The translations under genes were made by a program, and so were the position numbers. 64,000 bases of DNA from an uncultured Eubacterium sp. (GTDB lineage: Bacteria > Bacillota_A > Clostridia > Lachnospirales > Lachnospiraceae). The DNA lies in assembly GCA_948468465.1 (NCBI GenBank), contig CAOKJJ010000001.1, positions 1-64,000 of the forward strand. The letters run 5' to 3'. The notes beneath the pieces were generated by a model, which saw only the letters and a list, made by a program, of their open reading frames with translations, was not told the DNA's origin and made no database searches. Positions 1-64,000 of the stretch are shown piece by piece. Numbering within the stretch: position 1 is the stretch's first letter; each line of letters starts with the position of its first letter.

Positions 1-1321
1 TAATTGGTAGACTGTACCGTTATTTTTATATTTATTTTAAAACTTTTTCCGCACCGACTATTGAAACCCTGTTTCTGCTGGTATTATCTATCCTTGCTAT
101 GGAATCAGCTGATTCCATCCGGTCACTGTACAGACATTTTTTGTCCGGGATTACAAAAAAATCGCTGAACGCATTTTATTATGCATGTTCTTATGCGAAA
201 GCTGATTATTCCAAGTTCATGAATGTTACTGCAGCCATGGCATTAAAGCTTATACCCGAAAAACTGCAGTCACAGCCTGTCTTTCTGTGTATTGATGATA
301 CCATGGTCTCAAAGTTTGGCAAAAAATTTGAAGATGTATCAAAGCTTTTTGACCATGCCGCGCATAATGGTTCGAATTATCTTAACGGTCACTGTTTTGT
401 GAGCCTGATGCTCTGCGTCCCGGTGTGGAATAAGGGCAGAATCAGCTATCTTTCTGTCCCACTCGGATACCGTATGTGGCAGAAGAAGGAATCCAAACTG
501 GAACTGGCCGCATCCATGGTGCGCCAGGTAATGCCAGAATTCAGCGGCAAGAAAAATATTATCATCCTCTGTGACAGCTGGTATGTAAAAAAGAACCTTG
601 TTTCCATTGTGGACGAATATGAAAACCTTGACCTTATAGGAAATGCAAGGTCTGATTCCGTCATTTATGACCTGCCGCCACAGCGGTCTGGAAAAAGAGG
701 ACGCCCTGCAACGCATGGGAAGAGACTGTCTATACAGGACGATTTTGAATTGTCCAGCGAAAAGATCGACGATTACTATATGGCAGTGCGTCATGTACTT
801 ACAAATGTCTTCGAAAAAAGGAAAGTCCTTGCATATGTAACATCCCCGGAAAAAACTCCAGAACCAGAAGGCTGTTTTTCAGCACAGTCTTTCCGGAACA
901 GCTGGAAATTTTCTGCGCATGGCAGGAAAAATCCCCGCTGAACCAGACCGACAGCAGCCGTATGCAGTTTATCCCACTGCTTCTATATATATTCAGATGG
1001 AACATAGAGGTTAGTTACTACGAACAAAAAACGTTCTGGTCACTTTGCAGCTATATGGTACGAAGCAGGAAAGGCATTGAGATGTTGGTGAACTTAATCA
1101 ACATCACATACTGTGCAATGAAAATGCTTCCTTATCAGGATAGCAGTTTCGCAAAATACCAGTCAGAAAGTGTGCAGGAATTTCGCTTTGCCCTCAGTGA
1201 ACAGATAAGAGAGCAGGTATTTTATGCCATTTTCGTCAAAAAAGTCGAAACACAGTTAAAATCGGATACTGTAATTAACTCCTTGAAGCAGCTGGTTCGG
1301 CAACAAGGATATCATTTTTAA
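1..1321 (+). pseudogene. IS4/IS701-like DDE transposase, 5' end outside window, internal -1 frameshift
   Basis: The frame is open from base 3 (…TIETLFLLVLSILAMESADS…), so the ATG at 99 is internal and not the true start. The first frame (to 941) holds the first catalytic Asp (CIDDTMVSKFGKK) and probably the second (IILCDSWYVKK). The third acidic residue lies in another frame, in RWNIEVSYYEQK around 995-1030, matching the Y/W-IE-E-K signature of IS4-type enzymes. Continuity is restored by a single -1 step at the A6C run 850-856, after which the reading KNSRTRRLFFST leads into the frame ending at 1321. Both parts are needed for the DDE triad. Either this is a disabling indel in a homopolymer, or a -1 programmed frameshift on A-AAA-AAC; most relatives known to me use one frame, so decay is likelier. 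Confidence 0.75.
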
Positions 1322-1337
1322 AGTTGTAAAGTCGTGT
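1..1337 (+). mobile_element. Insertion sequence, right part, inserted in an AAA-ATPase-like gene
   Basis: The transposase reading frame is already open at base 1, so the element begins left of the window. The right boundary is placed near 1337 because the minus-strand ATPase-like gene that faces it keeps family-like sequence (…SRYYNKK) up to that point and then turns into unrelated residues read from the end of the element. The last bases of the element, after the transposase stop at 1321, would be about 15 nt. Terminal repeats and a target duplication cannot be checked because the left end is missing. The boundary is an inference accurate to a few bases. Confidence 0.6.
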
Positions 1338-1845
1338 TTTTTATTGTAGTATCTGGATAAATATCCGGACAGTCTGTTTATCGCCAGAGTACCGGTCATA
1401 TCAGGCATAGTGTCAGTAATGCTGGCGAAATACTCTTTTTCCTGGGGAGCCAGAAAATCTCCTTCCGTCAGAAACTGGTTCTGTAAATAGATATCTGTAA
1501 TAAACTGGCAAATCCGGAGTCTGGTTTCAGTATAATTAGCTGCTTTTACATTTGCGAAGCTCAGGGAGATTACAGGATAAGTTCCCTGCAAATCTCTGTA
1601 TGCTTCTTCATTCCAGATTTTAAGACATTCAAATAAATCACTTCTGTCAGCATAACGGACAGAAAAAAATGCTCCATCATGCTTATGGTAAGTGTTTTTC
1701 CAAAACGTCTTGGACGGGTGATTAACGTTACATCGTCTCCGTTTTCCCACCATTCTTTTATGAAATCTGTCTTATCGACGTAAAAATAATTTCTTTCGAT
1801 CACATCAGCAAAATTTTGTTTCCCAATTGCCACTGTCCTTGCCAT
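1337..1845 (-). pseudogene. AAA-ATPase-like protein (PD-(D/E)XK nuclease-associated type), frameshifted and truncated by IS
   Basis: The start at 1845 has a good ribosome site (GGGAGG, 7 nt upstream). The N-terminus has the hallmark of the AAA_ATPase_like family: an ADVIERNYFYVDKTDFI block followed by the Walker A-like RPRRFGKTL. After MMEHFF the frame is lost at an A7 run on the plus strand (1663-1669) and continues in another frame (SVRYADRSDLFECLKIWN…YPVISLSFANVK). The gene is cut at about 1337, just before the expected Walker B block, by the insertion sequence. Full-length relatives exceed 500 residues, so this is a dead remnant. Such genes are abundant in gut Clostridia and Bacteroidales; their role is not settled. 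Confidence 0.8.
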
Positions 1846-1963
1846 ATGATACCTCCCGCTGGCCTGGGATCAGAATAAATCCGATATTCTTATATTTTTT
1901 TAATTATATCACAAACTTTATTCTGTTCAAGCGTTCACGGGAAATCTTTTATTTTTCAAACCT
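1846..1963. other. Short AT-rich gap between two pseudogenes
   Basis: About 118 bases with no reading frame, hairpin or promoter that I can support, apart from the ribosome site of the pseudogene starting at 1845. It probably represents the old upstream region of that gene. Confidence 0.4.
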
Positions 1964-2596
1964 TTAAAGAAGCATCATCCTGCCTGTACATGCAATATTC
2001 AGATCCTTTTTGTGAAAAGTAAAATAAAGTGTCAGCAGATTTTCTCCAATATACCCAATATATCTGTCTGCACGTTCATTTCCTTTTGGTACGGAAAGCG
2101 TCTCTACCCGTTCCAGGATCGGAAACAGCCATGCGCAGTATTTTTCCAGCACTTCGGCCTTTGCTACCAGTATATTGTAATTGTATAAATACTGCTGCGA
2201 AAAAATGCGGTTATAAGCAGGATAATACTCCGGTGCAAGTTCTTTTAGCACCTGCAGTACATACCGCTTCAGCAGATGTTCTGCGAGGACACGACAGTGA
2301 TATTCAGCTCTTCCATTTACTTCTGATCCATAGAGCTGCACGACAAACGCAATCTGTTCTTCGTAATCCTGAGTCCTTTGAAAATTTTCCTGCTGTCTTT
2401 CCAGATACTGAAAAAATTTGACATCATGCTCATCATTAACGTTTTGCCCAAATCTGCGTGGTCTGGTAAATAGGGTTACTTTATTATCTGACTCATCCAC
2501 AAGCTCATACAGGATCTCTGTCTTATCAACATAAGAATCCCCTGATTTGCGCAGATCAGCAAAATCAGATTCTCCAACACCAACTCTGAATGTCAT
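1964..2596 (-). pseudogene. Chimeric remnant: AAA-ATPase-like N-terminus joined to DUF4422 glycosyltransferase C-terminus
   Basis: Read from 2596 the frame begins like the neighbouring ATPase family (GVGESDFADLRKSG, YVDKTEIL, FTRPRRFG). The true family reading then moves one frame over (GKTLMMSMMSNFFSIWKDS) until a stop near 2330. The original frame stays open, and from about 2340 leftwards reads as the C-terminal part of a DUF4422 (LPS-type) glycosyltransferase: YNYNILVAKAEVLEKYCAWLFPILERV and later RYIGYIGENLLTLYFTFH. The open frame is therefore an accident of deletion plus frameshift and probably not a functional protein. It shows that a glycosyltransferase gene once stood here, at the left edge of the glycan locus. 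Confidence 0.65.
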
Positions 2597-2695
2597 ATAA
2601 GAATCTCATTAATTATAAAAACACATTATTTAGGAAACGGGTATCAGAAACCTGGCTGTTTTCCGGACATATTTCCATATATCTATATATTGTTA

Positions 2696-2956
2696 TCATT
2701 CCGTTGATTCTCTTGATTCTTTTACACGGTATCCGGTTAAAATGTGCGTTATCTGCCAGGTTGCAATCCTTTCCTGTGTATCCAGTATAATACCTGGCAA
2801 CAGATGCTGCAAGACTGAAACTATCAGGAAAGTACTTTTTCCCTGATAAATACATTCGCATTGTACGGCCTTTCTGCTACAGAACAGGATTTTTTCTGTG
2901 TCTGTTTTATCCGGATGTTTCCATAAAGTTGCACCATCTTTGCCGATACCGTACAA
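2696..2956 (-). pseudogene. Probable decayed Rossmann-like module fragment
   Basis: The minus strand reads IILYGIGKDGATLWKH, then EKILFCSRKAVQ and IYQGKS, the same pattern (hydrophobic strand, GxGxxG-like loop, helix, second strand ending in an acidic or polar position) found at the ends of many proteins in this locus. Frame changes and stops follow within 90 residues, and no intact start or partner domain is visible. It lies directly downstream of the sulfotransferase-like gene. The identification rests on pattern only; the fragment could be chance. The remaining bases 2597-2695 and 2957-2997 hold nothing else I can support. Confidence 0.4.
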
Positions 2957-2997
2957 AATGATCTGATTCTATCGTTTGATAAACCCCCTTAAACTCT

Positions 2998-5418
2998 CTA
3001 TCTCTTCTTGTTTTCTTCACTTTTCTTTCGTCTCTGTTCTTCAGCAGCTGATCGCCCTATCTCAACAACTTCGAACTCTGGTAAAATGTCGTCCAGTACC
3101 ATGTGTTTTCTTGTCTCCCATAACTGTTGTCTCAAAGAATCATATGCACATAAAAAATATGTCACCTTGTCTGTCTCCGTTTCGAATTCTGGCAAATCCT
3201 GAAACCGGAACTTTTTCAGAAACATCTCCTGCAGCTCCGCTCTGGAAAATTTCAAACAGTTCTCGTAAATATAACCATATTTTTTCTGATATGGAGCACC
3301 TACTAATAAAACCCGAAAGCGATCGAATTCGGACAGATACTCTTCATACGGATTAAATACAGGCTTTATATCAAAATCCACAACAGAGTTTTCCCACAGC
3401 CATTCACTACCATTATTGGTTGTATGTAGCAGGGTATCCGACCATGGTATTCCTATCATATCGCATAGCTGCTGGAGTTCTTCCTGCGGATGCAGCTTTA
3501 AATCTTCAAAACGTATGATCAGCGTTTTCCAATTCCGCAACGGAATTTCATTTCTGAAATCTACGCCAGACATACTCTTAATGGAAATGAGAAGAAAAGG
3601 AACCAGACTTGTCCCACTGTAGCTTTTAAAATTTGCCCCAAACCATACAGCAAGGTTTCTGCGCGTTACCAGCGTATAACCGCCAATCTTCCTGCTTTCC
3701 AGCCATTTAGCCAAAACTGGCATTTCTTTCCGTGGAAATAAATGCGGTTCCCAGTAGACGATGATTTGTGACATATCCTTTATTGTTAAATTATACATAT
3801 TTTTTAGATTTTCAATATGATAAAGAAGAAACATTTCCTGAGAAGTTATTGTTTCTTCTGACGAGCACGCCTTTTCTATAATCTCCTGAAAAACCCTGCA
3901 ATAAGGAAAAAAGTCGCTGACTTTAGCCGAAATTTTTTCCAGTTCCATACATTTATGCCAGGTCAGACGGACACAATACCAGAAAAGATTATCATTTACA
4001 GTTCCCATTACCCCTTTCAAAATGTTGGGATGTCCATCCAGCAATCCGCGAATAAGTATATTCCCACTCATCCAGGGCATTGCCCCTAACAGGATTCCTT
4101 TCGGAATAAAGCACTCATGCGTATATTTTTCACAGTTTTCATGCATAAATGCATCTATAAGAACAAACGCACCTGCATGTGAAAAATACTCTGAATATGA
4201 AATATTCGTTATCTTTTTCAGCTTTTCCCTGAAATTCCATAGATTCAGGGTGCTATCCGCATCTGCATTCCCATACCATGGATGCACGACGAACAGGATG
4301 TGACTACTGTTTTCTGGCATATCCCATTGGGATATCTCAATATATCTGACAAGTATATCCTGATTTTCTATGTTTTCCAAATATTCTTTCAATATACCAC
4401 ATAGTATTCCATCTCCTGCAAGGAAAACCTCTTTGCCTTTTAATACATGTACCAGATTACTGCATGGAATATCCGTATAATCATTCATCAGGAAAAACTG
4501 CTCATTCCTTTCGTATCCATAATAGTCAAAGAAATCCACATTCGCAGTCCCCAAAGCGCTTTTTTCACCATGTACATCGATAAAAATACTATCTTTTCCG
4601 GAACGGATTGCCTCCCACACGGTATTTACTGGTTTTCCTAACAGCACTCTGGGTATATATCCGGCATAACCTAATGGGATATGTCCGACATAACCAAAAG
4701 CAGATTCTTCAGAAAAACACCGTACATCAGTATGATGCTGATACAACAGATCATAAGCATCCTGTGCCCTTTCATCCGTTCCTAATATGACAATATCCTT
4801 TCCCTCTAATTTTTCGAGAAGCTTTTCTAATCCTCCATCACAATTCATGATCTTTCCTGCAAGTACATTTGCCTCATAAATCTGATCGATACATTCAAAC
4901 CCTGCAGATGCACTTCCTGAAACTCTTTGAAACAGATCTGTCTTCTCCAAGACAGGTTCTGCATGGATCAACAGCTGTCCAATATGATCATCAATATCCG
5001 TCAGATTCTGATATCCAAGAAATTCCCAGTATTTTCCACTAACTGATACTGGAATATGAAAACGTTCCAGGTATTTCACAAAATAATACGCCAGTTCGTT
5101 ACAGCCGCATACAATGATTTTCCTGATGTCTGGAAAAATGTTGGAAAACTGCAGGGCATTCCGGATCCCGTTTAGTTCCTTCAGCATTCGGAGTTCTCTG
5201 TTGGCTTCCATATCCTGCCATCCGTAGCAGAGTATTTCTCCCTGCTGATCCATGATCGGAACAATCTGGAGCACGGAAGGATTCCTCTCTCCATTCTGCC
5301 TGAAACATTCTCTTGCGTTCTGCCATATTTCTTCGTCAGAAACCTGGCACTGACTTATTATATGAACATTGATTCCATCATCCTGATTGATCAGATTTTT
5401 TCCTAAAAAACGAAGCAT
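2998..5418 (-). CDS. Multidomain sulfotransferase-like protein with N-terminal Rossmann-like modules
   Basis: 806 residues, ATG at 5418 preceded by AAGGAGA. Three Rossmann-like strand-loop starts are visible near residues 99 (KIIVCGCNELAYYF), 207 (KDIVILGTDERAQ) and 329 (KEVFLAGDGILCG). From about residue 437 the protein resembles P-loop sulfotransferases: a 5'-phosphosulfate-loop-like MPWMSGNILIRGLLDGHP (447-464) and, near 650, LIIRFEDLKLHPQEELQQL. The second PAPS motif (R…S) looks weak: TRRNLAVWFGANFK lacks the expected Ser pair. The gene is similar in plan to the sulfotransferase at 50390. It is the last intact gene of the leftward array. Expected role: cytoplasmic sulfation of a sugar using PAPS; it may be inactive or use another donor. 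A short repeat GYVGHIPLGYAGYIP sits near residue 242. Confidence 0.6.
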   Translation of the reverse strand: MLRFLGKNLINQDDGINVHIISQCQVSDEEIWQNARECFRQNGERNPSVLQIVPIMDQQGEILCYGWQDMEANRELRMLKELNGIRNALQFSNIFPDIRKIIVCGCNELAYYFVKYLERFHIPVSVSGKYWEFLGYQNLTDIDDHIGQLLIHAEPVLEKTDLFQRVSGSASAGFECIDQIYEANVLAGKIMNCDGGLEKLLEKLEGKDIVILGTDERAQDAYDLLYQHHTDVRCFSEESAFGYVGHIPLGYAGYIPRVLLGKPVNTVWEAIRSGKDSIFIDVHGEKSALGTANVDFFDYYGYERNEQFFLMNDYTDIPCSNLVHVLKGKEVFLAGDGILCGILKEYLENIENQDILVRYIEISQWDMPENSSHILFVVHPWYGNADADSTLNLWNFREKLKKITNISYSEYFSHAGAFVLIDAFMHENCEKYTHECFIPKGILLGAMPWMSGNILIRGLLDGHPNILKGVMGTVNDNLFWYCVRLTWHKCMELEKISAKVSDFFPYCRVFQEIIEKACSSEETITSQEMFLLYHIENLKNMYNLTIKDMSQIIVYWEPHLFPRKEMPVLAKWLESRKIGGYTLVTRRNLAVWFGANFKSYSGTSLVPFLLISIKSMSGVDFRNEIPLRNWKTLIIRFEDLKLHPQEELQQLCDMIGIPWSDTLLHTTNNGSEWLWENSVVDFDIKPVFNPYEEYLSEFDRFRVLLVGAPYQKKYGYIYENCLKFSRAELQEMFLKKFRFQDLPEFETETDKVTYFLCAYDSLRQQLWETRKHMVLDDILPEFEVVEIGRSAAEEQRRKKSEENKKR

Positions 5419-5503
5419 ATATTTTATTCTCCTTATTTATCCCGAAACGGAGAGGAAACCGTTGTGTATTAACGGGCAGAAACCGGCAGTATGTTCCACA
5501 TCT

Positions 5504-7627
5504 TTATAATATATCAGTTATTCTGGTCATCCTGTTAAAAAAAACATCTTCAACCATCAGTTCCAGAAAATCCTCGTCCGTTATTTTCACCTTATGCACC
5601 AGTTCCAGGAAGATCTCATCGAGTCTCCTGTTTACGGTCCTTTCTGTCTGGGGACAAAGTGCAATATAACTCCGGAAATAATCAAAAATTCCGTCCTGCG
5701 CCTGCATGAAACAATCAATATTTCTGCCGCTTCTTGTTTCCACGGCATAGACAGGTTCTCCCGTACTGTCAAACTCCAGTACGGAAGGGTGCGGCGCCGT
5801 CAGCAGTGTTTCAAGAATGTAGTAATCATTATAAATCACGCAAGAATCCGTTTCCCCATCCTCATAAAAAGCCTGGATGTCCAGGTTTTTTCCCTTCATG
5901 TGCGCCTTTTCCAGCTGCAGGAAGTAAAAACCTTTCAGGCGGTTGCTGACCAGCCTCTGCAGATACATCTGGGTTGTGCCTTTTGCTACAAAATCAAAAA
6001 AGGCGACGGGTCCGTTTTTCACATTCAGTTTTTCTATATATTTCTGGTAATTCCCAGACATGGCCTGGGCCTTTTCCAGAATGGGCATCTGGTATCTCAT
6101 CAGACCGTTTTCATTAACCGGTAACCTGTCCGATTTGATACTGCCGGCATTTATCCCGAAACGTTCCGAAAGTTTTTCTTCAAGTGTACCGCTGTACTGC
6201 ATTTCATCAACATAACGGATGTCTTCAGGTTCCCTCATGCCCGCCCGTATTGCCGCGGTCCGTGAAGCGAGGAAATATACGGTCTGTTCTTTCTGTCCCT
6301 GTATGCCTGTCAGGTATGCGTACATTTTCCTGATCAGATATCCGTCTCTTGCACTGAACCATATATTCTGAAAACCTCCCCTCTGCATCTGGTCATGGAA
6401 CCACAGCACAAAATCACTGAATACCGGTGCGCAGAACAGGTATCCGATATCATATGCCGCTGATATTTTCAGATGCCTGTTCCCGTCTTCAGTCTGAAAC
6501 GGACTGTTAAAAATCCGTGCGACGAACATTCCGGCTTTCAGGTGGTCTGACAGTGATACCAGGTAGTTCTGCAGCCCAAGCCCGCCAAGCGATTCCAGCA
6601 AGTCCAGTCCGCTGGGCAGCCTGCATGTCTCAAATCCAAAAAGACCGGCGGATTGTACATCTGCCACAATATCATCACCAATATGAAGGTATCTGCCCGG
6701 CTTTTCTTTGGCCTTTAAAATCTTATACAATCCCTGTGTTTTCCCTGTCCCGTAATCACTGGAAGCAAGAATATTCGTATATCCTGTAATTTCACATTTT
6801 TCAAGAATCCATGCCAGCTGTTCCCTGCTGTAATAGGTATCCGAAACGATATACACTTTTTTCCCCAGCCTTACTGTCTCTGTCAGAAGGCTGCACACTT
6901 CTTTTCTTGGCACCAGCAGGTCAGAATCGGCTTTCCACTCCATACCGGCCAGCTGCCCTGCAGTAATATCCGGTGCTGCTGCTCCCGGCTTTTCCAGTAC
7001 ATTCTGATAGATTTCGGTAAGCGTCGGCGCTTTGTTTTGTGACAGTTCCTTTTCAGCTGCAAGCCGTTTTCTGCAAAAATCCTCTATACAGACACCTTTT
7101 TCCTTTAGCATGCAGTCCACATATTCTGGCACATCACCGGCATACAACGTCTGGCGCATGACCAGCGTGTCAAACAGGTCAAAACTGACCACATCGGCAT
7201 TCCTGATCTTTGTTTCCAGTTCTGCCTTCGTTATGCCGTCTGTACTGGTAAAACAGTATGATACGTTCTTTTCTTCCAGCAGGTCTTTCCCCCTGATATC
7301 CAGCAAGGCAATTCCACTATCTCGGCACTTCTTTCCGATCTGCTGTCTGATTGCCCTGCAGGAGCCTGGGCGTGCCACCACGATGATCAGTCCGACACCT
7401 GCACGGATGGCGGCATCAAGGGACAGAATACGCCTGCCGTAAAGTTCCCCGTCTGTCCTGAAACTGTCCAAAAGCCCAGCGATTTCATACTCATTTTCCA
7501 GCACCGCCAGCGCCCGCTGTGTTTCTGTGCCGAGTCCGTATAATGCTGTTTTTCTGCCCTTATATTTTTCCAGTATTTTGTTATTGTTTAAAAATGTATC
7601 TGCTGACATGTTCACTGATACCTGCAC
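5504..7627 (-). CDS. HAD-family hydrolase with N-terminal Rossmann-like module and large C-terminal domain
   Basis: About 707 residues. Residues 24-115 form a Rossmann-like module (KTALYGLGTETQRAL, then AGLLDSF). A HAD domain follows: motif I FDLFDTLV (149-156) with both Asp residues, motif II-like VYIVSDTYYS, and motif IV HIGDDIVADVQSA. The C-terminal 350 residues (FCAPVFSDFVLWFHDQM, NIWFSARDGYLIRKMY) match the long tail commonly found on HAD proteins in glycan loci, function unknown. The frame starts with GTG at 7627; an ATG at 7609 (MSADTF) is an alternative and neither has a strong ribosome site. Likely role: phosphatase acting on a sugar phosphate or glycan intermediate. Base composition is clearly more GC-rich than genes right of 17200. 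Confidence 0.7.
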   Translation of the reverse strand: MQVSVNMSADTFLNNNKILEKYKGRKTALYGLGTETQRALAVLENEYEIAGLLDSFRTDGELYGRRILSLDAAIRAGVGLIIVVARPGSCRAIRQQIGKKCRDSGIALLDIRGKDLLEEKNVSYCFTSTDGITKAELETKIRNADVVSFDLFDTLVMRQTLYAGDVPEYVDCMLKEKGVCIEDFCRKRLAAEKELSQNKAPTLTEIYQNVLEKPGAAAPDITAGQLAGMEWKADSDLLVPRKEVCSLLTETVRLGKKVYIVSDTYYSREQLAWILEKCEITGYTNILASSDYGTGKTQGLYKILKAKEKPGRYLHIGDDIVADVQSAGLFGFETCRLPSGLDLLESLGGLGLQNYLVSLSDHLKAGMFVARIFNSPFQTEDGNRHLKISAAYDIGYLFCAPVFSDFVLWFHDQMQRGGFQNIWFSARDGYLIRKMYAYLTGIQGQKEQTVYFLASRTAAIRAGMREPEDIRYVDEMQYSGTLEEKLSERFGINAGSIKSDRLPVNENGLMRYQMPILEKAQAMSGNYQKYIEKLNVKNGPVAFFDFVAKGTTQMYLQRLVSNRLKGFYFLQLEKAHMKGKNLDIQAFYEDGETDSCVIYNDYYILETLLTAPHPSVLEFDSTGEPVYAVETRSGRNIDCFMQAQDGIFDYFRSYIALCPQTERTVNRRLDEIFLELVHKVKITDEDFLELMVEDVFFNRMTRITDIL

Positions 7628-7638
7628 CCCGCACTCTG

Positions 7639-9114
7639 TTATTTTTGCGCCAGTGTTGCCTGTATAATTTCCATAAAGCGTTTTTCAAAGGCCGGCATTG
7701 AAAAGTATTTTTCATACAGCTTTCTTGCCTTTTTCCCCATGCCGGCCAGTTTTTCCCTGTCTGTCACACACCACATGATTTTTTTTGCAAGTGCCTGTGC
7801 ATCTCCACTGGGAAAAACCAGTCCATCCCCGCCATCATGGATATAAGCTGCCGTCCCCGCTGCATCCGAAACGATACAGGGGACAGAATGCATCATCGCT
7901 TCCGCTGCCACTGTGGGCATGGGATCCTCCCTTGAAGGACAAACCAGTACATCTGCTTCCCCGAGCAATCTGTGAATCTCCCCGCGGCTGACGCTTCCCG
8001 TAAAAACAATCCCCTTATCCTCTGCACATTTACTGCGGAGGTTTTCCCCGAACAGGGTATTCCCGTGGCCTGCTATGTAAAATTTACTATTATGCCTGAT
8101 ACTGTCAGGCAGACTTCTGACCGCCTGCAGTAAAATATCCTGTCCTTTTCTCTCTTCGAGGAATCCGATTGTGATAAAACGGACTCTGCCGGAACCGGTC
8201 CGCATCTCCCGGCAGCAGACATCCGCCCCTGCAGTTGCTGTCCCGTCTTTTGCGACATCCACAGCCCTGCGGATCACAGTCTCATCCTTTGCAGCATCTG
8301 CCACTCCGTACAGCAGTCCGCTGCATTCCAGATCTGGGAGAAACTCCCTGATGGCAGCTGCCGGAACCGGTCCGACGGACACAGCTGTCAGGTTATGGAG
8401 ACTGATTTTTTTCATGGTCTCCCTGCTGACGCCGTCATAAAAAAAACGGGCGTCATGCAGCCACCAGACTACCGGAATCCCCGTATCCCGTTCCGAGAGA
8501 AACACATGGAAGTTCAGGGTATTGCACAAAACGAGAGAAAACGCTTTCACCCATGCGGTCTCGTGCATCGTCGCGATCTGCAGGTTTTCATCCACGATGA
8601 CAGGAATGTCACTTCTGATCAGTTCTTTTTTTAATGGCCCATCAGTCATGGAAGCAAACACAACGGGATACCCGTTTTTTTTCAGAATCTGCGCCGCATG
8701 AAACAGAGCGATCTCAGGACCGCCCAGCAGCAGGTCATTCGACAGCAGCAGGATCTTACATTCCCCAGGTTTTCCGCACGCCGTAATTTCTTCCGCGTCC
8801 GGATAATACTGTACCGGTTCTGACACGGCATCGTGTGCGATGAGCTGGTGCAGGTCGTAGAAATGATAAATTTTTTCCGGTTCCACGCCGAGTGATAGGA
8901 GCTGTTGTTTCATCTGTTTCACATAGAAACTCAGAATGACAATCGCGTCATAATCCAGCCGGATCCCCTCTTCCGGGGACAGTACTTCCAGCCCGTCAAT
9001 GATTGTGTGCTGCTTCTGTCTGGAATTGTCCAGCAGGGCAGTGACGTCCTGCCGGACAAACCATTTTTTGTATCGGTTGTAATAATCCCCCGTCCCGAAT
9101 AATAGTATCTTCAT
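7639..9114 (-). CDS. Glycosyltransferase family 4 with N-terminal Rossmann-like module
   Basis: The start is set at the ATG at 9114 (MKILLFGTGDYYNRY) because GGAGG lies 10 nt upstream and the longer frame from 9180 would run far into the preceding gene. Residues 1-90 are the recurrent Rossmann-like module (ending YDAIVILSFYVKQM). The remaining 400 residues form a GT-B fold: an N-terminal domain with LLLSNDLLLGGPEIALFHA and a C-terminal donor domain with ITIGFLEERKGQDIL and the GT4 signature PSREDPMPTVAAEAM…G. Predicted retaining transfer of a sugar from a nucleotide donor in the cytoplasm. The gene ends 12 bases before the HAD gene, consistent with one operon. Confidence 0.85.
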   Translation of the reverse strand: MKILLFGTGDYYNRYKKWFVRQDVTALLDNSRQKQHTIIDGLEVLSPEEGIRLDYDAIVILSFYVKQMKQQLLSLGVEPEKIYHFYDLHQLIAHDAVSEPVQYYPDAEEITACGKPGECKILLLSNDLLLGGPEIALFHAAQILKKNGYPVVFASMTDGPLKKELIRSDIPVIVDENLQIATMHETAWVKAFSLVLCNTLNFHVFLSERDTGIPVVWWLHDARFFYDGVSRETMKKISLHNLTAVSVGPVPAAAIREFLPDLECSGLLYGVADAAKDETVIRRAVDVAKDGTATAGADVCCREMRTGSGRVRFITIGFLEERKGQDILLQAVRSLPDSIRHNSKFYIAGHGNTLFGENLRSKCAEDKGIVFTGSVSRGEIHRLLGEADVLVCPSREDPMPTVAAEAMMHSVPCIVSDAAGTAAYIHDGGDGLVFPSGDAQALAKKIMWCVTDREKLAGMGKKARKLYEKYFSMPAFEKRFMEIIQATLAQK

Positions 9115-9152
9115 ACGTGTTCTGCCTCCGGTCAGTATGCATACAGGACTGT

Positions 9153-10124
9153 TCATGGATTCTGCATTTTTATTCCACATTCCGCGGAAGGTTTCTGTAG
9201 CAGTGTGATGCAGTCCAGATTCCTGTACCCCTCCCAGTCAATGACTTTCTGGTCATGTATTTCAAATCCCGCCCTGTATGCAAGGCAGGCAAAAGTCTGC
9301 CAGTTCATAAAGCTCCTGCCATGTACGGTATTGCTGAATGATGCCCTGTAGTCGCTGTCATTGTTGGAATGATGTATCAGCGCCTTTCCTCTGGGAATAA
9401 GCACACGGTATATGTCAGTCAGGTATTCATATATGTCCATCATCTCAAAATGAACAACCGCATCATAGGAAAAAAGCGCTGTATAGGCACTGCTCTCCAG
9501 TTCCCCTAGGTTAAACCCATTATTTCTGTAATATACAATATGATCCTTTCCATAAAACCTTTCCCTGCAGAATTCCATATTTTCCGGAAGGATGTCCACA
9601 AGCGTGATATTTCCCGCCCTGTCCATATACTGTGGTACATGCCTTCCCCTCCCGCATGCAAGCTCTATGACATTTTGAAGATCCAGCCTGTCAAACAGTT
9701 TTCTAAATTCCGAAGTATCATCCCAGAATACCTTCAGGGCTTCTTCCGACTCCGCCCCTTCAAAGTATTCATCCATACTGTCCTTATGGAATGCCGCGCA
9801 GAATTCCCGGTTGAATTCCGCCCTGCCCATGCCGGCCATCCCTGCAAAATCATCTATGGAACAGTATCCCATCCCATCTGCTTCAAGCATCCGGTAAACT
9901 TCATCTCTGTCCTCCAGGTTCCCGACTGCTACAATAAACTGTACATCCTGTTTTTTTGCCGCTTCATAATCAAAGACCTGTTTTCCTGCAATCTGTTTTA
10001 ACACATCATACTGACGGTCGCAAAAACCGGCTATCAGAGGATCCAGTCCTTTCTGCCGCAGGAAACCGTAATATGCCCTTCCCTGTTTTCCTGCCCCGTA
10101 AATCATATATCTTTTTTCTTCCAT
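9153..10124 (-). CDS. SAM-dependent methyltransferase with N-terminal Rossmann-like module
   Basis: The ATG at 10124 (MEEKRYMIYGAGKQ) is preferred over the upstream ATG at 10145 because AGGAGG is encoded 10 nt before it. The first 100 residues carry the recurrent module (YMIYGAGKQGRAYYGFL, then AGFCDRQ). The second half is a class I methyltransferase: motif I VIELACGRGRHVPQY, followed by ITLVDILPENMEFC and the post-motif region ALFSYDAVVHFEMMD and LIPRGKALIHHSNN. Expected to methylate a sugar or glycan. It overlaps its downstream neighbour's first upstream ATG and follows the FkbM gene immediately. Confidence 0.75.
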   Translation of the reverse strand: MEEKRYMIYGAGKQGRAYYGFLRQKGLDPLIAGFCDRQYDVLKQIAGKQVFDYEAAKKQDVQFIVAVGNLEDRDEVYRMLEADGMGYCSIDDFAGMAGMGRAEFNREFCAAFHKDSMDEYFEGAESEEALKVFWDDTSEFRKLFDRLDLQNVIELACGRGRHVPQYMDRAGNITLVDILPENMEFCRERFYGKDHIVYYRNNGFNLGELESSAYTALFSYDAVVHFEMMDIYEYLTDIYRVLIPRGKALIHHSNNDSDYRASFSNTVHGRSFMNWQTFACLAYRAGFEIHDQKVIDWEGYRNLDCITLLQKPSAECGIKMQNP

Positions 10125-10141
10125 GATAAATTTTCCTCCTG

Positions 10142-11221
10142 TCATGGTACCGCATACAGGACCATCTCATTGTCCGCATTGCTGTAACTGCGTACGTAAA
10201 ATCTATACTCTGGAACAAGGGACCTGATGTACCGGGGCAGCGTGATCATGTCCTCCGGTTTATGGTAGATGCATACGGCCAGCTTAGGCCTGTCCCGCAT
10301 AATCACATTTCGGGCTCCCCTGAGGGATTCGGACTCTGCGCCTTCCACGTCCATCTTGATGAACGTAACCCGGTCCCCGGGGTCGACAGTCTCATCAATG
10401 GCAGCCGTCGTAATTACCGCGCCGCCCTCCCCTATGTGTGAGCACCCATCGCCCGTCGCATCAAAACGCAGCTCCGTTTTTTCACTCCATGTGCCGTATG
10501 GAAGCATCACAATCTCAGGAAGCTTTCCGCCATCCTTTGCAATCCGCTCCACACAGCTGCGGTAATTGGCGTCATCCGGCTCAAATGCATAGACCTTTTT
10601 CAGCCCCCTGCACAGCCCGGCAAAATCGGCCGTCGTCGCCAGGTCGCAGCATCCTGCGTCAATGAATACCTCTTCCTCCCCATACTCCAAAAATTCCTCA
10701 TAGAAATAATCATCTCCTGTCCCGCATATGAAAAACGCACGTATATCGATGATATCTTCCTGTGCTGTTCCGTTTTTCAGGAGATATTCCTCTGCTTCCC
10801 GATAGTATTTTGTCGTACAGATGACGACTTTTTTCCTGCCATCCGTACGGAACATTTTTTCCGGACTGATGACTGGGAACCCGCAGAATCCCCTGTCCTG
10901 TCTGTCCTTATCCCTGTCACAGAACGCAATATTTTTGTTTTCTGTATCCAGGTATGGAACCAGCCTTTTTGCGAAGCTCCCCGCGCCATAAAAGAAAATC
11001 CCTGTGTCCGGTGGCAGTTTTTTCAGGAATTCCTTTTCCTCCTGACGGTTCCAGACTGGGAAATCCGGATGTGACTTTTTCACAATCTGTTCGATATACC
11101 GGAAATCCCCTGTCACAAGCCAGTTGAAACGGGCCATGTACAGTTCCTCTGAAAGGCTGTCCCCCAGCATCCCGTAAATATCCCTCATATCTTTTAAGAG
11201 GTCTTCCACTCCCATGTTCAT
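10142..11221 (-). CDS. FkbM-family methyltransferase with Rossmann-like module
   Basis: 359 residues. After a helical N-terminal stretch (about 70 residues), the recurrent module appears (GIFFYGAGSFAKRLVPYL, then IAFCDRDKD). The C-terminal half is an FkbM methyltransferase: EEVFIDAGCCD (SAM loop), KKVYAFEPDDANY, and the family hallmark FIKMDVEGAESESLRGA, ending with a PKLAVCIYHKPEDM block. Expected O-methylation of a sugar. The stop overlaps the leader of the next gene, and its start overlaps the stop of the SDR gene, so translation is probably coupled. Confidence 0.8.
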   Translation of the reverse strand: MNMGVEDLLKDMRDIYGMLGDSLSEELYMARFNWLVTGDFRYIEQIVKKSHPDFPVWNRQEEKEFLKKLPPDTGIFFYGAGSFAKRLVPYLDTENKNIAFCDRDKDRQDRGFCGFPVISPEKMFRTDGRKKVVICTTKYYREAEEYLLKNGTAQEDIIDIRAFFICGTGDDYFYEEFLEYGEEEVFIDAGCCDLATTADFAGLCRGLKKVYAFEPDDANYRSCVERIAKDGGKLPEIVMLPYGTWSEKTELRFDATGDGCSHIGEGGAVITTAAIDETVDPGDRVTFIKMDVEGAESESLRGARNVIMRDRPKLAVCIYHKPEDMITLPRYIRSLVPEYRFYVRSYSNADNEMVLYAVP

Positions 11222-12132
11222 GTCTCCTTTAAATACTGATAATACCTGTCCATGCCGTTTTCCAGCCTGACTGGCCTGCCCTGCCAGAGGGTCCGTATCC
11301 GCGTATTGTCCAGGACAGTCGTCCTGACATCGACACTTCGCCCCTCCCTGTAAACGGTCTCCGGCGATAAACCCATCTTCCGCAATATGCCGATCACGTC
11401 ATTCTGCGTGTATCCCCGCCCTGAACTGATATTGAAGGTGTCTTCCTTTCCATCATACCGGATCAGGCATTCGATCATCCCGCACACATCATCAATATAG
11501 ACATAATCCCTTACATTCCTCCCGTCGCCCCAGATCTCAACTGGAATGCCTTGGATGGTATTCTTTAGCGCCGCATCGATAAATCCCACACCCTTATGAA
11601 AATCCTGCCCCGGGCCGTACGGGTTGGAGATTCTGGCTATAATAAAACAGGTGCTGCTCTGGTAGTTGAACGTCCGCATGATGTTCTCTATGCACAGCTT
11701 TACATTACCATAATGGTTGATCGGACATGGAAGAACCGTTTCATCCAGCGGCTGTTCTGTATGGTTTCCATATACGGTGCCCCCGGATGACAGGAAGATC
11801 ATCTTTATATTCTCACGGACAAGCATGCTGCAGAGCCTGACTGTCTGTACGAGTTCCCTGCTGTAGCCATACATACAGGCCTCGTTGGAATTGCCGGGAT
11901 TCATCATACTGACAGCGTGGATGACGCAGTCCGTTCCCCTGACCGCAGCCAACAGACTGTCATTATCAAAAAAATCTCCCTGGATAAAGTGCACACCCTC
12001 CTGCTTTAAGGGCGGCTGCAGGTCAAAAGAGCAGACCTCATAATCCTGTTTTATGAGATGGCTGCACAGGCTGCTGCCAAGAAACCCCGAACCACCCAGT
12101 ACCAGAATTTTTCCCTTCACTGCTGTCCACAC
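11218..12132 (-). CDS. NAD(P)-dependent nucleotide-sugar epimerase/dehydratase (extended SDR)
   Basis: About 300 residues. The N-terminus has the cofactor loop LVLGGSGFLGSSLC, then DCVIHAVSMM. The active site reads FLSSGGTVYG (Ser/Thr) and YGNVK (Tyr-xxx-Lys). The substrate part carries ARISNPYGPGQ and DYVYIDDVCGMI, as in UDP-glucose 4-epimerase-like enzymes. The frame opens with GTG at 12132; a second GTG at 12120 sits right at the upstream stop and is equally plausible. Reaction: oxidation-reduction at C4 of a nucleotide sugar, as epimerase, dehydratase or reductase; the exact substrate cannot be told. Confidence 0.85.
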   Translation of the reverse strand: MWTAVKGKILVLGGSGFLGSSLCSHLIKQDYEVCSFDLQPPLKQEGVHFIQGDFFDNDSLLAAVRGTDCVIHAVSMMNPGNSNEACMYGYSRELVQTVRLCSMLVRENIKMIFLSSGGTVYGNHTEQPLDETVLPCPINHYGNVKLCIENIMRTFNYQSSTCFIIARISNPYGPGQDFHKGVGFIDAALKNTIQGIPVEIWGDGRNVRDYVYIDDVCGMIECLIRYDGKEDTFNISSGRGYTQNDVIGILRKMGLSPETVYREGRSVDVRTTVLDNTRIRTLWQGRPVRLENGMDRYYQYLKET

Positions 12133-13385
12133 ATCCTCATCTGTTTCTTTTCATGCTCCGCATAACGCGCATTCAGCCTGCTGTAATATGTTTCATCCTT
12201 ATGTATGTACCTCAGTATGTTTTTTTCACTGATTCCGAGATCAGCCAGCTGCGCCCCGATCTGGCTGAAACCATTCTGGCTGCTAATGACATACAATGCG
12301 TCAGGATACTTCTGGCAGGCTTCCGCCGCCGACAGTACGGGAAATCCGCCGGCAGTCTTTCCAGTCTTTGCGGCATCATTGTCCGCAAGCACTACCGTCA
12401 GTCCCGTCTGACCGGACAGCCCCCTGGCAACTTTCAGTCCTATCCCGGAACAGCCAAAGACCACGGCCTGTTTCTTATCCGTGACAGCACCGGCAATGTA
12501 CTCCCAGTCGCTTTTCCGCTCAGATTCCCGGGCAGAAGCCAGTACATTTTCATACAGACCTGCATCCAGAATCTTTTCTGCCTCATCCCACCATATCCGG
12601 TTTACGGTCAGTCTGGTGCAGACCCATGGCTTGAAAATGCCTGTAAAATGATACACTGCCGGTTCCTGTCCGATGCCCTCAAGCTCCTGTAGGCTGTAGC
12701 CTGACAGATCCCATTCCGGCAGGCTGTTATAATATTCTGTAAAAAAATCATATCGGAGCGGAAGGAGCCTTATTTTCCCGTGGCACAGTTTGTTTATAAT
12801 GTCCTGGTCCATATACTTATAACCCCTGCCTATATAATCCGTCATTTTTCTGTCCATGCCATCTTCCCGCATTTTTTTCAGGTTAAATACCAGAAATCCC
12901 GCATTTACATAAGTGTGCATATTCGGGATGCCCAAATACGCGGCATAACTTTCATAATCGGCAAAGTGGCACTGTACTCCCATGTCCCGCACCCCTGCGG
13001 CATAATATCCGTCCAGGTCCACACCATACACTTCCGCCAGGTCCCGGCGCACGATCATATCCCCATCGATAAACAGACAGCGGTCAGCCGGAATCAGGCT
13101 GCCCATATAAAGCCTGTAATAGGACGCTACGGGAATATATGCTGTCGTTACGGCAAAATCCAGTTTTTCGTCACGGACCTCCACAAACGTGACATCCGCC
13201 TGCCTGTATTTCTCCTGTATGCCCGCGATCCTCTGCCGTACATCCGGGCCAAGATCCTCTGCGCACAGAATATAGATGTGGAACCATGTTCCTGCCTCTG
13301 CCGAGGACAGTATGGATGAGATCGTGACCATTGTCGGCACAGCATAGTTGTCATCCGTTGTCAGCACGATATTCATTTCATTCAT
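12117..13385 (-). CDS. Glycosyltransferase family 8 with C-terminal Rossmann-like module
   Basis: 422 residues, ATG overlapping the stop of the upstream GT2 gene, with GGGAGG about 10 nt before it. The GT8 domain spans roughly 1-280: MNIVLTTDDNYAVPTMVTI at the start, the metal-binding DxD in CLFIDGDMIVRRDL, and the closing YHFTGIFKPW block. From about 300 to the end is the recurrent module (KQAVVFGCSGIGLKV, then VVLADNDAAKTG and ALYVISSQNGF). Predicted retaining transferase using a UDP-sugar. Confidence 0.88.
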   Translation of the reverse strand: MNEMNIVLTTDDNYAVPTMVTISSILSSAEAGTWFHIYILCAEDLGPDVRQRIAGIQEKYRQADVTFVEVRDEKLDFAVTTAYIPVASYYRLYMGSLIPADRCLFIDGDMIVRRDLAEVYGVDLDGYYAAGVRDMGVQCHFADYESYAAYLGIPNMHTYVNAGFLVFNLKKMREDGMDRKMTDYIGRGYKYMDQDIINKLCHGKIRLLPLRYDFFTEYYNSLPEWDLSGYSLQELEGIGQEPAVYHFTGIFKPWVCTRLTVNRIWWDEAEKILDAGLYENVLASARESERKSDWEYIAGAVTDKKQAVVFGCSGIGLKVARGLSGQTGLTVVLADNDAAKTGKTAGGFPVLSAAEACQKYPDALYVISSQNGFSQIGAQLADLGISEKNILRYIHKDETYYSRLNARYAEHEKKQMRMCGQQ

Positions 13386-14550
13386 TTTGCATTCTGCCTC
13401 CCTGTTCCCATTCCGCCAGCAGCCGGGTGAGCGGGATCACCGGCCTGCGGATGTATTTCCTGATTTCACGGACGATGTTTTCCGTATCCTCCACTGACGC
13501 AATAATAACCAGATCCGTCTCCTGCCTGAAATCTTCCAGCCGTGATACGGGAACCGCGGCATCAATAAATCCCGCGTTCCTGTCAATCGCTCCGGTCACC
13601 TCTGTTTCCGTCCCTTTCAGCCTGTTCACCAGCTGCCTGCCAAGATATCCCATCCCGTAGACAGTAACACGCCTGACCTTCTGACTGTGCAGATATTCTG
13701 ACAGACTACCCCTGATGCTTTCCAGTTCCATCCACTTATCATAAACAAAAAACATTTTCCTGTATTTTTCCAGCAGCTTCAGGTACCGCTCCTGCTCCGA
13801 TGCCACCAGGCATTCCAGCTTTTCCAGCATCATCCCGTCCAGAAGGGATTCCCTCCTGATCACTTCCAGCATTTCTTTCTCTGACAGGAGCATCTTTCCG
13901 CTGTTCCACGAAAAGCTGTTTTCTCCCAGCCTGTGTTCAAATAAAATCTCCCCGTTTAACGCAAAGCGGCACCCCTGCCGCATCATGCAGATCCACAAAA
14001 ACCAGTCGTCAGCCCCGTTGTTTTGCAGGATATTCTGCTTCCATATATCAGGGACCGCCTTCCGGCGCATCAGTACCTGTCCGGGTGAAACGATCGCGTT
14101 TCCCCTGCCCGCCATGCTTTCATAATCAGCCGCGTTTGCAAACGGGTATGTATTGTTATAGATTTCCCGTCCGTTCTCCTTTGCCCTGCAGACAACCGCA
14201 TCCGCATCTCCCATGGCCGCCAGCTGGCTTCTGAAATACCCTGGGGCTATGACGTCATCCTGGTCCAGAAACAGAACATAACTGCCTGTGCAATAAGACA
14301 GTCCCCTTACCCTTGCACCGTGGATTCCCCTGTTGCGGTCTGTCTCCACGATGACAATTTCTATTTTTTCAGAAAAATAATCCCCGTCCAGGCAGTCTTT
14401 CGGTGCATCATTGACCAGCACCAGACGGATGCCGGCATCGCGGTCCGTTCCTTCCAGGCAGGCTTCCAGCCGGGTAATCATCCCCCTGATATACTGCCGG
14501 CCTTTGTATACTGGCACAACTACGTCCACGTTCTCTTTGCCGTAGCGCAT
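13378..14550 (-). CDS. Glycosyltransferase family 2 with C-terminal Rossmann-like module
   Basis: The start is placed at the ATG at 14550 (MRYGKENVDVVVPVYKG): a longer frame runs back to 14646 but reads through the end of the upstream gene, and a purine-rich AGGAGGAGAAAGGGA stretch precedes the ATG. The GT-A domain carries VDVVVPVYKGRQYI and the DXD-like YVLFLDQDDVIAP. The recurrent module is at the C-terminus (RRVTVYGMGYLGRQLV, TGAIDRNAGF). An insert around residues 230-280 is rich in charged residues. Predicted inverting glycosyltransferase. Confidence 0.85.
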   Translation of the reverse strand: MRYGKENVDVVVPVYKGRQYIRGMITRLEACLEGTDRDAGIRLVLVNDAPKDCLDGDYFSEKIEIVIVETDRNRGIHGARVRGLSYCTGSYVLFLDQDDVIAPGYFRSQLAAMGDADAVVCRAKENGREIYNNTYPFANAADYESMAGRGNAIVSPGQVLMRRKAVPDIWKQNILQNNGADDWFLWICMMRQGCRFALNGEILFEHRLGENSFSWNSGKMLLSEKEMLEVIRRESLLDGMMLEKLECLVASEQERYLKLLEKYRKMFFVYDKWMELESIRGSLSEYLHSQKVRRVTVYGMGYLGRQLVNRLKGTETEVTGAIDRNAGFIDAAVPVSRLEDFRQETDLVIIASVEDTENIVREIRKYIRRPVIPLTRLLAEWEQGGRMQNE

Positions 14551-14552
14551 AT

Positions 14553-15692
14553 TCAATCCCTTTCTCCTCCTAAGGAGCTGTACAACCCTGATGCATGATA
14601 TGGAAACAGCTGGCAGCCCGCTTCCGGTTCCGCGAGGATCCTGCACAGCTCATCCAGTTCAAATACGCGGATACCGCTGTTTCCCTTACTGTTTATCAGG
14701 TCCTTTATCTCATCCGCATATTTTTCGGGTGTAATGATCAGGTTACAGTCTGCATTGTCCAGCAGATCCGGGGACCGGACCGGCACCGTTCCTATGAAAC
14801 TGCCCCACAGGAGACGGTTGCTGTCCACAACCGCATCAATCCGGATGCCCGCCTTCCGGAACCATCCTGTCCAGTAAGTTCCCCTTGCACCTGCTCCCCA
14901 TAATGTGGCCCGGTCCGTGCCCAAAAGCGCTGTCAGCCGCGTATGGAAATTCTCCGGAGGGATGGCATGCAGCACAGCTTCACAGAGCCTCCTGTCAATT
15001 TTTTCCCTGTAACCGTCCGCATCCGCCGGCAGATGGCGCAGCGCAATCTCCCTTGCCTCCCTGGCACACATTACTGCATTGACACTGCTGATGCCGCCAT
15101 AGGAGAAGGTGAATACCGGCCTGTGAAGGTAGCAGATCACTGCCCCTTTACTGGCAACTCCCAGAAACCAGTCGTAATCCGCAGCGGTCTGATACCGCAC
15201 GTCAAAATTCCCGGACTTTTTAAAAAATTCCTTCCTGCAGAATATGGATGAGTGGAAATAAGTCATCTGTATGTTCAGATCGTCCCGCGAATACCGGGAT
15301 GCATCATAATATACCCTCTGCCCGTTTTTTTCCAGGACATAATTGTCACAGCACACACAGTCGCAGTATCCATCCGAAAAAGCTCCCATCACAGCTTTCA
15401 GAGCGCCCTGTTCATACCAGTCGTCACTGTTCAGAAAGGCGATTACATCCCCCGTAGCCGCACCGATACCCTTATTCATGGCATCAAAGATGCCATGATC
15501 CGGCTCACTGATGCACCTGGTAATACAGGAATCATACTTTTGCAGGATGGACAGGGTCCCGTCTGTGGAGGCGCCGTCGACGATAATGTATTCCAGCTCC
15601 CATTCCTGTCCTGCCTGTGTGATAACACTCCTGATCGTTTTCTCAATCGTATCCCTGCTATTCCGGCAGACCGTGATCACTGTCATCTTCAT
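14553..15692 (-). CDS. Glycosyltransferase family 2 with C-terminal Rossmann-like module
   Basis: The start is set at 15692 (MKMTVITVCRNS), with AAAGGAC just upstream; the frame extends to 15761 but that part overlaps the upstream GT8 gene. The GT2 domain includes YIIVDGASTDGTL, DHGIFDAMNKGIGAATGD and the metal site FLNSDDWY, typical of WcaA/WbbD-like enzymes. The C-terminal third is the recurrent module (RATLWGAGARGTYWT, AVVDSNRLLWGS, CNLIITPEKYA). The gene overlaps its upstream neighbour by about 35 bases. Confidence 0.87.
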   Translation of the reverse strand: MKMTVITVCRNSRDTIEKTIRSVITQAGQEWELEYIIVDGASTDGTLSILQKYDSCITRCISEPDHGIFDAMNKGIGAATGDVIAFLNSDDWYEQGALKAVMGAFSDGYCDCVCCDNYVLEKNGQRVYYDASRYSRDDLNIQMTYFHSSIFCRKEFFKKSGNFDVRYQTAADYDWFLGVASKGAVICYLHRPVFTFSYGGISSVNAVMCAREAREIALRHLPADADGYREKIDRRLCEAVLHAIPPENFHTRLTALLGTDRATLWGAGARGTYWTGWFRKAGIRIDAVVDSNRLLWGSFIGTVPVRSPDLLDNADCNLIITPEKYADEIKDLINSKGNSGIRVFELDELCRILAEPEAGCQLFPYHASGLYSSLGGERD

Positions 15693-17130
15693 TTTCTGTC
15701 CTTTCCCTGTGCCATGTTTCAAACCAGTACTGAAAACTATATTTTTCCGCCAGATATGCATATTCCGTACTATGCTGCAGGGGATTTTCCATAATATCTT
15801 TTATGTACCGCTCCCTGTCACTCCTGTCTGGGATCCTGCGTACATATTCCCTTTCCGCCATTCCCCTTACCATACTGTCATATGCACATGCATCCCTGGA
15901 AAGCAGATAGAAAGAGTCCGTATACGGTTCTATATAGCGGACAATATTCTTTTCGCTAACACCATTTTCTTTTAACTGTCTGATTACCTCTCCGTATGCA
16001 ATCTGGCAGGAAATGATCCAGAGTGTATCGCATTCTTTCCAGCTGACCGAAGGGAGTGCCCGGACGGGTATTCCCTTGTAAGCCTGCCCCCAGGCTGCCT
16101 CGTTGCTGTCTGCAAAAAATTCCACCTGTCTGACCTGGTATTCCAGCAGAATGTCGCACAGGCGTCTCCCGTTTGCGGAATATCCCCAGACAGCGACATG
16201 CCTGCTTCCCTTTGCCCTGGCTATCAGTTTTGACAGCCTGCTATCATTCCCGTTCAGGAAGCATCTCTTCTGGTAAGACTGGTAACTGCGGGTTCTGGAA
16301 AATACTTCCGCAGTCTTCCACCACTCACGCGAGCCCCTTACCTCAGGGTCATCCCATGCCTTGTATGCTCCTCCAAGATGAAGAATAAAAGGGACGTCAT
16401 GGTCGAAGTCGAAATCCCTGCTGTCATATGGCAGTCCGTACAGATGCCTGATGCCGGCTCCTGTATAAAAGTGAAACAGGTTATATTTCAACGGTATCGT
16501 CATGATCTGCGGATAGCAGCAGACATTCAGCACATCCTGATCCTCATTCCAGTTTTCCTTTTCCAGTTGTTCCAGAAAGGGTACCGTCATTTTATCCTGC
16601 CGCAGTTTCTTCAGTCCCATGACCATGACACCCGAATTGATGTAACAATCCCTTGCGGGAAGACCCATGATGTGCTGATGTTCCCATTCACGCGGAATAT
16701 CCGCAATGATATGGCAGTCCTTCACTCCTGCCAGGTAATGATCCCCCAGCCTGATTCCATATAACTCTTTCAGATCCCCATGTACCAGAATATCGCAGTC
16801 CAGATAAATGCATTTGTCATATTCAGGAACCAGTTCCGGTATCAGCAGCCTGAAATAAGCTGCAGCTGATAAATGCCTGTTATAAATCCGTGCTGTCTCA
16901 AAGCAGGCTGGGTCGGCATACCGGATGGTTACCCTGAAATTGCCATATTCCTTTCTGAGAATATCCGCGGCCTCCCAGACTTCCTCTTCTATTTCCATGC
17001 GGTCCGCCGTAAGGATAAAAAAATGGTAGTTTTCCCCCGAATGCTGCAGTATGGATCTCATGACCACAAATGCCTGTAAAACATATTTCCGGTCAATCCC
17101 CCACACAACCGGAATACACTGTCCTCTCAT
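15658..17130 (-). CDS. Glycosyltransferase family 8 with C-terminal Rossmann-like module
   Basis: 490 residues, ATG at 17130 with GAGGTG 11 nt upstream. The GT8 domain starts with IPVVWGIDRKYVLQAFV and has DxD in CIYLDCDILVHGDL; the conserved DQDVLN-type block is DEDQDVLNVCC-like (NWNEDQDVLNVC). The module follows at about residue 310 (RHVAVWGYSANGRRLC, EFFADSNEAAWGQAY, DTLWIISCQIAYG). A charged tail (residues 430-490) ends the protein. Paralogous in design to the GT8 at 12117. Confidence 0.88.
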   Translation of the reverse strand: MRGQCIPVVWGIDRKYVLQAFVVMRSILQHSGENYHFFILTADRMEIEEEVWEAADILRKEYGNFRVTIRYADPACFETARIYNRHLSAAAYFRLLIPELVPEYDKCIYLDCDILVHGDLKELYGIRLGDHYLAGVKDCHIIADIPREWEHQHIMGLPARDCYINSGVMVMGLKKLRQDKMTVPFLEQLEKENWNEDQDVLNVCCYPQIMTIPLKYNLFHFYTGAGIRHLYGLPYDSRDFDFDHDVPFILHLGGAYKAWDDPEVRGSREWWKTAEVFSRTRSYQSYQKRCFLNGNDSRLSKLIARAKGSRHVAVWGYSANGRRLCDILLEYQVRQVEFFADSNEAAWGQAYKGIPVRALPSVSWKECDTLWIISCQIAYGEVIRQLKENGVSEKNIVRYIEPYTDSFYLLSRDACAYDSMVRGMAEREYVRRIPDRSDRERYIKDIMENPLQHSTEYAYLAEKYSFQYWFETWHRERTENEDDSDHGLPE

Positions 17131-17136
17131 ACAACC

Positions 17137-17226
17137 TTACACCTCGTATAACATATCATTCATTAACTCCTCCAGAAACACGGTATCCGCGTCCGGGCAA
17201 ACAGGAACGGCTTCCCTGGCTATCAT
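17137..17226 (-). CDS. Possible small protein of 29 residues between DUF268 and GT8 genes
   Basis: An ATG at 17226 lies two bases after the stop of the DUF268-like gene, with a GGGGG ribosome-site-like run 7-8 nt upstream. The frame (MIAREAVPVCPDADTVF…) stays open up to a TAA seven bases before the GT8 start, filling the gap exactly. The GT8 ribosome site lies in its last codons, which would couple translation. There is no recognisable domain. It may also be a degraded gene end; support is positional only. Confidence 0.35.
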   Translation of the reverse strand: MIAREAVPVCPDADTVFLEELMNDMLYEV

Positions 17227-17228
17227 TT

Positions 17229-18290
17229 TCAGTCCCCCTGTTCTTTTATGAAATAAAATAATCCATACCGCCACTCCCCGTTATGCGGATCATCATCATA
17301 CTGATGTATGTCCACGTTGTACTCAATCCTTCCCTGCGAAGTGCAGGAGAACTCTTTCAGACGCAGTCCGGAAAAGCAATCGACAATTGTATCTGCATAA
17401 AAGACTCTGTGCGCGTTAAATTCTACACGCTCTTTCCCGACTGGCACGGAAAGATAGAACCTTCCGCCCTTTTTTAGTTTCTTCTGGATGTTGTCAAAGC
17501 ATTGAAAACATGCCTCCGGATCAACAGGGTCACCATACCTGCCAAGTCCGAAATGCTCCAGTGAACAGAGTGCTGACATACTCCCGATGCTTCCGTCTGG
17601 TATCTGATGGAGGCTTGTCGCGTCGTCCACGATTGTGTGCAGGTGTTCTGTTTCACATGGAAATTCGCGGATATCAATCATCGTCACATCAATTTCCGCC
17701 GCCAGAAGATGCGCTATAAATCCGTCAAGCCTTGAGCCGATGTCAAAGTGCTCTTTTACCCCGGTTTTTATAATCAGCTTTGCTGCCCATAAATCCTGCC
17801 AGAAATAATTATTGACTCTCCCGGCTGGGGCATATCGATCTGTAATGACCGGCCACAGATACTGGTTTTTGATCGCAAAACCAGGTCGCTGGTTCAACTG
17901 GTTATATGTTTTTGCATCTTCCCTGAAAAAAGTATCTTCCACCATCCCGGATTCTGAACAATACAACGTATAATTGATATCTGATAATACTTCCTTTAAA
18001 ACTGCCCTGTCCGTACACCCTGCCTTTTTTTTGACAGCCTGCAAAAAAATCACCTTAGATATATCCACAGATAACGACTGACATCTTTCGTAGACTTCTC
18101 CACCATAAGAATTTGCAACAACTATGTAATCATATCCTTCCGGTATCCTGCTGCTGTCATAGACAGGTTTTTGCATATACGTTTCCCTTGATTTGTGCGT
18201 CTCAATAAATCCAATGATTTCCCCTCCGCATTCATTCTGTATGAATCGTTCTGCAATGTTTCCCGTTCCCCAAACCAGTATTTTTTTCAT
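17229..18290 (-). CDS. DUF268-type protein with N-terminal Rossmann-like module
   Basis: 353 residues. The module is at residues 1-95 (KKILVWGTGNIAERFI, GFIETHKS, YDYIVVANSYGG). The second part matches DUF268, a methyltransferase-like fold of glycan loci: EHFDIGSRLDGFIAHLLAAEIDV is its typical SAM-loop-like region, followed by VTMIDIREF, MSALCSLEHFGLGRYGD and KGGRFYLSVPVG. Expected to act on a sugar or glycan; catalysis is unproven for the family. From here rightwards the DNA becomes visibly more AT-rich than in 5500-17200. Confidence 0.7.
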   Translation of the reverse strand: MKKILVWGTGNIAERFIQNECGGEIIGFIETHKSRETYMQKPVYDSSRIPEGYDYIVVANSYGGEVYERCQSLSVDISKVIFLQAVKKKAGCTDRAVLKEVLSDINYTLYCSESGMVEDTFFREDAKTYNQLNQRPGFAIKNQYLWPVITDRYAPAGRVNNYFWQDLWAAKLIIKTGVKEHFDIGSRLDGFIAHLLAAEIDVTMIDIREFPCETEHLHTIVDDATSLHQIPDGSIGSMSALCSLEHFGLGRYGDPVDPEACFQCFDNIQKKLKKGGRFYLSVPVGKERVEFNAHRVFYADTIVDCFSGLRLKEFSCTSQGRIEYNVDIHQYDDDPHNGEWRYGLFYFIKEQGD

Positions 18291-18320
18291 TCATCCCATT
18301 TCCTTTCTGTGAAATGTCTG

Positions 18321-19856
18321 TTATATCCTTATGGGTTCGTTGACAGCCAGAAAGTAGTCCCTGTTCCTTTCCTTTCCCCGCTGCTCCAGATAGTCCATAA
18401 TTTCCAATCGTGCACATTCATCTGCAACCGCAACGAAAACCGTATCACAGACTTCCAGAGCATGATCTTTATCCTGAATAATCGGATGCCCCAGATACCA
18501 GCCCTTTTTATTCATATCGATAAACCCCACAATCTCCAACTGATTCTTTCCTAAGACTGCAATCATTTCCAGCACATTTTTTCCGTATGTGCCAGCTCCC
18601 CAGATTACAGCTTTCTTATTCTCCTTTTTCACAGCCAGCATCAATACATGATACCAAAACCATACGTCATCTGCCTTTTCGCCATTTCTATACTGATCAA
18701 ATATCTGAACAACATCGTCCAGCTGCAGACAGGATTTTTCTTTTCCATCATAATCCCTGACAATCCATTCATAATAATCTTCCAGCTGACTGCCCACTTG
18801 TGAATAAGTATGGTAGCTCAAATAGGTATCATAAGCCCTGTCTGTTATCTGCGGTATCCTGCCAGAACTCCTATATGCTTCGTACTGCAGAAATGCCTGG
18901 TAAATATCCTTTGCGGCAGACCCGGCCGTCAAAAAGCTGTTCTCCTTATTTTTCAATAGTTCCGGCACGCCCGCAACAGGCGTTGATATGATGGGAACCC
19001 TATTTGCCATGCTCTCTGCCAGCACGCCCGGATAGGATTCCACTTTACTGGCTAATATAAACAAATCAGCCTTTTCCAGATAATCCTCTATATTCAGGAC
19101 AAATCCCGCAAAAATTACCACATCCGAAAGTCCATTTTCCAAAACAAACTTTTTGCATTTCTCACCATATAAGGTATTGTTTTCCCCTAGTAAAGTAAGC
19201 CTGACATTCTTTTTATGCATTCTGCATTTCAAAATGAACCTGATAATCTCCATCTGATTTTTGCGTTCACACAAAATTCCTATCGTAATGATGCTGATGA
19301 TCCCTGTTTTATCATTGCCCTTTTCCAGGATCTTTTTGTTACTCTCATATGAAACCCTGATGCACCTTGACACAATACCCAGTCCACTGCCCCAGCGTCT
19401 GGAAAATAACACGGAGTCTGCGCTGTGGTACTGTGGATAAACGTTTAACCAGTCTATCAAAAATTCCTGTTCGTCCGTCTGGTATATATTCATCAGATGG
19501 GGAATTTTTAGTTCGCGCGCTGCAAACTCTACGGTAATATTCAGCTGTGTACTGTGAATTAAATCCGGTTTATAGTTCAGGATGATTTTCCGGATGGCGG
19601 CATAGGACTCTGCTACTTCCGGTATGTTGATACATTCCATGCATGTCGCAATCGGAAACCTGGCCGTAATTGTACTTAATCCGTATGAACTGCATATCTG
19701 GTCATATTCTGGTGCATGAACATTATTGGTATCGTCTGGTATTACCACGAATACTTCACAGCCCCTTTGCTGCATTATATGTGCCTGTGACAGCAATATT
19801 TTGTTTGAGCCTCCTACTACTAATGGAAAATCTGCAAAGTATAAAATTTTTTTCAT
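18321..19856 (-). CDS. Glycosyltransferase family 4 with C-terminal Rossmann-like module
   Basis: The start is set at the ATG at 19856 (MKKILYFADFPL), with GGGAG 8 nt upstream; a TTG at 19871 is less likely. The GT-B part has GGSNKILLSQAHIM near the N-terminus, IITIGILCERKNQMEII, and the donor-site signature ASKVESYPGVLAESMANRVPI. From about residue 410 the recurrent module follows (KKAVIWGAGTYGKNVLEM, GFIDMNKKGWYLGHPI, DTVFVAVADECA). Predicted retaining glycosyltransferase in the cytoplasm. Confidence 0.87.
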   Translation of the reverse strand: MKKILYFADFPLVVGGSNKILLSQAHIMQQRGCEVFVVIPDDTNNVHAPEYDQICSSYGLSTITARFPIATCMECINIPEVAESYAAIRKIILNYKPDLIHSTQLNITVEFAARELKIPHLMNIYQTDEQEFLIDWLNVYPQYHSADSVLFSRRWGSGLGIVSRCIRVSYESNKKILEKGNDKTGIISIITIGILCERKNQMEIIRFILKCRMHKKNVRLTLLGENNTLYGEKCKKFVLENGLSDVVIFAGFVLNIEDYLEKADLFILASKVESYPGVLAESMANRVPIISTPVAGVPELLKNKENSFLTAGSAAKDIYQAFLQYEAYRSSGRIPQITDRAYDTYLSYHTYSQVGSQLEDYYEWIVRDYDGKEKSCLQLDDVVQIFDQYRNGEKADDVWFWYHVLMLAVKKENKKAVIWGAGTYGKNVLEMIAVLGKNQLEIVGFIDMNKKGWYLGHPIIQDKDHALEVCDTVFVAVADECARLEIMDYLEQRGKERNRDYFLAVNEPIRI

Positions 19857-19883
19857 ATAAATATCTCCCAATAGCCCTTCTGC

Positions 19884-21803
19884 CTAAATCCTGCATGCAT
19901 AGATCATCCCTCTGTTGCCCTCTCTGTCCTGATACCAGTATGTATAGCCTGCAGCATCCAGATGTTTTAAGATACTGTCCCTGCCCTTATAGTGCCACTC
20001 CAGCATGATCATGGTAAACTGTCCGAGCATCTTCTCTGCTGCCAGTCTCTCCAGAATGGAATACTCTTCCCCTTCACAATCCATCTTTAATATGATGTTG
20101 CAGCCTTCGGAATTTTGTATAATCGGATGGAACACTTCTGCCGCATCCCTGACCTGTACGATTTCCTGTTCCTCATATTCCGGCTGAACCAGCCCTGCAT
20201 TCCTGTACCATGCATATGCATCTTCCCTGATACTGGCTATCGTACTCTGACCGCAGGTCATATCCCTGTTAAACCCAGCCACTCTCCTGGCATTCTCATC
20301 ACTGATGCCATATGGAAAAACCTCAACCCGTTCTGTACACTGCAGATAACTGCTGAGGTTTTCCACTGCATCCGCATAGGTTTTACGAAACGGTTCATAG
20401 CCATATACTTTTCTCACATTCTTTCTGTTCAAAAAATAAAGAACGGAATCCCCGATATTCATGCCAACGTCCAGCACCACATCTTTTCTGCCATTATTGA
20501 CCGCATAATTCCAGACCTGGTTAACCAGGGTATCATATACGTTACAAAATTCATCTTCCGACCGGATCTTAATCATGATGTCACTGACCCGGACTGCCAG
20601 CCTGACCGCATGATCCTCCCACAACACTTTGATCTGGTCAGCACGTTTCATATAGCCGTCATACAAACTGTTTCCCAGAACGATCTGCTCTGCGCAAATT
20701 CCACGCTTTATTAAGTCTTCTGCAATGCGGATACACTCCTGCATATCCAGGACCATAATGAGAATCCTGTCAAAAGTGTACCGTGCAATCTGGTCGATGG
20801 TAATGACTTCTTTTCCTGCGTACCATCCTCTTTTTTTCCGGTCAATATATGCCTGTATGTGATACATCTCACTGACAGCCCTTTCATTCTGTAGATAAAA
20901 ATTACCCAATCCATAAACCAGTACATTTTCCCTGGAAGGCAGATGCTCCATTACCGCAGCATGGCATCCGAACAATTCCACAAATGCCCTTTTTGTACTG
21001 TCCGGTATGATTAAATTATCTGGAAAGGAATACCTGTCTGTCTGTGTGTCTGAAAGGTTGATTTCCGGCGCTTCCGTCTGCCCTGTGTTTGTTCCGGTGC
21101 CATCCCAGCCGATATGCTTTACCAGCGGCACATAAGGATTGATACAGACACCCTCATTTTCAATGACATATAATGCCCAGTACACGCCCCATGAATCAAA
21201 CCTGCCTGATATGGTGCCCAACAGCATATTCTCTAAATCATTTCCCCATACTGCCAGATGTCCGGACTTTGTCCGGTCTGCTTTCAGGCGTTTTAAAAAA
21301 TCCGTATCTTTCGTGCATTTTTCCCATCTGTCCTTCCACGTTCCCCAGCCCCAACTGGAAACCCGTCCACAGCAGAATGCATCATGCTGGTCTTCCTCCA
21401 GCACGACTGGCCAGCGATACCCGCTGACAGAATACACTTTTTGATTTTGTTCATATCTTGTCAGCGCCTGTATCATAAACTTCATAAAATCCGGAGCCAG
21501 AACACAGTCGTCCTCGATCACAATGACAGCGTCATACTCCTGAAAGACGGAATGAACACCTGTTATCACGGAATCCGCCAATCCTTTGTTCCGTTCTGAT
21601 ACAATCACTTGTTTGTCACACCAGTTAACATCCCGAATCATGCTATTGACTTTCTTCCACTCAGTATCGTCCTCATCTGGTTTTAATCCGTCCTGAAAAA
21701 TAAACAGCTTTTCCGGCAGTATAGTATTGTTTTTGATGGATGCCAGTACCTGCCCGGTATGATAGCTCCGATGATATGTAAATAATATGGCTGCGATTCT
21801 CAC
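19884..21803 (-). CDS. Three-part fusion: GT2-like glycosyltransferase, Rossmann-like module, FkbM methyltransferase
   Basis: 639 residues. Residues 1-270 form a GT-A domain: RIAAILFTYHRSYHTGQVL, ERNKGLADSVITGV and the metal site VIVIEDDCVLAPDF, plus SWGWGTWKDRW, typical of a family of GT2-like enzymes in capsule loci. A module follows at about 290 (ENVLVYGLGNFYLQNE, AYIDRKKRGWYAG). The C-terminal 230 residues are FkbM-like: VLDVGMNIGDSVLYFL, VYGYEPFRKTY, and ILKMDCEGEEYSILERL. One polypeptide may both add a sugar and methylate it. Confidence 0.8.
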   Translation of the reverse strand: MRIAAILFTYHRSYHTGQVLASIKNNTILPEKLFIFQDGLKPDEDDTEWKKVNSMIRDVNWCDKQVIVSERNKGLADSVITGVHSVFQEYDAVIVIEDDCVLAPDFMKFMIQALTRYEQNQKVYSVSGYRWPVVLEEDQHDAFCCGRVSSWGWGTWKDRWEKCTKDTDFLKRLKADRTKSGHLAVWGNDLENMLLGTISGRFDSWGVYWALYVIENEGVCINPYVPLVKHIGWDGTGTNTGQTEAPEINLSDTQTDRYSFPDNLIIPDSTKRAFVELFGCHAAVMEHLPSRENVLVYGLGNFYLQNERAVSEMYHIQAYIDRKKRGWYAGKEVITIDQIARYTFDRILIMVLDMQECIRIAEDLIKRGICAEQIVLGNSLYDGYMKRADQIKVLWEDHAVRLAVRVSDIMIKIRSEDEFCNVYDTLVNQVWNYAVNNGRKDVVLDVGMNIGDSVLYFLNRKNVRKVYGYEPFRKTYADAVENLSSYLQCTERVEVFPYGISDENARRVAGFNRDMTCGQSTIASIREDAYAWYRNAGLVQPEYEEQEIVQVRDAAEVFHPIIQNSEGCNIILKMDCEGEEYSILERLAAEKMLGQFTMIMLEWHYKGRDSILKHLDAAGYTYWYQDREGNRGMIYACRI

Positions 21804-22657
21804 TTTTTACAATTCCTCCGTTCCTTAGCTCTGTCATAATAGAAATGAACGATTTCCTTTCCAAACCACAGCCAGTACAGCCATACCGACTTTGTGATCC
21901 GGTATGCCCGATTCATTTCCACCAGCTGCACATATTTCCATGGGATATGTTCGCTTCTTATAAAGCGCATGGAAGTAGGAACATTCCTGTTATTTCCTTC
22001 AGCCACTGTTCCCGCCTGCGGCTCTCTGGCGTTTTCTTCTTTCAGCACTTTGCTTTCCATAAAAATGTTAGAACGCTTCGCAGCATATTTAATCGCTATG
22101 CCACACAGGACGATTTCTATGGATGCCCCATAATCATACGATGGGAAACGATTTAAAATCTGATGTACATGAATATTCTGAAACAGGTCAAGCGAATAGA
22201 ACCGCACATCGATGCCCTGGTTCAGCCTGCCGTAAAAATACTTTTTCTTTCCATCGCTCATTTTTTCCCGAAAAACATTCGGATGGGAAATTCCCGCAGT
22301 CAGCATGCCCGATCTTTTCCTTACGGTTTCCAGAAAATTTTTCTGCAGTATGACATCTGACGAACAATCCATCAGTATTCCGGCATGGTTTTCCAGTCCA
22401 TAATCCACACCGTTCATAAAGGTTCTGGATAATGAATACCTGTATTTTCCACAGACATGGTCATAAACAATTACAGCTTTATCCTCCAGAATTTTTTTTA
22501 CTACCCTGGCAACATTCTTTTCGCCGAAAACTGTAACCACCAGAATAAAATCCTGAAAAGTCTGCGATTTTAATGAACGGAGAAAGTTTATCTGCATTTT
22601 GTCATTTGGCGACCCATCAAAATCCCGAAAAGTTGTGCTTACTATGATTTGCGGCAT
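21800..22657 (-). CDS. Putative GT-A-type glycosyltransferase
   Basis: 285 residues, overlapping the start of the next gene by four bases. The N-terminus (IIVSTTFRDFDGSPND, FILVVTVFGEKN) and AGILMDCSSDVILQKNF, in place of a DxD motif, resemble small GT-A glycosyltransferases of surface-glycan loci. A clustered aromatic/basic tail (WLYWLWFGKEIVHFYY) could attach to the membrane surface. The assignment is by fold pattern only; family not identified with certainty. Confidence 0.55.
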   Translation of the reverse strand: MPQIIVSTTFRDFDGSPNDKMQINFLRSLKSQTFQDFILVVTVFGEKNVARVVKKILEDKAVIVYDHVCGKYRYSLSRTFMNGVDYGLENHAGILMDCSSDVILQKNFLETVRKRSGMLTAGISHPNVFREKMSDGKKKYFYGRLNQGIDVRFYSLDLFQNIHVHQILNRFPSYDYGASIEIVLCGIAIKYAAKRSNIFMESKVLKEENAREPQAGTVAEGNNRNVPTSMRFIRSEHIPWKYVQLVEMNRAYRITKSVWLYWLWFGKEIVHFYYDRAKERRNCKK

Positions 22658-22755
22658 ATTTCTGTTCTTCCTCCTTCAAAAATTTTTACCCGATTGCAAA
22701 CGCTGGCTTGTCCCAGAGCATAAAATATACTGTGGAAAACAACATCTGCCATCCG

Positions 22756-23232
22756 TTATATTTCATATAGAATGTCGTCTATGGATAATATTGGGCAATC
22801 CATTTTTGAGTACAACATATCTTCAATTTCTTCAAAAAAGGTGATTGGCGTAACAATGACCGCATCTACCGCTGGAAGCTCATCGTCCGGTGTTACCACA
22901 TGAATATCCAGATGGACATTTGCCGCGTTTTTATCAATCCCATATCTGACCCTGATATCTGACCCGCTCAATTCCCTCAGCAAGGTTTCCCCGACAAAAT
23001 TCATACCATAAATAGCAATCTCCTTATAACCCTGTTTTTGCAGATATTCTTCAATGGATCCATTCTGCTGTTTCACCTTTACCCATTGGTTCATCATAAG
23101 ATATAACGCAAGATGCTTTTCTGACACTTTTGATATTTTATCAGCCTTGTCTTTCCAGATATTTCCCGTCAACACGGTTCCCAACGCTGTTCCCGCCATG
23201 AATGAAACAGCTGCCATTACTCCTTTTTTCAT
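22756..23232 (-). CDS. Membrane-anchored stand-alone Rossmann-like module
   Basis: The start is placed at 23232 (MKKGVMAAVSFMAGTALG), with AGGAG 7-8 nt upstream; the frame runs back to 23268. Residues 3-23 are a single hydrophobic segment ending in GNIWKDK, followed by a helical linker, then only the recurrent module (KEIAIYGMNFVGETLLREL, VRYGIDKNAAN, DAVIVTPITFFEEI). The hydrophobic segment could be an uncleaved anchor with the module in the cytoplasm. It is last in the acyl-transfer block, directly after the E3 gene, and is the only protein in this locus with a clear membrane segment. Role unknown; docking or scaffolding is my inference. Confidence 0.7.
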   Translation of the reverse strand: MKKGVMAAVSFMAGTALGTVLTGNIWKDKADKISKVSEKHLALYLMMNQWVKVKQQNGSIEEYLQKQGYKEIAIYGMNFVGETLLRELSGSDIRVRYGIDKNAANVHLDIHVVTPDDELPAVDAVIVTPITFFEEIEDMLYSKMDCPILSIDDILYEI

Positions 23233-23271
23233 ACAATGATCTCCTCTTCTCTTCTCATGTTCCTGCATCCA

Positions 23272-24645
23272 TTATTTCCCAACAATAGCCCTTGCCAGTT
23301 CACGCAATATTTCTCCCACAGTAGGATGCGGAAATATCATATCTGCAATATTCTGAATCTGCATTCTGCCGGCTATCATCATCTCTGCAGCCACGGCAAT
23401 CTCAGATGCACCATCACCAATCATTGTAAAACCAATCATTGTTTCAGATTGTGCATCCACCAGCATTTTTGCCTTTGCCCCATCCTTTTTGTGCTCTATA
23501 AAGTATCTGCCGCTATATGTCAGGGGAAGTTCTTTCGTTATGTATTGTATATTTCTATCGATACATTCGGTTTCCGTCAGTCCGACCGTTATCACTTCCG
23601 GTTCCGTGTATATGATTTTAGGGATGATATCATCATTCATGACTGCCTTTCTTCCGGTCAGATTATCTACTGCAACACGCGCCTGTTCATACGCAGCATG
23701 CGCCAGCATACTCTTTCCGGTCACATCTCCACAGGCAAATACGTTCCGCTTATTTGTTCTGCAGGTACGGTCAATCCAGATGCCTTTCGCATCATATGCC
23801 ACACCGCACTCTTCCAGCCCGTATCCCCGGAGCGCAGGTACCCTTCCAACAGCTGTCAGTACAACGTCAGCCTGCAGACAGGCATTCTTCCCGCCGGTTT
23901 CTACCAATATTTCTTTTTCCTGAAATTCCTTTACTTGTGAACATGTATCGATCCGAATTCCCTTCCGTTCAAGAATTCTTCTGTATGCTTTTTCAATAGC
24001 AGTATCCAGTCCGCCTCCGATTTTATCAGAAGCTTCAATCACAGTTACTTCACAGCCAGACGCATGAAAATAGCACGCTGCTTCCAGACCAGTCGGACCT
24101 GCTCCGACAATTACCATTCTGTGCGGAATACGGTCCAGCCGGAACAGTCCATCGCTGTCAATTATCTGATACCCTGACTTTTGATACAGATTCGTCATTT
24201 TCATTGCATGAGATCCGGTCGCTATGATGAGATATTTCGATCGCAACAACTGTTCCCCTACCGTTATTACAGCCTCTTCATCCACAGAATCAATATATGC
24301 AGTTCCATAATAAGTAGTAACGCCTACATTTTCTAATTTATACACAATTCCCTGCCGGAGCTTTTCAATCATTTGCTGATTCCGCTGCACAACCCGGGGC
24401 TGCTTTACCCAGCATCCGGATGCATCATCTGCAAAAATACCATCCTTCTGATAATCTCTGACAGATTCCGTTATATGCGCTAAGTGAAGATATCCTTTTA
24501 GAGGGATACATCCATAATTCAGACAGGTTCCACCCAATAGATCCTTCTCTATCAAAGCAGTCTTTAATCCCCGCATGCCTGCCCGTTCTGCAGCTTCATA
24601 TCCTCCAGGACCGCCACCTATAACAATTAAATCATATTCTTTCAT
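23272..24645 (-). CDS. lpdA: Dihydrolipoamide dehydrogenase (E3)
   Basis: 457 residues, normal length. FAD-binding GGGPGGYEAAERAG at the N-terminus, redox disulfide in GGTCLNYGCIPLK (the usual Ser before the final Lys is Leu), NAD-binding VGAGPTGLEAACYF, second FAD motif NVFACGDVTG, and C-terminal catalytic His in FPHPTVGE. It reoxidises a dihydrolipoyl group with NAD+. It has no lipoyl domain of its own. It follows the lipoate ligase by 9 bases and belongs with the E1 and E2-like genes upstream, so its substrate is presumably the lipoyl domain of the E2-like protein at 25662. Confidence 0.93.
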   Translation of the reverse strand: MKEYDLIVIGGGPGGYEAAERAGMRGLKTALIEKDLLGGTCLNYGCIPLKGYLHLAHITESVRDYQKDGIFADDASGCWVKQPRVVQRNQQMIEKLRQGIVYKLENVGVTTYYGTAYIDSVDEEAVITVGEQLLRSKYLIIATGSHAMKMTNLYQKSGYQIIDSDGLFRLDRIPHRMVIVGAGPTGLEAACYFHASGCEVTVIEASDKIGGGLDTAIEKAYRRILERKGIRIDTCSQVKEFQEKEILVETGGKNACLQADVVLTAVGRVPALRGYGLEECGVAYDAKGIWIDRTCRTNKRNVFACGDVTGKSMLAHAAYEQARVAVDNLTGRKAVMNDDIIPKIIYTEPEVITVGLTETECIDRNIQYITKELPLTYSGRYFIEHKKDGAKAKMLVDAQSETMIGFTMIGDGASEIAVAAEMMIAGRMQIQNIADMIFPHPTVGEILRELARAIVGK

Positions 24646-24654
24646 TTATTTCTC

Positions 24655-25665
24655 TCACTGCAATTTGCTTATTATTTTTTCGATTAAATCTGTTCCGATT
24701 TCTATACACTGTTTACTCAATCCATTTTTCTCCTTTATGAATTCCAGATACTGCCTGAGATTCCTGCTGTCAGGTTCTTTCCCTTTTAATCCGCTGAAAA
24801 AAGTTTCTATAAAATCTGATTCCATGCAGTCGGTTTCATACTTTACGGATTCAATATACCCCATTTTCTCTGTCAGCGAGAACCGGACCGTTCCCCATCG
24901 TTTCTCCACAATCCAGAAATCAGAAAAATCCTTACCCATAATCCAGGCATCATCGGCCAGCCTTTGATAAAGTTTCCGGATTTCACATTTTTGAATATCC
25001 TGCGTGACCACCTCTGCGCCGGCATAGGTGGACAGAAATTCCTCTTTCATATCTTCACGGATATTCTCAACACAGCACTTATTATTTATTTCACTCATAT
25101 TAATGATTCTGGCTTTAACAGAACGGATCCCTTTATTCACAAGCTTATACTGACCTGGCGTCAGACACATCTCTGCCATATTTTTATCCAGATTAATCAA
25201 AATCGTTCCATGCAATAGCAGGGCATGTGGATACCTTTTTTTTGCTGTTCCTGAAATTTTTCTGTTCTGAAGGGTAATAATATCATTTCTGCCGGAACAC
25301 ACTGCTTCTATCCCTCTTTTTTTCAGGACATTGAGCACGATTTTTAAATTATTTTCTACTGACACGCTATCTTCAGATGAAATAAAAGAATAATTCAGAT
25401 TGCCCAAATCCTGATATACCGCACCACCGCCAGTCAGCCGCCGTGCCAGTTTCACCTGATTCTTCCGCAGCGCTTCCATATTGCATTCGCGCACAGGATT
25501 CTGATTCCGTCCGATTACAACTGCCTTGTCGCTCTGCCATAAAAACATTCCGCATAATCTTTCCCCACGGGCTGTCTCAGAACTAACATGCTGGCACAGG
25601 ATATCTTCAGCCGCCAGGTTGTAATAAACGTCTGCAACTGCAGTTTCACAGATAAATATCTTCAT
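24655..25665 (-). CDS. lplA: Lipoate-protein ligase A
   Basis: 336 residues. Catalytic-domain signatures include LWQSDKAVVIGRNQNP, RRLTGGGAVYQDLGNLNYSF (lipoyl-adenylate loop) and the Lys-bearing RKISGTAKKR, followed by the accessory C-terminal domain typical of full-length LplA. It attaches lipoate to a lysine of a lipoyl domain using ATP. The ATG overlaps the TGA of the E2-like gene (ATGA), so the ligase is made together with its probable target. Confidence 0.92.
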   Translation of the reverse strand: MKIFICETAVADVYYNLAAEDILCQHVSSETARGERLCGMFLWQSDKAVVIGRNQNPVRECNMEALRKNQVKLARRLTGGGAVYQDLGNLNYSFISSEDSVSVENNLKIVLNVLKKRGIEAVCSGRNDIITLQNRKISGTAKKRYPHALLLHGTILINLDKNMAEMCLTPGQYKLVNKGIRSVKARIINMSEINNKCCVENIREDMKEEFLSTYAGAEVVTQDIQKCEIRKLYQRLADDAWIMGKDFSDFWIVEKRWGTVRFSLTEKMGYIESVKYETDCMESDFIETFFSGLKGKEPDSRNLRQYLEFIKEKNGLSKQCIEIGTDLIEKIISKLQ

Positions 25666-26723
25666 ATAATCACGCTTCCAGCCGGAACATCTTTAAAAAT
25701 ATTTTTTCCATTTGCAATAATTGAATCAGAACCAATCTTTACCCCCATATAAACAGTCGTTCCCATACCAATCAGTGTATTTTCACCAACAGTAACATTG
25801 CCTGCCAGCACTGCCCCCGGCGAAATTCGCACATGGCTGCCTATCCTGCAATTATGAGATACAATCGCGCCTGTATTAATAATACAGTCGTCACATATCA
25901 GGGCATCCGTTCCCACCGACGCATGTTCATAGATTAAGGTCCCCTCGCCAATCTGCGCGGTCGTTGCTATGCTTGCCGTGGGATGGATCAGTACAGGCGC
26001 AAAAAAATCATACGACTTGACCATTTGAAACAGCTTTTTCCGCATGTAAAATTGTTCCGACTGATTATCATTTGTAATGCTTCCTTTGGAAACAACTGCG
26101 GTCAGATATCCTTCTTTCCGAAGCTTTGGCAGGACTGTCTCATTCCCGATCACCGGAATCCCATTGATCAGTTCACCTTTTTTCCTGACAGGATCAACGA
26201 TTCCACAAATATTATATGCCTTATTCTGTATGATTAACTCCAGACACATTTGTGCAGGACCGCCACCCGAAACAATGATCAGATCATTTGCCCTGCTCCG
26301 TACAATCTCGGCGGCAGGCTGTTCTGTCTGTCTGATCAGCAATAATACATCTTTCTCCCTGATCAGCTCTTTTCCCTGAAGCAGGCTCAGGTCAACGTGG
26401 TGCTTTTGGACGAGTTCGCGCGCTTTATCTGTCAGATTGTAAGCATGCTCATGGGTTTTTCCAATGTTTACAAACGAGAAATCTGCCTGATCCGTGATCA
26501 CTGCCATTTTCTCCCCAACCTTTAAATCCGTGCCAGCCTCAATATTATAAAATACATATCCTTCACACCCGGCCAGAACATCCTCTGTTTCTTTTGTCGT
26601 TTCAAGTGATGCTACTGCCTGATCTTTTTGAACATAGCTTCCATTTTCTACAAGCCATACGCCAAGTGTGACTACATCATCATTTGTACCAATTCTTGGA
26701 ACTACAACATCATATTCACGCAT
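25662..26723 (-). CDS. Lipoyl domain + subunit-binding domain + NeuD/PglD-type acyltransferase fusion
   Basis: 353 residues. Residues 3-78 are a lipoyl domain (VVVPRIG…, WLVENGSYVQKDQ) with the presumed lipoylated Lys44 in LETTKETED, where other proteins have ETDKA. Residues 98-130 look like a peripheral subunit-binding domain (TDKARELVQKHHVDLSLLQG, EKDVLLLI), the part of E2 that docks E1 or E3. From about 146 the protein is a NeuD/PglD-like sugar acyltransferase: Rossmann-like DLIIVSGGGPAQMCLEL, then left-handed beta-helix hexapeptides from IHPTASIATTAQIGEG to the end, with the catalytic-type His in IVSHNCRIGSHVRISPGA. The normal E2 catalytic domain (HxxxDG) is absent. Inferred role: pass an acyl group from lipoyl-Lys to an amino or hydroxyl sugar. 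Confidence 0.88.
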   Translation of the reverse strand: MREYDVVVPRIGTNDDVVTLGVWLVENGSYVQKDQAVASLETTKETEDVLAGCEGYVFYNIEAGTDLKVGEKMAVITDQADFSFVNIGKTHEHAYNLTDKARELVQKHHVDLSLLQGKELIREKDVLLLIRQTEQPAAEIVRSRANDLIIVSGGGPAQMCLELIIQNKAYNICGIVDPVRKKGELINGIPVIGNETVLPKLRKEGYLTAVVSKGSITNDNQSEQFYMRKKLFQMVKSYDFFAPVLIHPTASIATTAQIGEGTLIYEHASVGTDALICDDCIINTGAIVSHNCRIGSHVRISPGAVLAGNVTVGENTLIGMGTTVYMGVKIGSDSIIANGKNIFKDVPAGSVII

Positions 26724-28671
26724 TCACGACCCTCCTGACTTCTTTCATTATGTTATCCTTACCAGGCAATACATTCCTTTCCAATTCTTCACCACAAGGA
26801 ATCACACAATCTAACGCCGCAATACGCGCATATTTCCGCCCTGCCATTCGTTCCGCCAGTCCGGCAATAACCTCAGCTCCCCATCCGTTTCTCAGGGTAC
26901 CTTCTTCCAGCGTTAAAATGTTTGTACACTCCCCAATATATTCCAGCATAACCTCCATATGAACCGGACTAATCTGTGTATGCACGATAATATTTACCAG
27001 CAATTCATCCTTTATCATCAATTCCCTGGATGCGTCCATCGCAGCTTCAACGCTGCCTCCATACGTGATCACAACAGCATCTGCAGATTCTTCCCTGTCC
27101 AGTGTTAAGTTATATACAGGAAATGCACCGCCCTTCTCCGTTACATAGAACATATTTATTTTTTCATTTTCTTCCACATACAGTTTTTCCCCATACATCT
27201 TCTTATTCTCAATCAATATTGTAGGGGAATTCATATTTTTCAATATACGGAAAAGGAGCTGTCCTGCATTATGGATTCTGGATAAAGCCATGATCCTGAG
27301 ATTTGGAATCCCCATGAAATATTTTTCAAGCGACTGGCTATGCGTGGCCCCATACCCGCGTCCGCCTCCCATAGGCAGGCGGAGCATAAGAGGGACCTGT
27401 ATCTGCCCTGCATACATCCAGTTGAATTTGGCTGCGTGGTTCAGCAGCTGGTCGAAACATAATGTGACAAAATCACCAAACATGACCTCGACAACAGGCT
27501 TCATGCCTCCCATGGCCAATCCAACCGCCATACCAGTAAAACCGGCTTCACTAATGGGAGTATTTATCACTCTGTCTGAAAATTCCTTTGTAAGCCCCTT
27601 TGTCACTTTAAATGCCCCTCCGTATGGATCTCTGATATCCTCTCCTAAAAGAACGATCCTTTCAGAGTGCTTCATTGCATTATGCAATCCAGTATTCAGA
27701 CTTTCTACACAGCGCATATTATCATGGTTCAGCAAACTATCCGATGGACCATCTTCCCATTTTTCCACATAAATATCCTGGGACAGATCCGCTGTATCAT
27801 TCCTGGCTTGTGTAACCGCCTCCCTAAGTTCCTCCTCCACCTCTTTTTTTATCTGATGCAGCATTTCTGCGTTTAATTTTTTACCTGCAATCTTTAGTGG
27901 ATCTTTTTTACTCCATTCTATGATCTCGTCATGATTCCGAAAATCGTCCCCTTTACTATGCGGACCTAGTCTGTATGTATGTATTACCTGGCAGAATGGC
28001 TTTCGCGCCGTTCTTACGTATTTGAAAGCTCTTTGCAGCGATTGATTTAAGATAAGCACATCATTTGATGTAACTTCATCCGTTTTTATTCCAAAAGATG
28101 CAGCTCTGGCGGGAATACTTCCTGCAACACCCTCCTGCATCCGGGTACTCATGGCATATCCATTATCCTCAATAATATAAAGGATCGGAATATCATACAA
28201 AACTGCCAGATTAAAACTTTCGTATACTACACCCTGTCCCAGCGTGCCGTCCCCTAAAAACACAACCACGACAGAGGTATCCGCTCCCTTCCTTTTATTA
28301 GCCAGCGCCAGACCGGTTGCATTTGGTACAATCCCTCCCTGCACTCCGTTTGTATAAAAATGTCTGTAACATATATGCTGGCTCCCTCCCCGTCCTTTGC
28401 ACATCCCAGACTTTTTACCCATGATCTCAGAAAATAAAATCCGCATATCGCCCGAATATGCGATAAAATGTCCATGACAGCGATGATTGCTGAACACATA
28501 ATCTTCATCGAGGACATGATTCATCACCGCAACTGCGTCAGCTTCCTGTCCGATACATGTATGTGTCGTGCCTTTCAGCTGATTCTCTGAAAACAATTCC
28601 AGCAGTGTTTCTTCAAAGCGGCGTATCCGATACATGTGTTTAAAAAATATATTTATGTTATTATGCTTCAT
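26716..28671 (-). CDS. 2-oxoacid dehydrogenase E1, alpha and beta subunits fused
   Basis: About 650 residues. An ATG at 28671 has GAGG 9 nt upstream; a GTG at 28686 sharing a base with the upstream stop is an alternative. The alpha half has YRIRRFEETLLELF, THTCIGQEA, and the thiamine diphosphate motif GDGTLGQGVVYESFN … EDNGYAMST. The beta half starts near 345 (LNTGLHNAMKHSERIVLLGEDI) and contains ISEAGFTGMAVGLAMGG, GDFVTLCFDQLLNHAAKF and PMGGGRGYGATHSQS. This matches heterotetrameric-type E1 of pyruvate, acetoin or branched-chain dehydrogenases and not the 2-oxoglutarate type. It would decarboxylate a 2-oxoacid and load the acyl group on the lipoyl domain of the next gene, which overlaps by eight bases. 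Confidence 0.92.
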   Translation of the reverse strand: MKHNNINIFFKHMYRIRRFEETLLELFSENQLKGTTHTCIGQEADAVAVMNHVLDEDYVFSNHRCHGHFIAYSGDMRILFSEIMGKKSGMCKGRGGSQHICYRHFYTNGVQGGIVPNATGLALANKRKGADTSVVVVFLGDGTLGQGVVYESFNLAVLYDIPILYIIEDNGYAMSTRMQEGVAGSIPARAASFGIKTDEVTSNDVLILNQSLQRAFKYVRTARKPFCQVIHTYRLGPHSKGDDFRNHDEIIEWSKKDPLKIAGKKLNAEMLHQIKKEVEEELREAVTQARNDTADLSQDIYVEKWEDGPSDSLLNHDNMRCVESLNTGLHNAMKHSERIVLLGEDIRDPYGGAFKVTKGLTKEFSDRVINTPISEAGFTGMAVGLAMGGMKPVVEVMFGDFVTLCFDQLLNHAAKFNWMYAGQIQVPLMLRLPMGGGRGYGATHSQSLEKYFMGIPNLRIMALSRIHNAGQLLFRILKNMNSPTILIENKKMYGEKLYVEENEKINMFYVTEKGGAFPVYNLTLDREESADAVVITYGGSVEAAMDASRELMIKDELLVNIIVHTQISPVHMEVMLEYIGECTNILTLEEGTLRNGWGAEVIAGLAERMAGRKYARIAALDCVIPCGEELERNVLPGKDNIMKEVRRVVNA

Positions 28672-28685
28672 CCATACAGTCCTCA

Positions 28686-30767
28686 CTAAATCATCCCGAG
28701 AAATGTCCTTGTGGTGTCTGGCACCAGTTCTGACAGTCTTTCAATATCGCTATTTTCTATATATTTACGCACCAAAGATGCACTAACCGGTTTTCCATAA
28801 AATGTTTTGCGTGGGATTTCAATAAATTCTATGCCATATTGCGGGAGTATTTTTTTCATTGCCGTATTATATTGATTTGTCACTTCGTCTTCAGGCTCTT
28901 CCCCAACAAAACGATATTTAATGCCCAGCTGCGGCGCTATTTTTTCTGCAAACGTCGTAATGTCCTGCTCCGTATGCCTGACCAGATCTTCACTTGTTTC
29001 CTTAAGAAAATATTCCGGAAAACTCAGTTGCGATAAAATAAACGGCCCGCTTGGCACTACCAGAACATTCCCTAAATCGGCAACCCCTTCCTTCACCATA
29101 GATAACCTTTCTGTAAATGAAAAATCTGATTTATCTTCTTCTACCACAAAAATAATCAGAAAGTCCACATACCTTAACGCCTGCTCTGTTAAATAACGAT
29201 GGCCGTTTGTAAACGGATTGCAATTCATCACAATGGCTCCGGTTCTGTGATACTTGCCAAAATCATAGTCAGTAAAAAAGCGGTCAAGATACAACAATTT
29301 AATATAATTTTCTTCTTTTTCTATCAGTTCCCCCTGTCTGACCGTCTTTTCATCAAGAACTGGTTCTATAGCTTCATAAATTGTGTCAGCATATACCTCA
29401 TTTATCTTATGGTTACAATGCATCGGATTGTCCACCATCCACTCTGCCTTTACCTCATTGTTCTCTATAATGGAACTAATCTCCAGATATTTTATCCCTT
29501 CTATCCCATCAGCCGGACGATCGATAACGACAATGTCCCCTCTCTTTAATGGTATTGTGGCAATACGGGGAATGCAGTTATATCCTATATACATTCCCAT
29601 CGCACCATAATTTACGCATCTGACTGCTTTTCCCTTTTCACACAGACGCTTTTGCAGAATGCTTTCAATCGTATAGCAATCTTCTACATCATGACCATAG
29701 ATATAGCAGGGTCCGGTAAAGTAAATACTCCTCTCATAATCGTCCGGCTGGCCAGTTGTTGTCCGCTCTCCATTTGTCACATTGTAATATTGACTGCGGC
29801 AATCTCTCAGGCTTAGCATTCCCCCATGATATTCAATTCCGACTGGTAGATGCATAATCGCATCTGCATAATCTGCGCTATATAAATCATCAAAAAAACC
29901 CTGATACATGGATTCGGGCAGAATATAACTATAAGCCTCACCCATCATCGCAAATTTATCCTGATTTTTTTTAATTAACGATCCGTAGTATGGAGAAACG
30001 CTATCCAGTGTCATGGCAACAATGCTGACGCCTTTCTCATATATTTCTTTCAGATAATCCGAACATTGATCATATAAATAACTTTCTACATTTACACGAC
30101 AATAAAAAAAAGTTTTCATTTTGTCATATGCGGCATTGTGATCCCCCCATATCATTTTAAACAATGTCCCGCAGGCACGGATCTCATTTTCCTCAACAAA
30201 CAACAGCATATCCACTTTATCCGCATAGGAAATCACTTCCGAATCATCAATACACGCTGCTGATATATACTGACTTTCCAGATAGGACTGCATTTTTCTG
30301 TAAATCCTGTGTCTTATGACAGAATGCCCTTTTGGACGTACAAGCGCTATCTTATCTTCGCCATGAAAACAGAAAATACGGCCTTTTCTAATTGCAGATA
30401 ACTCAAAATCCAAAATCAGGGTTTCATCCCAACGCATATATTCTCCAAGTAAGTTATTTTCTTTTGTAAGAACCGGAATCGTACTGATGTATTCTTTTTC
30501 TGCAAAAATCTTCTTCGCTTTCAGATATTCCCCAGCATATACAAAGGCAAATTCTCTATTAATGCGAACCCTGTCCCATCCATTTCCATGCGCCCTGAAA
30601 ACATCGCCTGTACTGATGATTCCAACAAACCCGCCGCTGGCTTCTTCATAATAGATTGTATTTGAATGGCTTTCCTCCAGAGCTCTTTTTACAGTCTCAA
30701 TGAAAACATTTTCTTCATTCTTCTCCAGCTCTATAACCGTCAGCTGATTTCTTTCCGTAAATAACAA
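28686..30767 (-). CDS. CBS-like + central domain + citrate-lyase-ligase (CitC)-like adenylyltransferase fusion
   Basis: 693 residues. The first 120 resemble paired CBS motifs (GGFVGIISTGDVFRA, ISTIPVLTKENNLLGEYM). The middle part contains YFTGPCYIYGHDVEDC and IATIPLKRGDIVVIDRP, reminiscent of an SGNH-like fold, at low confidence. From residue about 510 to the end it closely follows the C-terminal domain of [citrate lyase] ligase CitC: GAIVMNCNPFTNGHRYLTEQ (HxGH-type nucleotidyltransferase loop), SFTERLSMVKEGVADL, FPEYFLKE, YRFVGEEPEDEVTNQYN and PVSASLVRKYI. CitC activates acetate with ATP and acetylates a protein-bound thiol. No citrate lyase genes are nearby. It directly precedes E1, so it probably serves the acyl block. 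Confidence 0.75.
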   Translation of the reverse strand: MLFTERNQLTVIELEKNEENVFIETVKRALEESHSNTIYYEEASGGFVGIISTGDVFRAHGNGWDRVRINREFAFVYAGEYLKAKKIFAEKEYISTIPVLTKENNLLGEYMRWDETLILDFELSAIRKGRIFCFHGEDKIALVRPKGHSVIRHRIYRKMQSYLESQYISAACIDDSEVISYADKVDMLLFVEENEIRACGTLFKMIWGDHNAAYDKMKTFFYCRVNVESYLYDQCSDYLKEIYEKGVSIVAMTLDSVSPYYGSLIKKNQDKFAMMGEAYSYILPESMYQGFFDDLYSADYADAIMHLPVGIEYHGGMLSLRDCRSQYYNVTNGERTTTGQPDDYERSIYFTGPCYIYGHDVEDCYTIESILQKRLCEKGKAVRCVNYGAMGMYIGYNCIPRIATIPLKRGDIVVIDRPADGIEGIKYLEISSIIENNEVKAEWMVDNPMHCNHKINEVYADTIYEAIEPVLDEKTVRQGELIEKEENYIKLLYLDRFFTDYDFGKYHRTGAIVMNCNPFTNGHRYLTEQALRYVDFLIIFVVEEDKSDFSFTERLSMVKEGVADLGNVLVVPSGPFILSQLSFPEYFLKETSEDLVRHTEQDITTFAEKIAPQLGIKYRFVGEEPEDEVTNQYNTAMKKILPQYGIEFIEIPRKTFYGKPVSASLVRKYIENSDIERLSELVPDTTRTFLGMI

Positions 30768-30798
30768 TTGCTTTCCTCCTTCACGCCCATCCTGATAA

Positions 30799-31926
30799 TT
30801 ACTTATCTTTCACTGCCCTGATCAGTCCACGCCTGAAAGATGGAAGACTGACAAAATAATCTTTATCATAAGGAAACCACATGTATCCCCTGGAGGGTTT
30901 TGTTTGAAATCCCATCTGACACAGTAAAGCATTAACATTTATATAATCAGCTTCATTATGATAAGTACAAATAGCACATTTCATTTTTTTGCTGCGTATG
31001 ATCGTATCCTCTGCTCCACGGAGCGCATGATACTCTTCTCCCTCGATATCCATTTTTATAAAATCCAGTTTTTCTCTGACAATGCTGTCTACCGTAACCG
31101 TTTCTTCCGATTGATAATCTGACAAAAATTTGCTGACAATCACAACCTTGTCCATATAGGGTTCAAATGTACACCGCAATGCCTCTGCCCATTCCTGATC
31201 TGGTTCCACCAGATATATTTTTTGAACTTTATCAATAACTGACAGGGCAAAATTACCCTCTGCCACCCCGGCATCCAATACGATTGACCCATCATCCACA
31301 TCAAAATGATCCGTAAGGTAACAATGCGGCGATAACCTGTCCTGCTCCATCATGATCTGGCGTAAATACTGCTGCGCCTGCTCCCTGCTGCCATATCTTT
31401 TGCTTAAATACATTTTCTTTCCCTGAAAAACTGTATAAAATAACTGTTGTCCAGGATCATATGCAATCTCATAAACCGCTTGGCTGTAATTCCATATAAA
31501 TGGATAATTGAATACCTGCAGACTTTCTGTTTTAATAAATTCCAATAATTCCTTAATTTCGCAATCCTTACTTTCCTGATATCTTGCCAATAGCCGGTAT
31601 TTGATAAAATAATGGTAGCTCTCACATCGATCTACATTTTCAGAGTAATATTCCTTTATTTGTTCAGCTATTTCTCCCAAAGAATAACTCAGAATAATCA
31701 CATGACAGTGTTTATTCTGACTCAATACTTCCGGCGTATAAATCGGATAACCGTAAAACATTTCACCTGTCTTCTGCCTGCAGTTATCAATAAATCCCTG
31801 TATCCCCATCCCTGCAAGGTTACGTCCAAAACGATCCAGTATCTTCCCGGCAAGGTTTCCGGTTCCCCATAAGTATATATTTTGCAGTTCTTTTGAAGAA
31901 TTTGCCTTATTTATAAATATCAACAA
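30799..31926 (-). CDS. FkbM-family methyltransferase with N-terminal Rossmann-like module
   Basis: 375 residues. Module at about 14-100 (QNIYLWGTGNLAGKIL, GFIDNCRQKTGEMFYGYPI, HVIILSYSLGEI). FkbM domain from about 210: IVLDAGVAEGNFALSV, KIYLVEPDQEW, and the hallmark FIKMDIEGEEYHALRGAE followed by MKCAICTYHNEADY. Expected to O-methylate a sugar. It lies between a GT2 gene and the CitC-like gene in one run. Confidence 0.8.
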   Translation of the reverse strand: MLIFINKANSSKELQNIYLWGTGNLAGKILDRFGRNLAGMGIQGFIDNCRQKTGEMFYGYPIYTPEVLSQNKHCHVIILSYSLGEIAEQIKEYYSENVDRCESYHYFIKYRLLARYQESKDCEIKELLEFIKTESLQVFNYPFIWNYSQAVYEIAYDPGQQLFYTVFQGKKMYLSKRYGSREQAQQYLRQIMMEQDRLSPHCYLTDHFDVDDGSIVLDAGVAEGNFALSVIDKVQKIYLVEPDQEWAEALRCTFEPYMDKVVIVSKFLSDYQSEETVTVDSIVREKLDFIKMDIEGEEYHALRGAEDTIIRSKKMKCAICTYHNEADYINVNALLCQMGFQTKPSRGYMWFPYDKDYFVSLPSFRRGLIRAVKDK

Positions 31927-31974
31927 TACTCCTCCTTTGCACAGGCAATCTGTATTTCAATACAAACTTCTTCT

Positions 31975-32994
31975 TTACTTCCATATTTCATCAAAACCCT
32001 GCTTCCAGACGGATGTAAGGCTGCTCCGGCTACAGCTTTTCGCACCGTCCAGTTTTCTCAATACGTAACAGAAACAAATCCGATACTTTAATAATATAAG
32101 CAGCATTCTGCTTTTGGACACCTTACAAACTTCTAAACCATATCGTGCCATTTCTGCTTTTTTTGCAACTGTATTTTTATATCCGATTGTACTTCTATAA
32201 ATACCTTCCCTGAGCCGGTTACATAAAAACTGCTCTCCTGCTTCGCCCGCTAACGGATATAAGTACAACATGAAACAGTTCGCCGTCTTTATTACACTGT
32301 CTGGAAGCCACCAGTAATCTTTTTGGTCTGATTTTGCATAAAAACGTGAACGCCGGTTGCATCCACGATAGGAACTCTCCCAAAAGACAACTGGCATATA
32401 CAGCAAATCAGCTCGTGCTGCCAGTTTCCCTAAAACATAAGAATGTGGATAAATCCCATATTTTTTCTGCTCATAAAAAAACTTTTTAAAATTTCCCTTC
32501 AGCCAGTACTCCCTGTTTACAAGAAACCCTGTTGGATGGACAGGAACACCTGCCATTACCGCAAAAGCTTCTTTTCCTTTTTCTAAAACTTCATAATCCG
32601 TATTTTCGCTGATCGTATGTGACAATGACGCTGCCGATTTTCCAACATAACCACCTGCTACTGAACTATTTTCCAGGATATCCAGCAGACGTACAAGAAT
32701 ATGGATCTGAATATCGTCTCTGTCGAGAATATGTAAAAGATATTTTCCATTTCCACAACAGATTGTCCGGTACCAGTTTGGACAGGCACCTGCATTTTTC
32801 TCATTTTTCACCAGCACCACTTTTTTACCCGCCAATGGTTGTAACTGATCAAAATTTTTGTTGTCCGAGCAGTCATCACAAATAAAAATGTTATATCTGT
32901 CATCCTCTATAGTCAGAATATCCTGAACAAGCTTTGCACATTTCTGCCCCCTGTTATAACTGGAAATACAGATACTCAGCAATATATCTTTCAC
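31975..32994 (-). CDS. Glycosyltransferase family 2
   Basis: 339 residues. The GT-A start ILLSICISSYNRGQKCA, then IFICDDCSDN and the metal-binding LLHILDRDDIQ are typical. No Rossmann-like module is fused here, unlike most transferases of the left part. The ATG overlaps the TGA of wecB (ATGA), so it is co-translated with that gene. Confidence 0.82.
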   Translation of the reverse strand: MKDILLSICISSYNRGQKCAKLVQDILTIEDDRYNIFICDDCSDNKNFDQLQPLAGKKVVLVKNEKNAGACPNWYRTICCGNGKYLLHILDRDDIQIHILVRLLDILENSSVAGGYVGKSAASLSHTISENTDYEVLEKGKEAFAVMAGVPVHPTGFLVNREYWLKGNFKKFFYEQKKYGIYPHSYVLGKLAARADLLYMPVVFWESSYRGCNRRSRFYAKSDQKDYWWLPDSVIKTANCFMLYLYPLAGEAGEQFLCNRLREGIYRSTIGYKNTVAKKAEMARYGLEVCKVSKSRMLLILLKYRICFCYVLRKLDGAKSCSRSSLTSVWKQGFDEIWK

Positions 32995-34130
32995 CTGTCT
33001 GCCAGACTCCTTCCGTGATTATTTTTTTCCCAGTCCAGTATATGTCCCACAATCCGCTCACTGGCATGACCATCCCCATAAGGATTCACTGCTTTTGCCA
33101 TCCTGTTGTACTCATTTATATCTGTCAGCAGCCGGGCAGTTTCATGATACACTGCCTCCCCACTCACACCAATTACTTTCACCGTTCCAGCTTCTACGGC
33201 CTCCGGCCGTTCTGTCTCCCTGCGCAGTACCAGCACTGGCTTGCCACAGGCCGGAGCTTCTTCCTGCAGGCCGCCCGAATCGGTTATGACCAGAAAACTT
33301 CTGGCCATAAGATTATGCATATCCTCGACATCCAAAGGAGAAAGCAAATGCACCCGGTCTGTATGTTCCAGTATGGGCAGCACAATATCCCGCACTGCCG
33401 GATTCATATGAACCGGATAAACAACCCCAATATCCCTGTAATCCTGTACAAGCCGTTTTACCGCGCCACATATATCCGCCAGCGGCTGTCCCAGATTTTC
33501 CCTTCTATGTGCCGTCATCAGGATCATTCTTTTTCCCGTAAAATCAATCTGCCGCAACAGATTGTCCTTAAATATATAACGCTCTCTTATCGTTGTGCGG
33601 AATGCATCGATAACCGTATTGCCCGTCACAAAGACATTTTCTGTAATATTTTCTCCTGCAAGATTTCTGCGGTTTTTTTCAGTAGGAGCAAAATGCAAAG
33701 ACGCAATCTTTCCTGTCAGACATCTGTTCATTTCCTCAGGAAAAGGTGAATATTTATTATAAGTACGCAGCCCTGCTTCCACATGTCCAACCGGTATCTG
33801 CTGATAAAAAGCTGCCAGTGCCGCCGCAAAGGACGTATTCGTATCACCATGAACAAGCACCATATCCGGTTTCTCCATAGAAAGCACATCCTCCATGCCT
33901 GACAGAACAAGAGCTGTTACCTCAGTCAGTGTCTGGCCCGGCTGCATAATATCCAGATTGTATCTGGCTGTTGTACCAAATATATCCATAACCTGCCTGA
34001 GCATTTCCCGATGCTGTCCTGTCAGGCAGACCAGATTTTCGATATCCGGATTTTTTTCCAGCTCTCCGATCAATGGACACATCTTGATCGCTTCCGGCCT
34101 TGTTCCAAACACGCTCATTACTTTTATCAT
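32991..34130 (-). CDS. wecB: UDP-N-acetylglucosamine 2-epimerase
   Basis: 379 residues, normal length for the non-hydrolysing enzyme. It shows SVFGTRPEAIKMCPL, LVHGDTNTSFAAALAAF, GHVEAGLRTYNKYSPFPEE and DSGGLQEEAP. It converts UDP-GlcNAc to UDP-ManNAc in the cytoplasm. Together with the dehydrogenase at 36640 it would give UDP-ManNAcA. It overlaps both neighbours by four bases. Confidence 0.95.
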   Translation of the reverse strand: MIKVMSVFGTRPEAIKMCPLIGELEKNPDIENLVCLTGQHREMLRQVMDIFGTTARYNLDIMQPGQTLTEVTALVLSGMEDVLSMEKPDMVLVHGDTNTSFAAALAAFYQQIPVGHVEAGLRTYNKYSPFPEEMNRCLTGKIASLHFAPTEKNRRNLAGENITENVFVTGNTVIDAFRTTIRERYIFKDNLLRQIDFTGKRMILMTAHRRENLGQPLADICGAVKRLVQDYRDIGVVYPVHMNPAVRDIVLPILEHTDRVHLLSPLDVEDMHNLMARSFLVITDSGGLQEEAPACGKPVLVLRRETERPEAVEAGTVKVIGVSGEAVYHETARLLTDINEYNRMAKAVNPYGDGHASERIVGHILDWEKNNHGRSLADR

Positions 34131-35347
34131 AAAGAACCGCCTTTATCAATTACCGAAATAATCTGGGAAAAATACTTATCGTCGGCAAACGTATCCAGAT
34201 GTTCATTATTACAGACTTCGGCAACCATTTTTCCTGCTATGGGTACTTTGCTTTGTACTCCCATACGGTACCAGTCGTACTCGTTATCCAACTGGCCTAT
34301 ATCAATTGCCTGAAATCCCATCTTAGCCAGATCATATGCTAAAACTGTCGCAGCTGGTCCCAATGAAATACATATTAAATCTTCTTTATCTGCAGCGCTT
34401 CCTACAGCGTTTTTTATCTCCTTATATGCGGACCATGCATTTCGATCTGGGCAGATAATCCGCCTGATGTGCTTTGCCCCCTCAAACAGATCATTATGGA
34501 TACCAGTCCTTCCGTATTTTCCTTCTACGATGATTACCGGATGTCCTTCCCATATTGCTTTCCATAGCGGAAACAACATTTCTGCATTTGTCTTATCCCT
34601 GTATATGATGTACGGTCTCGTAACATAGGCATCATAATAAAGACGTTTCTGATCCAGAAATTCAAATATGGCATCCCTGGTTCCTTTCGACATATATTCC
34701 CTGATTCCATCGGCTGCATTTTCCGTATAACGCTCAAAGCCTGTATAATTCTGCGCGATTGCCAGATTGATTGCAGGATCTTTTGTATGTAGTACTTCTA
34801 ACAGCCGTTCCTTCAAAGTATCATCAGGCATCTGAAACCACGGACGCACGCGTCCACGCATCATTTCAAATTCTCCATCTCCAAAACGGCAAAGAGAACC
34901 CCTCTCTTCTTTTATTTTTTTTAATAGCTTTTCCGAGGATCCGATCACAGGAACTTCCCGGATTCCCCACTCGTATGGCGCGCTTTCCAATCGGTTTTCG
35001 TATATTTTTCTTTTCTTTTGTTCTTCCAGTAACTCCTGTTCCTTGTCCTTAAAGATCCCAGCGCCATTATATGGTCTCCAGTAAATAACCATCCTGTCCT
35101 CAGGTACACCCATCCTCCTGCACATACTGACCGCATGATCATATTTCATCATTGAAAATACAACATAATCAAATTGCAAACTGCATAAGTCCTCCGGAGG
35201 ACCGATTCTCAATGTATCATTCCACAGCTTTCCCTGTTTGTTTTTATCCTGGTCAACAATGCCCTGTACGATACAGCGCTCCTGGTTAATCATTGCATAA
35301 ACATGTTCCGCACAAACTCCCGCTCCCCAGATATATATTCTGTTCAA
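34127..35347 (-). CDS. GT-D fold (DUF1792-type) glycosyltransferase with N-terminal Rossmann-like module
   Basis: A TTG at 35347 (reading NRIYIWGAGVCAEHVY next) is the likely start: GGAGAGGGG lies 8 nt upstream and it overlaps the upstream stop as TTGA; the open frame reaches back to 35389. The module covers the first 100 residues (GIVDQDKNKQGKLW). The rest matches the GT-D/DUF1792 family: SLCRFGDGEFEMMRGR holds its DxE metal motif, with VTRPYIIYRDK, IIVEGKYGRTGIHNDLF and ICISLGPAATVLAYDLAKMG. This fold was described for streptococcal adhesin glycosylation, so an acceptor on a protein glycan is possible. Confidence 0.82.
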   Translation of the reverse strand: MNRIYIWGAGVCAEHVYAMINQERCIVQGIVDQDKNKQGKLWNDTLRIGPPEDLCSLQFDYVVFSMMKYDHAVSMCRRMGVPEDRMVIYWRPYNGAGIFKDKEQELLEEQKKRKIYENRLESAPYEWGIREVPVIGSSEKLLKKIKEERGSLCRFGDGEFEMMRGRVRPWFQMPDDTLKERLLEVLHTKDPAINLAIAQNYTGFERYTENAADGIREYMSKGTRDAIFEFLDQKRLYYDAYVTRPYIIYRDKTNAEMLFPLWKAIWEGHPVIIVEGKYGRTGIHNDLFEGAKHIRRIICPDRNAWSAYKEIKNAVGSAADKEDLICISLGPAATVLAYDLAKMGFQAIDIGQLDNEYDWYRMGVQSKVPIAGKMVAEVCNNEHLDTFADDKYFSQIISVIDKGGSL

Positions 35348-36594
35348 AGAATGGTCCCCCTCTCCAATATCTGATCCAGAAATCCGCATAAGCGCTTCGC
35401 CTGTCTTTCTCTGGAAAAATATTTTATATTTTTGTTGCCAGAATACTGACGGCTGTTATCTGATATAAAATGGATGATTTCTTCCTCTGATATGGATGCA
35501 ATTCCTTTATTGGTATAACGCATCAGCCTTCCCACATCGGAATCTTTCGGAGCTATGGCAAGAACCGGCGCTGTTCCTTGCATCAATTCATATGCTTTTC
35601 CCGGTATCGTTGCTTTCAGAGCCTGATTGCCATCATCAATGGAACCCAGTATGATATTAATATACGCTCCTTCCTGTTCTTCCCTGACAACCTCCTCTGA
35701 AACAGCATAAAGTATTTTTATGTAATCCGTCATATGTTCCTGCTGAATTATGCTATTTGCTTTCAAATCCATTTCTTTAGGACCTATGGATCTGACAATC
35801 AGTCTTATTTTGTCTTCTGTTGTGCAATTGATCTGCCTGATACATTTTACCAGCAGTTCAAAACTTTCAAGCCGATGCTGATAAAATGAACCCGCATAAT
35901 ACAGATATTTGTGCCCGGATCTTTTCCCAGACTGTGGCCTTCCTTCTTCATCCCATCCGTTCAATATGATTTTCTGCAGTTTACTGGCATATCTTTTCTT
36001 TAGTACCTTTCGAAACCCCGGAGTTACAGATATGATTCCTTCTGCTTCCCCCAGAAACTTTTTTTCCATAAAACGATCGATTGTATTCTCGATAAACGGA
36101 CGCCTGTTTTTTTCTGTATAATCACTAATGAAATCCCGGACTTCTGCAACATAGGGACAGTTTAATTTTTTCGATAAATAGTTAGCGATAAACAGGTTTT
36201 CCATCGGTGGAAATGTCCCTATAATAATATCCATATCCTGCAACTGGCTGATATTCACATTTTTTCGTACCTCTTTGAACCACTCTATCGAAGAACCTGT
36301 AATTGTCCGTGACTGTATTTTTAATTTTTTCATGATCCTGAGCAATAATCTGACATCTTTACTTTTAATCCTTACACTGTCTTTCATCCGCCCTATCCTG
36401 ATAATCTGCTCTGGATCCACTGGCAGAGCCAGATCAAATCCAACCTTCCAATAACAGCTTGTATCGGGGTTTGTTGTGATAATGTATGGTTGATATCCAT
36501 ATTTTTCAAAATATTTACACATAGTTCCATATCTTTTTGACGCAATCATATTTAATGGCGGAAAATAATATGAAATGATTAACACTTTCCTCAT
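35344..36594 (-). CDS. Glycosyltransferase family 4
   Basis: 416 residues, ATG at 36594 with GGGGAGG 7 nt upstream. KVLIISYYFPPLNMIASKR at the N-terminus and the pattern of later blocks (KYLYYAGSFYQHR, KIILNGWDEEGRP, PGKAYELMQGTAPVLAI) fit GT4-like enzymes such as those near wecB/wecC in amino-sugar glycan loci. No fused module is seen. Confidence 0.8.
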   Translation of the reverse strand: MRKVLIISYYFPPLNMIASKRYGTMCKYFEKYGYQPYIITTNPDTSCYWKVGFDLALPVDPEQIIRIGRMKDSVRIKSKDVRLLLRIMKKLKIQSRTITGSSIEWFKEVRKNVNISQLQDMDIIIGTFPPMENLFIANYLSKKLNCPYVAEVRDFISDYTEKNRRPFIENTIDRFMEKKFLGEAEGIISVTPGFRKVLKKRYASKLQKIILNGWDEEGRPQSGKRSGHKYLYYAGSFYQHRLESFELLVKCIRQINCTTEDKIRLIVRSIGPKEMDLKANSIIQQEHMTDYIKILYAVSEEVVREEQEGAYINIILGSIDDGNQALKATIPGKAYELMQGTAPVLAIAPKDSDVGRLMRYTNKGIASISEEEIIHFISDNSRQYSGNKNIKYFSRERQAKRLCGFLDQILERGTIL

Positions 36595-36639
36595 CTTTAA
36601 CCTCCCCGTACTCGTTCATATTGGATGCAGACCGGTATA

Positions 36640-37878
36640 TCATAACCGGTACACTTTATCCAGACTGCATATGTTTCTGGTATCCAGAATCACTTTATTG
36701 CGAATCTGTTCCATTTTTTCAACAATATGCGCATGGCCTGTCATAATCACTACCATATCGATATCGTTTAGAAAACGATCAAAATCCTCATATTGATTTT
36801 CGACCAGATGCAGCCTGACAAGCGGATCATACACTTTGATTCCTGATGCCAGATGCCGTTTCATACAGGATAAAAGCTGCAGCGCAGGACTTTCCCGCGT
36901 ATCATCAACATTCTCTTTATACGTCAGTCCATACAGGCCAACTCGGCTCACGTCTCTGATTCCTTCTTTATCCATAATTTCCGCAATTCGTTCCAGGACA
37001 AATTCCGGCATGGAATCATTGATTTTTCTGGCCGCTAAAACAATATTGGCAAGTCCCGGATAATCGCCCACCAGAAACCAGGGATCCACAGAGATACAAT
37101 GTCCGCCAACGCCCGGTCCGGGCATCAGTATATTTACACGTGGATGCATATTCGCGATCCGGATGATTTCATATACATCCATATCATCCGCCCTGCAAAT
37201 CTTAGCCAGCTCATTTGCAAATGCTATATTGATATCCCGGTATGTATTCTCAACCACCTTTGTCATTTCTGCTGTCCTGAGGCCGGTTACCACAATCTCG
37301 CCCCTGCAGAATGTCTGGTATAACATTTTTATCCTGTTTCCGGCTTTTATATCATCAGCGCCAATCGTTCTGTTATTGCATACCAGTTCCTCTATCATAC
37401 GTCCTGGTATAATACGTTCCGGAGCATGTACTACGTATATATCATCCCCGCATTTCAGCCCTCTTTTCTCAATAGCAGGATAAATACACTTGTGTATGGT
37501 ACCCGGTGAAACTGTGGATTCTATCACAATAATATTTCCTTTTACACACACATCCAGTATCCGCTCTACCGCATCCATTACGTAGGAAGCATTTACCTTC
37601 TTTTCACGCCGCAGGTAAGGCGTAGGAACCGCAATGATGTATACATCTGCCTTTTGATATTCTTCACTAAATCGTATATGGTGATCCATCGCCTGATGGA
37701 ACAGCTCCTGCAGCCCGTTCTCAATGAACGAAATCACACCGCTTTCAAGCTGTCTGACCAGGCTGGCATTGCTGTCAGTCCCAACAACCTCCGTTCCATG
37801 CGCGGCAAGCATAATGGCAGTCGGAAGTCCGATATATCCCAAACCGATAACATTTACCTTCAATGCCGTCTCTTCCAT
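36640..37878 (-). CDS. wecC: UDP-N-acetyl-D-mannosamine dehydrogenase
   Basis: 412 residues. NAD-binding NVIGLGYIGLPTAIML, then IAVPTPYLR, ESTVSPGTIHK, ENTYRDINIAFANELA with the substrate-binding residues, and the active-site Cys in GPGVGGHCISVDPWFL. It oxidises UDP-ManNAc at C6 twice to UDP-ManNAcA. The pairing with wecB two genes on supports this substrate, though UDP-GlcNAc dehydrogenases look similar. Confidence 0.92.
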   Translation of the reverse strand: MEETALKVNVIGLGYIGLPTAIMLAAHGTEVVGTDSNASLVRQLESGVISFIENGLQELFHQAMDHHIRFSEEYQKADVYIIAVPTPYLRREKKVNASYVMDAVERILDVCVKGNIIVIESTVSPGTIHKCIYPAIEKRGLKCGDDIYVVHAPERIIPGRMIEELVCNNRTIGADDIKAGNRIKMLYQTFCRGEIVVTGLRTAEMTKVVENTYRDINIAFANELAKICRADDMDVYEIIRIANMHPRVNILMPGPGVGGHCISVDPWFLVGDYPGLANIVLAARKINDSMPEFVLERIAEIMDKEGIRDVSRVGLYGLTYKENVDDTRESPALQLLSCMKRHLASGIKVYDPLVRLHLVENQYEDFDRFLNDIDMVVIMTGHAHIVEKMEQIRNKVILDTRNICSLDKVYRL

Positions 37879-37897
37879 CGTTCCTGTCCCTTTCTCA

Positions 37898-39823
37898 TTA
37901 CATCCTTTTTATCTCCCCGTATCCGGCGGAATACATTTTATAGTCAAACGATACTGTAAAAGGATGTGTTGCATAATCCATAACCGTTATCCGGTTATCC
38001 TCAAGCCGTATTTCTCTGATATGCTCTGTTTCCCCATACCGGACTTTTGCCATCAGGCAGTTTCTGCTGCAATATAACAGCTGCGCTTCTGACCTTTTTT
38101 CCATTCCAAACACGCCATGAAAACAATTCTGCTCCTGCCCTGGAATATGAATCGTATTATGTGCAAATACACTTCTGAATCTGTCCCTGATCACAGGAAA
38201 CGCCGTATATACATAAGTACCGGGATCTCTTGTAATATACTTACCATCAACCATCAATTCTATAGAAAGTTTGTCATTGTGCGTATGCCCGGTGTATACT
38301 GCATATTTTGCGGTATCAGTGACCATACTTAAAAACATGGTTCTGCTGTAAAATAAAACAAGTCCGAATTTGTGAAAATAGTGAATTTTCAATCCCTCCA
38401 ACAGAGATTGCCCAGATGTACTGTTGTAAATCATTGTCTGTCTGCGATATGGATATCTCCCTTGCATATTCTCGTACGTTCCGTAGTTTTCAAGTGTTGT
38501 ATTATATGATTTACCATGCAGAATCTTTGAACCTGACATTGCTCTTATAAAACCTGATTCCAATGGAAATTCGCTCCCATATCCGGAAAATCTGTCCTTC
38601 CCAAATAAACCATCCATAGAGGATAACAGCGTTCTGTGATCCAACGGATTATCCTTTCCCTGATATCCGTCAGATGTATTCATAAGAGATAATCTGACCA
38701 GTCTGCCATTATCGTTATCCCCCACCTGTATGACCTCATGATTCTGTTTCGTTATCGTATCTGTAAAAACACCCATATTATAGATCCGATCAATGTACCA
38801 CTTAGGAAAAAAACCGATTCGGCCCAGATCATATTTCTGTCTGTCTGGCGCTGTCAGTCCTTTGACCATACCGGCATGATACTGCTCAAATACATTTCTT
38901 TTTTTTGAATTTAACACGCCAAATACAAGTGACGTCGCATATAGCACAATTTCTGCGCTCAGCCTGTGATAACAAGCCGAACCTTCAAAATTAGAACCTT
39001 CTATGTAAAATTGCTTCCGGGTCTGCGCAATCAGCTCCTGTACCCCGAATACCAGACAAGCGTCAGTCCAGTCATCAGAATCCAGATAAGCTGCTGCAAA
39101 AATAATACCTGCCAGATCGGCCAGATAATGGTTAGAACCTGTATTGTCAGATACTTCCAGATGATTCATCACAAATTTTAAACTTTGGTAAATATGCTTT
39201 TCAAATTCTGCCTGAAAATCCGTATCCAGATAACCGCTACGGTCCATCTGTCTGAAGAGATCGTAAGCAACCAGAAGGTTGACCATTCTTATTGATACTT
39301 CCATTGCAACAGACCATTGGACAGTCCTGCCTACAGGATTCGTCTCCCAAAAATCTGTCAGCTCATCTTTAAATTCCATCACAAATGCGCTCCGATACTT
39401 TTTTTCCGTACCTGCCAGAACAGCTAATTGAACCACATGATAGAATCTGCCCAGTTCCCACGGACATTTGATATCCACACCCGGTATCCTGCCAATCACA
39501 GTCTGGCACTTTTTCCATGAACGATATTTTACCGGTGAGAAAAAAAAACCGCTTTTATAATCTGTCAGCCAGTTTATCGGATCGTATTTTTCACTGCATT
39601 TTTTTCGAAGTCTTTTTGCTATCCTCTGTCCATATTTCACCATATAAGGGTCAGAATATCTTTTTCCCAGTAAACCGTTTGCCCGCAGCTGATAATCCAC
39701 CTGGACAAAGCCGCTGCCAAGCAAATCAAACTGGTGCGCCATAAAATGCCGGCACAGGTATTCCAGATTTTCCCTGCAGGAATTGTTGATCACTAATTTA
39801 TGATAACTAATATATGAATGCAT
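37898..39823 (-). CDS. Heparinase II/III-family protein (uronic-acid polysaccharide lyase-like)
   Basis: 641 residues without a signal peptide. An N-terminal alpha/alpha barrel is suggested by helical blocks such as VQWSVAMEVSIRMVNLL and NHYLADLAGIIFAAAYL; the C-terminal heparinase II/III domain has YTGHTHNDKLSIELMVDGK and RDPGTYVY. Members of this family without export signals are common beside wecC and asnB in O-antigen and capsule loci. It may act on a uronic-acid-containing lipid-linked or nucleotide-linked glycan, or as an epimerase; neither is shown. Confidence 0.8.
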   Translation of the reverse strand: MHSYISYHKLVINNSCRENLEYLCRHFMAHQFDLLGSGFVQVDYQLRANGLLGKRYSDPYMVKYGQRIAKRLRKKCSEKYDPINWLTDYKSGFFFSPVKYRSWKKCQTVIGRIPGVDIKCPWELGRFYHVVQLAVLAGTEKKYRSAFVMEFKDELTDFWETNPVGRTVQWSVAMEVSIRMVNLLVAYDLFRQMDRSGYLDTDFQAEFEKHIYQSLKFVMNHLEVSDNTGSNHYLADLAGIIFAAAYLDSDDWTDACLVFGVQELIAQTRKQFYIEGSNFEGSACYHRLSAEIVLYATSLVFGVLNSKKRNVFEQYHAGMVKGLTAPDRQKYDLGRIGFFPKWYIDRIYNMGVFTDTITKQNHEVIQVGDNDNGRLVRLSLMNTSDGYQGKDNPLDHRTLLSSMDGLFGKDRFSGYGSEFPLESGFIRAMSGSKILHGKSYNTTLENYGTYENMQGRYPYRRQTMIYNSTSGQSLLEGLKIHYFHKFGLVLFYSRTMFLSMVTDTAKYAVYTGHTHNDKLSIELMVDGKYITRDPGTYVYTAFPVIRDRFRSVFAHNTIHIPGQEQNCFHGVFGMEKRSEAQLLYCSRNCLMAKVRYGETEHIREIRLEDNRITVMDYATHPFTVSFDYKMYSAGYGEIKRM

Positions 39824-39846
39824 ATATCTGCTCCCATATGTAAAAA

Positions 39847-40989
39847 TTAATTATGCTCTGTATTCCAGTCATGACACCAGTAACAGTATTCCCGGCAATA
39901 TTCCGCAAGATCTACCCGTCCCGGCACCAGCTTCGATATTTCCCAGGCAGGAACTTCTCTGATATATTCTGTATCAAACTCCAGCCCTAACGCCTCTTTT
40001 ACACATTGGTATACGGGCAGCTCCAGGGTAGCCCTTCTCTCCCCTATTTCCTGTATTTCTTCCGGATCAATCTCTAATATTTTCAGAATTCTTTCGCTGA
40101 TTTTTCTCATGACATTATTACACGGATTTGCTGGCTCATAAAACAAACGCTGTTTCTTATATTCCTGCCGGATGTAATCCATGATTTTTACATCACAATC
40201 CTGATCCCGCTTTTCCCATTTGGTAAAACATGCCTCCGCATTTTTTTCTATCTCCTCTTTGCTGTACACATCCGATTTCAGATACTTAACAATTCTATCA
40301 ATATCACGTTCTCCCTCTTCCCACAGGCGGTCAATATTGGTATCGCTGTACATAAACATGCCATTATCCATTCCGGTACCGGAAGGATTTTTCCAACCGC
40401 TCCGGCCTTTTCCTATTACTGCCTGCGGAAATAAAAATTTTCCCAAACCAAAAACATTCGGAATGCATATGACTCTTCCGTTTACATGTGAAGATAGATA
40501 CTGAAAGGACAATCTTTTATCAAACTGATTATTTTCCTGCACATCCTGCGATATAAGCACATCACAGTTCTTTAGCAGCTGCTCCCTGATATAACCCTGT
40601 TTCAGATGATAAATTCTTGGAAGCGGATAAATCCAGTATTGTGAAAGAAATGTTTTTGAAGTCTGTAAATATTGCCTGATCCAGTGCTTATAACAATTTC
40701 CATGCAGCAGCACAACTTTCCTGCCTAAAGCCTGCCAGGGAATAATGTCTCTTAGTTCCTCCAAACCATATTCCAGTAATTGTTCTGCTATCGCTTTATA
40801 ATAAATATTGCTTGCTACGACAACAGGGTACCTGCTGCAATTTTCCTTCGTCGGGCGATATACATCCCTGCCATAGAATCTATCCACAGGCGCATTATCT
40901 AAAAAATATTTTACATTATAAAATTTTGAAATTGTATAAAACGAAGACCTTGCAACTACTCCCGTACCCCATATGACAATGTCCTTCAT
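39847..40989 (-). CDS. WcbI-like putative acyltransferase with N-terminal Rossmann-like module
   Basis: The start is put at 40989 (MKDIVIWGTGVVARS), 20 bases after the AsnB stop, with GGCAGGAG just upstream; the frame runs on to 41082. Module: residues 1-90 (KYFLDNAPVDRFYGRD, YPVVVASNIYY). The remainder resembles WcbI: VVLLHGNCYKHWIRQYL (the HGNC/Q motif), a run around DVLISQDVQENN, and the late RLFYEPANPCNNVMRKISERIL. WcbI-type proteins bind CoA derivatives and are linked to acylation of capsule sugars. Similar to the protein at 59981. Confidence 0.65.
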   Translation of the reverse strand: MKDIVIWGTGVVARSSFYTISKFYNVKYFLDNAPVDRFYGRDVYRPTKENCSRYPVVVASNIYYKAIAEQLLEYGLEELRDIIPWQALGRKVVLLHGNCYKHWIRQYLQTSKTFLSQYWIYPLPRIYHLKQGYIREQLLKNCDVLISQDVQENNQFDKRLSFQYLSSHVNGRVICIPNVFGLGKFLFPQAVIGKGRSGWKNPSGTGMDNGMFMYSDTNIDRLWEEGERDIDRIVKYLKSDVYSKEEIEKNAEACFTKWEKRDQDCDVKIMDYIRQEYKKQRLFYEPANPCNNVMRKISERILKILEIDPEEIQEIGERRATLELPVYQCVKEALGLEFDTEYIREVPAWEISKLVPGRVDLAEYCREYCYWCHDWNTEHN

Positions 40990-41008
40990 CTCCTGCCTTC
41001 TTTCCACA

Positions 41009-42928
41009 TCACTCAATTGCCTTATTATCCTCCACATACTGTTGCCACCATAATGACAAAATAAACAATGCCCATATGGCAAAGCATGAAGAATTTTTAT
41101 CCTTCAAAAATTTTTCGATCTCTGCCTCTTCAAAGTAACCTGATCTGCCCGCAAAATACTGCACATTTTCCCTGATTAGTCTGCCAAGTCTTCTCCGGTA
41201 CCATGCCATAAAAGGCAGTCCGAAACCATCTTTCTTCTTATCAATGATCTGATCCGGGATCACACCTCTGACTGCAGATTTCAGTATGTGTTTATGTTCT
41301 TTTTTTCTGATTTTATATATTTGCGGTATACGCAATCCCCATTCGACAAGCTCATGATCCAAAAAAGGCACTCTGGTTTCCACACTGTTTTCCATACTGG
41401 CCCGGTCTGTCCTGGCCAGAAGAAGATCAGGAATACGAAAGACAAAATTTACACAGGCCATCCAGTTTACCGGATTTTTGCGGATCACTGCCCGGCATTT
41501 GTCGTGTATCTCCGAAAAATTGTCCCATACAGTATGTGTTCCGACATCATCCAGAAATTCTTTGCGAAAAAGCATCCTCTTTCTCGTCTCACTGATGTAT
41601 ACAGATCCGGATCCCCAGAACAATGCTTCCCCCTGGGATGCCCTTCTTAATAGTTCCTCTGTATTTTCTGAAATCCTTTTTCCCGAAAAAGTCAGTGTTT
41701 TGTATACAATTTTTTTAATGGGCAGGGGCACAATATGATTTAATTTTTCGTACTGTGCCTGCTTGCGCCAATGTTCATAACCGGCAAATAACTCGTCTGC
41801 TCCCTCGCCTGACTGCATAACTTTTATGCCATCTCCGCCTACAACACGCGTGATATAGTACTGTGTCACCAGGACTGGATCCGCTACCGGATCGTCACTT
41901 AACTTTTTTAAGACATTCACTGCATTCAGGATATCCTGCTCTTTCAAAATCGTATCATGATGTACTGCTTTGCAGTATTCTGCCATTTTCTGGGCGTCCG
42001 GGTTCTCATTCTTATAAGCACGCGCGCCTTTATATCCTGCCGTATAGGTGTTTACGCCACCTTCTGCCTCTGAAAAAAGGGCGAGAATGGTACTGGAATC
42101 CACTCCTCCCGATAAAAATGCCCCAATAGGAACATCCGACATTTTCCTTATCCTGATGGCTTCTTTCAGTTTTTCTAACAGTTTTTCTCTGATCCAGCTT
42201 TCATTTCCCTTCAGATTTCTGGCTGTCACATATCTGCTGACGTCCCAATAACAGCCTGTCTTTAAATGTCCGTCCGCAGAAACTTCGATATAATTTCCTG
42301 CCGGAACTTTTTTAATGTTCCGAAATAACGTTTTTGGTGCAGGAACCGCAAGCAGTGACAAAAAATCATATACAGCCTCTTTATCAACTGTCCGGTCCTG
42401 CTCATGGTCTTCCAAAAGCGCTCTTACATTGGAAGCAAAGTTTATTTTTCCATCCAGCAGGCCATAATATAATGGCTTGATTCCAAGCCGGTCCCTGACA
42501 AGCCACAACTTCTTTTTCCGGTCATCCCATAAGGCAAAAGCGAACATTCCACGCAATCTTGTGACACATTTCATTCCCCAGACTTCATACGCGTGAAGGA
42601 TCACTTCTGTGTCCGCATGATCCGTTTTCCATTTGATATCACTGGAAACTTTGCATATTTCCTCTCGTAATTCCGCCTGATTATAAATCTCTCCGTTAAA
42701 CACAATATAGATTGTTTTGTCATTATTATACATTGGCTGTCCTGCCTCAGCAGACAGATCAACGATTGCAAGCCGCCTGTGTGCCAGTCCGATTTTTCCA
42801 TTCCCTATCACACAGCTGCCTTTTCCGTCAGGTCCTCTTTCCGCAATGGCTTCTGACATCCTGGAAAGAATCCTTTCGTCAACTTTGCGGCCTGACTTTG
42901 TCATAATACAACCAGCTATCCCGCACAT
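41009..42928 (-). CDS. asnB: Asparagine synthase (glutamine-hydrolysing) family amidotransferase
   Basis: 639 residues, ATG at 42928 with GAGGAG upstream. Cys2 after the initiator Met is the glutaminase nucleophile (MCGIAGCI). The synthetase domain has the ATP loop FLSGGVDSSTILALF and QSGEGADELFAGYEHW. In glycan loci such proteins amidate the carboxylate of uronic acids using glutamine; with WecB and WecC close by, ManNAcA is the obvious candidate. A housekeeping asparagine synthetase is the alternative. Confidence 0.9.
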   Translation of the reverse strand: MCGIAGCIMTKSGRKVDERILSRMSEAIAERGPDGKGSCVIGNGKIGLAHRRLAIVDLSAEAGQPMYNNDKTIYIVFNGEIYNQAELREEICKVSSDIKWKTDHADTEVILHAYEVWGMKCVTRLRGMFAFALWDDRKKKLWLVRDRLGIKPLYYGLLDGKINFASNVRALLEDHEQDRTVDKEAVYDFLSLLAVPAPKTLFRNIKKVPAGNYIEVSADGHLKTGCYWDVSRYVTARNLKGNESWIREKLLEKLKEAIRIRKMSDVPIGAFLSGGVDSSTILALFSEAEGGVNTYTAGYKGARAYKNENPDAQKMAEYCKAVHHDTILKEQDILNAVNVLKKLSDDPVADPVLVTQYYITRVVGGDGIKVMQSGEGADELFAGYEHWRKQAQYEKLNHIVPLPIKKIVYKTLTFSGKRISENTEELLRRASQGEALFWGSGSVYISETRKRMLFRKEFLDDVGTHTVWDNFSEIHDKCRAVIRKNPVNWMACVNFVFRIPDLLLARTDRASMENSVETRVPFLDHELVEWGLRIPQIYKIRKKEHKHILKSAVRGVIPDQIIDKKKDGFGLPFMAWYRRRLGRLIRENVQYFAGRSGYFEEAEIEKFLKDKNSSCFAIWALFILSLWWQQYVEDNKAIE

Positions 42929-42965
42929 GATGAATGACTGCTCCTCTCTTTTATACCAGATATAT

Positions 42966-44177
42966 TTATATCAAAGCTGTATAACTCATGATCTCTTCAT
43001 AAATCTCCTGCCCCGTAATCCTGCGTTGCGCCTTGTCAGATACGGAGATATTTTTAATTTTGGCTGCATAAATCATATTCATCAATTCGTTTTTCGTTTC
43101 CAGAAACACCTGTATCGGGACTTGTGCAAGACTATACTGATCGATCGTAAAATCCGCTTTCTGACAGGTCATTTTTAATGTATCAATCTCCAGTATCTTT
43201 TTATTTCTGTAGGAGTAAATGCCTAAATAGCGTTCTTTGCGTATGTACATCAGGGAAAACCTGCAGGCGACCCGTCTGTAAGACATATCCAGAGTTTCCT
43301 CTGTCTCTTCTTCATCTGCAATATCAAATGACCTGACGACCCTGTCATTCTTCGAAAAATATAATATTTTACTTGCGGATAATGGTATGAGCCATATCTT
43401 TTCATTCAGACAATGAATACTATCAAATACAAACAGCCCGTTTGCATTTTCATCAAATTCTGAAATCTGCAATTTCTTCTCAAAATCATACAATACGATA
43501 TCCACAGGAAAATCTGTTATGCTGCTAATCCGGTTCTCTCCCTTTTTCCATAGATATACTTTTTCTTTTTTCCCGACAAACCACAAAAAATCTCTATCTG
43601 CTTCCATCCGGAACAATATGTCATCAACATCCGGAAAGTGATATGATTTCTGGCAATGCGTCTCCAGATCAAACTCATATACAGATGCTCCTCCAAAAAC
43701 AAGATATACTTTCCCATCATACAAAGTTCCATGTATATAATACGCGCACGCAATTTCTACATCCATGCTATATGATTCTGTAATGATGCCATTGTTCAGA
43801 TCCATTCCGTAAAGACTTTTCGTTGTACTGGAAAAAAAATAATATACTTCTTTATATTTTCCTAGTAAAAATAGCATTGCCGGAACATCTTTTTTACTTT
43901 CACAGATATAGATTTCTTTCCACAGTCTGGAAATGAGATGATAGCACCAGATACTACTCCCGAACTCGGGAAAACAATAGACCAGATCACCCTGTTTAAC
44001 ACAAAATGGATATTGATATGGCCCCGTATTTTTTGTTGGAACAAAAGAAATGATGGACAACAGACGTTTCTGAATATGATATTTGTATAAAATATTATTC
44101 ACACACGACACAAACCATCCTTCACATCCATCCAGATACCAGTTGCATGCCTCTGGAAGTTCTTTATTTATATCCAT
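42966..44177 (-). CDS. Uncharacterised beta-propeller-like protein
   Basis: The start is set at 44177 (MDINKELPEACNWYL); the frame extends to 44231. About 400 residues, no signal peptide. A repeated pattern of short hydrophobic strands with W/Y-rich turns (GWFVSCVNNILYKYHI, GDLVYCFPEFGSSIWCY, KVYLVFGGASVYEFD, KIWLIPLSASKILYFS) is consistent with six or seven Kelch/WD-like blades. It overlaps the upstream glycosyltransferase by 14 bases. Function unknown; as a cytoplasmic propeller in a glycan operon it could bind a partner enzyme. Confidence 0.5.
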   Translation of the reverse strand: MDINKELPEACNWYLDGCEGWFVSCVNNILYKYHIQKRLLSIISFVPTKNTGPYQYPFCVKQGDLVYCFPEFGSSIWCYHLISRLWKEIYICESKKDVPAMLFLLGKYKEVYYFFSSTTKSLYGMDLNNGIITESYSMDVEIACAYYIHGTLYDGKVYLVFGGASVYEFDLETHCQKSYHFPDVDDILFRMEADRDFLWFVGKKEKVYLWKKGENRISSITDFPVDIVLYDFEKKLQISEFDENANGLFVFDSIHCLNEKIWLIPLSASKILYFSKNDRVVRSFDIADEEETEETLDMSYRRVACRFSLMYIRKERYLGIYSYRNKKILEIDTLKMTCQKADFTIDQYSLAQVPIQVFLETKNELMNMIYAAKIKNISVSDKAQRRITGQEIYEEIMSYTALI

Positions 44178-45804
44178 GATTGCCGGCAATCCTCTCTTTT
44201 TCAGCAGAATTGTAAAAATCAAGCAGCTCACCTGTATGCTGTCTCATCTGCAGCTCATGGTGTATTTTTTGTACCCACTTTTTTAATTCTTTCCTTCGTC
44301 TTCTCATTTCATCAAAATCATACTCTTCAATGGTCCAGTCCAGCACAACTCCCTTTTTCTTCAATAATTGTACCAATTGTACTGGATTCGCTGCTATAAC
44401 CGGAAGTCCCGCATCTAAATAATCAAAATATTTATTCGTATGTGCATACCTGATCACTTCTTCCCCATATCGGGCATCTAATGCCTGGTTATAAATCATA
44501 CCCTGTTCCAGATGGATCCTTTTCATCGGATATACTCCATAATCATGCTTTGAAAGTTCATATTTCAATTGTTCGAACGGAATCGGACGATGCAAATGAA
44601 AATAATCATTTTCCTGATCCATTTCTATATACGCACTAAGCCGTTTCTCATTCCATAAATGCGGATATAAGTGGAAATGACACTGATGCGCTGCACACAT
44701 TGCCGCCAAATCCGAAAAGTTCTGCATCCATTCCATAGATTCTGCGGCAGAAAGTACATTCCCGCAATAACAGACTGACAATTCCGAACTCTCCGGTTCT
44801 GTGGTACAAACCTGTTCATTACTGCAATAATCTGAAAACTGAATAAACTTTCCTTCTATACGATATCCATTTTGAATCAGGCAGTTCATCTCAAAACCCC
44901 TATTACAGATTGCATCCGCATGTTCCAGGCAAAACCGTTCATTGTCAAGTAATTCCCCGGAAATTCCTGTATAGCATAAATTATAAATATCATATTCGTC
45001 ATATACGACCAACGGGAACAGCTTCTTTATTGTTATCACGATCCTGTCGATCTTCGAATTGCCCAGAGTTGTAAACAAGTGAACGATTTGTGCCCTCTCT
45101 GCAATGATCCGGTATACAAATTCTACGACGGATGTACACCGAATGCAGGCAAGGTGCATTTTCTGTAAAGCAGGAATGCAAAATTCCTGCATCGCAGCCA
45201 AAGGACTGGCAATCAATCTGATCTCATATCCTTGTTCCTGTAATGCCTCAGCGATCTTCAATGATCGTGGAGTAAGCGCCCCTATCGCAAATACAATTTT
45301 ATGTTCACAACGCTTTCCATTTATATCATCTTTCAGCATTGTCAGCGCCTTCTGTTTATCCGTGCAATGATCATGATTTTCACACCATTCTGCAATCTCA
45401 TTCAGCCATTCCTGTTCAGACATTTTTTCGTACCGGTCATATACATGCACCCTTTCAAAATCCAGGATGCACAGATAGTGCCTGATCTGAAATTTCTGCA
45501 CGGTCTCCAATATTTCTTTCTCATAGCGCCCGCTAACCCCTATCAGTACCAGAACATCATTTTTATTAATATATTCTGCTTTATCTTCAAATTCATAAAC
45601 CGGGATTTTGTTTAGAAACAGGTTCTGCATATCCGCCTTTTTTGTAATGATACAAAATTCTGTTTGCTTTCCACACTCCAATATCGCCTGATGCGTTTTT
45701 TCAGCTACCGCTCCACATCCATAAATCGCAATTTTATCGTACCTATAAAGTTTTTCCTTCAGAACTGAAATTAAAATATCCATATATTCCTCATTATTTT
45801 CCAA
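44164..45804 (-). CDS. GT-B-type glycosyltransferase with N-terminal Rossmann-like module
   Basis: 546 residues. The module spans about 20-115 (DKIAIYGCGAVAEKTHQAI, CIITKKADMQN, DVLVLIGVSGRY). A GT-B-like body follows: KIVFAIGALTPRSLKIAEAL, VHLFTTLGNSKIDRI, VVYDEYDIYNL, CYCGNVLSAAES, and the donor region IRYAHTNKYFDYLDAGLPVIA. The exact family is not recognised, though the last motif is like GT4 enzymes. Confidence 0.7.
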   Translation of the reverse strand: MENNEEYMDILISVLKEKLYRYDKIAIYGCGAVAEKTHQAILECGKQTEFCIITKKADMQNLFLNKIPVYEFEDKAEYINKNDVLVLIGVSGRYEKEILETVQKFQIRHYLCILDFERVHVYDRYEKMSEQEWLNEIAEWCENHDHCTDKQKALTMLKDDINGKRCEHKIVFAIGALTPRSLKIAEALQEQGYEIRLIASPLAAMQEFCIPALQKMHLACIRCTSVVEFVYRIIAERAQIVHLFTTLGNSKIDRIVITIKKLFPLVVYDEYDIYNLCYTGISGELLDNERFCLEHADAICNRGFEMNCLIQNGYRIEGKFIQFSDYCSNEQVCTTEPESSELSVCYCGNVLSAAESMEWMQNFSDLAAMCAAHQCHFHLYPHLWNEKRLSAYIEMDQENDYFHLHRPIPFEQLKYELSKHDYGVYPMKRIHLEQGMIYNQALDARYGEEVIRYAHTNKYFDYLDAGLPVIAANPVQLVQLLKKKGVVLDWTIEEYDFDEMRRRRKELKKWVQKIHHELQMRQHTGELLDFYNSAEKERIAGNHGYK

Positions 45805-45861
45805 AGAAGCTCTCTTCTATCAGTTTTCTTTCATTTATAAATCACTGTACCCACCACATTT

Positions 45862-46932
45862 TTATATAAAATTAGGATGGATTTCCTGATCCGGATATAA
45901 GTAGTCCCATATTACTTCATTTACCGGATCGCAGCGGCATCCGCCCGGACATTCGTCCACACATATCTGCTGAATCCGTTTTTTTCTTTTGTCCCCATGC
46001 CATATTTCCATAAAGGAGTTTTCATATATGCTGCCAATAATATCCTTCTCCTGCTCATGGTTGGAACATATATACATATTGCCATCAGACCACAAATTAG
46101 GATCCAATGCATGTCCGTAACATATTTTATAGGTTCTGGACTTCTCTGCTAAGGTTTTTTCATATTGGTTATACTTTGTATAAACCTGATACTCATCCGT
46201 CTCCAGCTTTTTAGCCAGTTTCATCTGATACAGGACGCTTTCTTTATCGGTTGCCGGAAACACCCTGATGCCCACTGAACTTCCATCCCCGTCAATCAGT
46301 GGCTTTATTTCGAAATAGTCGACACCGACCTCTTTCCATAACTTTGCTGCCGCCTCTATCGATGTATAATTCTGATCATAAAATACAAATTGCGTCCCTA
46401 TTGTAGGAAATTTCTGACCCAGTTCTTTTTTCCCTTTTACAAGCGCCCGAATATTTTCAACCACGTTATCAAAATCATTTCTGACCTGATGAACGATCTC
46501 ATGCTCCTTACGATTACTTGCAGTAACCGAACATCTTACAAAAGTACATGTCGCCAGCATAGCCTTACGTATTTTCTCTGACATTCGTGAAGCGTTTGTA
46601 AAAATACCAATTTCCAGCCCCATTTCATGAACAGAATAAAGGATTTCCTCTATCTGTGGGTGCAGCAATGGTTCTCCGCTTCCACAAAATGTTACTGCCT
46701 TTAAACCAGCCTCTTTCGCCTCTCCAAGAAATTTTAAAAGAGCTTTTGCATCAATTGTATCAATACGTGCAGTATCTGCAGTTACAAATTCTGAATTGCA
46801 AAAAATACATTTATGACAACAATAATCTGTCAATCCTACAACCATATGTACAGGATATGCATCCCCTGTTTCCTTTATATTTACCAGACGATCCGCATGA
46901 TATATTACCTTTTCCGCACCTAATCTGTTCAT
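45862..46932 (-). CDS. Radical SAM protein with C-terminal SPASM-like cysteine region
   Basis: 356 residues. The [4Fe-4S]-SAM motif CxxxCxxC is in DYCCHKCIFCNSEF (around residue 34), followed by GSGEPLLHPQIEEIL, the usual GGEP-like strand. The C-terminal third has a second cysteine set (CYGHALDP, MYICSNHEQ, CVDECPGGCRCDP) as in SPASM auxiliary-cluster enzymes. Substrate unknown; in this setting radical chemistry on a sugar (epimerisation, dehydration) or on a peptide acceptor is conceivable. Paralogue of the protein at 49316. Confidence 0.88.
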   Translation of the reverse strand: MNRLGAEKVIYHADRLVNIKETGDAYPVHMVVGLTDYCCHKCIFCNSEFVTADTARIDTIDAKALLKFLGEAKEAGLKAVTFCGSGEPLLHPQIEEILYSVHEMGLEIGIFTNASRMSEKIRKAMLATCTFVRCSVTASNRKEHEIVHQVRNDFDNVVENIRALVKGKKELGQKFPTIGTQFVFYDQNYTSIEAAAKLWKEVGVDYFEIKPLIDGDGSSVGIRVFPATDKESVLYQMKLAKKLETDEYQVYTKYNQYEKTLAEKSRTYKICYGHALDPNLWSDGNMYICSNHEQEKDIIGSIYENSFMEIWHGDKRKKRIQQICVDECPGGCRCDPVNEVIWDYLYPDQEIHPNFI

Positions 46933-46996
46933 AAGAACGAATCTCCCCTTCTATTTATTATTTCAGTTATACAACTAACTTCTTTTAAGTTCAGAT

Positions 46997-48112
46997 TTAT
47001 AACGAATTTCTTTCTCTTATAATTTCAGATATATAACAAACTTCTTCTTCTGTTAAACTCCCATATATCGGCAGATCCAGAACCGTCTTTTTCATTTCAT
47101 CTGCATGTTCTGTTTTTCTGACATACCCCCGGTCTTTGTAACAGCTATAATCACAAGTCAGTCTGTCATAAAGCTTACGGGTTTCAATCCCGTTTTTACG
47201 GAGTTTCTGCCATAATTCATCTCTTGTCAAACCATATTCTTTGGTCACTCTGATCGGAAAATATGCATAGTTATAATCAACATCGGGACAATATGGATAT
47301 GTATGGATTCCTTCTATATCCTTTAAGCATTTCCCATACATTTCAGCCAGATGCCTGCGTTTTGCAACCTCCTTATCATGTAAAGGCAGATTAACAATCC
47401 CCATGGCTGCCTGAAATTCATTCATTTTGGCATTGATGCCACAGAGCAGAACATCATTATTATTTTCTCCATAATACACCCCAAAGTTTCTATATAATTC
47501 GATCTTCTCACGCAGTTTTGGATCCTGATAGACCAGTCCGCCGCCTTCAATAGAATTAAACACTTTGATTGCATGAAAACTGTATATTGTCATGTCTCCA
47601 TACATGCAAAGCGGTTTTCCATTTACTTTTGTTCCAAATGCCTGCGCCCCATCGTAAATGATTTTCAGATTGTATTTCTTTGCAATCTCCTCAAATTTAT
47701 GTATATTACAGGGAATACCAAAAATATGCGGCGTAATGATTGCACTTGTATCCGGAGTGATTAATTCCTCAATATTATCGGGATTCAGATTGTATGAATC
47801 ATCAATATCTCCAAATATGGGTGTAAGTCCATTTTGAACAATGGCATTTGTTGTTGAAACAAACGTAAAAGGTGATGTAATCACAGACCCTTTCAAATCC
47901 ATCAGTTTAATGGCAAGTAACAATGCAGAATGACCATTGACAAGCAGATCGATATTGTTGCATTGCAGGTAATCTGCCAGCATTTTCCTGAATTTTTTCA
48001 GCTTCATGCCATTGTTTGTCATGAAACCAGTTTCCCAAATTGATTTTATTTCCTGTATATAGCTTTCATACGATGGCATAGCCGGCATAGTTGCCCTAAT
48101 CTTTCTCAACAT
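46997..48112 (-). CDS. DegT/DnrJ/EryC1-family sugar aminotransferase
   Basis: 371 residues. PLP-binding pattern: IIYDGAQAFGTKVNGK holds the Asp that pairs with the cofactor ring, and SFHAIKVFNSIEGG holds the catalytic Lys. ITSPFTFVSTTNAIV and INAKMNEFQAAMG are also typical. It transfers an amino group, usually from glutamate, to a 3- or 4-keto nucleotide sugar. The SFHA-KVFN-EGG form resembles VioA/FdtB-like enzymes of dTDP-amino sugars, but no dTDP-hexose genes are in the window. Confidence 0.9.
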   Translation of the reverse strand: MLRKIRATMPAMPSYESYIQEIKSIWETGFMTNNGMKLKKFRKMLADYLQCNNIDLLVNGHSALLLAIKLMDLKGSVITSPFTFVSTTNAIVQNGLTPIFGDIDDSYNLNPDNIEELITPDTSAIITPHIFGIPCNIHKFEEIAKKYNLKIIYDGAQAFGTKVNGKPLCMYGDMTIYSFHAIKVFNSIEGGGLVYQDPKLREKIELYRNFGVYYGENNNDVLLCGINAKMNEFQAAMGIVNLPLHDKEVAKRRHLAEMYGKCLKDIEGIHTYPYCPDVDYNYAYFPIRVTKEYGLTRDELWQKLRKNGIETRKLYDRLTCDYSCYKDRGYVRKTEHADEMKKTVLDLPIYGSLTEEEVCYISEIIRERNSL

Positions 48113-48146
48113 GCAGACGCCCTTTCCTCAAATCATATTAAAACTC

Positions 48147-49253
48147 TTATCCTAACTGTACTTCTGACTCATCAGGAACTCCATATAAAATAGCTTCCGA
48201 GTACGTACTCGAGTGACTTCTTACAATAAAATGATAAGCAGGTAATTGTTGTATCAGCATCTGCGGGATTTCTATAATATCATCCAGACTGTGATAAATC
48301 GAAATGGCAAGGAACGGCCTGTCCCTTTTTAATACTTTCATTCCACCTGCAAGAGCCCTTTTTTCTGCTCCTTCAATATCCATTTTGACGAAACCAACCT
48401 TTATATCCTGAAAGTACTGATCCATGGTCATTGTCTGGACAATTGCATTTTTGCTGCTGGGATCAATACATACATTATATCCTGATCTGCGGGTTCCGGT
48501 TTTTATACAATGATCCCATAATGCAAAATTCTCACAGCGGCAGATACTATTTTTTAATCCGTCATTTTCCTTCAAATATTTTTGAAGCTTATTATAATTA
48601 TCTCTGTCTGCTTCAAAGCAGTATATTTTTTCCGGATGAATGTTTTTTCCTAATATTTCCCTTACAGTATCCCCAGTGTAGGCGCCGCCATCCATAATAT
48701 TAACGCCTTCCAGTTTCCTATAAAAGCAATTTAAAAGATACTGGTCTTCCCGACAATAGAGGTCCGCAATTTCTTTTCCAGGTTTTCCCTTTCTTACAGA
48801 TTCTCTGATTACCGTGTAATATTGTTTTGTCTTATCGTCTTCTGATAAATCAATCAGTGTATCTAATTGCTCCAGATACATACGATTGCCGCAATATCCG
48901 GAAAAATTAAGATGTCCTGATGTAACATCCAGCATCTGATCCAAAACAGTGTATACATTTTTAAATCCATCTGCTGCTATTTTGTCTGCTATTTTCTCTG
49001 TATACATACTGGATATGATAATATTATCTATATTTCTATCCAATGCATGGAATTGTTTCCTGGACAGAATCATCTTCCCACAATATTTTTCACCCCATCT
49101 TGTAACATCGTCATCATAAAAAGCCTCGACCGGCACGCCAATATCATCAAGTAACTGATTCACAATCTTCCCGTTATGACCAGCTCCATATATTATATTT
49201 TTCCTCTGCAGGTCAGCCCCTGCGTCCATAAAATTGATTTCCCTCAGCTTCAT
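48147..49253 (-). CDS. FkbM-family methyltransferase with N-terminal Rossmann-like module
   Basis: 368 residues. Module at about 18-100 (KNIIYGAGHNGKIVNQLL, AFYDDDVTRWGEKY, NIIISSMYTEKIA). FkbM domain: VNIMDGGAYTGDTVREIL, KIYCFEADRDNYNKL, and GFVKMDIEGAEKRALAGG followed by PFLAISIYHSLDDI. Very similar in plan to the proteins at 10142 and 30799. Expected sugar O-methyltransferase. Confidence 0.82.
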   Translation of the reverse strand: MKLREINFMDAGADLQRKNIIYGAGHNGKIVNQLLDDIGVPVEAFYDDDVTRWGEKYCGKMILSRKQFHALDRNIDNIIISSMYTEKIADKIAADGFKNVYTVLDQMLDVTSGHLNFSGYCGNRMYLEQLDTLIDLSEDDKTKQYYTVIRESVRKGKPGKEIADLYCREDQYLLNCFYRKLEGVNIMDGGAYTGDTVREILGKNIHPEKIYCFEADRDNYNKLQKYLKENDGLKNSICRCENFALWDHCIKTGTRRSGYNVCIDPSSKNAIVQTMTMDQYFQDIKVGFVKMDIEGAEKRALAGGMKVLKRDRPFLAISIYHSLDDIIEIPQMLIQQLPAYHFIVRSHSSTYSEAILYGVPDESEVQLG

Positions 49254-49315
49254 CTTATTGCCTCAATAAACAGTTCTGCCCTCACAGATATAAAACCCCT
49301 TTAGGTTTTCTATAT

Positions 49316-50377
49316 TTAAATAAAATTTACATGTTCGCCCGGATATTTCAAATCCTCTAAATACTTATTCATTTCATTCATCCGGCATGTTTTCCCACAG
49401 TTTTTATCCAAATCCATATGGTCCAGATAATCTGTCACTTCTTTTCTCCGTATTCCTTCCCATATATCACAAAAACTCTGTTCGTATATATTCCCATACT
49501 TTAATTCGTCTCTTCCAAGTATTCTGATACACGAATAGACATCTCCTTTTGCATTCAGATATGCCATAAATGGCAACGCCCAGCATTTTGTATATCCTCT
49601 TTCACAACTTATATTTTTCATAGCATTTGAACGGAAATAGATCTTAAATTTTTCTGTCTCAAGCTTCTTTATTTCCTGACCCAGCTCCTGCATTTCCTCA
49701 TATTTAACCTGAATTAATTTTGTATTCTGCGGATGCTGCATAAAAGGCTTGATTGTAAAATAGTCAATACCTGTTTTTTTTAATTCTTTACCCATATACA
49801 CTATTTCATCTTTATTTTCAGGCAACAGTAAAAGCTGTACTCCTATGGTTGTCTTCAACTTTTGTTTCTTTTTAACCTTAACCGCTTCCTCCATATTAAC
49901 CAGCACCTTTTGAAGATCACCCGGTTTTCCCTGCTGGATTTTGTCATACGTTGCGTTTGTAATACCCGCAACGCTAAACCGGATCCACGTCAAAGACCTC
50001 AGGCAGTCTCTGGATATTTCAGGTGTCAGCAATACTCCGTTTGTTGACAAAGCTGTATCAATCCCGTATCCCTTTGTCTCATTTATAATATTCACAGCTT
50101 CTCTGTGCAAAAGCGGTTCACCCTCGCCGGCATAGACAACGCTTTTTAATCCTTTCCATGCCAGCTGTCTTAAATTACCAAGCAAAACTTTTTTATCCAG
50201 AAATTCTGCTGTATGGTTCATATATTCAAATGAGCAAAAGACACATCTATGGTTACAGCCGCCGGATAAAGAAATCTCCATTTCTATCGGATAAATATTC
50301 TCACCTTTCAGCCACCTGCTAACAACCTCTGGATGATACATCAGCTTATGGGAATCCAAACGAATATTATCTTTCAT
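49316..50377 (-). CDS. Radical SAM protein with SPASM-like C-terminus
   Basis: 353 residues. CxxxCxxC in GGCNHRCVFCSFEY, then YAGEGEPLLHREAV, and a C-terminal cysteine region (CERGYTKCW, VYSCIRILGR, NCGKTCRMNEMN) with NIYEQSFCDIWEG as in SPASM proteins. It shares the start (…LMYHPEVV…YPIEMEISL) and overall plan of the enzyme at 45862, so the two may act on related substrates or as a pair. Substrate unknown. Confidence 0.87.
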   Translation of the reverse strand: MKDNIRLDSHKLMYHPEVVSRWLKGENIYPIEMEISLSGGCNHRCVFCSFEYMNHTAEFLDKKVLLGNLRQLAWKGLKSVVYAGEGEPLLHREAVNIINETKGYGIDTALSTNGVLLTPEISRDCLRSLTWIRFSVAGITNATYDKIQQGKPGDLQKVLVNMEEAVKVKKKQKLKTTIGVQLLLLPENKDEIVYMGKELKKTGIDYFTIKPFMQHPQNTKLIQVKYEEMQELGQEIKKLETEKFKIYFRSNAMKNISCERGYTKCWALPFMAYLNAKGDVYSCIRILGRDELKYGNIYEQSFCDIWEGIRRKEVTDYLDHMDLDKNCGKTCRMNEMNKYLEDLKYPGEHVNFI

Positions 50378-50389
50378 TCCATGCTCCTC

Positions 50390-52243
50390 TCAACACAGAT
50401 CCTCTGTATCGTCTTCATTGATATAGCTTAAATACGGCCCAAAGCAAAATAATTCCTGTGACTTTTCCCTGCTCTCCTGCCCGCATATAATGTTTCTGCA
50501 ATGCTCACGCACTGACTCTCTAAACTGCTTTCTTTCCTGTGCATTTTTAAATACAAGATACTTTTCAAATTGAAATGGCAACACAAAAAGTTCCGCCAGT
50601 AAATTTGCCGAAAGAATATATTTTTCCTGCGGCACATAGGAATAATCGTATGCCTCACATTTACTTCTACACAAAATATCCAGTCTGAATTTGTCAAATG
50701 CGTCAAAAAACTCATCATATGGATACCATACCGGTTTCATATGATAGCCTGATACAACCTCATCTCCACAAGTGAACTGCGTCGGCTTCCCCGCAGAAGT
50801 TGTCTCCAGCATGCTTTCATTCCATGAAATATGTAACCTTTTACATAATTTTTTTAAAACTGCTTCAGGATGCTGTTTTACATCCTCAAACCGCAAACGA
50901 AGAACCGGATACCTGTGCAATTCTTTATAAAGGATCTCATAAGCAACAAATGTTAAGGCTGACAATGCCGTTTCCGCCTGAAAGTTACCCTGCGCAATAT
51001 ATGCCTTCATTGCAGAAGCACTCTGTGAATACGGCCTTCTGACCATTTGAAGCAAAACCACTTCAAACCCCATTTTCTCCAGCCATCCCGTCATCATACG
51101 GTAGGTTTCCCAAGGAGCACAACTACCATGAATATCCATATAAATAACAGTCTCATTACCTGCAATGCTTTGATGATTTGCTTCTTTCCATGCCAGATGC
51201 ATATTCACAAATAGCTCTTTCTCTGTATACTGTCTGTCTTCCCTCATTCTCTGACACAAAAAATAACGATATCGGTCCAGCCAGGCCAGATCTTTATCCG
51301 GCAAAGTGATAACGGATATAGCATCTATATTTTTATTCCATGCATCCAAGGTATAATCACGTATTTTTTCTATAATCCGATTTGCAGCTTCTGTTCCTTT
51401 TTTTCTTTTGGCAATTTTTATAATATCCCAGATATTATTGGTCCACACATACATTTCCAAACCAAAATAGAGTATATTGGGATGGGAATCCAGGATACCG
51501 TCCATAAAAGTATTGCCTGCATTATTTACCGAAATATTAAACAACACTTTTCTCACCGAAGTATCTATGTCACAGTACTTTATTGCTCCGTCATTTTTTT
51601 TGCAATAATCAAAGTGATTTAAAAACCAGTCTGTAAACAGAACGTTTTCTTTTGATAAGTACTGACGATAGCTATGAACCTTTTCGTCATGGTCCATTCC
51701 CAGTGAACCGCGATACAGCGGAATCCAAAGAGCCGTTGGATATTTTTGTTTCAATACCCCTGCATCTTTCATGAGAGGGCATATCAAAATATTTTCTTTT
51801 GATCCTCCTGTCCATTCTATAAAACATTCACACAAATATTGTGGACCCAGCAGTATTATTTTTCTCCCAGTCAGACAGAACGGTGCTTTTATCAAAGGCA
51901 AATTTCCTTCAGCTTCCATTTCCAACGCGATAAAACAAGATTTGTTTTTTATGTATCCATATGTTTCAAGCTTATTTTTGATACGAATGCATTCTGTATA
52001 ATCATTATGCGCAATCACTATCAGAGCATGCGGGTTCCTTTTACGTGCCTCTTCAAAAGAATATACTGGTATATTTTTAATACAACTTCCCTGCTTTTCC
52101 CTATCCATATCACAAAAGCAGGAAATTCTTCCACCATTACTTTGTATATGAGAAGATACCTTCTGTCCATACTGTCCGGCACACCAGATGATCACGTCTT
52201 CTGTATACAATCCCTTGTTTTTTTCATTACCCGTCTGTCCCAT
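50390..52243 (-). CDS. Sulfotransferase with N-terminal Rossmann-like module
   Basis: 617 residues. Module at about 15-110 (DVIIWCAGQYGQKVSSHI, CFCDMDREKQGSCI, HALIVIAHNDYTE). The sulfotransferase part from about 225 has VLFNISVNNAGNTFMDGILD (phosphosulfate-loop position), a good 3'-phosphate motif MVRRPYSQSASAMKAY (Arg and Ser), and LRLRFEDVKQHPEAVLKKLC. Expected to transfer sulfate from PAPS to a sugar in the cytoplasm. It resembles the 806-residue protein at 2998 but its motifs are better preserved. Confidence 0.72.
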   Translation of the reverse strand: MGQTGNEKNKGLYTEDVIIWCAGQYGQKVSSHIQSNGGRISCFCDMDREKQGSCIKNIPVYSFEEARKRNPHALIVIAHNDYTECIRIKNKLETYGYIKNKSCFIALEMEAEGNLPLIKAPFCLTGRKIILLGPQYLCECFIEWTGGSKENILICPLMKDAGVLKQKYPTALWIPLYRGSLGMDHDEKVHSYRQYLSKENVLFTDWFLNHFDYCKKNDGAIKYCDIDTSVRKVLFNISVNNAGNTFMDGILDSHPNILYFGLEMYVWTNNIWDIIKIAKRKKGTEAANRIIEKIRDYTLDAWNKNIDAISVITLPDKDLAWLDRYRYFLCQRMREDRQYTEKELFVNMHLAWKEANHQSIAGNETVIYMDIHGSCAPWETYRMMTGWLEKMGFEVVLLQMVRRPYSQSASAMKAYIAQGNFQAETALSALTFVAYEILYKELHRYPVLRLRFEDVKQHPEAVLKKLCKRLHISWNESMLETTSAGKPTQFTCGDEVVSGYHMKPVWYPYDEFFDAFDKFRLDILCRSKCEAYDYSYVPQEKYILSANLLAELFVLPFQFEKYLVFKNAQERKQFRESVREHCRNIICGQESREKSQELFCFGPYLSYINEDDTEDLC

Positions 52244-52334
52244 TACGTTCCGCCCTCGTAGCTGTCTTTATTTCACTATACGAATTTCCAATCGCCGCCC
52301 CTGTCAGAATACTGTAGACATTGACTCTTTGCAT
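52227..52334 (-). CDS. Possible 35-residue coupling peptide
   Basis: An ATG overlaps the stop of the upstream gene as TAATG, and the frame (MQRVNVYSILTGAAIG…) bridges the 90-base gap and ends inside the start of the sulfotransferase gene. It would keep ribosomes moving between the two genes. There is no recognisable domain and chance is possible. Confidence 0.25.
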   Translation of the reverse strand: MQRVNVYSILTGAAIGNSYSEIKTATRAERNGTDG

Positions 52335-53866
52335 TAAATATTAAATAATGTAGCAGCATATTTAAGTACATCTGCTTTTTCCACTGATTCTTTATTTCCG
52401 ACAATATTTGCGGCAAGTGCTCCTGCAATATTTCCCATAAAGGTCACAAGTTCTGTCGGTGCTCCTGCAGCCGCATACAATCCGGCAACAGAATAAAATG
52501 CATCCCCAGCCCCTACTGTATCCTTCACATTTAACGTAAACGCCGGACATTCACAAAACTTTTCCTCATCTGCACCATAAGCTCCTTCCGCGCCTCTCGT
52601 CAGCCAGCCTCTTCCTTTCAGATGACTGCATAATTTCTTAAGTGCAGCATGCTCATTTTCTATATAGGAAGGATATGCAAGTCTCAATTCCTTTTGATCT
52701 AAAGTAAACACATCTGCCCGTTCATATTTTGTAATAATATTCAGTCCATAATTTGCTGAATTTGTCTGGCAGTTCAAAACCAGATATCCTGCCTTTTCCT
52801 GAACCAGATTTCTTATTTTGTCATCAATCAGTCCATGTCCAAAATCACATAAAAACACCGCATCAAATTCATTTATTTTTACAGTCAGTTCCTTGTAAAA
52901 ATCTAACTTAACCTCATCCTCATATTGCATGCGTTCGGGAATGTTATTAATAGAAAATATTTTTCTATACTCTTCTCTCTTTGCATTTCTTGTAAGATAC
53001 CGGTGCTTCACAATCGTCGGAAAAACCTTGCTATATTGCAGTGACAATCGCATCTTATCTGTAAGTTCATCTAAAAGTTTTAACCGTATTGCATTCTCAT
53101 TTCCTATAATTGACATGAGTGTTACATTTTCTGTAAAACCGGTTAAATGCCTGGCAACCGCCGCTGCACCACCCAGATACTCCTCTGAATATTCGAGGCG
53201 GGAAGCATACCCTGTGTCTTTGCTCATAAGTCCCTGTACATTGCAATAAGTATATCTGTCAATGATTACATCACCAATCACAAGGACTTTTAAATGAGAT
53301 GCTGCTTTTGCATATTTCTTAATATCACTCATGGAATATTTTTCAATAAAGTCTTCCATATATTTTATAATTTCATCGGACAATCCTGAAAGCGCAGTAT
53401 TTATCAATTTAGTTGAACTAAATACCTGTCCTGTCGTATATACTACCCTTCCGCCATACTGTTCTACGAGTTCCCGTTCTGCGGTTATTTTTCCAGTGAT
53501 GTCCTCGTTTTCTTGCGCATACTCTTCGCCCTTTATATATAAATCCGGCCTTACATTTTCTACAATATCATCCACTGTATATCCGTCTGAAAGCATAACA
53601 TAATCAATACATTCTAATGCTTCCAGAACTTTCAGTCGCATTTCATCATTAAAGTACGGTCTTCCCGGTCCTTTCCTCACAAACTCTGCAGCAGTAATAG
53701 ATACTACAAGGATATCTGCCATTTGCTTTGCCTGTTGCAAATGTATAATATGCCCTGGATGTACCAGATCGAATACACCATGACAAAGTGCAATACTCTT
53801 TCCTTCTTTTTTGATTTTAGGTCTTAGTTCTTTCCGAAATGCAGTTTTATCTACAATTTTCCCCAT
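52334..53866 (-). CDS. HldE-like bifunctional nucleotidyltransferase and PfkB-type sugar kinase, domains in reversed order
   Basis: 510 residues. Residues 20-150 are a cytidylyltransferase-type domain (CHGVFDLVHPGHIIHLQQAK with the HxGH motif, PDLYIKGEEYA). From about 190 it is an RfaE/HldE-like PfkB kinase: VLVIGDVIIDRYTY, EYLGGAAAVARHL, LCDFGHGLIDD, and the anion-hole DTVGAGDAFYSVAG. In the classical HldE the kinase comes first. It would phosphorylate a heptose (or related sugar) phosphate and attach a nucleotide. First gene of the leftward array; the GDP-heptose genes start 1 kb away in the other direction. Confidence 0.85.
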   Translation of the reverse strand: MGKIVDKTAFRKELRPKIKKEGKSIALCHGVFDLVHPGHIIHLQQAKQMADILVVSITAAEFVRKGPGRPYFNDEMRLKVLEALECIDYVMLSDGYTVDDIVENVRPDLYIKGEEYAQENEDITGKITAERELVEQYGGRVVYTTGQVFSSTKLINTALSGLSDEIIKYMEDFIEKYSMSDIKKYAKAASHLKVLVIGDVIIDRYTYCNVQGLMSKDTGYASRLEYSEEYLGGAAAVARHLTGFTENVTLMSIIGNENAIRLKLLDELTDKMRLSLQYSKVFPTIVKHRYLTRNAKREEYRKIFSINNIPERMQYEDEVKLDFYKELTVKINEFDAVFLCDFGHGLIDDKIRNLVQEKAGYLVLNCQTNSANYGLNIITKYERADVFTLDQKELRLAYPSYIENEHAALKKLCSHLKGRGWLTRGAEGAYGADEEKFCECPAFTLNVKDTVGAGDAFYSVAGLYAAAGAPTELVTFMGNIAGALAANIVGNKESVEKADVLKYAATLFNI

Positions 53867-53908
53867 CGCTCAATTTCCCTGCCAATTTTCATTGATATAT
53901 ATTTCTGA

Positions 53909-54202
53909 TTATTTTAATTTTCTTCTCTGACATAATACTTTCTCACCGTATTTTTCAGACGTCACACAATAAACATACGCCCATAAAATAAATAACCAGT
54001 CTGTATTTTTCTGCCAGCCATATGGATAACATATATACATCCAATGGCAAACGACCGGTTTCGCATTTCTCTCATCAAAATATTCAGAAATCCGTTCAAT
54101 AAACTTATCTTTTGGTTTTACACGGATACCTTTTAGCATCTGCTTTGTCATCCTGCTGAAAAAACTTTCTTTATATTCAATGATGAACCGTGCTTTGGGG
54201 TA
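53909..54202 (-). pseudogene. IS630-type transposase C-terminal remnant
   Basis: The minus strand from about 54202 reads ARFIIEYKESFFSRMTKQMLKG… then FIERISEYFDERNAKPVV and CHW. This is the end of IS630-family transposases (…ESFFSKMT…, NxxPVV-HW). An ATG at 54151 opens an 80-residue frame, but homology starts upstream of it and the catalytic DDE core is missing, so it is a fragment. The last 40 residues are unrelated tail. It lies between the two gene clusters and suggests that a transposable element helped assemble the locus. Confidence 0.65.
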
Positions 54203-54383
54203 AATTCAAGTTTAAACCTTCTGTCAGGCATCGTGGGCAGGAAACATTATGTTTCCTTTGATTTGTGTGCTGACAAACTGTAAGTGCAATAGCCTTACAG
54301 AAATAAGCAGTCTGGTCTGTTTTTGTGCAATTTTTATAACAAAAAATGCCTTTTGGGGCATAAGATATAAATTCTGATCACAT
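54203..54383. other. Non-coding stretch left of the candidate switch
   Basis: About 180 bases, AT-rich, no supported gene. It separates the transposase remnant from the first palindromic site. I see no convincing promoter for the leftward array here. Confidence 0.5.
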
Positions 54384-54414
54384 TTTTTCGTAGAGTTGCC
54401 TACTCTACGAAAAA
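54384..54414. repeat. Palindromic site, copy 1 (inverted relative to copy 2)
   Basis: Two 13 bp arms, TTTTTCGTAGAGT (54384-54396) and its exact complement (54402-54414), flank a 5 bp centre TGCCT. The centre is asymmetric and so gives the site a direction. Copy 2 carries the complementary centre AGGCA, so the two copies face each other over a shared 28 bp. The form, arms plus short core, is that of recombinase crossover sites. The T-rich side is 5' and the A-rich side 3' on each strand, the opposite of an intrinsic terminator. Confidence 0.85.
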
Positions 54415-54450
54415 GACTGAAAGGAAGATATATCAGGGATTTTTATTTTT

Positions 54451-54551
54451 TCTGACAATAAATCTGACCATAAAAGCATTCTCAAGATCGCTCTATACGT
54501 ATATTTTTAGCCACTTTCCGCTACTTTTCTGACCACAAATCTGACCATAAA
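54451..54551. repeat. Four copies of a 12 bp motif in two tandem pairs
   Basis: The motif TCTGAC(A/C)A(T/C)AAA occurs twice in tandem at 54451-54474 and again twice at 54528-54551, the two 24 bp pairs differing at only two positions. Lying inside the bounded segment and upstream of the promoter-like sequence, they could be binding sites for a regulator or recombination accessory protein. Spacing between the starts of the pairs is 77 bp, about seven helical turns. Confidence 0.6.
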
Positions 54552-54640
54552 TAAAAACGGAAAAATTCACTGTTTTACAGCCAAAATACTTTCTGCCATA
54601 TCTTTCTAACACATTTTAAGCTCAATTTTTGAAAAAAGAG

Positions 54641-54669
54641 TTGTTATATGGGTTAAAATATGTTAAAAT
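54641..54669 (+). promoter_or_regulatory. Predicted sigma-A-type promoter facing the heptose operon
   Basis: -35 TTGTTA (54641-54646), 17 bp spacer, -10 TAAAAT (54664-54669). Four of six and five of six positions match consensus. It lies inside the bounded segment, about 210 bases upstream of the first plus-strand gene; the transcript would pass through palindromic copy 2. Confidence 0.5.
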
Positions 54670-54740
54670 GTAGCCGATATAGATGCAATAGAAGCATAAA
54701 AGTTAAAAAATGCTGATTTTTTGTGAATGCAGGCCGCTGA

Positions 54741-54768
54741 TTTTCGTAGAGTAGGCAACTCTACGAAA
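54741..54768. repeat. Palindromic site, copy 2 (inverted relative to copy 1)
   Basis: Arms TTTCGTAGAGT (54742-54752) and its complement (54758-54768) around the centre AGGCA. Including one more T on the left it is identical over 28 bp to the reverse complement of copy 1. Outside these 28 bp the flanks differ, so the identity is confined to the site itself. Confidence 0.85.
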
Positions 54769-54876
54769 CTTTTTGGCAACATAAACGGATTAAAATAGTA
54801 CAGAAAAACCGATTCATAATTTGACATTACGATAAATTGTGGACCTAAAAACAGAAAGGACAAATCATTATATAAC

Positions 54877-56115
54877 ATGTGTAGTTGTGTCAGAAGAAAT
54901 ACCATACACTCTAAAATCACACAGGCAGTGATCCTGGCTGGCGGAAGAGGAAAACGCCTTCGCCCATTTACAGACTCTATGCCTAAAGCAATGTATCCCA
55001 TTCATGGGATACCATTTATCATCAAGCTGTTGGAGCAGATTAAGTCTTTTGGCATTGGGGAAGTAATTATTCTGCTGGGGTATCTGGCTGACCGAATTGT
55101 CAATGAATTGGGTAACGGGGAAAAGTATGGTATAAAAATCCAGTATGACATTACCCCGGAGGATTATAATACCAGCCAGAGAATACTGCACGCAAAAAAT
55201 TTTTTTCAGGATCGTTTCCTGCTGATGTATTGTGATAATTATTGCCCGATAAATTTTTCAAAGCTTGTAGCTGATAGCTATACGAATCATGCTGCTGTCC
55301 AGATATCTGCGTATACCAATAAAGATCATTATACGAAGGATAATCTGATTATTTCCAGGACTCGTAATGAGGTGTTGGTTTATGACAAATCCAGAACAGG
55401 AGAAAACCTTTCTGGTGTGGACATTGGATACGCTATTGTTAAAAAGGAAGCATTGTCCCTTGCGGCAGATGGTCGTGGAGAATTTGCTGAGAATATATAT
55501 CCTAAGTTAATCCAATCAAAAACATTGTTTGCTACAGTGACGGATCACCGGTATTATTCGATTGGTTCTTTTGAAAGGATAAAACTGACCACGGAATTTT
55601 TCAGATTAAAAAGAGTTGCATTCCTTGACAGGGACGGAACCTTGAATATCCGGCCACCAAAAGCATGTTATGTTGAAAAAGCATCTGATTTTCAATGGAT
55701 TCCAGGAGCGAAAGAGGCGGTACGTATGCTTATGGATCATGAGGTTATGACAATTCTTATCAGTAACCAGCCTGGGATAGCCCGGGGGAATCTGACTGTA
55801 CCAGATCTGGATCGCATTCATGAGAAGATGCAGGGAGATTTAAACAAAATTGGCGCAAAAATTGATTACATATATTATTGCCCTCATAACTGGGATGATG
55901 AATGCGATTGCAGGAAGCCGAAACCGGGGATGTTGTATCAGGCACAAAGAGAACTATCATTAGATTTATCTAAATGCGTGTTATTTGGAGATGACGAACG
56001 GGATATTGCGGCTGGCAATGCTGCAGGATGTAAATCTGTTTTAGTCAGTGAGTCCTATCCATTCATAGAAGCAGCGAAAGATTACTGCAGAAAAATAGAG
56101 GCCGGTGAATTATGA
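54877..56115 (+). CDS. hddC-gmhB: Fusion of heptose-1-phosphate nucleotidyltransferase (HddC-like) and heptose bisphosphatase (GmhB-like)
   Basis: 412 residues. The first 235 are a sugar-phosphate nucleotidyltransferase: AVILAGGRGKRLRPFTD and MPKAMYPIHGIPFI. From about 246 a HAD phosphatase of GmhB type follows: FLDRDGTLNIRPP (motif I), ILISNQPGIARG, a zinc-loop-like CPHNWDDECDCRKPKPG, and GDDERDIAAGNAAG. The two steps are consecutive in the GDP-D-glycero-D-manno-heptose pathway: phosphatase removes the C7 phosphate, then GMP is attached. The only ribosome-site-like run (AAAGGA) is 17 nt from the ATG, rather far. First gene of the rightward operon. Confidence 0.88.
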   Translation: MCSCVRRNTIHSKITQAVILAGGRGKRLRPFTDSMPKAMYPIHGIPFIIKLLEQIKSFGIGEVIILLGYLADRIVNELGNGEKYGIKIQYDITPEDYNTSQRILHAKNFFQDRFLLMYCDNYCPINFSKLVADSYTNHAAVQISAYTNKDHYTKDNLIISRTRNEVLVYDKSRTGENLSGVDIGYAIVKKEALSLAADGRGEFAENIYPKLIQSKTLFATVTDHRYYSIGSFERIKLTTEFFRLKRVAFLDRDGTLNIRPPKACYVEKASDFQWIPGAKEAVRMLMDHEVMTILISNQPGIARGNLTVPDLDRIHEKMQGDLNKIGAKIDYIYYCPHNWDDECDCRKPKPGMLYQAQRELSLDLSKCVLFGDDERDIAAGNAAGCKSVLVSESYPFIEAAKDYCRKIEAGEL

Positions 56116-57098
56116 TTATTTCAAAAACTCCTTTACGAGCATCCTTTTTCGGAGGAGGATGTGATTTTGCTGAATATTATCAAAATAGCAAATACGGCTA
56201 TGGATGTGTGATTAGCACCACTTTGCGTATGTATGTATACATTACTGTGAATAAGAGATTCGATAATAAAATAAGGGTGGTGTATACAGGAAACGAATTA
56301 ACAGACTCGGTAGATGAGGTCCGGCACAATATTATCCGAGAAGCACTCCGGCTTACGGGAATCGAAAAAGGAATTGAGATTGTATATACTGCAGATTTGC
56401 CCATGACAAATCTGGGTGTGGGATTAGGGTCATCCAGTGCTCTGGCTGTTGGGACTTTAAATGCAATCCATGCTTATAAGGGTGAATACGTAACGGATCA
56501 ACAGCTTGCACAGGAAGCCATAGAAATAGAAATTAACCGTCTGGGACAGCAGATCGGGATTCAGGATCAATACGCTGTTGCTTGTGGCGGGTTCAACAAA
56601 TATATCTTTCATGCGGACGATACTGTAGAAATTTTACCTATTGTACTTAAGAAAAATATAAGGAATCAGTTGACTGATAAATTTATGCTCTTTTATACCG
56701 GTAATCCCAGAGATTCCAGAAATATTTTTGTGGAACAGAAGAAGACGATTGTAGAACGCAGCCAGACTCTGGACCTGATGGTAGCAATAACAGAAGAAGC
56801 CCTGAAGGCGCTGCAGATGGGTAATATAGAAACATGGGGAGCACTTTTAAACAGGGCATGGAACATAAAAAAAACATTTGCATCTGAGATTTCCAATCCG
56901 CTCATAGATGATATGTATGATAAAGCACTTAAAAGTGGGGCTATTGGCGGGAAAATTCTAGGTGCAGGAGGCGGAGGGTTTATGCTTTTATATGTTCCAA
57001 CAGAATGTCAGAAAAACGTACAGATGGCATTATCCCAATATAAACAAATTCCATTTGGCATGGATATGCAGGGGAGCAGAATTATTTTTGCTGATTAA
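56112..57098 (+). CDS. hddA: D-glycero-D-manno-heptose 7-phosphate kinase (GHMP family)
   Basis: 328 residues, ATG overlapping the previous stop. GHMP signatures: IISKTPLRASFFGGGCDFAEYY at the N-terminus, ATP loop NLGVGLGSSSALAVG, IGIQDQYAVACGG, and the C-terminal GGKILGAGGGGFMLLYV. This is the HddA pattern; it makes the 1,7-bisphosphate that the fused GmhB part upstream would hydrolyse. The isomerase GmhA is not in the window. Confidence 0.9.
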   Translation: MIISKTPLRASFFGGGCDFAEYYQNSKYGYGCVISTTLRMYVYITVNKRFDNKIRVVYTGNELTDSVDEVRHNIIREALRLTGIEKGIEIVYTADLPMTNLGVGLGSSSALAVGTLNAIHAYKGEYVTDQQLAQEAIEIEINRLGQQIGIQDQYAVACGGFNKYIFHADDTVEILPIVLKKNIRNQLTDKFMLFYTGNPRDSRNIFVEQKKTIVERSQTLDLMVAITEEALKALQMGNIETWGALLNRAWNIKKTFASEISNPLIDDMYDKALKSGAIGGKILGAGGGGFMLLYVPTECQKNVQMALSQYKQIPFGMDMQGSRIIFAD

Positions 57099-57173
57099 GC
57101 GTTTTCTGATATCAATGGAATACGGATAAAAAATACTGCTTAAAGTATGTTTAGAGAAGGGAGTATTTAGAAG

Positions 57174-58202
57174 ATGGGAGCCGTATTGATTACTGGTGCA
57201 GCCGGCTTTATTGGTTCACAGCTGGCATATCGTATAAAGAAAAGTGGAGAGAAAGTTATTTTAGCAGATAATTTTTCTTATGGATCCAAAGACAACTTAT
57301 CGTTTCCTGATTATAATTTTACTGATGAGATATACCGGATCGATATTCGTGATATGGAACATATGGAACAACTATTTGAAAAGCACCGATTTGAATATGT
57401 TTATCATATTGCAGCAATTACCCCATTACCTGATTGCCAGGAAAATCCGGCAGAAGCTGTTGATGTAAACATTCGCGGAACGACTATTATCCTGCAGCTT
57501 TCACGAAAATATGGTGTCAGACAGGTGATTTTTGCAAGCACGTCTGCAGTCTATGAAAATAACGACGCATTCCCATCAGAAGAATCTATGATTCCAAAAC
57601 CGAGTCTGATTTATGCGAATACAAAATATGCTTCTGAACAGTTATGCAGAGCCTTTTGGGATGCGTACGGCATGCCTGTAGTCTGCCTTAGATTTGCTAA
57701 TGTTTACGGACCGCATATAGATTGCCTACGGACACAGCCGCCTGTCATGGGATATATGATCAGGGAATTTTTTTATGGAAGGCAGCCTGTACTGCACGCT
57801 GACGGTGAACAGAAACGTGATTTTATTTACGTAGATGACCTTATCGATCTGTGTCTGCTCGTGCAAAATGCCAATACTTTTGATATTGTCAATGTCTCCA
57901 CGGGAAATCCGGTTTCTATTAAAATAATAGCCCGACTGATCGCTGATGAGATAGGATGTAAAGATATAGATCCAGTGTATATGGAAACAGAGCATTATTG
58001 GTCAAAATATCCGGACTTATATAAAGAGCCTTATCCGATCTCAGGAAAATTATTAGAACACGAAGTTTTAAAATATACCTGTCTTTCCAATCGGTACGCA
58101 AAGGAAAAGTATGGATGGCAGCCAAAAACAGATTTACGAAATGGTATTGCACAAACAGTAAGATTTTCATTAGAAATATTAAATTCAAATAAAAACCTGT
58201 AA
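57174..58202 (+). CDS. NAD(P)-dependent nucleotide-sugar epimerase/dehydratase (extended SDR)
   Basis: 342 residues, ATG with AAGGGAG 11 nt upstream. VLITGAAGFIGSQLAYRI, VYHIAAITPLPD, FASTSAVYENN and YANTKYASEQL give the cofactor loop and the Ser/Tyr/Lys active site; LRFANVYGPHID and DFIYVDDLIDLCLLV follow the UDP-glucose 4-epimerase pattern. In this operon it may modify GDP-heptose, but the substrate cannot be told from motifs. Confidence 0.85.
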   Translation: MGAVLITGAAGFIGSQLAYRIKKSGEKVILADNFSYGSKDNLSFPDYNFTDEIYRIDIRDMEHMEQLFEKHRFEYVYHIAAITPLPDCQENPAEAVDVNIRGTTIILQLSRKYGVRQVIFASTSAVYENNDAFPSEESMIPKPSLIYANTKYASEQLCRAFWDAYGMPVVCLRFANVYGPHIDCLRTQPPVMGYMIREFFYGRQPVLHADGEQKRDFIYVDDLIDLCLLVQNANTFDIVNVSTGNPVSIKIIARLIADEIGCKDIDPVYMETEHYWSKYPDLYKEPYPISGKLLEHEVLKYTCLSNRYAKEKYGWQPKTDLRNGIAQTVRFSLEILNSNKNL

Positions 58203-58229
58203 TATTATGAAAAAGGGAACATTGAATAT

Positions 58230-58928
58230 ATGAATAACGAATATCAAAATTACCATAAACACAGAAAAAATAATATTTATCATATGAAATCAGACTTACC
58301 GCAATTTCTTACCGATGTACTGCCTCAGGATAAAAACGCACAGATTTTAGATATCGGCTGCGGAAATGGAAATCTTTTATATGCATTAAAAAAAAGAGGC
58401 TATCAGAACCTGCAGGGGATCGATCTTGATGAGGATGTAGTAAAATTTGTCCAAAAACATGGAATTGCATGTGAACAAATAAATGTCATCGATTATAAAA
58501 CAGATAAAAAATTTGAATTCATACTGATGAATCATGTGTTGGAGCATTTACCAAAAAAAGAGGTTATTCCACTATTATCATATATCCGGAAAAATCTGCT
58601 TCAACCGGAAGGGAAATTACTGATTCGTGTGCCAAATGCACAATCTTATACAGGATGCTATTGGGCATATGAAGATTTTACGCATGAGACTTTATATACG
58701 ACAGGGAGTCTGGAATATGTTTTGAGAAGCGCAGGGTTCCGGAAGATTCATTTTTTAGATCCAGATGGTTTAATAGGAAAACGTTCCAGAACGAAGATAA
58801 TAAGAAAGATTTTTTTAAAACTGTATGATAAAAAAGTTGATTTCTGGAATTACATAACAGGAAGCGCCTTTCATATCTTTAGTCCGCGTATCTATACATG
58901 GGAAGTAAAAGTAATCGCAGGTAAATAA
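58230..58928 (+). CDS. Class I SAM-dependent methyltransferase
   Basis: 232 residues, AAAGGGAA about 11 nt before the ATG. Motif I ILDIGCGNGNLLYALKKRG, acidic GIDLDEDVVKF, EFILMNHVLEHLPKKEV and PEGKLLIRVPNAQSY are typical of Methyltransf_11/23-like enzymes. Stand-alone, without the Rossmann-like module. Likely modifies a sugar made by the operon. Confidence 0.85.
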   Translation: MNNEYQNYHKHRKNNIYHMKSDLPQFLTDVLPQDKNAQILDIGCGNGNLLYALKKRGYQNLQGIDLDEDVVKFVQKHGIACEQINVIDYKTDKKFEFILMNHVLEHLPKKEVIPLLSYIRKNLLQPEGKLLIRVPNAQSYTGCYWAYEDFTHETLYTTGSLEYVLRSAGFRKIHFLDPDGLIGKRSRTKIIRKIFLKLYDKKVDFWNYITGSAFHIFSPRIYTWEVKVIAGK

Positions 58929-58993
58929 AGGGCATCGGCAGGCACTGCCATATTTCTGACAGAATCATTATTTTATTATTATTGGGAGGCAAT

Positions 58994-59953
58994 ATGGAAA
59001 AAGTTGCAGTATGGGGACTGGGAAAAGAATTTTCTATCTGGAGAACGATATTGGAATCCGAAGAACTGGGGGCTAATATTATAGCATGGTGTGACAAAGA
59101 TACAGAAAAAAGCAAAGTAATAGCAAATCGAACAGATCCTTCATCGTTGCCATTCTTAGAGCCTGATATTATTCTGACCAGCTGCAATTTATGCAGTGAA
59201 ATTATAAAAGAATCCGAACGAATCGGCTGTCGTAATGCCAGGGTAATGGATTTTGAAGCGTTTGTGAAGGCAAATCTGAAGGTTCATCGCAAAGCAGTAG
59301 GAAATGGCATCCATATGTATCGATATTGCCGTGAAATCATAGAACGAACAGATTTAAAAGTATCTTCTATTATGGAAATTGGGGCAAACTATGGTCAGGA
59401 TGCAGAGTTTTTGAGATTGTTCTGGGGCACGAATCAGGATCATGTTTTCACATTTGAAGCAAACAGCAGTATTTCGAAAGAAATCGATCAAAGATACAAA
59501 TTTCATAATTATAATCTGGCGGTTAGTGATTACACGGGAAAAGCTACACTGAACCTTGTTGATATGAGCGGATACAACAGCGGCTTATCTTCCGTTAAAA
59601 ACTATAGTTATACGCAGAATTGGATCAGAGATGAAGTTGACTGTATTTGCATGAAAGACTTTATGGACATGCATAAAGAAATTGATACGATAGATTTTTT
59701 GAAAGTGGATGTGGAAGGGGTAGACTATGAGGTTTTAAAAGGGTTCGGAGACTACCTGCATAAAGTAAAAGTGATTCAGACAGAGGCAGAAAATTTGATT
59801 GACTACGAGGGAGAACATTATTTATTTTCGGATATCGCACGTTTACTCATGGATTTTGGATTTGAACTGATCACGTATGATCTGGCCAGACTGCAGTCAG
59901 ACTCATTATGGATAAAACGAGAACTGCTGAAAAAAGGGAAATTTCAGGTATAG
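58994..59953 (+). CDS. FkbM-family methyltransferase with N-terminal Rossmann-like module
   Basis: The ATG at 58994 (MEKVAVWGLGKEF) follows GGGAGG by four to five bases; a TTG at 58982 also opens the frame. Module: AVWGLGKEFSIWRTILE, IIAWCDKDTEKSK, DIILTSCNLC. FkbM part: SIMEIGANYGQDAEFL, HVFTFEANSS, and FLKVDVEGVDYEVLKGFG. Plan as in the FkbM genes of the leftward array, showing that both arms of the locus share the design. Confidence 0.82.
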   Translation: MEKVAVWGLGKEFSIWRTILESEELGANIIAWCDKDTEKSKVIANRTDPSSLPFLEPDIILTSCNLCSEIIKESERIGCRNARVMDFEAFVKANLKVHRKAVGNGIHMYRYCREIIERTDLKVSSIMEIGANYGQDAEFLRLFWGTNQDHVFTFEANSSISKEIDQRYKFHNYNLAVSDYTGKATLNLVDMSGYNSGLSSVKNYSYTQNWIRDEVDCICMKDFMDMHKEIDTIDFLKVDVEGVDYEVLKGFGDYLHKVKVIQTEAENLIDYEGEHYLFSDIARLLMDFGFELITYDLARLQSDSLWIKRELLKKGKFQV

Positions 59954-59980
59954 TAAATCGCTGATCGGAGGTTTGCAGAA

Positions 59981-61438
59981 ATGGGTAAACGTTTTATAGA
60001 TTGTGAAAACGACTATATCGTTTATAATGATGAGACGCTTGATTTCTATATAGGACTGCTGGATATAATCAGCGCTAACAGCCACTGGAAGTTTTTCGAA
60101 ACGCTCACAAATTATCATGATTCTTTTATATTTTATGATTGCAATGAATTAACTTACAGATTATATTGCTATGCCAGAAAAAAAGGGATTCCATATGAAA
60201 TCCGGAATTTTTCAAAATGGCAGCGACTGTATGGAGTAACGGAATCCGAAAAACAGATATGCGCAGACAATGACAATCTGCACTCGCCAATTCTGTTCAG
60301 CGAAGAAACCCGCAGGACAGGCCATAAGAAAGATAAGAAAGGATTGCCATTTCCAAATACCTGTTTTAACTTTTTAAATACAATTTTTAAAGCGAATATA
60401 TTTATAGACTGTTTTGGACAGGACTATTTTTCCATGTTCTTAAAACAGAATGGCGTTTTGGCCGAACAGCTGCCGGTTGAAAGCGCATACGTTTTATATC
60501 TGAATTTAAAGCCAATGACAGATGATGACAAAGTACCCAGGCTGCTTAAAGCAGTGCGTCAGGCAACATCTAAGAAAATAGCCGGCATTTTGTGTAATTG
60601 CCAAGGAGAAATTTTATTTCAGATGTTACTAAAACAAAAATGTTTTTTAAAGAATTATTATGTTTTACTACTGCCTCCGCTTTACTACATAAAGGAAAAA
60701 TCTATATCCTGTATCTGTGAAGGTATTTTTCATGAACTGGATTTGTTTATTTATCAGTTTGTAAAGCCTACGTTTTACCAGCCATTTTTTGCTACACAGA
60801 ATATCATCCCTATGTTAAAAAATAAATGCAGACGGATCTGCATTCCTGATTTATACTTCGATGGATATTTCCCGCAGATCAGCCATATTGAGAAACCAGC
60901 AAATGCATTGCTGCGCGATTTAAACGGAGATACCATTTTTCAGGTAAGGGATAATTTCATAGAACGCACTTATGAACAGACAAAATCTATAAGAAAAACA
61001 AAGGAATTACTTCTATCAGAAATAAACAGCGGCATGGTTTTCGACAACAAAATGATCATAAATCATTGGAATCATGCAGTTGCAAGAATGATGGATGCTG
61101 AAAAAAACGTAGATTTAAAAATCTCAGATTACCTATTGGATCATATCAAAAAAAGACGATTATTTGTTGCCGCACATAATCCTGTCAATGAGTTAATGTA
61201 TGTTGAAATTGAACGATTGATGGAATTGCTCGATTTACCTTTTGACCCTTTTGAATACAGGGATGGCATAATGAATTTTGAAGGAGCACAGGAAGTAATT
61301 TATCCTTATGTGAAAACTATGTTGGAATTGGATTTTAAAACAGAGCAATATTATATCAATAAATCGTTTGTAGACAGACAGTTCAAAATAGAAGAATACA
61401 TTGAGTTATATATTAGAAATATATGTGAGTTAGAATAG
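59981..61438 (+). CDS. WcbI-like protein, longer form
   Basis: 485 residues, CGGAGG 9 nt upstream of the ATG. The first 190 residues are unrecognised (FIFYDCNELTYRLYCYARK hints at a degenerate Rossmann-like strand-helix pair). From about 195 it resembles WcbI: AGILCNCQGEILFQMLLKQ in place of HGNCQ, a block around FFATQNIIPML, and RRLFVAAHNPVNELMYVEIERLMELLDL near the end, which parallels the end of the protein at 39847. Function by analogy: sugar acylation or a related transfer; uncertain. Confidence 0.5.
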   Translation: MGKRFIDCENDYIVYNDETLDFYIGLLDIISANSHWKFFETLTNYHDSFIFYDCNELTYRLYCYARKKGIPYEIRNFSKWQRLYGVTESEKQICADNDNLHSPILFSEETRRTGHKKDKKGLPFPNTCFNFLNTIFKANIFIDCFGQDYFSMFLKQNGVLAEQLPVESAYVLYLNLKPMTDDDKVPRLLKAVRQATSKKIAGILCNCQGEILFQMLLKQKCFLKNYYVLLLPPLYYIKEKSISCICEGIFHELDLFIYQFVKPTFYQPFFATQNIIPMLKNKCRRICIPDLYFDGYFPQISHIEKPANALLRDLNGDTIFQVRDNFIERTYEQTKSIRKTKELLLSEINSGMVFDNKMIINHWNHAVARMMDAEKNVDLKISDYLLDHIKKRRLFVAAHNPVNELMYVEIERLMELLDLPFDPFEYRDGIMNFEGAQEVIYPYVKTMLELDFKTEQYYINKSFVDRQFKIEEYIELYIRNICELE

Positions 61439-61478
61439 GATTATAAAAATTTCTATCAGGATGCGTGGAGGTTTGGAT

Positions 61479-62138
61479 ATGCAGCGTGCTTTTCGTAGAA
61501 AATTGGGTTTTAAGATTATTGATCTGTCTTTAAAACTGATCCGTCCGGTTTTTGGATTTATGGGAGGATATCCGGAAATTTCAGATGCACACAATAGAGG
61601 ATATATCGAAGATTATGTGTACAAAAACAGGGGATATATTAAACGGGCTGACAACGTTTTGGAATTTGCCGGAGGCATTATATATTCTAAAAAATATAAT
61701 CAGAATGTAAAATACGCAGCATGGAGCGGACATAAGGATAGGTGGAAAGGGTGCGACTATTATTTTGATATCATTGATGCAGATACATTACCGCAGGAAA
61801 AATTTGATTGTATTGTTCTGACAGATGTATTGAATTGTATTATTGATGTGAATCTTGCCTTAGAAAATTTTAAAAAGATGCTGACTGCCCAGGGAGTTCT
61901 GATTATAACAATGCATGGACCGGTTTTATGCAATAGTGAGATTATCGGATTTTATTCCAGATACGGAGCAGAACAGCTGTGTAAGCGTCACTTTCATAAA
62001 GTATTTAACGTACAGGAATATGGGGATCTGAACCATGCAATCGCTGCATTAATGGGAGTTGGCAGAAGGAAGGAAGATGAGTCCTTAATGGCAAAAGACA
62101 AAATTACAATAACGACAGGCTTATGCTGTAAAAAATAA
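61479..62138 (+). CDS. Methyltransferase-like protein
   Basis: The start is put at 61479 (MQRAFRRKLGFK), 7 nt after GGAGG; the frame opens at 61461. About 219 residues. NVLEFAGGIIYSKKY lies where the SAM loop would be but lacks the GxGxG pattern; DCIVLTDVLNCIIDVNLALENF and AQGVLIITMHGP follow the order of class I methyltransferases. Probably a divergent or SAM-independent member of that fold. Confidence 0.55.
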   Translation: MQRAFRRKLGFKIIDLSLKLIRPVFGFMGGYPEISDAHNRGYIEDYVYKNRGYIKRADNVLEFAGGIIYSKKYNQNVKYAAWSGHKDRWKGCDYYFDIIDADTLPQEKFDCIVLTDVLNCIIDVNLALENFKKMLTAQGVLIITMHGPVLCNSEIIGFYSRYGAEQLCKRHFHKVFNVQEYGDLNHAIAALMGVGRRKEDESLMAKDKITITTGLCCKK

Positions 62139-62204
62139 AAGTTACTGAAAATCTATCATCCCTGATCTGTATTTAAACAAAGATGCTTTGAAAGGATAAA
62201 AACG

Positions 62205-62984
62205 GTGTCAGAAATGAAAACGCATTTTAGTGATATTGTATCCAATGCATTAAATAAATATAAATGTTATATCACACAATTTCAAAGTATGAAAAATTGT
62301 GTTCGTATGTATGGCGATTATCCATATCCAAAGTATATGGTTTTGCCAGAAAAAAAGATTATTTACTTAGAAATGCCGAAGGTCGCAAATAGCGCTATCA
62401 AAGCCGGCATGTTAAAGAAAGAGTTTCCAGATGCCTTTTCTATCCAAAAAGAATCTCTGAAATATACAGAGCATCATCTCGATCGAAAATATCGGAACTA
62501 TTTCAAATTCACGTTTGTTAGAAATCCAATGGAACGTGTGGTTTCCTGTTATGAAAATAAATATCATGGAGACCCGGAAACAATCGGAAATAATATGAAA
62601 GAATTCGATCATTACTTATTTGGTTATATCCGGAAAGACAGGGGATTCTCTAACTTTTTATTTAAAATTGCCCTGATCCCGGATTCCTATAAAGATCCGC
62701 ATTTTAAACCGCAGTATAAAATTGTATATGACCAGAGCAAAAAAAAGCGCGTAGATTTTGTTGGAAAATATGAGCGATTAAATACTGTCTATCCAAAAAT
62801 TGCAAATAAATATGATCTGGCTAAGTTGGATGTTTATAATAAAACACAGCGAAATTACTATATGGACTATTACAATCGATGGACTGTATTTTTGGTTTAC
62901 TTTATTTATAGAAAAGACATACATTATTTTGGATATAAGGAAGAATATCGAAAATTATTAAATTATGTATGGAGGAAAAGATGA
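62205..62984 (+). CDS. Carbohydrate sulfotransferase-like protein
   Basis: 259 residues from a GTG at 62205, chosen because AAAGGA lies 8-9 nt upstream; an ATG at 62214 is too far from it. YLEMPKVANSAIKAGML (phosphosulfate loop with Lys) and KFTFVRNPMERVVSCYENK (3'-phosphate motif with Arg and Ser) match the Sulfotransfer_2 type. HFKPQYKIVYD and VDFVGKYERLNTVY are also typical. It would sulfate a sugar hydroxyl with PAPS. Different subfamily from the two long proteins at 2998 and 50390. Confidence 0.82.
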   Translation: MSEMKTHFSDIVSNALNKYKCYITQFQSMKNCVRMYGDYPYPKYMVLPEKKIIYLEMPKVANSAIKAGMLKKEFPDAFSIQKESLKYTEHHLDRKYRNYFKFTFVRNPMERVVSCYENKYHGDPETIGNNMKEFDHYLFGYIRKDRGFSNFLFKIALIPDSYKDPHFKPQYKIVYDQSKKKRVDFVGKYERLNTVYPKIANKYDLAKLDVYNKTQRNYYMDYYNRWTVFLVYFIYRKDIHYFGYKEEYRKLLNYVWRKR

Positions 62985-62985
62985 A

Positions 62986-63930
62986 ATGAATAAAGTGCCA
63001 ATCGTGTTTACATTTACAGATAATTTTATTGTTCCGGCATATATAGCGATCAGCTCTCTGATAGACTCTGCCTGCGCATCCACAGAATATGAAATAATGA
63101 TCTTTCATTATGATTTAAACAGGACTCATATATCGGAACTAAAAGATTTAGTAACTGCGACAGGCCGGCATTCCATAACATTTGAATACATAGATAAAAA
63201 AATATTCAGGAGGTATCCCTGCAGCGCCCATTGGCCCACAGTTGTTTATATCCGGTTATTTCTGCCAGAGCTGCTGACAGCATATGACAAAGTTATTTAT
63301 TCGGATGTGGATGTCTTGTTTCAGGGAGATTTATCGACGGTATATCATATGGATCTGGAAGGTTATGAATGGGGAGGAATCAGGGCTGAGATCAACAGCA
63401 GGGATATGATCGGACATAAATATTTTGAGAATAACACAAACAAATATATTTATATGTCTGGCTTTATGGTATGTAATCTGAAACGCATGAGGGAAATTGG
63501 TTTTGTAGATATTGTGAAAAAAAATATTTTAAAATATTCCTCAGATTTACAAATGTTTGATTTGGATGTATTGAATATGTCATCGGAACATATCAAAACA
63601 GTACCTTTTCGCTATGCAATTCCAGTTAATTTATATGAGCATAAAAATATCCGGCAGGCAGTTGAATATTCCTATTTTAAAAATGTTTATTCTTATCAGA
63701 CATTAAAAAAAGAAAAACAGAAAAAAAAGATTATTCATTATGCAGGAGGCAGAGGAAAACCATGGCTTATTTTATGTCCGGATTCTGAATACTATCAATA
63801 TTTACGCACGCTGCCGAAGAATTTAGCAAAGATATATAAGGAAAACAGGAGAATTGCAATACAGCAAAGAATGATCAGATTCTTTCATAAAAGTCTGTTA
63901 AAAGTTGAAAACAAGCTGAAAATAAATTGA
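62986..63930 (+). CDS. Glycosyltransferase family 8
   Basis: The start is put at 62986 (MNKVPIVFTFTDNF), with GGAGG 10 nt upstream inside the end of the sulfotransferase gene. About 314 residues. N-terminal IVFTFTDNFIVPAYIAISSL, DxD in VIYSDVDVLFQGDL, FMVCNLKRMREIG, DLDVLNMS, and HYAGGRGKPW near the end are GT8 features. No fused module, unlike the two GT8 enzymes in the left part. A basic tail follows. Confidence 0.88.
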   Translation: MNKVPIVFTFTDNFIVPAYIAISSLIDSACASTEYEIMIFHYDLNRTHISELKDLVTATGRHSITFEYIDKKIFRRYPCSAHWPTVVYIRLFLPELLTAYDKVIYSDVDVLFQGDLSTVYHMDLEGYEWGGIRAEINSRDMIGHKYFENNTNKYIYMSGFMVCNLKRMREIGFVDIVKKNILKYSSDLQMFDLDVLNMSSEHIKTVPFRYAIPVNLYEHKNIRQAVEYSYFKNVYSYQTLKKEKQKKKIIHYAGGRGKPWLILCPDSEYYQYLRTLPKNLAKIYKENRRIAIQQRMIRFFHKSLLKVENKLKIN

Positions 63931-63946
63931 AAGGATGTATTTGAAC

Positions 63947-64000
63947 ATGATATACATAGCTGGAAATCAGACAGCAGGACAGGCATTTTACAATTGTATC
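63947..64000 (+). CDS. Start of a further gene, cut by the window edge
   Basis: AAAGGA lies about 10 nt before an ATG at 63947, and 18 codons (MIYIAGNQTAGQAFYNCI) are open to the end. Too short to identify. It continues the plus-strand operon 16 bases after the GT8 stop. Confidence 0.5.
   Translation, partial: MIYIAGNQTAGQAFYNCI

Follow-up and report, generated by a model that had tools for sequence, protein, structure and literature searches.

Gene organization at the locus

Six open reading frames on the minus strand of the window, the whole 64,000-nucleotide stretch of DNA that was analysed, form a tight operon in which neighboring genes overlap or are separated by only a few bases (Table 1). 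The initial annotation had described a block of E1, a lipoyl/subunit-binding/NeuD fusion, LplA, E3 and a CitC-like ligase, and these reading frames and their domains are indeed present. The best NCBIfam names concur with Pfam, though the fusion, LplA and E3 all score under the cut-offs of the respective models. The fusion reaches 160.1 bits against NeuD_NnaD (TIGR03570), just below the threshold of 160.8, and the corresponding values are 252.8 bits for LplA (lipoyltrans, cut-off 280) and 407.3 bits for E3 (lipoamide_DH, cut-off 408.8). The E3 sequence contains CLNYGC, which we take to be the redox motif of E3, and a C-terminal HPT, whose meaning as a motif is likewise presumed.

Table 1. Features of the operon, the fusion protein and the surrounding glycan locus (window positions)
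Feature	Positions	Strand	Assignment
CitC-like ligase, 693 aa	28686-30767	-	Pfam Citrate_ly_lig in C-terminal 180 residues only; N-terminal extension of ~500 aa
Fused E1 (alpha + beta), ThDP-dependent 2-oxoacid dehydrogenase component, 656 aa	26716-28686	-	Pfam E1_dh + Transket_pyr + Transketolase_C in a single chain
Lipoyl + peripheral-subunit-binding + NeuD/PglD sugar acyltransferase fusion in place of E2, 353 aa	25662-26723	-	Pfam Biotin_lipoyl + PglD_N + Hexapep
Fusion, lipoyl domain, residues 1-80	26484-26723	-	Predicted lipoyl-lysine K44 in ETTKET
Fusion, peripheral-subunit-binding-like segment, residues 95-135	26319-26441	-	HHalign to E2s; predicted helices
Fusion, PglD_N + left-handed beta-helix sugar acyltransferase domain, residues 146-353	25665-26288	-	Predicted base H290
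Lipoate-protein ligase LplA, 336 aa	24655-25665	-	Pfam LplA-B_cat + Lip_prot_lig_C
Dihydrolipoyl dehydrogenase (E3), 457 aa	23272-24645	-	Pfam Pyr_redox_2 + Pyr_redox_dim
Small protein downstream of E3, 170 aa	22756-23268	-	No Pfam match
WecB-type UDP-GlcNAc 2-epimerase	32991-34130	-	TIGR00236, 500 bits (cut-off 210)
Nucleotide-sugar dehydrogenase, nearest UDP-ManNAc dehydrogenases	36640-37878	-	TIGR03026, 417 bits (cut-off 190); PRK11064, 349 bits (below cut-off 459)
DegT-family sugar aminotransferase, same glycan locus	46997-48112	-	

Architecture of the fusion protein

The fusion carries two features of 2-oxoacid dehydrogenase complexes, a lipoyl domain with its lysine (lipoylation being predicted from sequence) and a subunit-binding segment, and Pfam finds no E2 acyltransferase domain (PF00198, HxxxDG) in it. 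The lipoyl lysine is kept in 79 of 79 sequences. The subunit-binding domain is not matched by Pfam in the window protein, and E3_binding is detected in only 2 of 46 family members (E ≤ 0.1). Residues 6-136 do match the lipoyl and subunit-binding regions of ordinary E2s in a profile comparison with three E2 sequences (HHalign probability 97%, E 1.1e-10), and the structure model places helices at residues 99-133. This monomer model has a pTM of 0.57, with block pLDDT values of 51-77 from residue 251 onward, and it informs little on how the arm might enter the NeuD site.

The NeuD part matches the left-handed beta-helix (LbH) fold of LpxA/LpxD. Its base histidine is conserved in 80/80 sequences and aligns with H141 of PerB, a residue that has been mutated there, and Pfam detects PglD_N in every one of the 46 family members (E ≤ 0.1). 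No fusion has the C-terminal GxP motif seen in stand-alone NeuDs (0/81); in stand-alone NeuD/PglD this segment lies within the part that reorders upon CoA binding, and our comparison of the CoA site is restricted to this tail. Several positions are typical of the fusions, namely N338 (80/80), S289 (78/80), A307 (77/80) and M/Q320 (80/80), and stand-alone NeuDs mostly differ there.

Conservation across genomes

Eighty relatives of the fusion were retained from genome contigs, some of them short. E1 is found in 78 of these loci, lying immediately upstream of the fusion in 72, and the pair is present in bacteria of at least eight phyla. The arrangement of E1 beside the fusion is not due to chance. 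A profile search detected a classical E2 domain in none of the 80 fusion loci, as compared with 14 of 20 control stretches around ordinary E1s. A standard E2 beside related blocks had been named in advance as evidence against the proposal; none accompanies the fusions, though one related locus, L181, does encode an E2-type domain with HRVVTG.

Surveys of 392 genomes in the order of G011 (E ≤ 1e-30) and of 391 in the class of G001 (E ≤ 1e-75) each detected the full fusion in no genome other than the centre one; at most five candidates were scored per genome, so that both counts are lower bounds. The fusion looks rare in Bacillota. In 65 other genomes from the order of G011, the match covers the NeuD part only. 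Among 77 plasmid records with a match, none spans 80% of the query; those listed (15) cover only the NeuD part. Two Lewinellaceae loci have a stand-alone NeuD immediately downstream of the fusion.

The E1 proteins partnered with the fusion form one clade (support 100/100) separate from ordinary E1s. Catalytic positions are conserved throughout, and the clade has a loop of its own, R443-G-Y-G-P-T-H-S-Q, in which the window E1 has A447. The E1 of L181 falls inside this clade and is partnered with a lipoyl protein bearing an E2-type CAT domain, in which HRVVTG replaces HxxxDG; the clade is thus not exclusive to NeuD. The lipoyl region of this L181 protein, used as a query, gave three matches, two of CAT type (one a near-copy of the L181 protein) and one of NeuD type. 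A reverse search with linked E1 beta (13-row alignment), in which part of the candidates were scored, was positive in at least 4 of 249 and at least 7 of 345 genomes, two of these being the centre genomes. The fusion adjoins E1 in six of the nine other loci recovered (L173, L178, L179, L182, L183 and L184). The remaining three comprise L181, L180, where a clade E1 lies on a 4.3-kb contig that contains no fusion, and L185, which has an ordinary E1.

Accessory and sugar genes

The expectation that E1, fusion, LplA and E3 occur together held for the first two genes and failed for most loci with respect to the others. LplA and E3 are present in only 4 of the 80 loci, all from Bacillota (L001, L002, L004 and L012); LplA is upstream of the fusion in L001 and downstream in the other three. 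In the stretches searched for the remaining 76 loci, some on short contigs, neither LplA nor a close homologue of E3 was detected, L075 and L079 giving distant E3-like matches only (E ~5e-6). Dedicated lipoylation and reoxidation enzymes, as initially proposed, are therefore a property of the window and these four loci. In the four Bacillota genomes, the LplA and E3 of the locus are the only copies found, and neither GcvH nor a clear E2 was detected; these absences are weak, since the completeness of the metagenome-assembled genomes is not given. LipA did not score above its cut-off in three Bacillota genomes that have no LplA at the locus. An E3 match was obtained in 27 of the 28 genomes searched. 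The 170-aa small protein has a homologue at the equivalent place in L012 (13381-13941, E 1e-28). The CitC-like gene abuts E1 in the window and had been counted as part of the system, but no CitC match (E ≤ 1e-4) was obtained in the stretches searched for the 80 loci, and we reject it as a conserved component.

Sugar genes were detected in 62 of the 80 fusion loci as compared with 1 of 20 ordinary-E1 control stretches searched with identical profiles, although these profiles were built from the fusion loci, which are in that sense found by construction. In the other 18 loci, no gene of the four sugar-related types was seen; several of these loci lie on short contigs, but the Flavobacteriaceae loci L007, L010, L015 and L019 have no recognised sugar genes in 15-21 kb. 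In the window, the DegT-family aminotransferase is a possible source of the amino-sugar acceptor. G004 encodes a PseH-like GNAT ~11.5 kb downstream of the fusion (88 bits, cut-off 93.1), so that the fusion there is not a simple PseH replacement, and PseH as the replaced step is weakened for that locus (L004).

Proposed function and alternatives

We interpret the block as a 2-oxoacid dehydrogenase-like complex in which NeuD/PglD replaces the E2 catalytic domain, and which likely passes an acyl group from a 2-oxoacid through the lipoyl arm directly to the amine of a nucleotide sugar. The central idea of the earlier reading, a 2-oxoacid dehydrogenase complex converted to supply a sugar acyltransferase, finds support in conservation, genomic context, the exchange of the E2 domain and the catalytic residues that are kept; the initial annotation as a whole is partly supported. 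LplA would attach lipoate to K44 of the fusion, and E1 would decarboxylate the 2-oxoacid and reductively acylate the lipoyl arm. The acylated arm would then swing into the active site of a trimeric NeuD, where H290 may aid attack of the sugar amine on the thioester. The subunit-binding segment would dock E1 and/or E3, and E3 would reoxidise the dihydrolipoyl group using NAD+. In most phyla, the ordinary cellular E3 and lipoylation enzymes would serve the complex; in Bacillota without a second lipoyl system, the operon itself carries LplA and E3. One conserved, possibly non-acetyl acyl group is suggested.

The left-handed helix domain could instead acylate CoA, with separate enzymes then using the acyl-CoA on sugars. 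E1-E2-E3 complexes normally produce acyl-CoA, this fold family binds CoA (complexes of PerB, PglB and PglD are on record), and L181 has an E2-type domain at a comparable locus. We nevertheless consider this unlikely, as the nucleotide-sugar domain PglD_N and the NeuD histidine are retained, the GxP motif is gone and most of the loci contain sugar genes. It is also quite improbable that the NeuD domain uses acetyl-CoA as usual while the lipoyl domain and E1 play a separate or regulatory role. Arm-less NeuDs do exist, as the NeuD-part matches in the order of G011 illustrate, and the Lewinellaceae loci place one right after the fusion; yet the physical fusion and E1 adjacency are kept across phyla, and the fusion-typical residues and GxP loss set these proteins apart. 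Finally, E1 could carry out carboligation to build a branched-chain sugar, with the lipoyl protein as a mere oxidation partner; ThDP enzymes of the YerE type make branched sugars, and the E1 clade has its distinctive loop. This E1, however, belongs with the 2-oxoacid dehydrogenase components that reduce a lipoyl group, and the protein it is paired with combines lipoyl and subunit-binding regions with an invariant acyltransferase histidine, which makes carboligation very unlikely.

Direct acyl transfer from the lipoyl arm would more broadly define a new CoA-free class, with acyl-lipoyl as the direct nucleotide-sugar donor and a trimer-cored 2-oxoacid dehydrogenase in at least eight phyla, and some Bacillota would scavenge lipoate solely for a surface glycan with an unusual acyl group; we lean slightly toward this wider picture. 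We know of no precedent for lipoyl-bound acyl groups directly feeding sugar modification, as they would here. For a family that sources, where they name it, call NeuD-type sugar acyltransferase, the donor would be another one, as perhaps would the acyl group, and new N-acyl groups would be predicted on bacterial surface glycans. Lipoate supply would be tied to glycan structure in anaerobes, and the fusion would represent a single-chain E2 whose acceptor specificity was swapped through domain exchange. We found no description of such a lipoyl-NeuD/E1 system in the portions of the open-licence PMC literature that were available; in PMC4875605, 'lipoylation' of flagellin glycans refers to fatty acids.

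Comparison with known systems

The block shares E1, lipoyl domain, subunit-binding segment, LplA and E3 with the pyruvate, acetoin and branched-chain 2-oxoacid dehydrogenase complexes. It differs from them in having the NeuD/PglD left-handed helix instead of the HxxxDG CAT domain, a separate E1 clade and sugar genes in most loci. With the PglD/PerB/NeuD acetyltransferases it has in common PglD_N and the LbH fold, the base histidine and aminotransferase, dehydratase and sugar transferase neighbors, whereas the fusion adds an N-terminal lipoyl and subunit-binding arm and an E1 neighbor and is missing the GxP motif. Neisseria PglB2, in which glyceramido transfer follows an ATP-grasp route, yields an acylated 4-amino sugar without CoA, as is predicted for the fusion, but the enzyme is of an unrelated type and ATP-driven. 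LpxA and LpxD are acyl-ACP-dependent LbH acyltransferases and resemble the fusion in fold and, on the proposed reading, in drawing on a carrier-tethered acyl donor; in place of acyl-ACP, the fusion is predicted to use its own lipoyl domain, acylated by E1, as the donor.

Conservation of the E1/fusion pair

The initial annotation proposed a private 2-oxoacid dehydrogenase-like complex in which a lipoyl-NeuD fusion stands in place of E2, and this pairing recurs. A scan of genome contigs for relatives of the fusion matched at least 592 stretches, at least 473 of which encode a relative. Among the best 80 of these, E1 is found at 78 loci (26 fused, 52 split) and lies directly upstream of the fusion on the same strand at 72 of the 80. 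The loci without E1 are L023, where the contig begins within the gene, and L066, where the match is restricted to the NeuD part. A standard E2 next to homologous blocks had been named as counter-evidence; ordinary E2 domains occur at none of the 80 fusion loci versus 14 of 20 control stretches that we chose around ordinary E1s from genomes in the same set. DegT, sugar transferase, sugar epimerase/dehydratase or NeuB genes accompany 62 of the 80 fusion loci versus 1 of the 20 controls, as judged with profiles derived from clusters within the fusion loci themselves; Pfam assigns the representative proteins of three clusters, the first listed, to DegT, Bac_transf and Epimerase, respectively. Four of the 18 loci without these genes are from Flavobacteriaceae, with 15-21 kb of sequence each. 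In the E1 beta tree, 31 chosen loci and the window form one clade (100/100 support) against ordinary E1s (20 rows, two genes being present twice).

The E1 of locus L181 also belongs to this linked clade, and its partner combines a lipoyl domain with a PF00198 domain containing HRVVTG, neighboured by a phosphopantetheinyl transferase, a B12-binding radical SAM protein and an ATP-grasp protein. The E2-type head beside a linked-clade E1 therefore means that the lipoyl arm is modular, with NeuD the common head and not the sole one.

Operon, lipoate use and pathway context

In the window, six nearly gapless ORFs run from 30767 to 22756, and the consecutive CitC-like, E1, lipoyl-NeuD, lipoate ligase and E3 genes are all present as first described. 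The surrounding glycan locus contains glycosyltransferases, methyltransferases, a WecB-type 2-epimerase, a nucleotide-sugar dehydrogenase and a DegT aminotransferase.

Features in the window and at loci of other genomes (L-numbers)
Feature	Position	Strand	Source
Citrate-lyase-ligase C-terminal domain, preceded by ~500-aa region with weak CBS match only	28686-30767	minus	Pfam, NCBIfam
Fused E1 alpha-beta	window operon	minus	Pfam, NCBIfam
Lipoyl + PglD_N + hexapeptide protein	window operon	minus	Pfam, NCBIfam
Lipoate-protein ligase	window operon	minus	Pfam, NCBIfam
Dihydrolipoyl dehydrogenase	window operon	minus	Pfam, NCBIfam
Last operon protein, 170 aa	window operon	minus	no Pfam or NCBIfam match
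Heparinase II/III-like protein, within biosynthetic locus	37898-39823		
WcbI-like protein, within biosynthetic locus	39847-41082		
Two radical SAM proteins, on either side of aminotransferase + FkbM methyltransferase	45862-46932; 49316-50377		
Heptose-type genes in glycan region (HldE-like, GmhB/nucleotidyltransferase fusion, GHMP kinase)	52334-57098		
Lipoyl + PF00198 protein	L181:6385-7632	minus	
Related proteins (141 bits), close to block	L004:14247-14939; L182:15444-15998		
Stand-alone NeuD immediately after fusion (Lewinellaceae)	L044:11095-11724; L054:11112-11738		

The proposal that the complex has its own lipoylation and reoxidation enzymes holds in part: LplA and E3 join E1 and the fusion in the window, where the CitC-like gene abuts, and at L001, L002, L004 and L012, while genomes G006 and G021 have loci without LplA and encode it elsewhere, near an ordinary E2. 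Among the 80 genomes, 28 were searched for E2, LplA and E3, 13 for GcvH and seven for LipA. E2 was matched in 23 of the 28 and not found in G002, G004, G005, G011 and G020. In G001, G002, G004 and G011, the sole LplA and sole E3 matches (E<=1e-40) are the locus copies, E2 is either missing or matched only in part (30 bits), and GcvH, searched for in 13 genomes, is absent from these four. Because LipA gave no match above cut-off in any of the seven genomes, three of them with LplA-less loci, lipoate would be scavenged, and in these four genomes, MAGs of unstated completeness, it would be used at the fusion locus only.

Around E1 and the fusion, L182 carries PseB (508 bits, cut-off 408) and PseC (460, cut-off 424) equivalogs, with NeuB/PseI-like and PseG-like genes below cut-offs; a PseH match elsewhere in that genome reaches 23 bits only. 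L183 combines a UDP-GlcNAc 6-dehydrogenase-type gene (TviB model, 512 bits, below cut-off 592), L-2-hydroxyglutarate oxidase (547, cut-off 299), DegT, E1 and fusion, and a GFO_IDH oxidoreductase, which we take to be the set expected for a 3-amino-uronic acid pathway, with the fusion at the acyltransferase place. This fusion matches the family profile over its full length (161 bits), and hexapeptides are its only named Pfam match at 1e-4; L184 resembles L183 judging by ORF order. At L004, PseI (467, cut-off 340) overlaps E1; since genome G004 also encodes a PseH-like GNAT ~11.5 kb off, a different amine would be the target of the fusion there. From the gene sets of L182, L183 and L004, the fusion is best read as N-acylating a nucleotide amino sugar. 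The proteins close to the L004 and L182 blocks are, by motif, presumably LmbE/PIG-L deacetylase-like; deacetylation followed by re-acylation there would hint at a non-acetyl group. The stand-alone NeuDs of L044 and L054 (GNPAK tail seen in L054) suggest two different acylations.

E1 and NeuD active sites

Fusion-linked E1s keep GDG...N, alpha H243, beta E380 and beta H449, which we assume serve ThDP binding and catalysis. Clade-typical are alpha T40 (76/78), beta G404 and the loop R443-G-Y-G-P-T-H-S-Q, in which A447 replaces P in the window. T40 aligns with human PDH E1 alpha F61, a pocket residue, and, speculatively, the clade may share a substrate other than pyruvate.

The base histidine is common to 46 aligned fusions and 31 stand-alone NeuDs (L088-L116; L044, L054). 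The fusions stop before the G-x-P-A/C segment or deviate there, versus G in 30/31 and P in 24/31 stand-alone proteins, and GxP[ACS] is found in 0/81 fusions (80 loci and the window); H247, S289, A307, M/Q320 and N338 are fusion-typical. According to PMC8040287, the cis-Pro213 turn of the CoA-bound relative Pcryo_0637 changes when CoA binds, and the base is probably His142. We read GxP as probably equivalent to this turn; its loss points toward a donor other than CoA, without proving it.

Comparison with known systems

The composition had been put forward as possibly novel, and no description of an E1/lipoyl-NeuD system was found in the available portions of open-licence papers, PMC4875605 included. 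This is a real and widespread variant of the 2-oxoacid dehydrogenase complex, undescribed as far as searched, whose role is likely sugar acylation via acyl-lipoyl.
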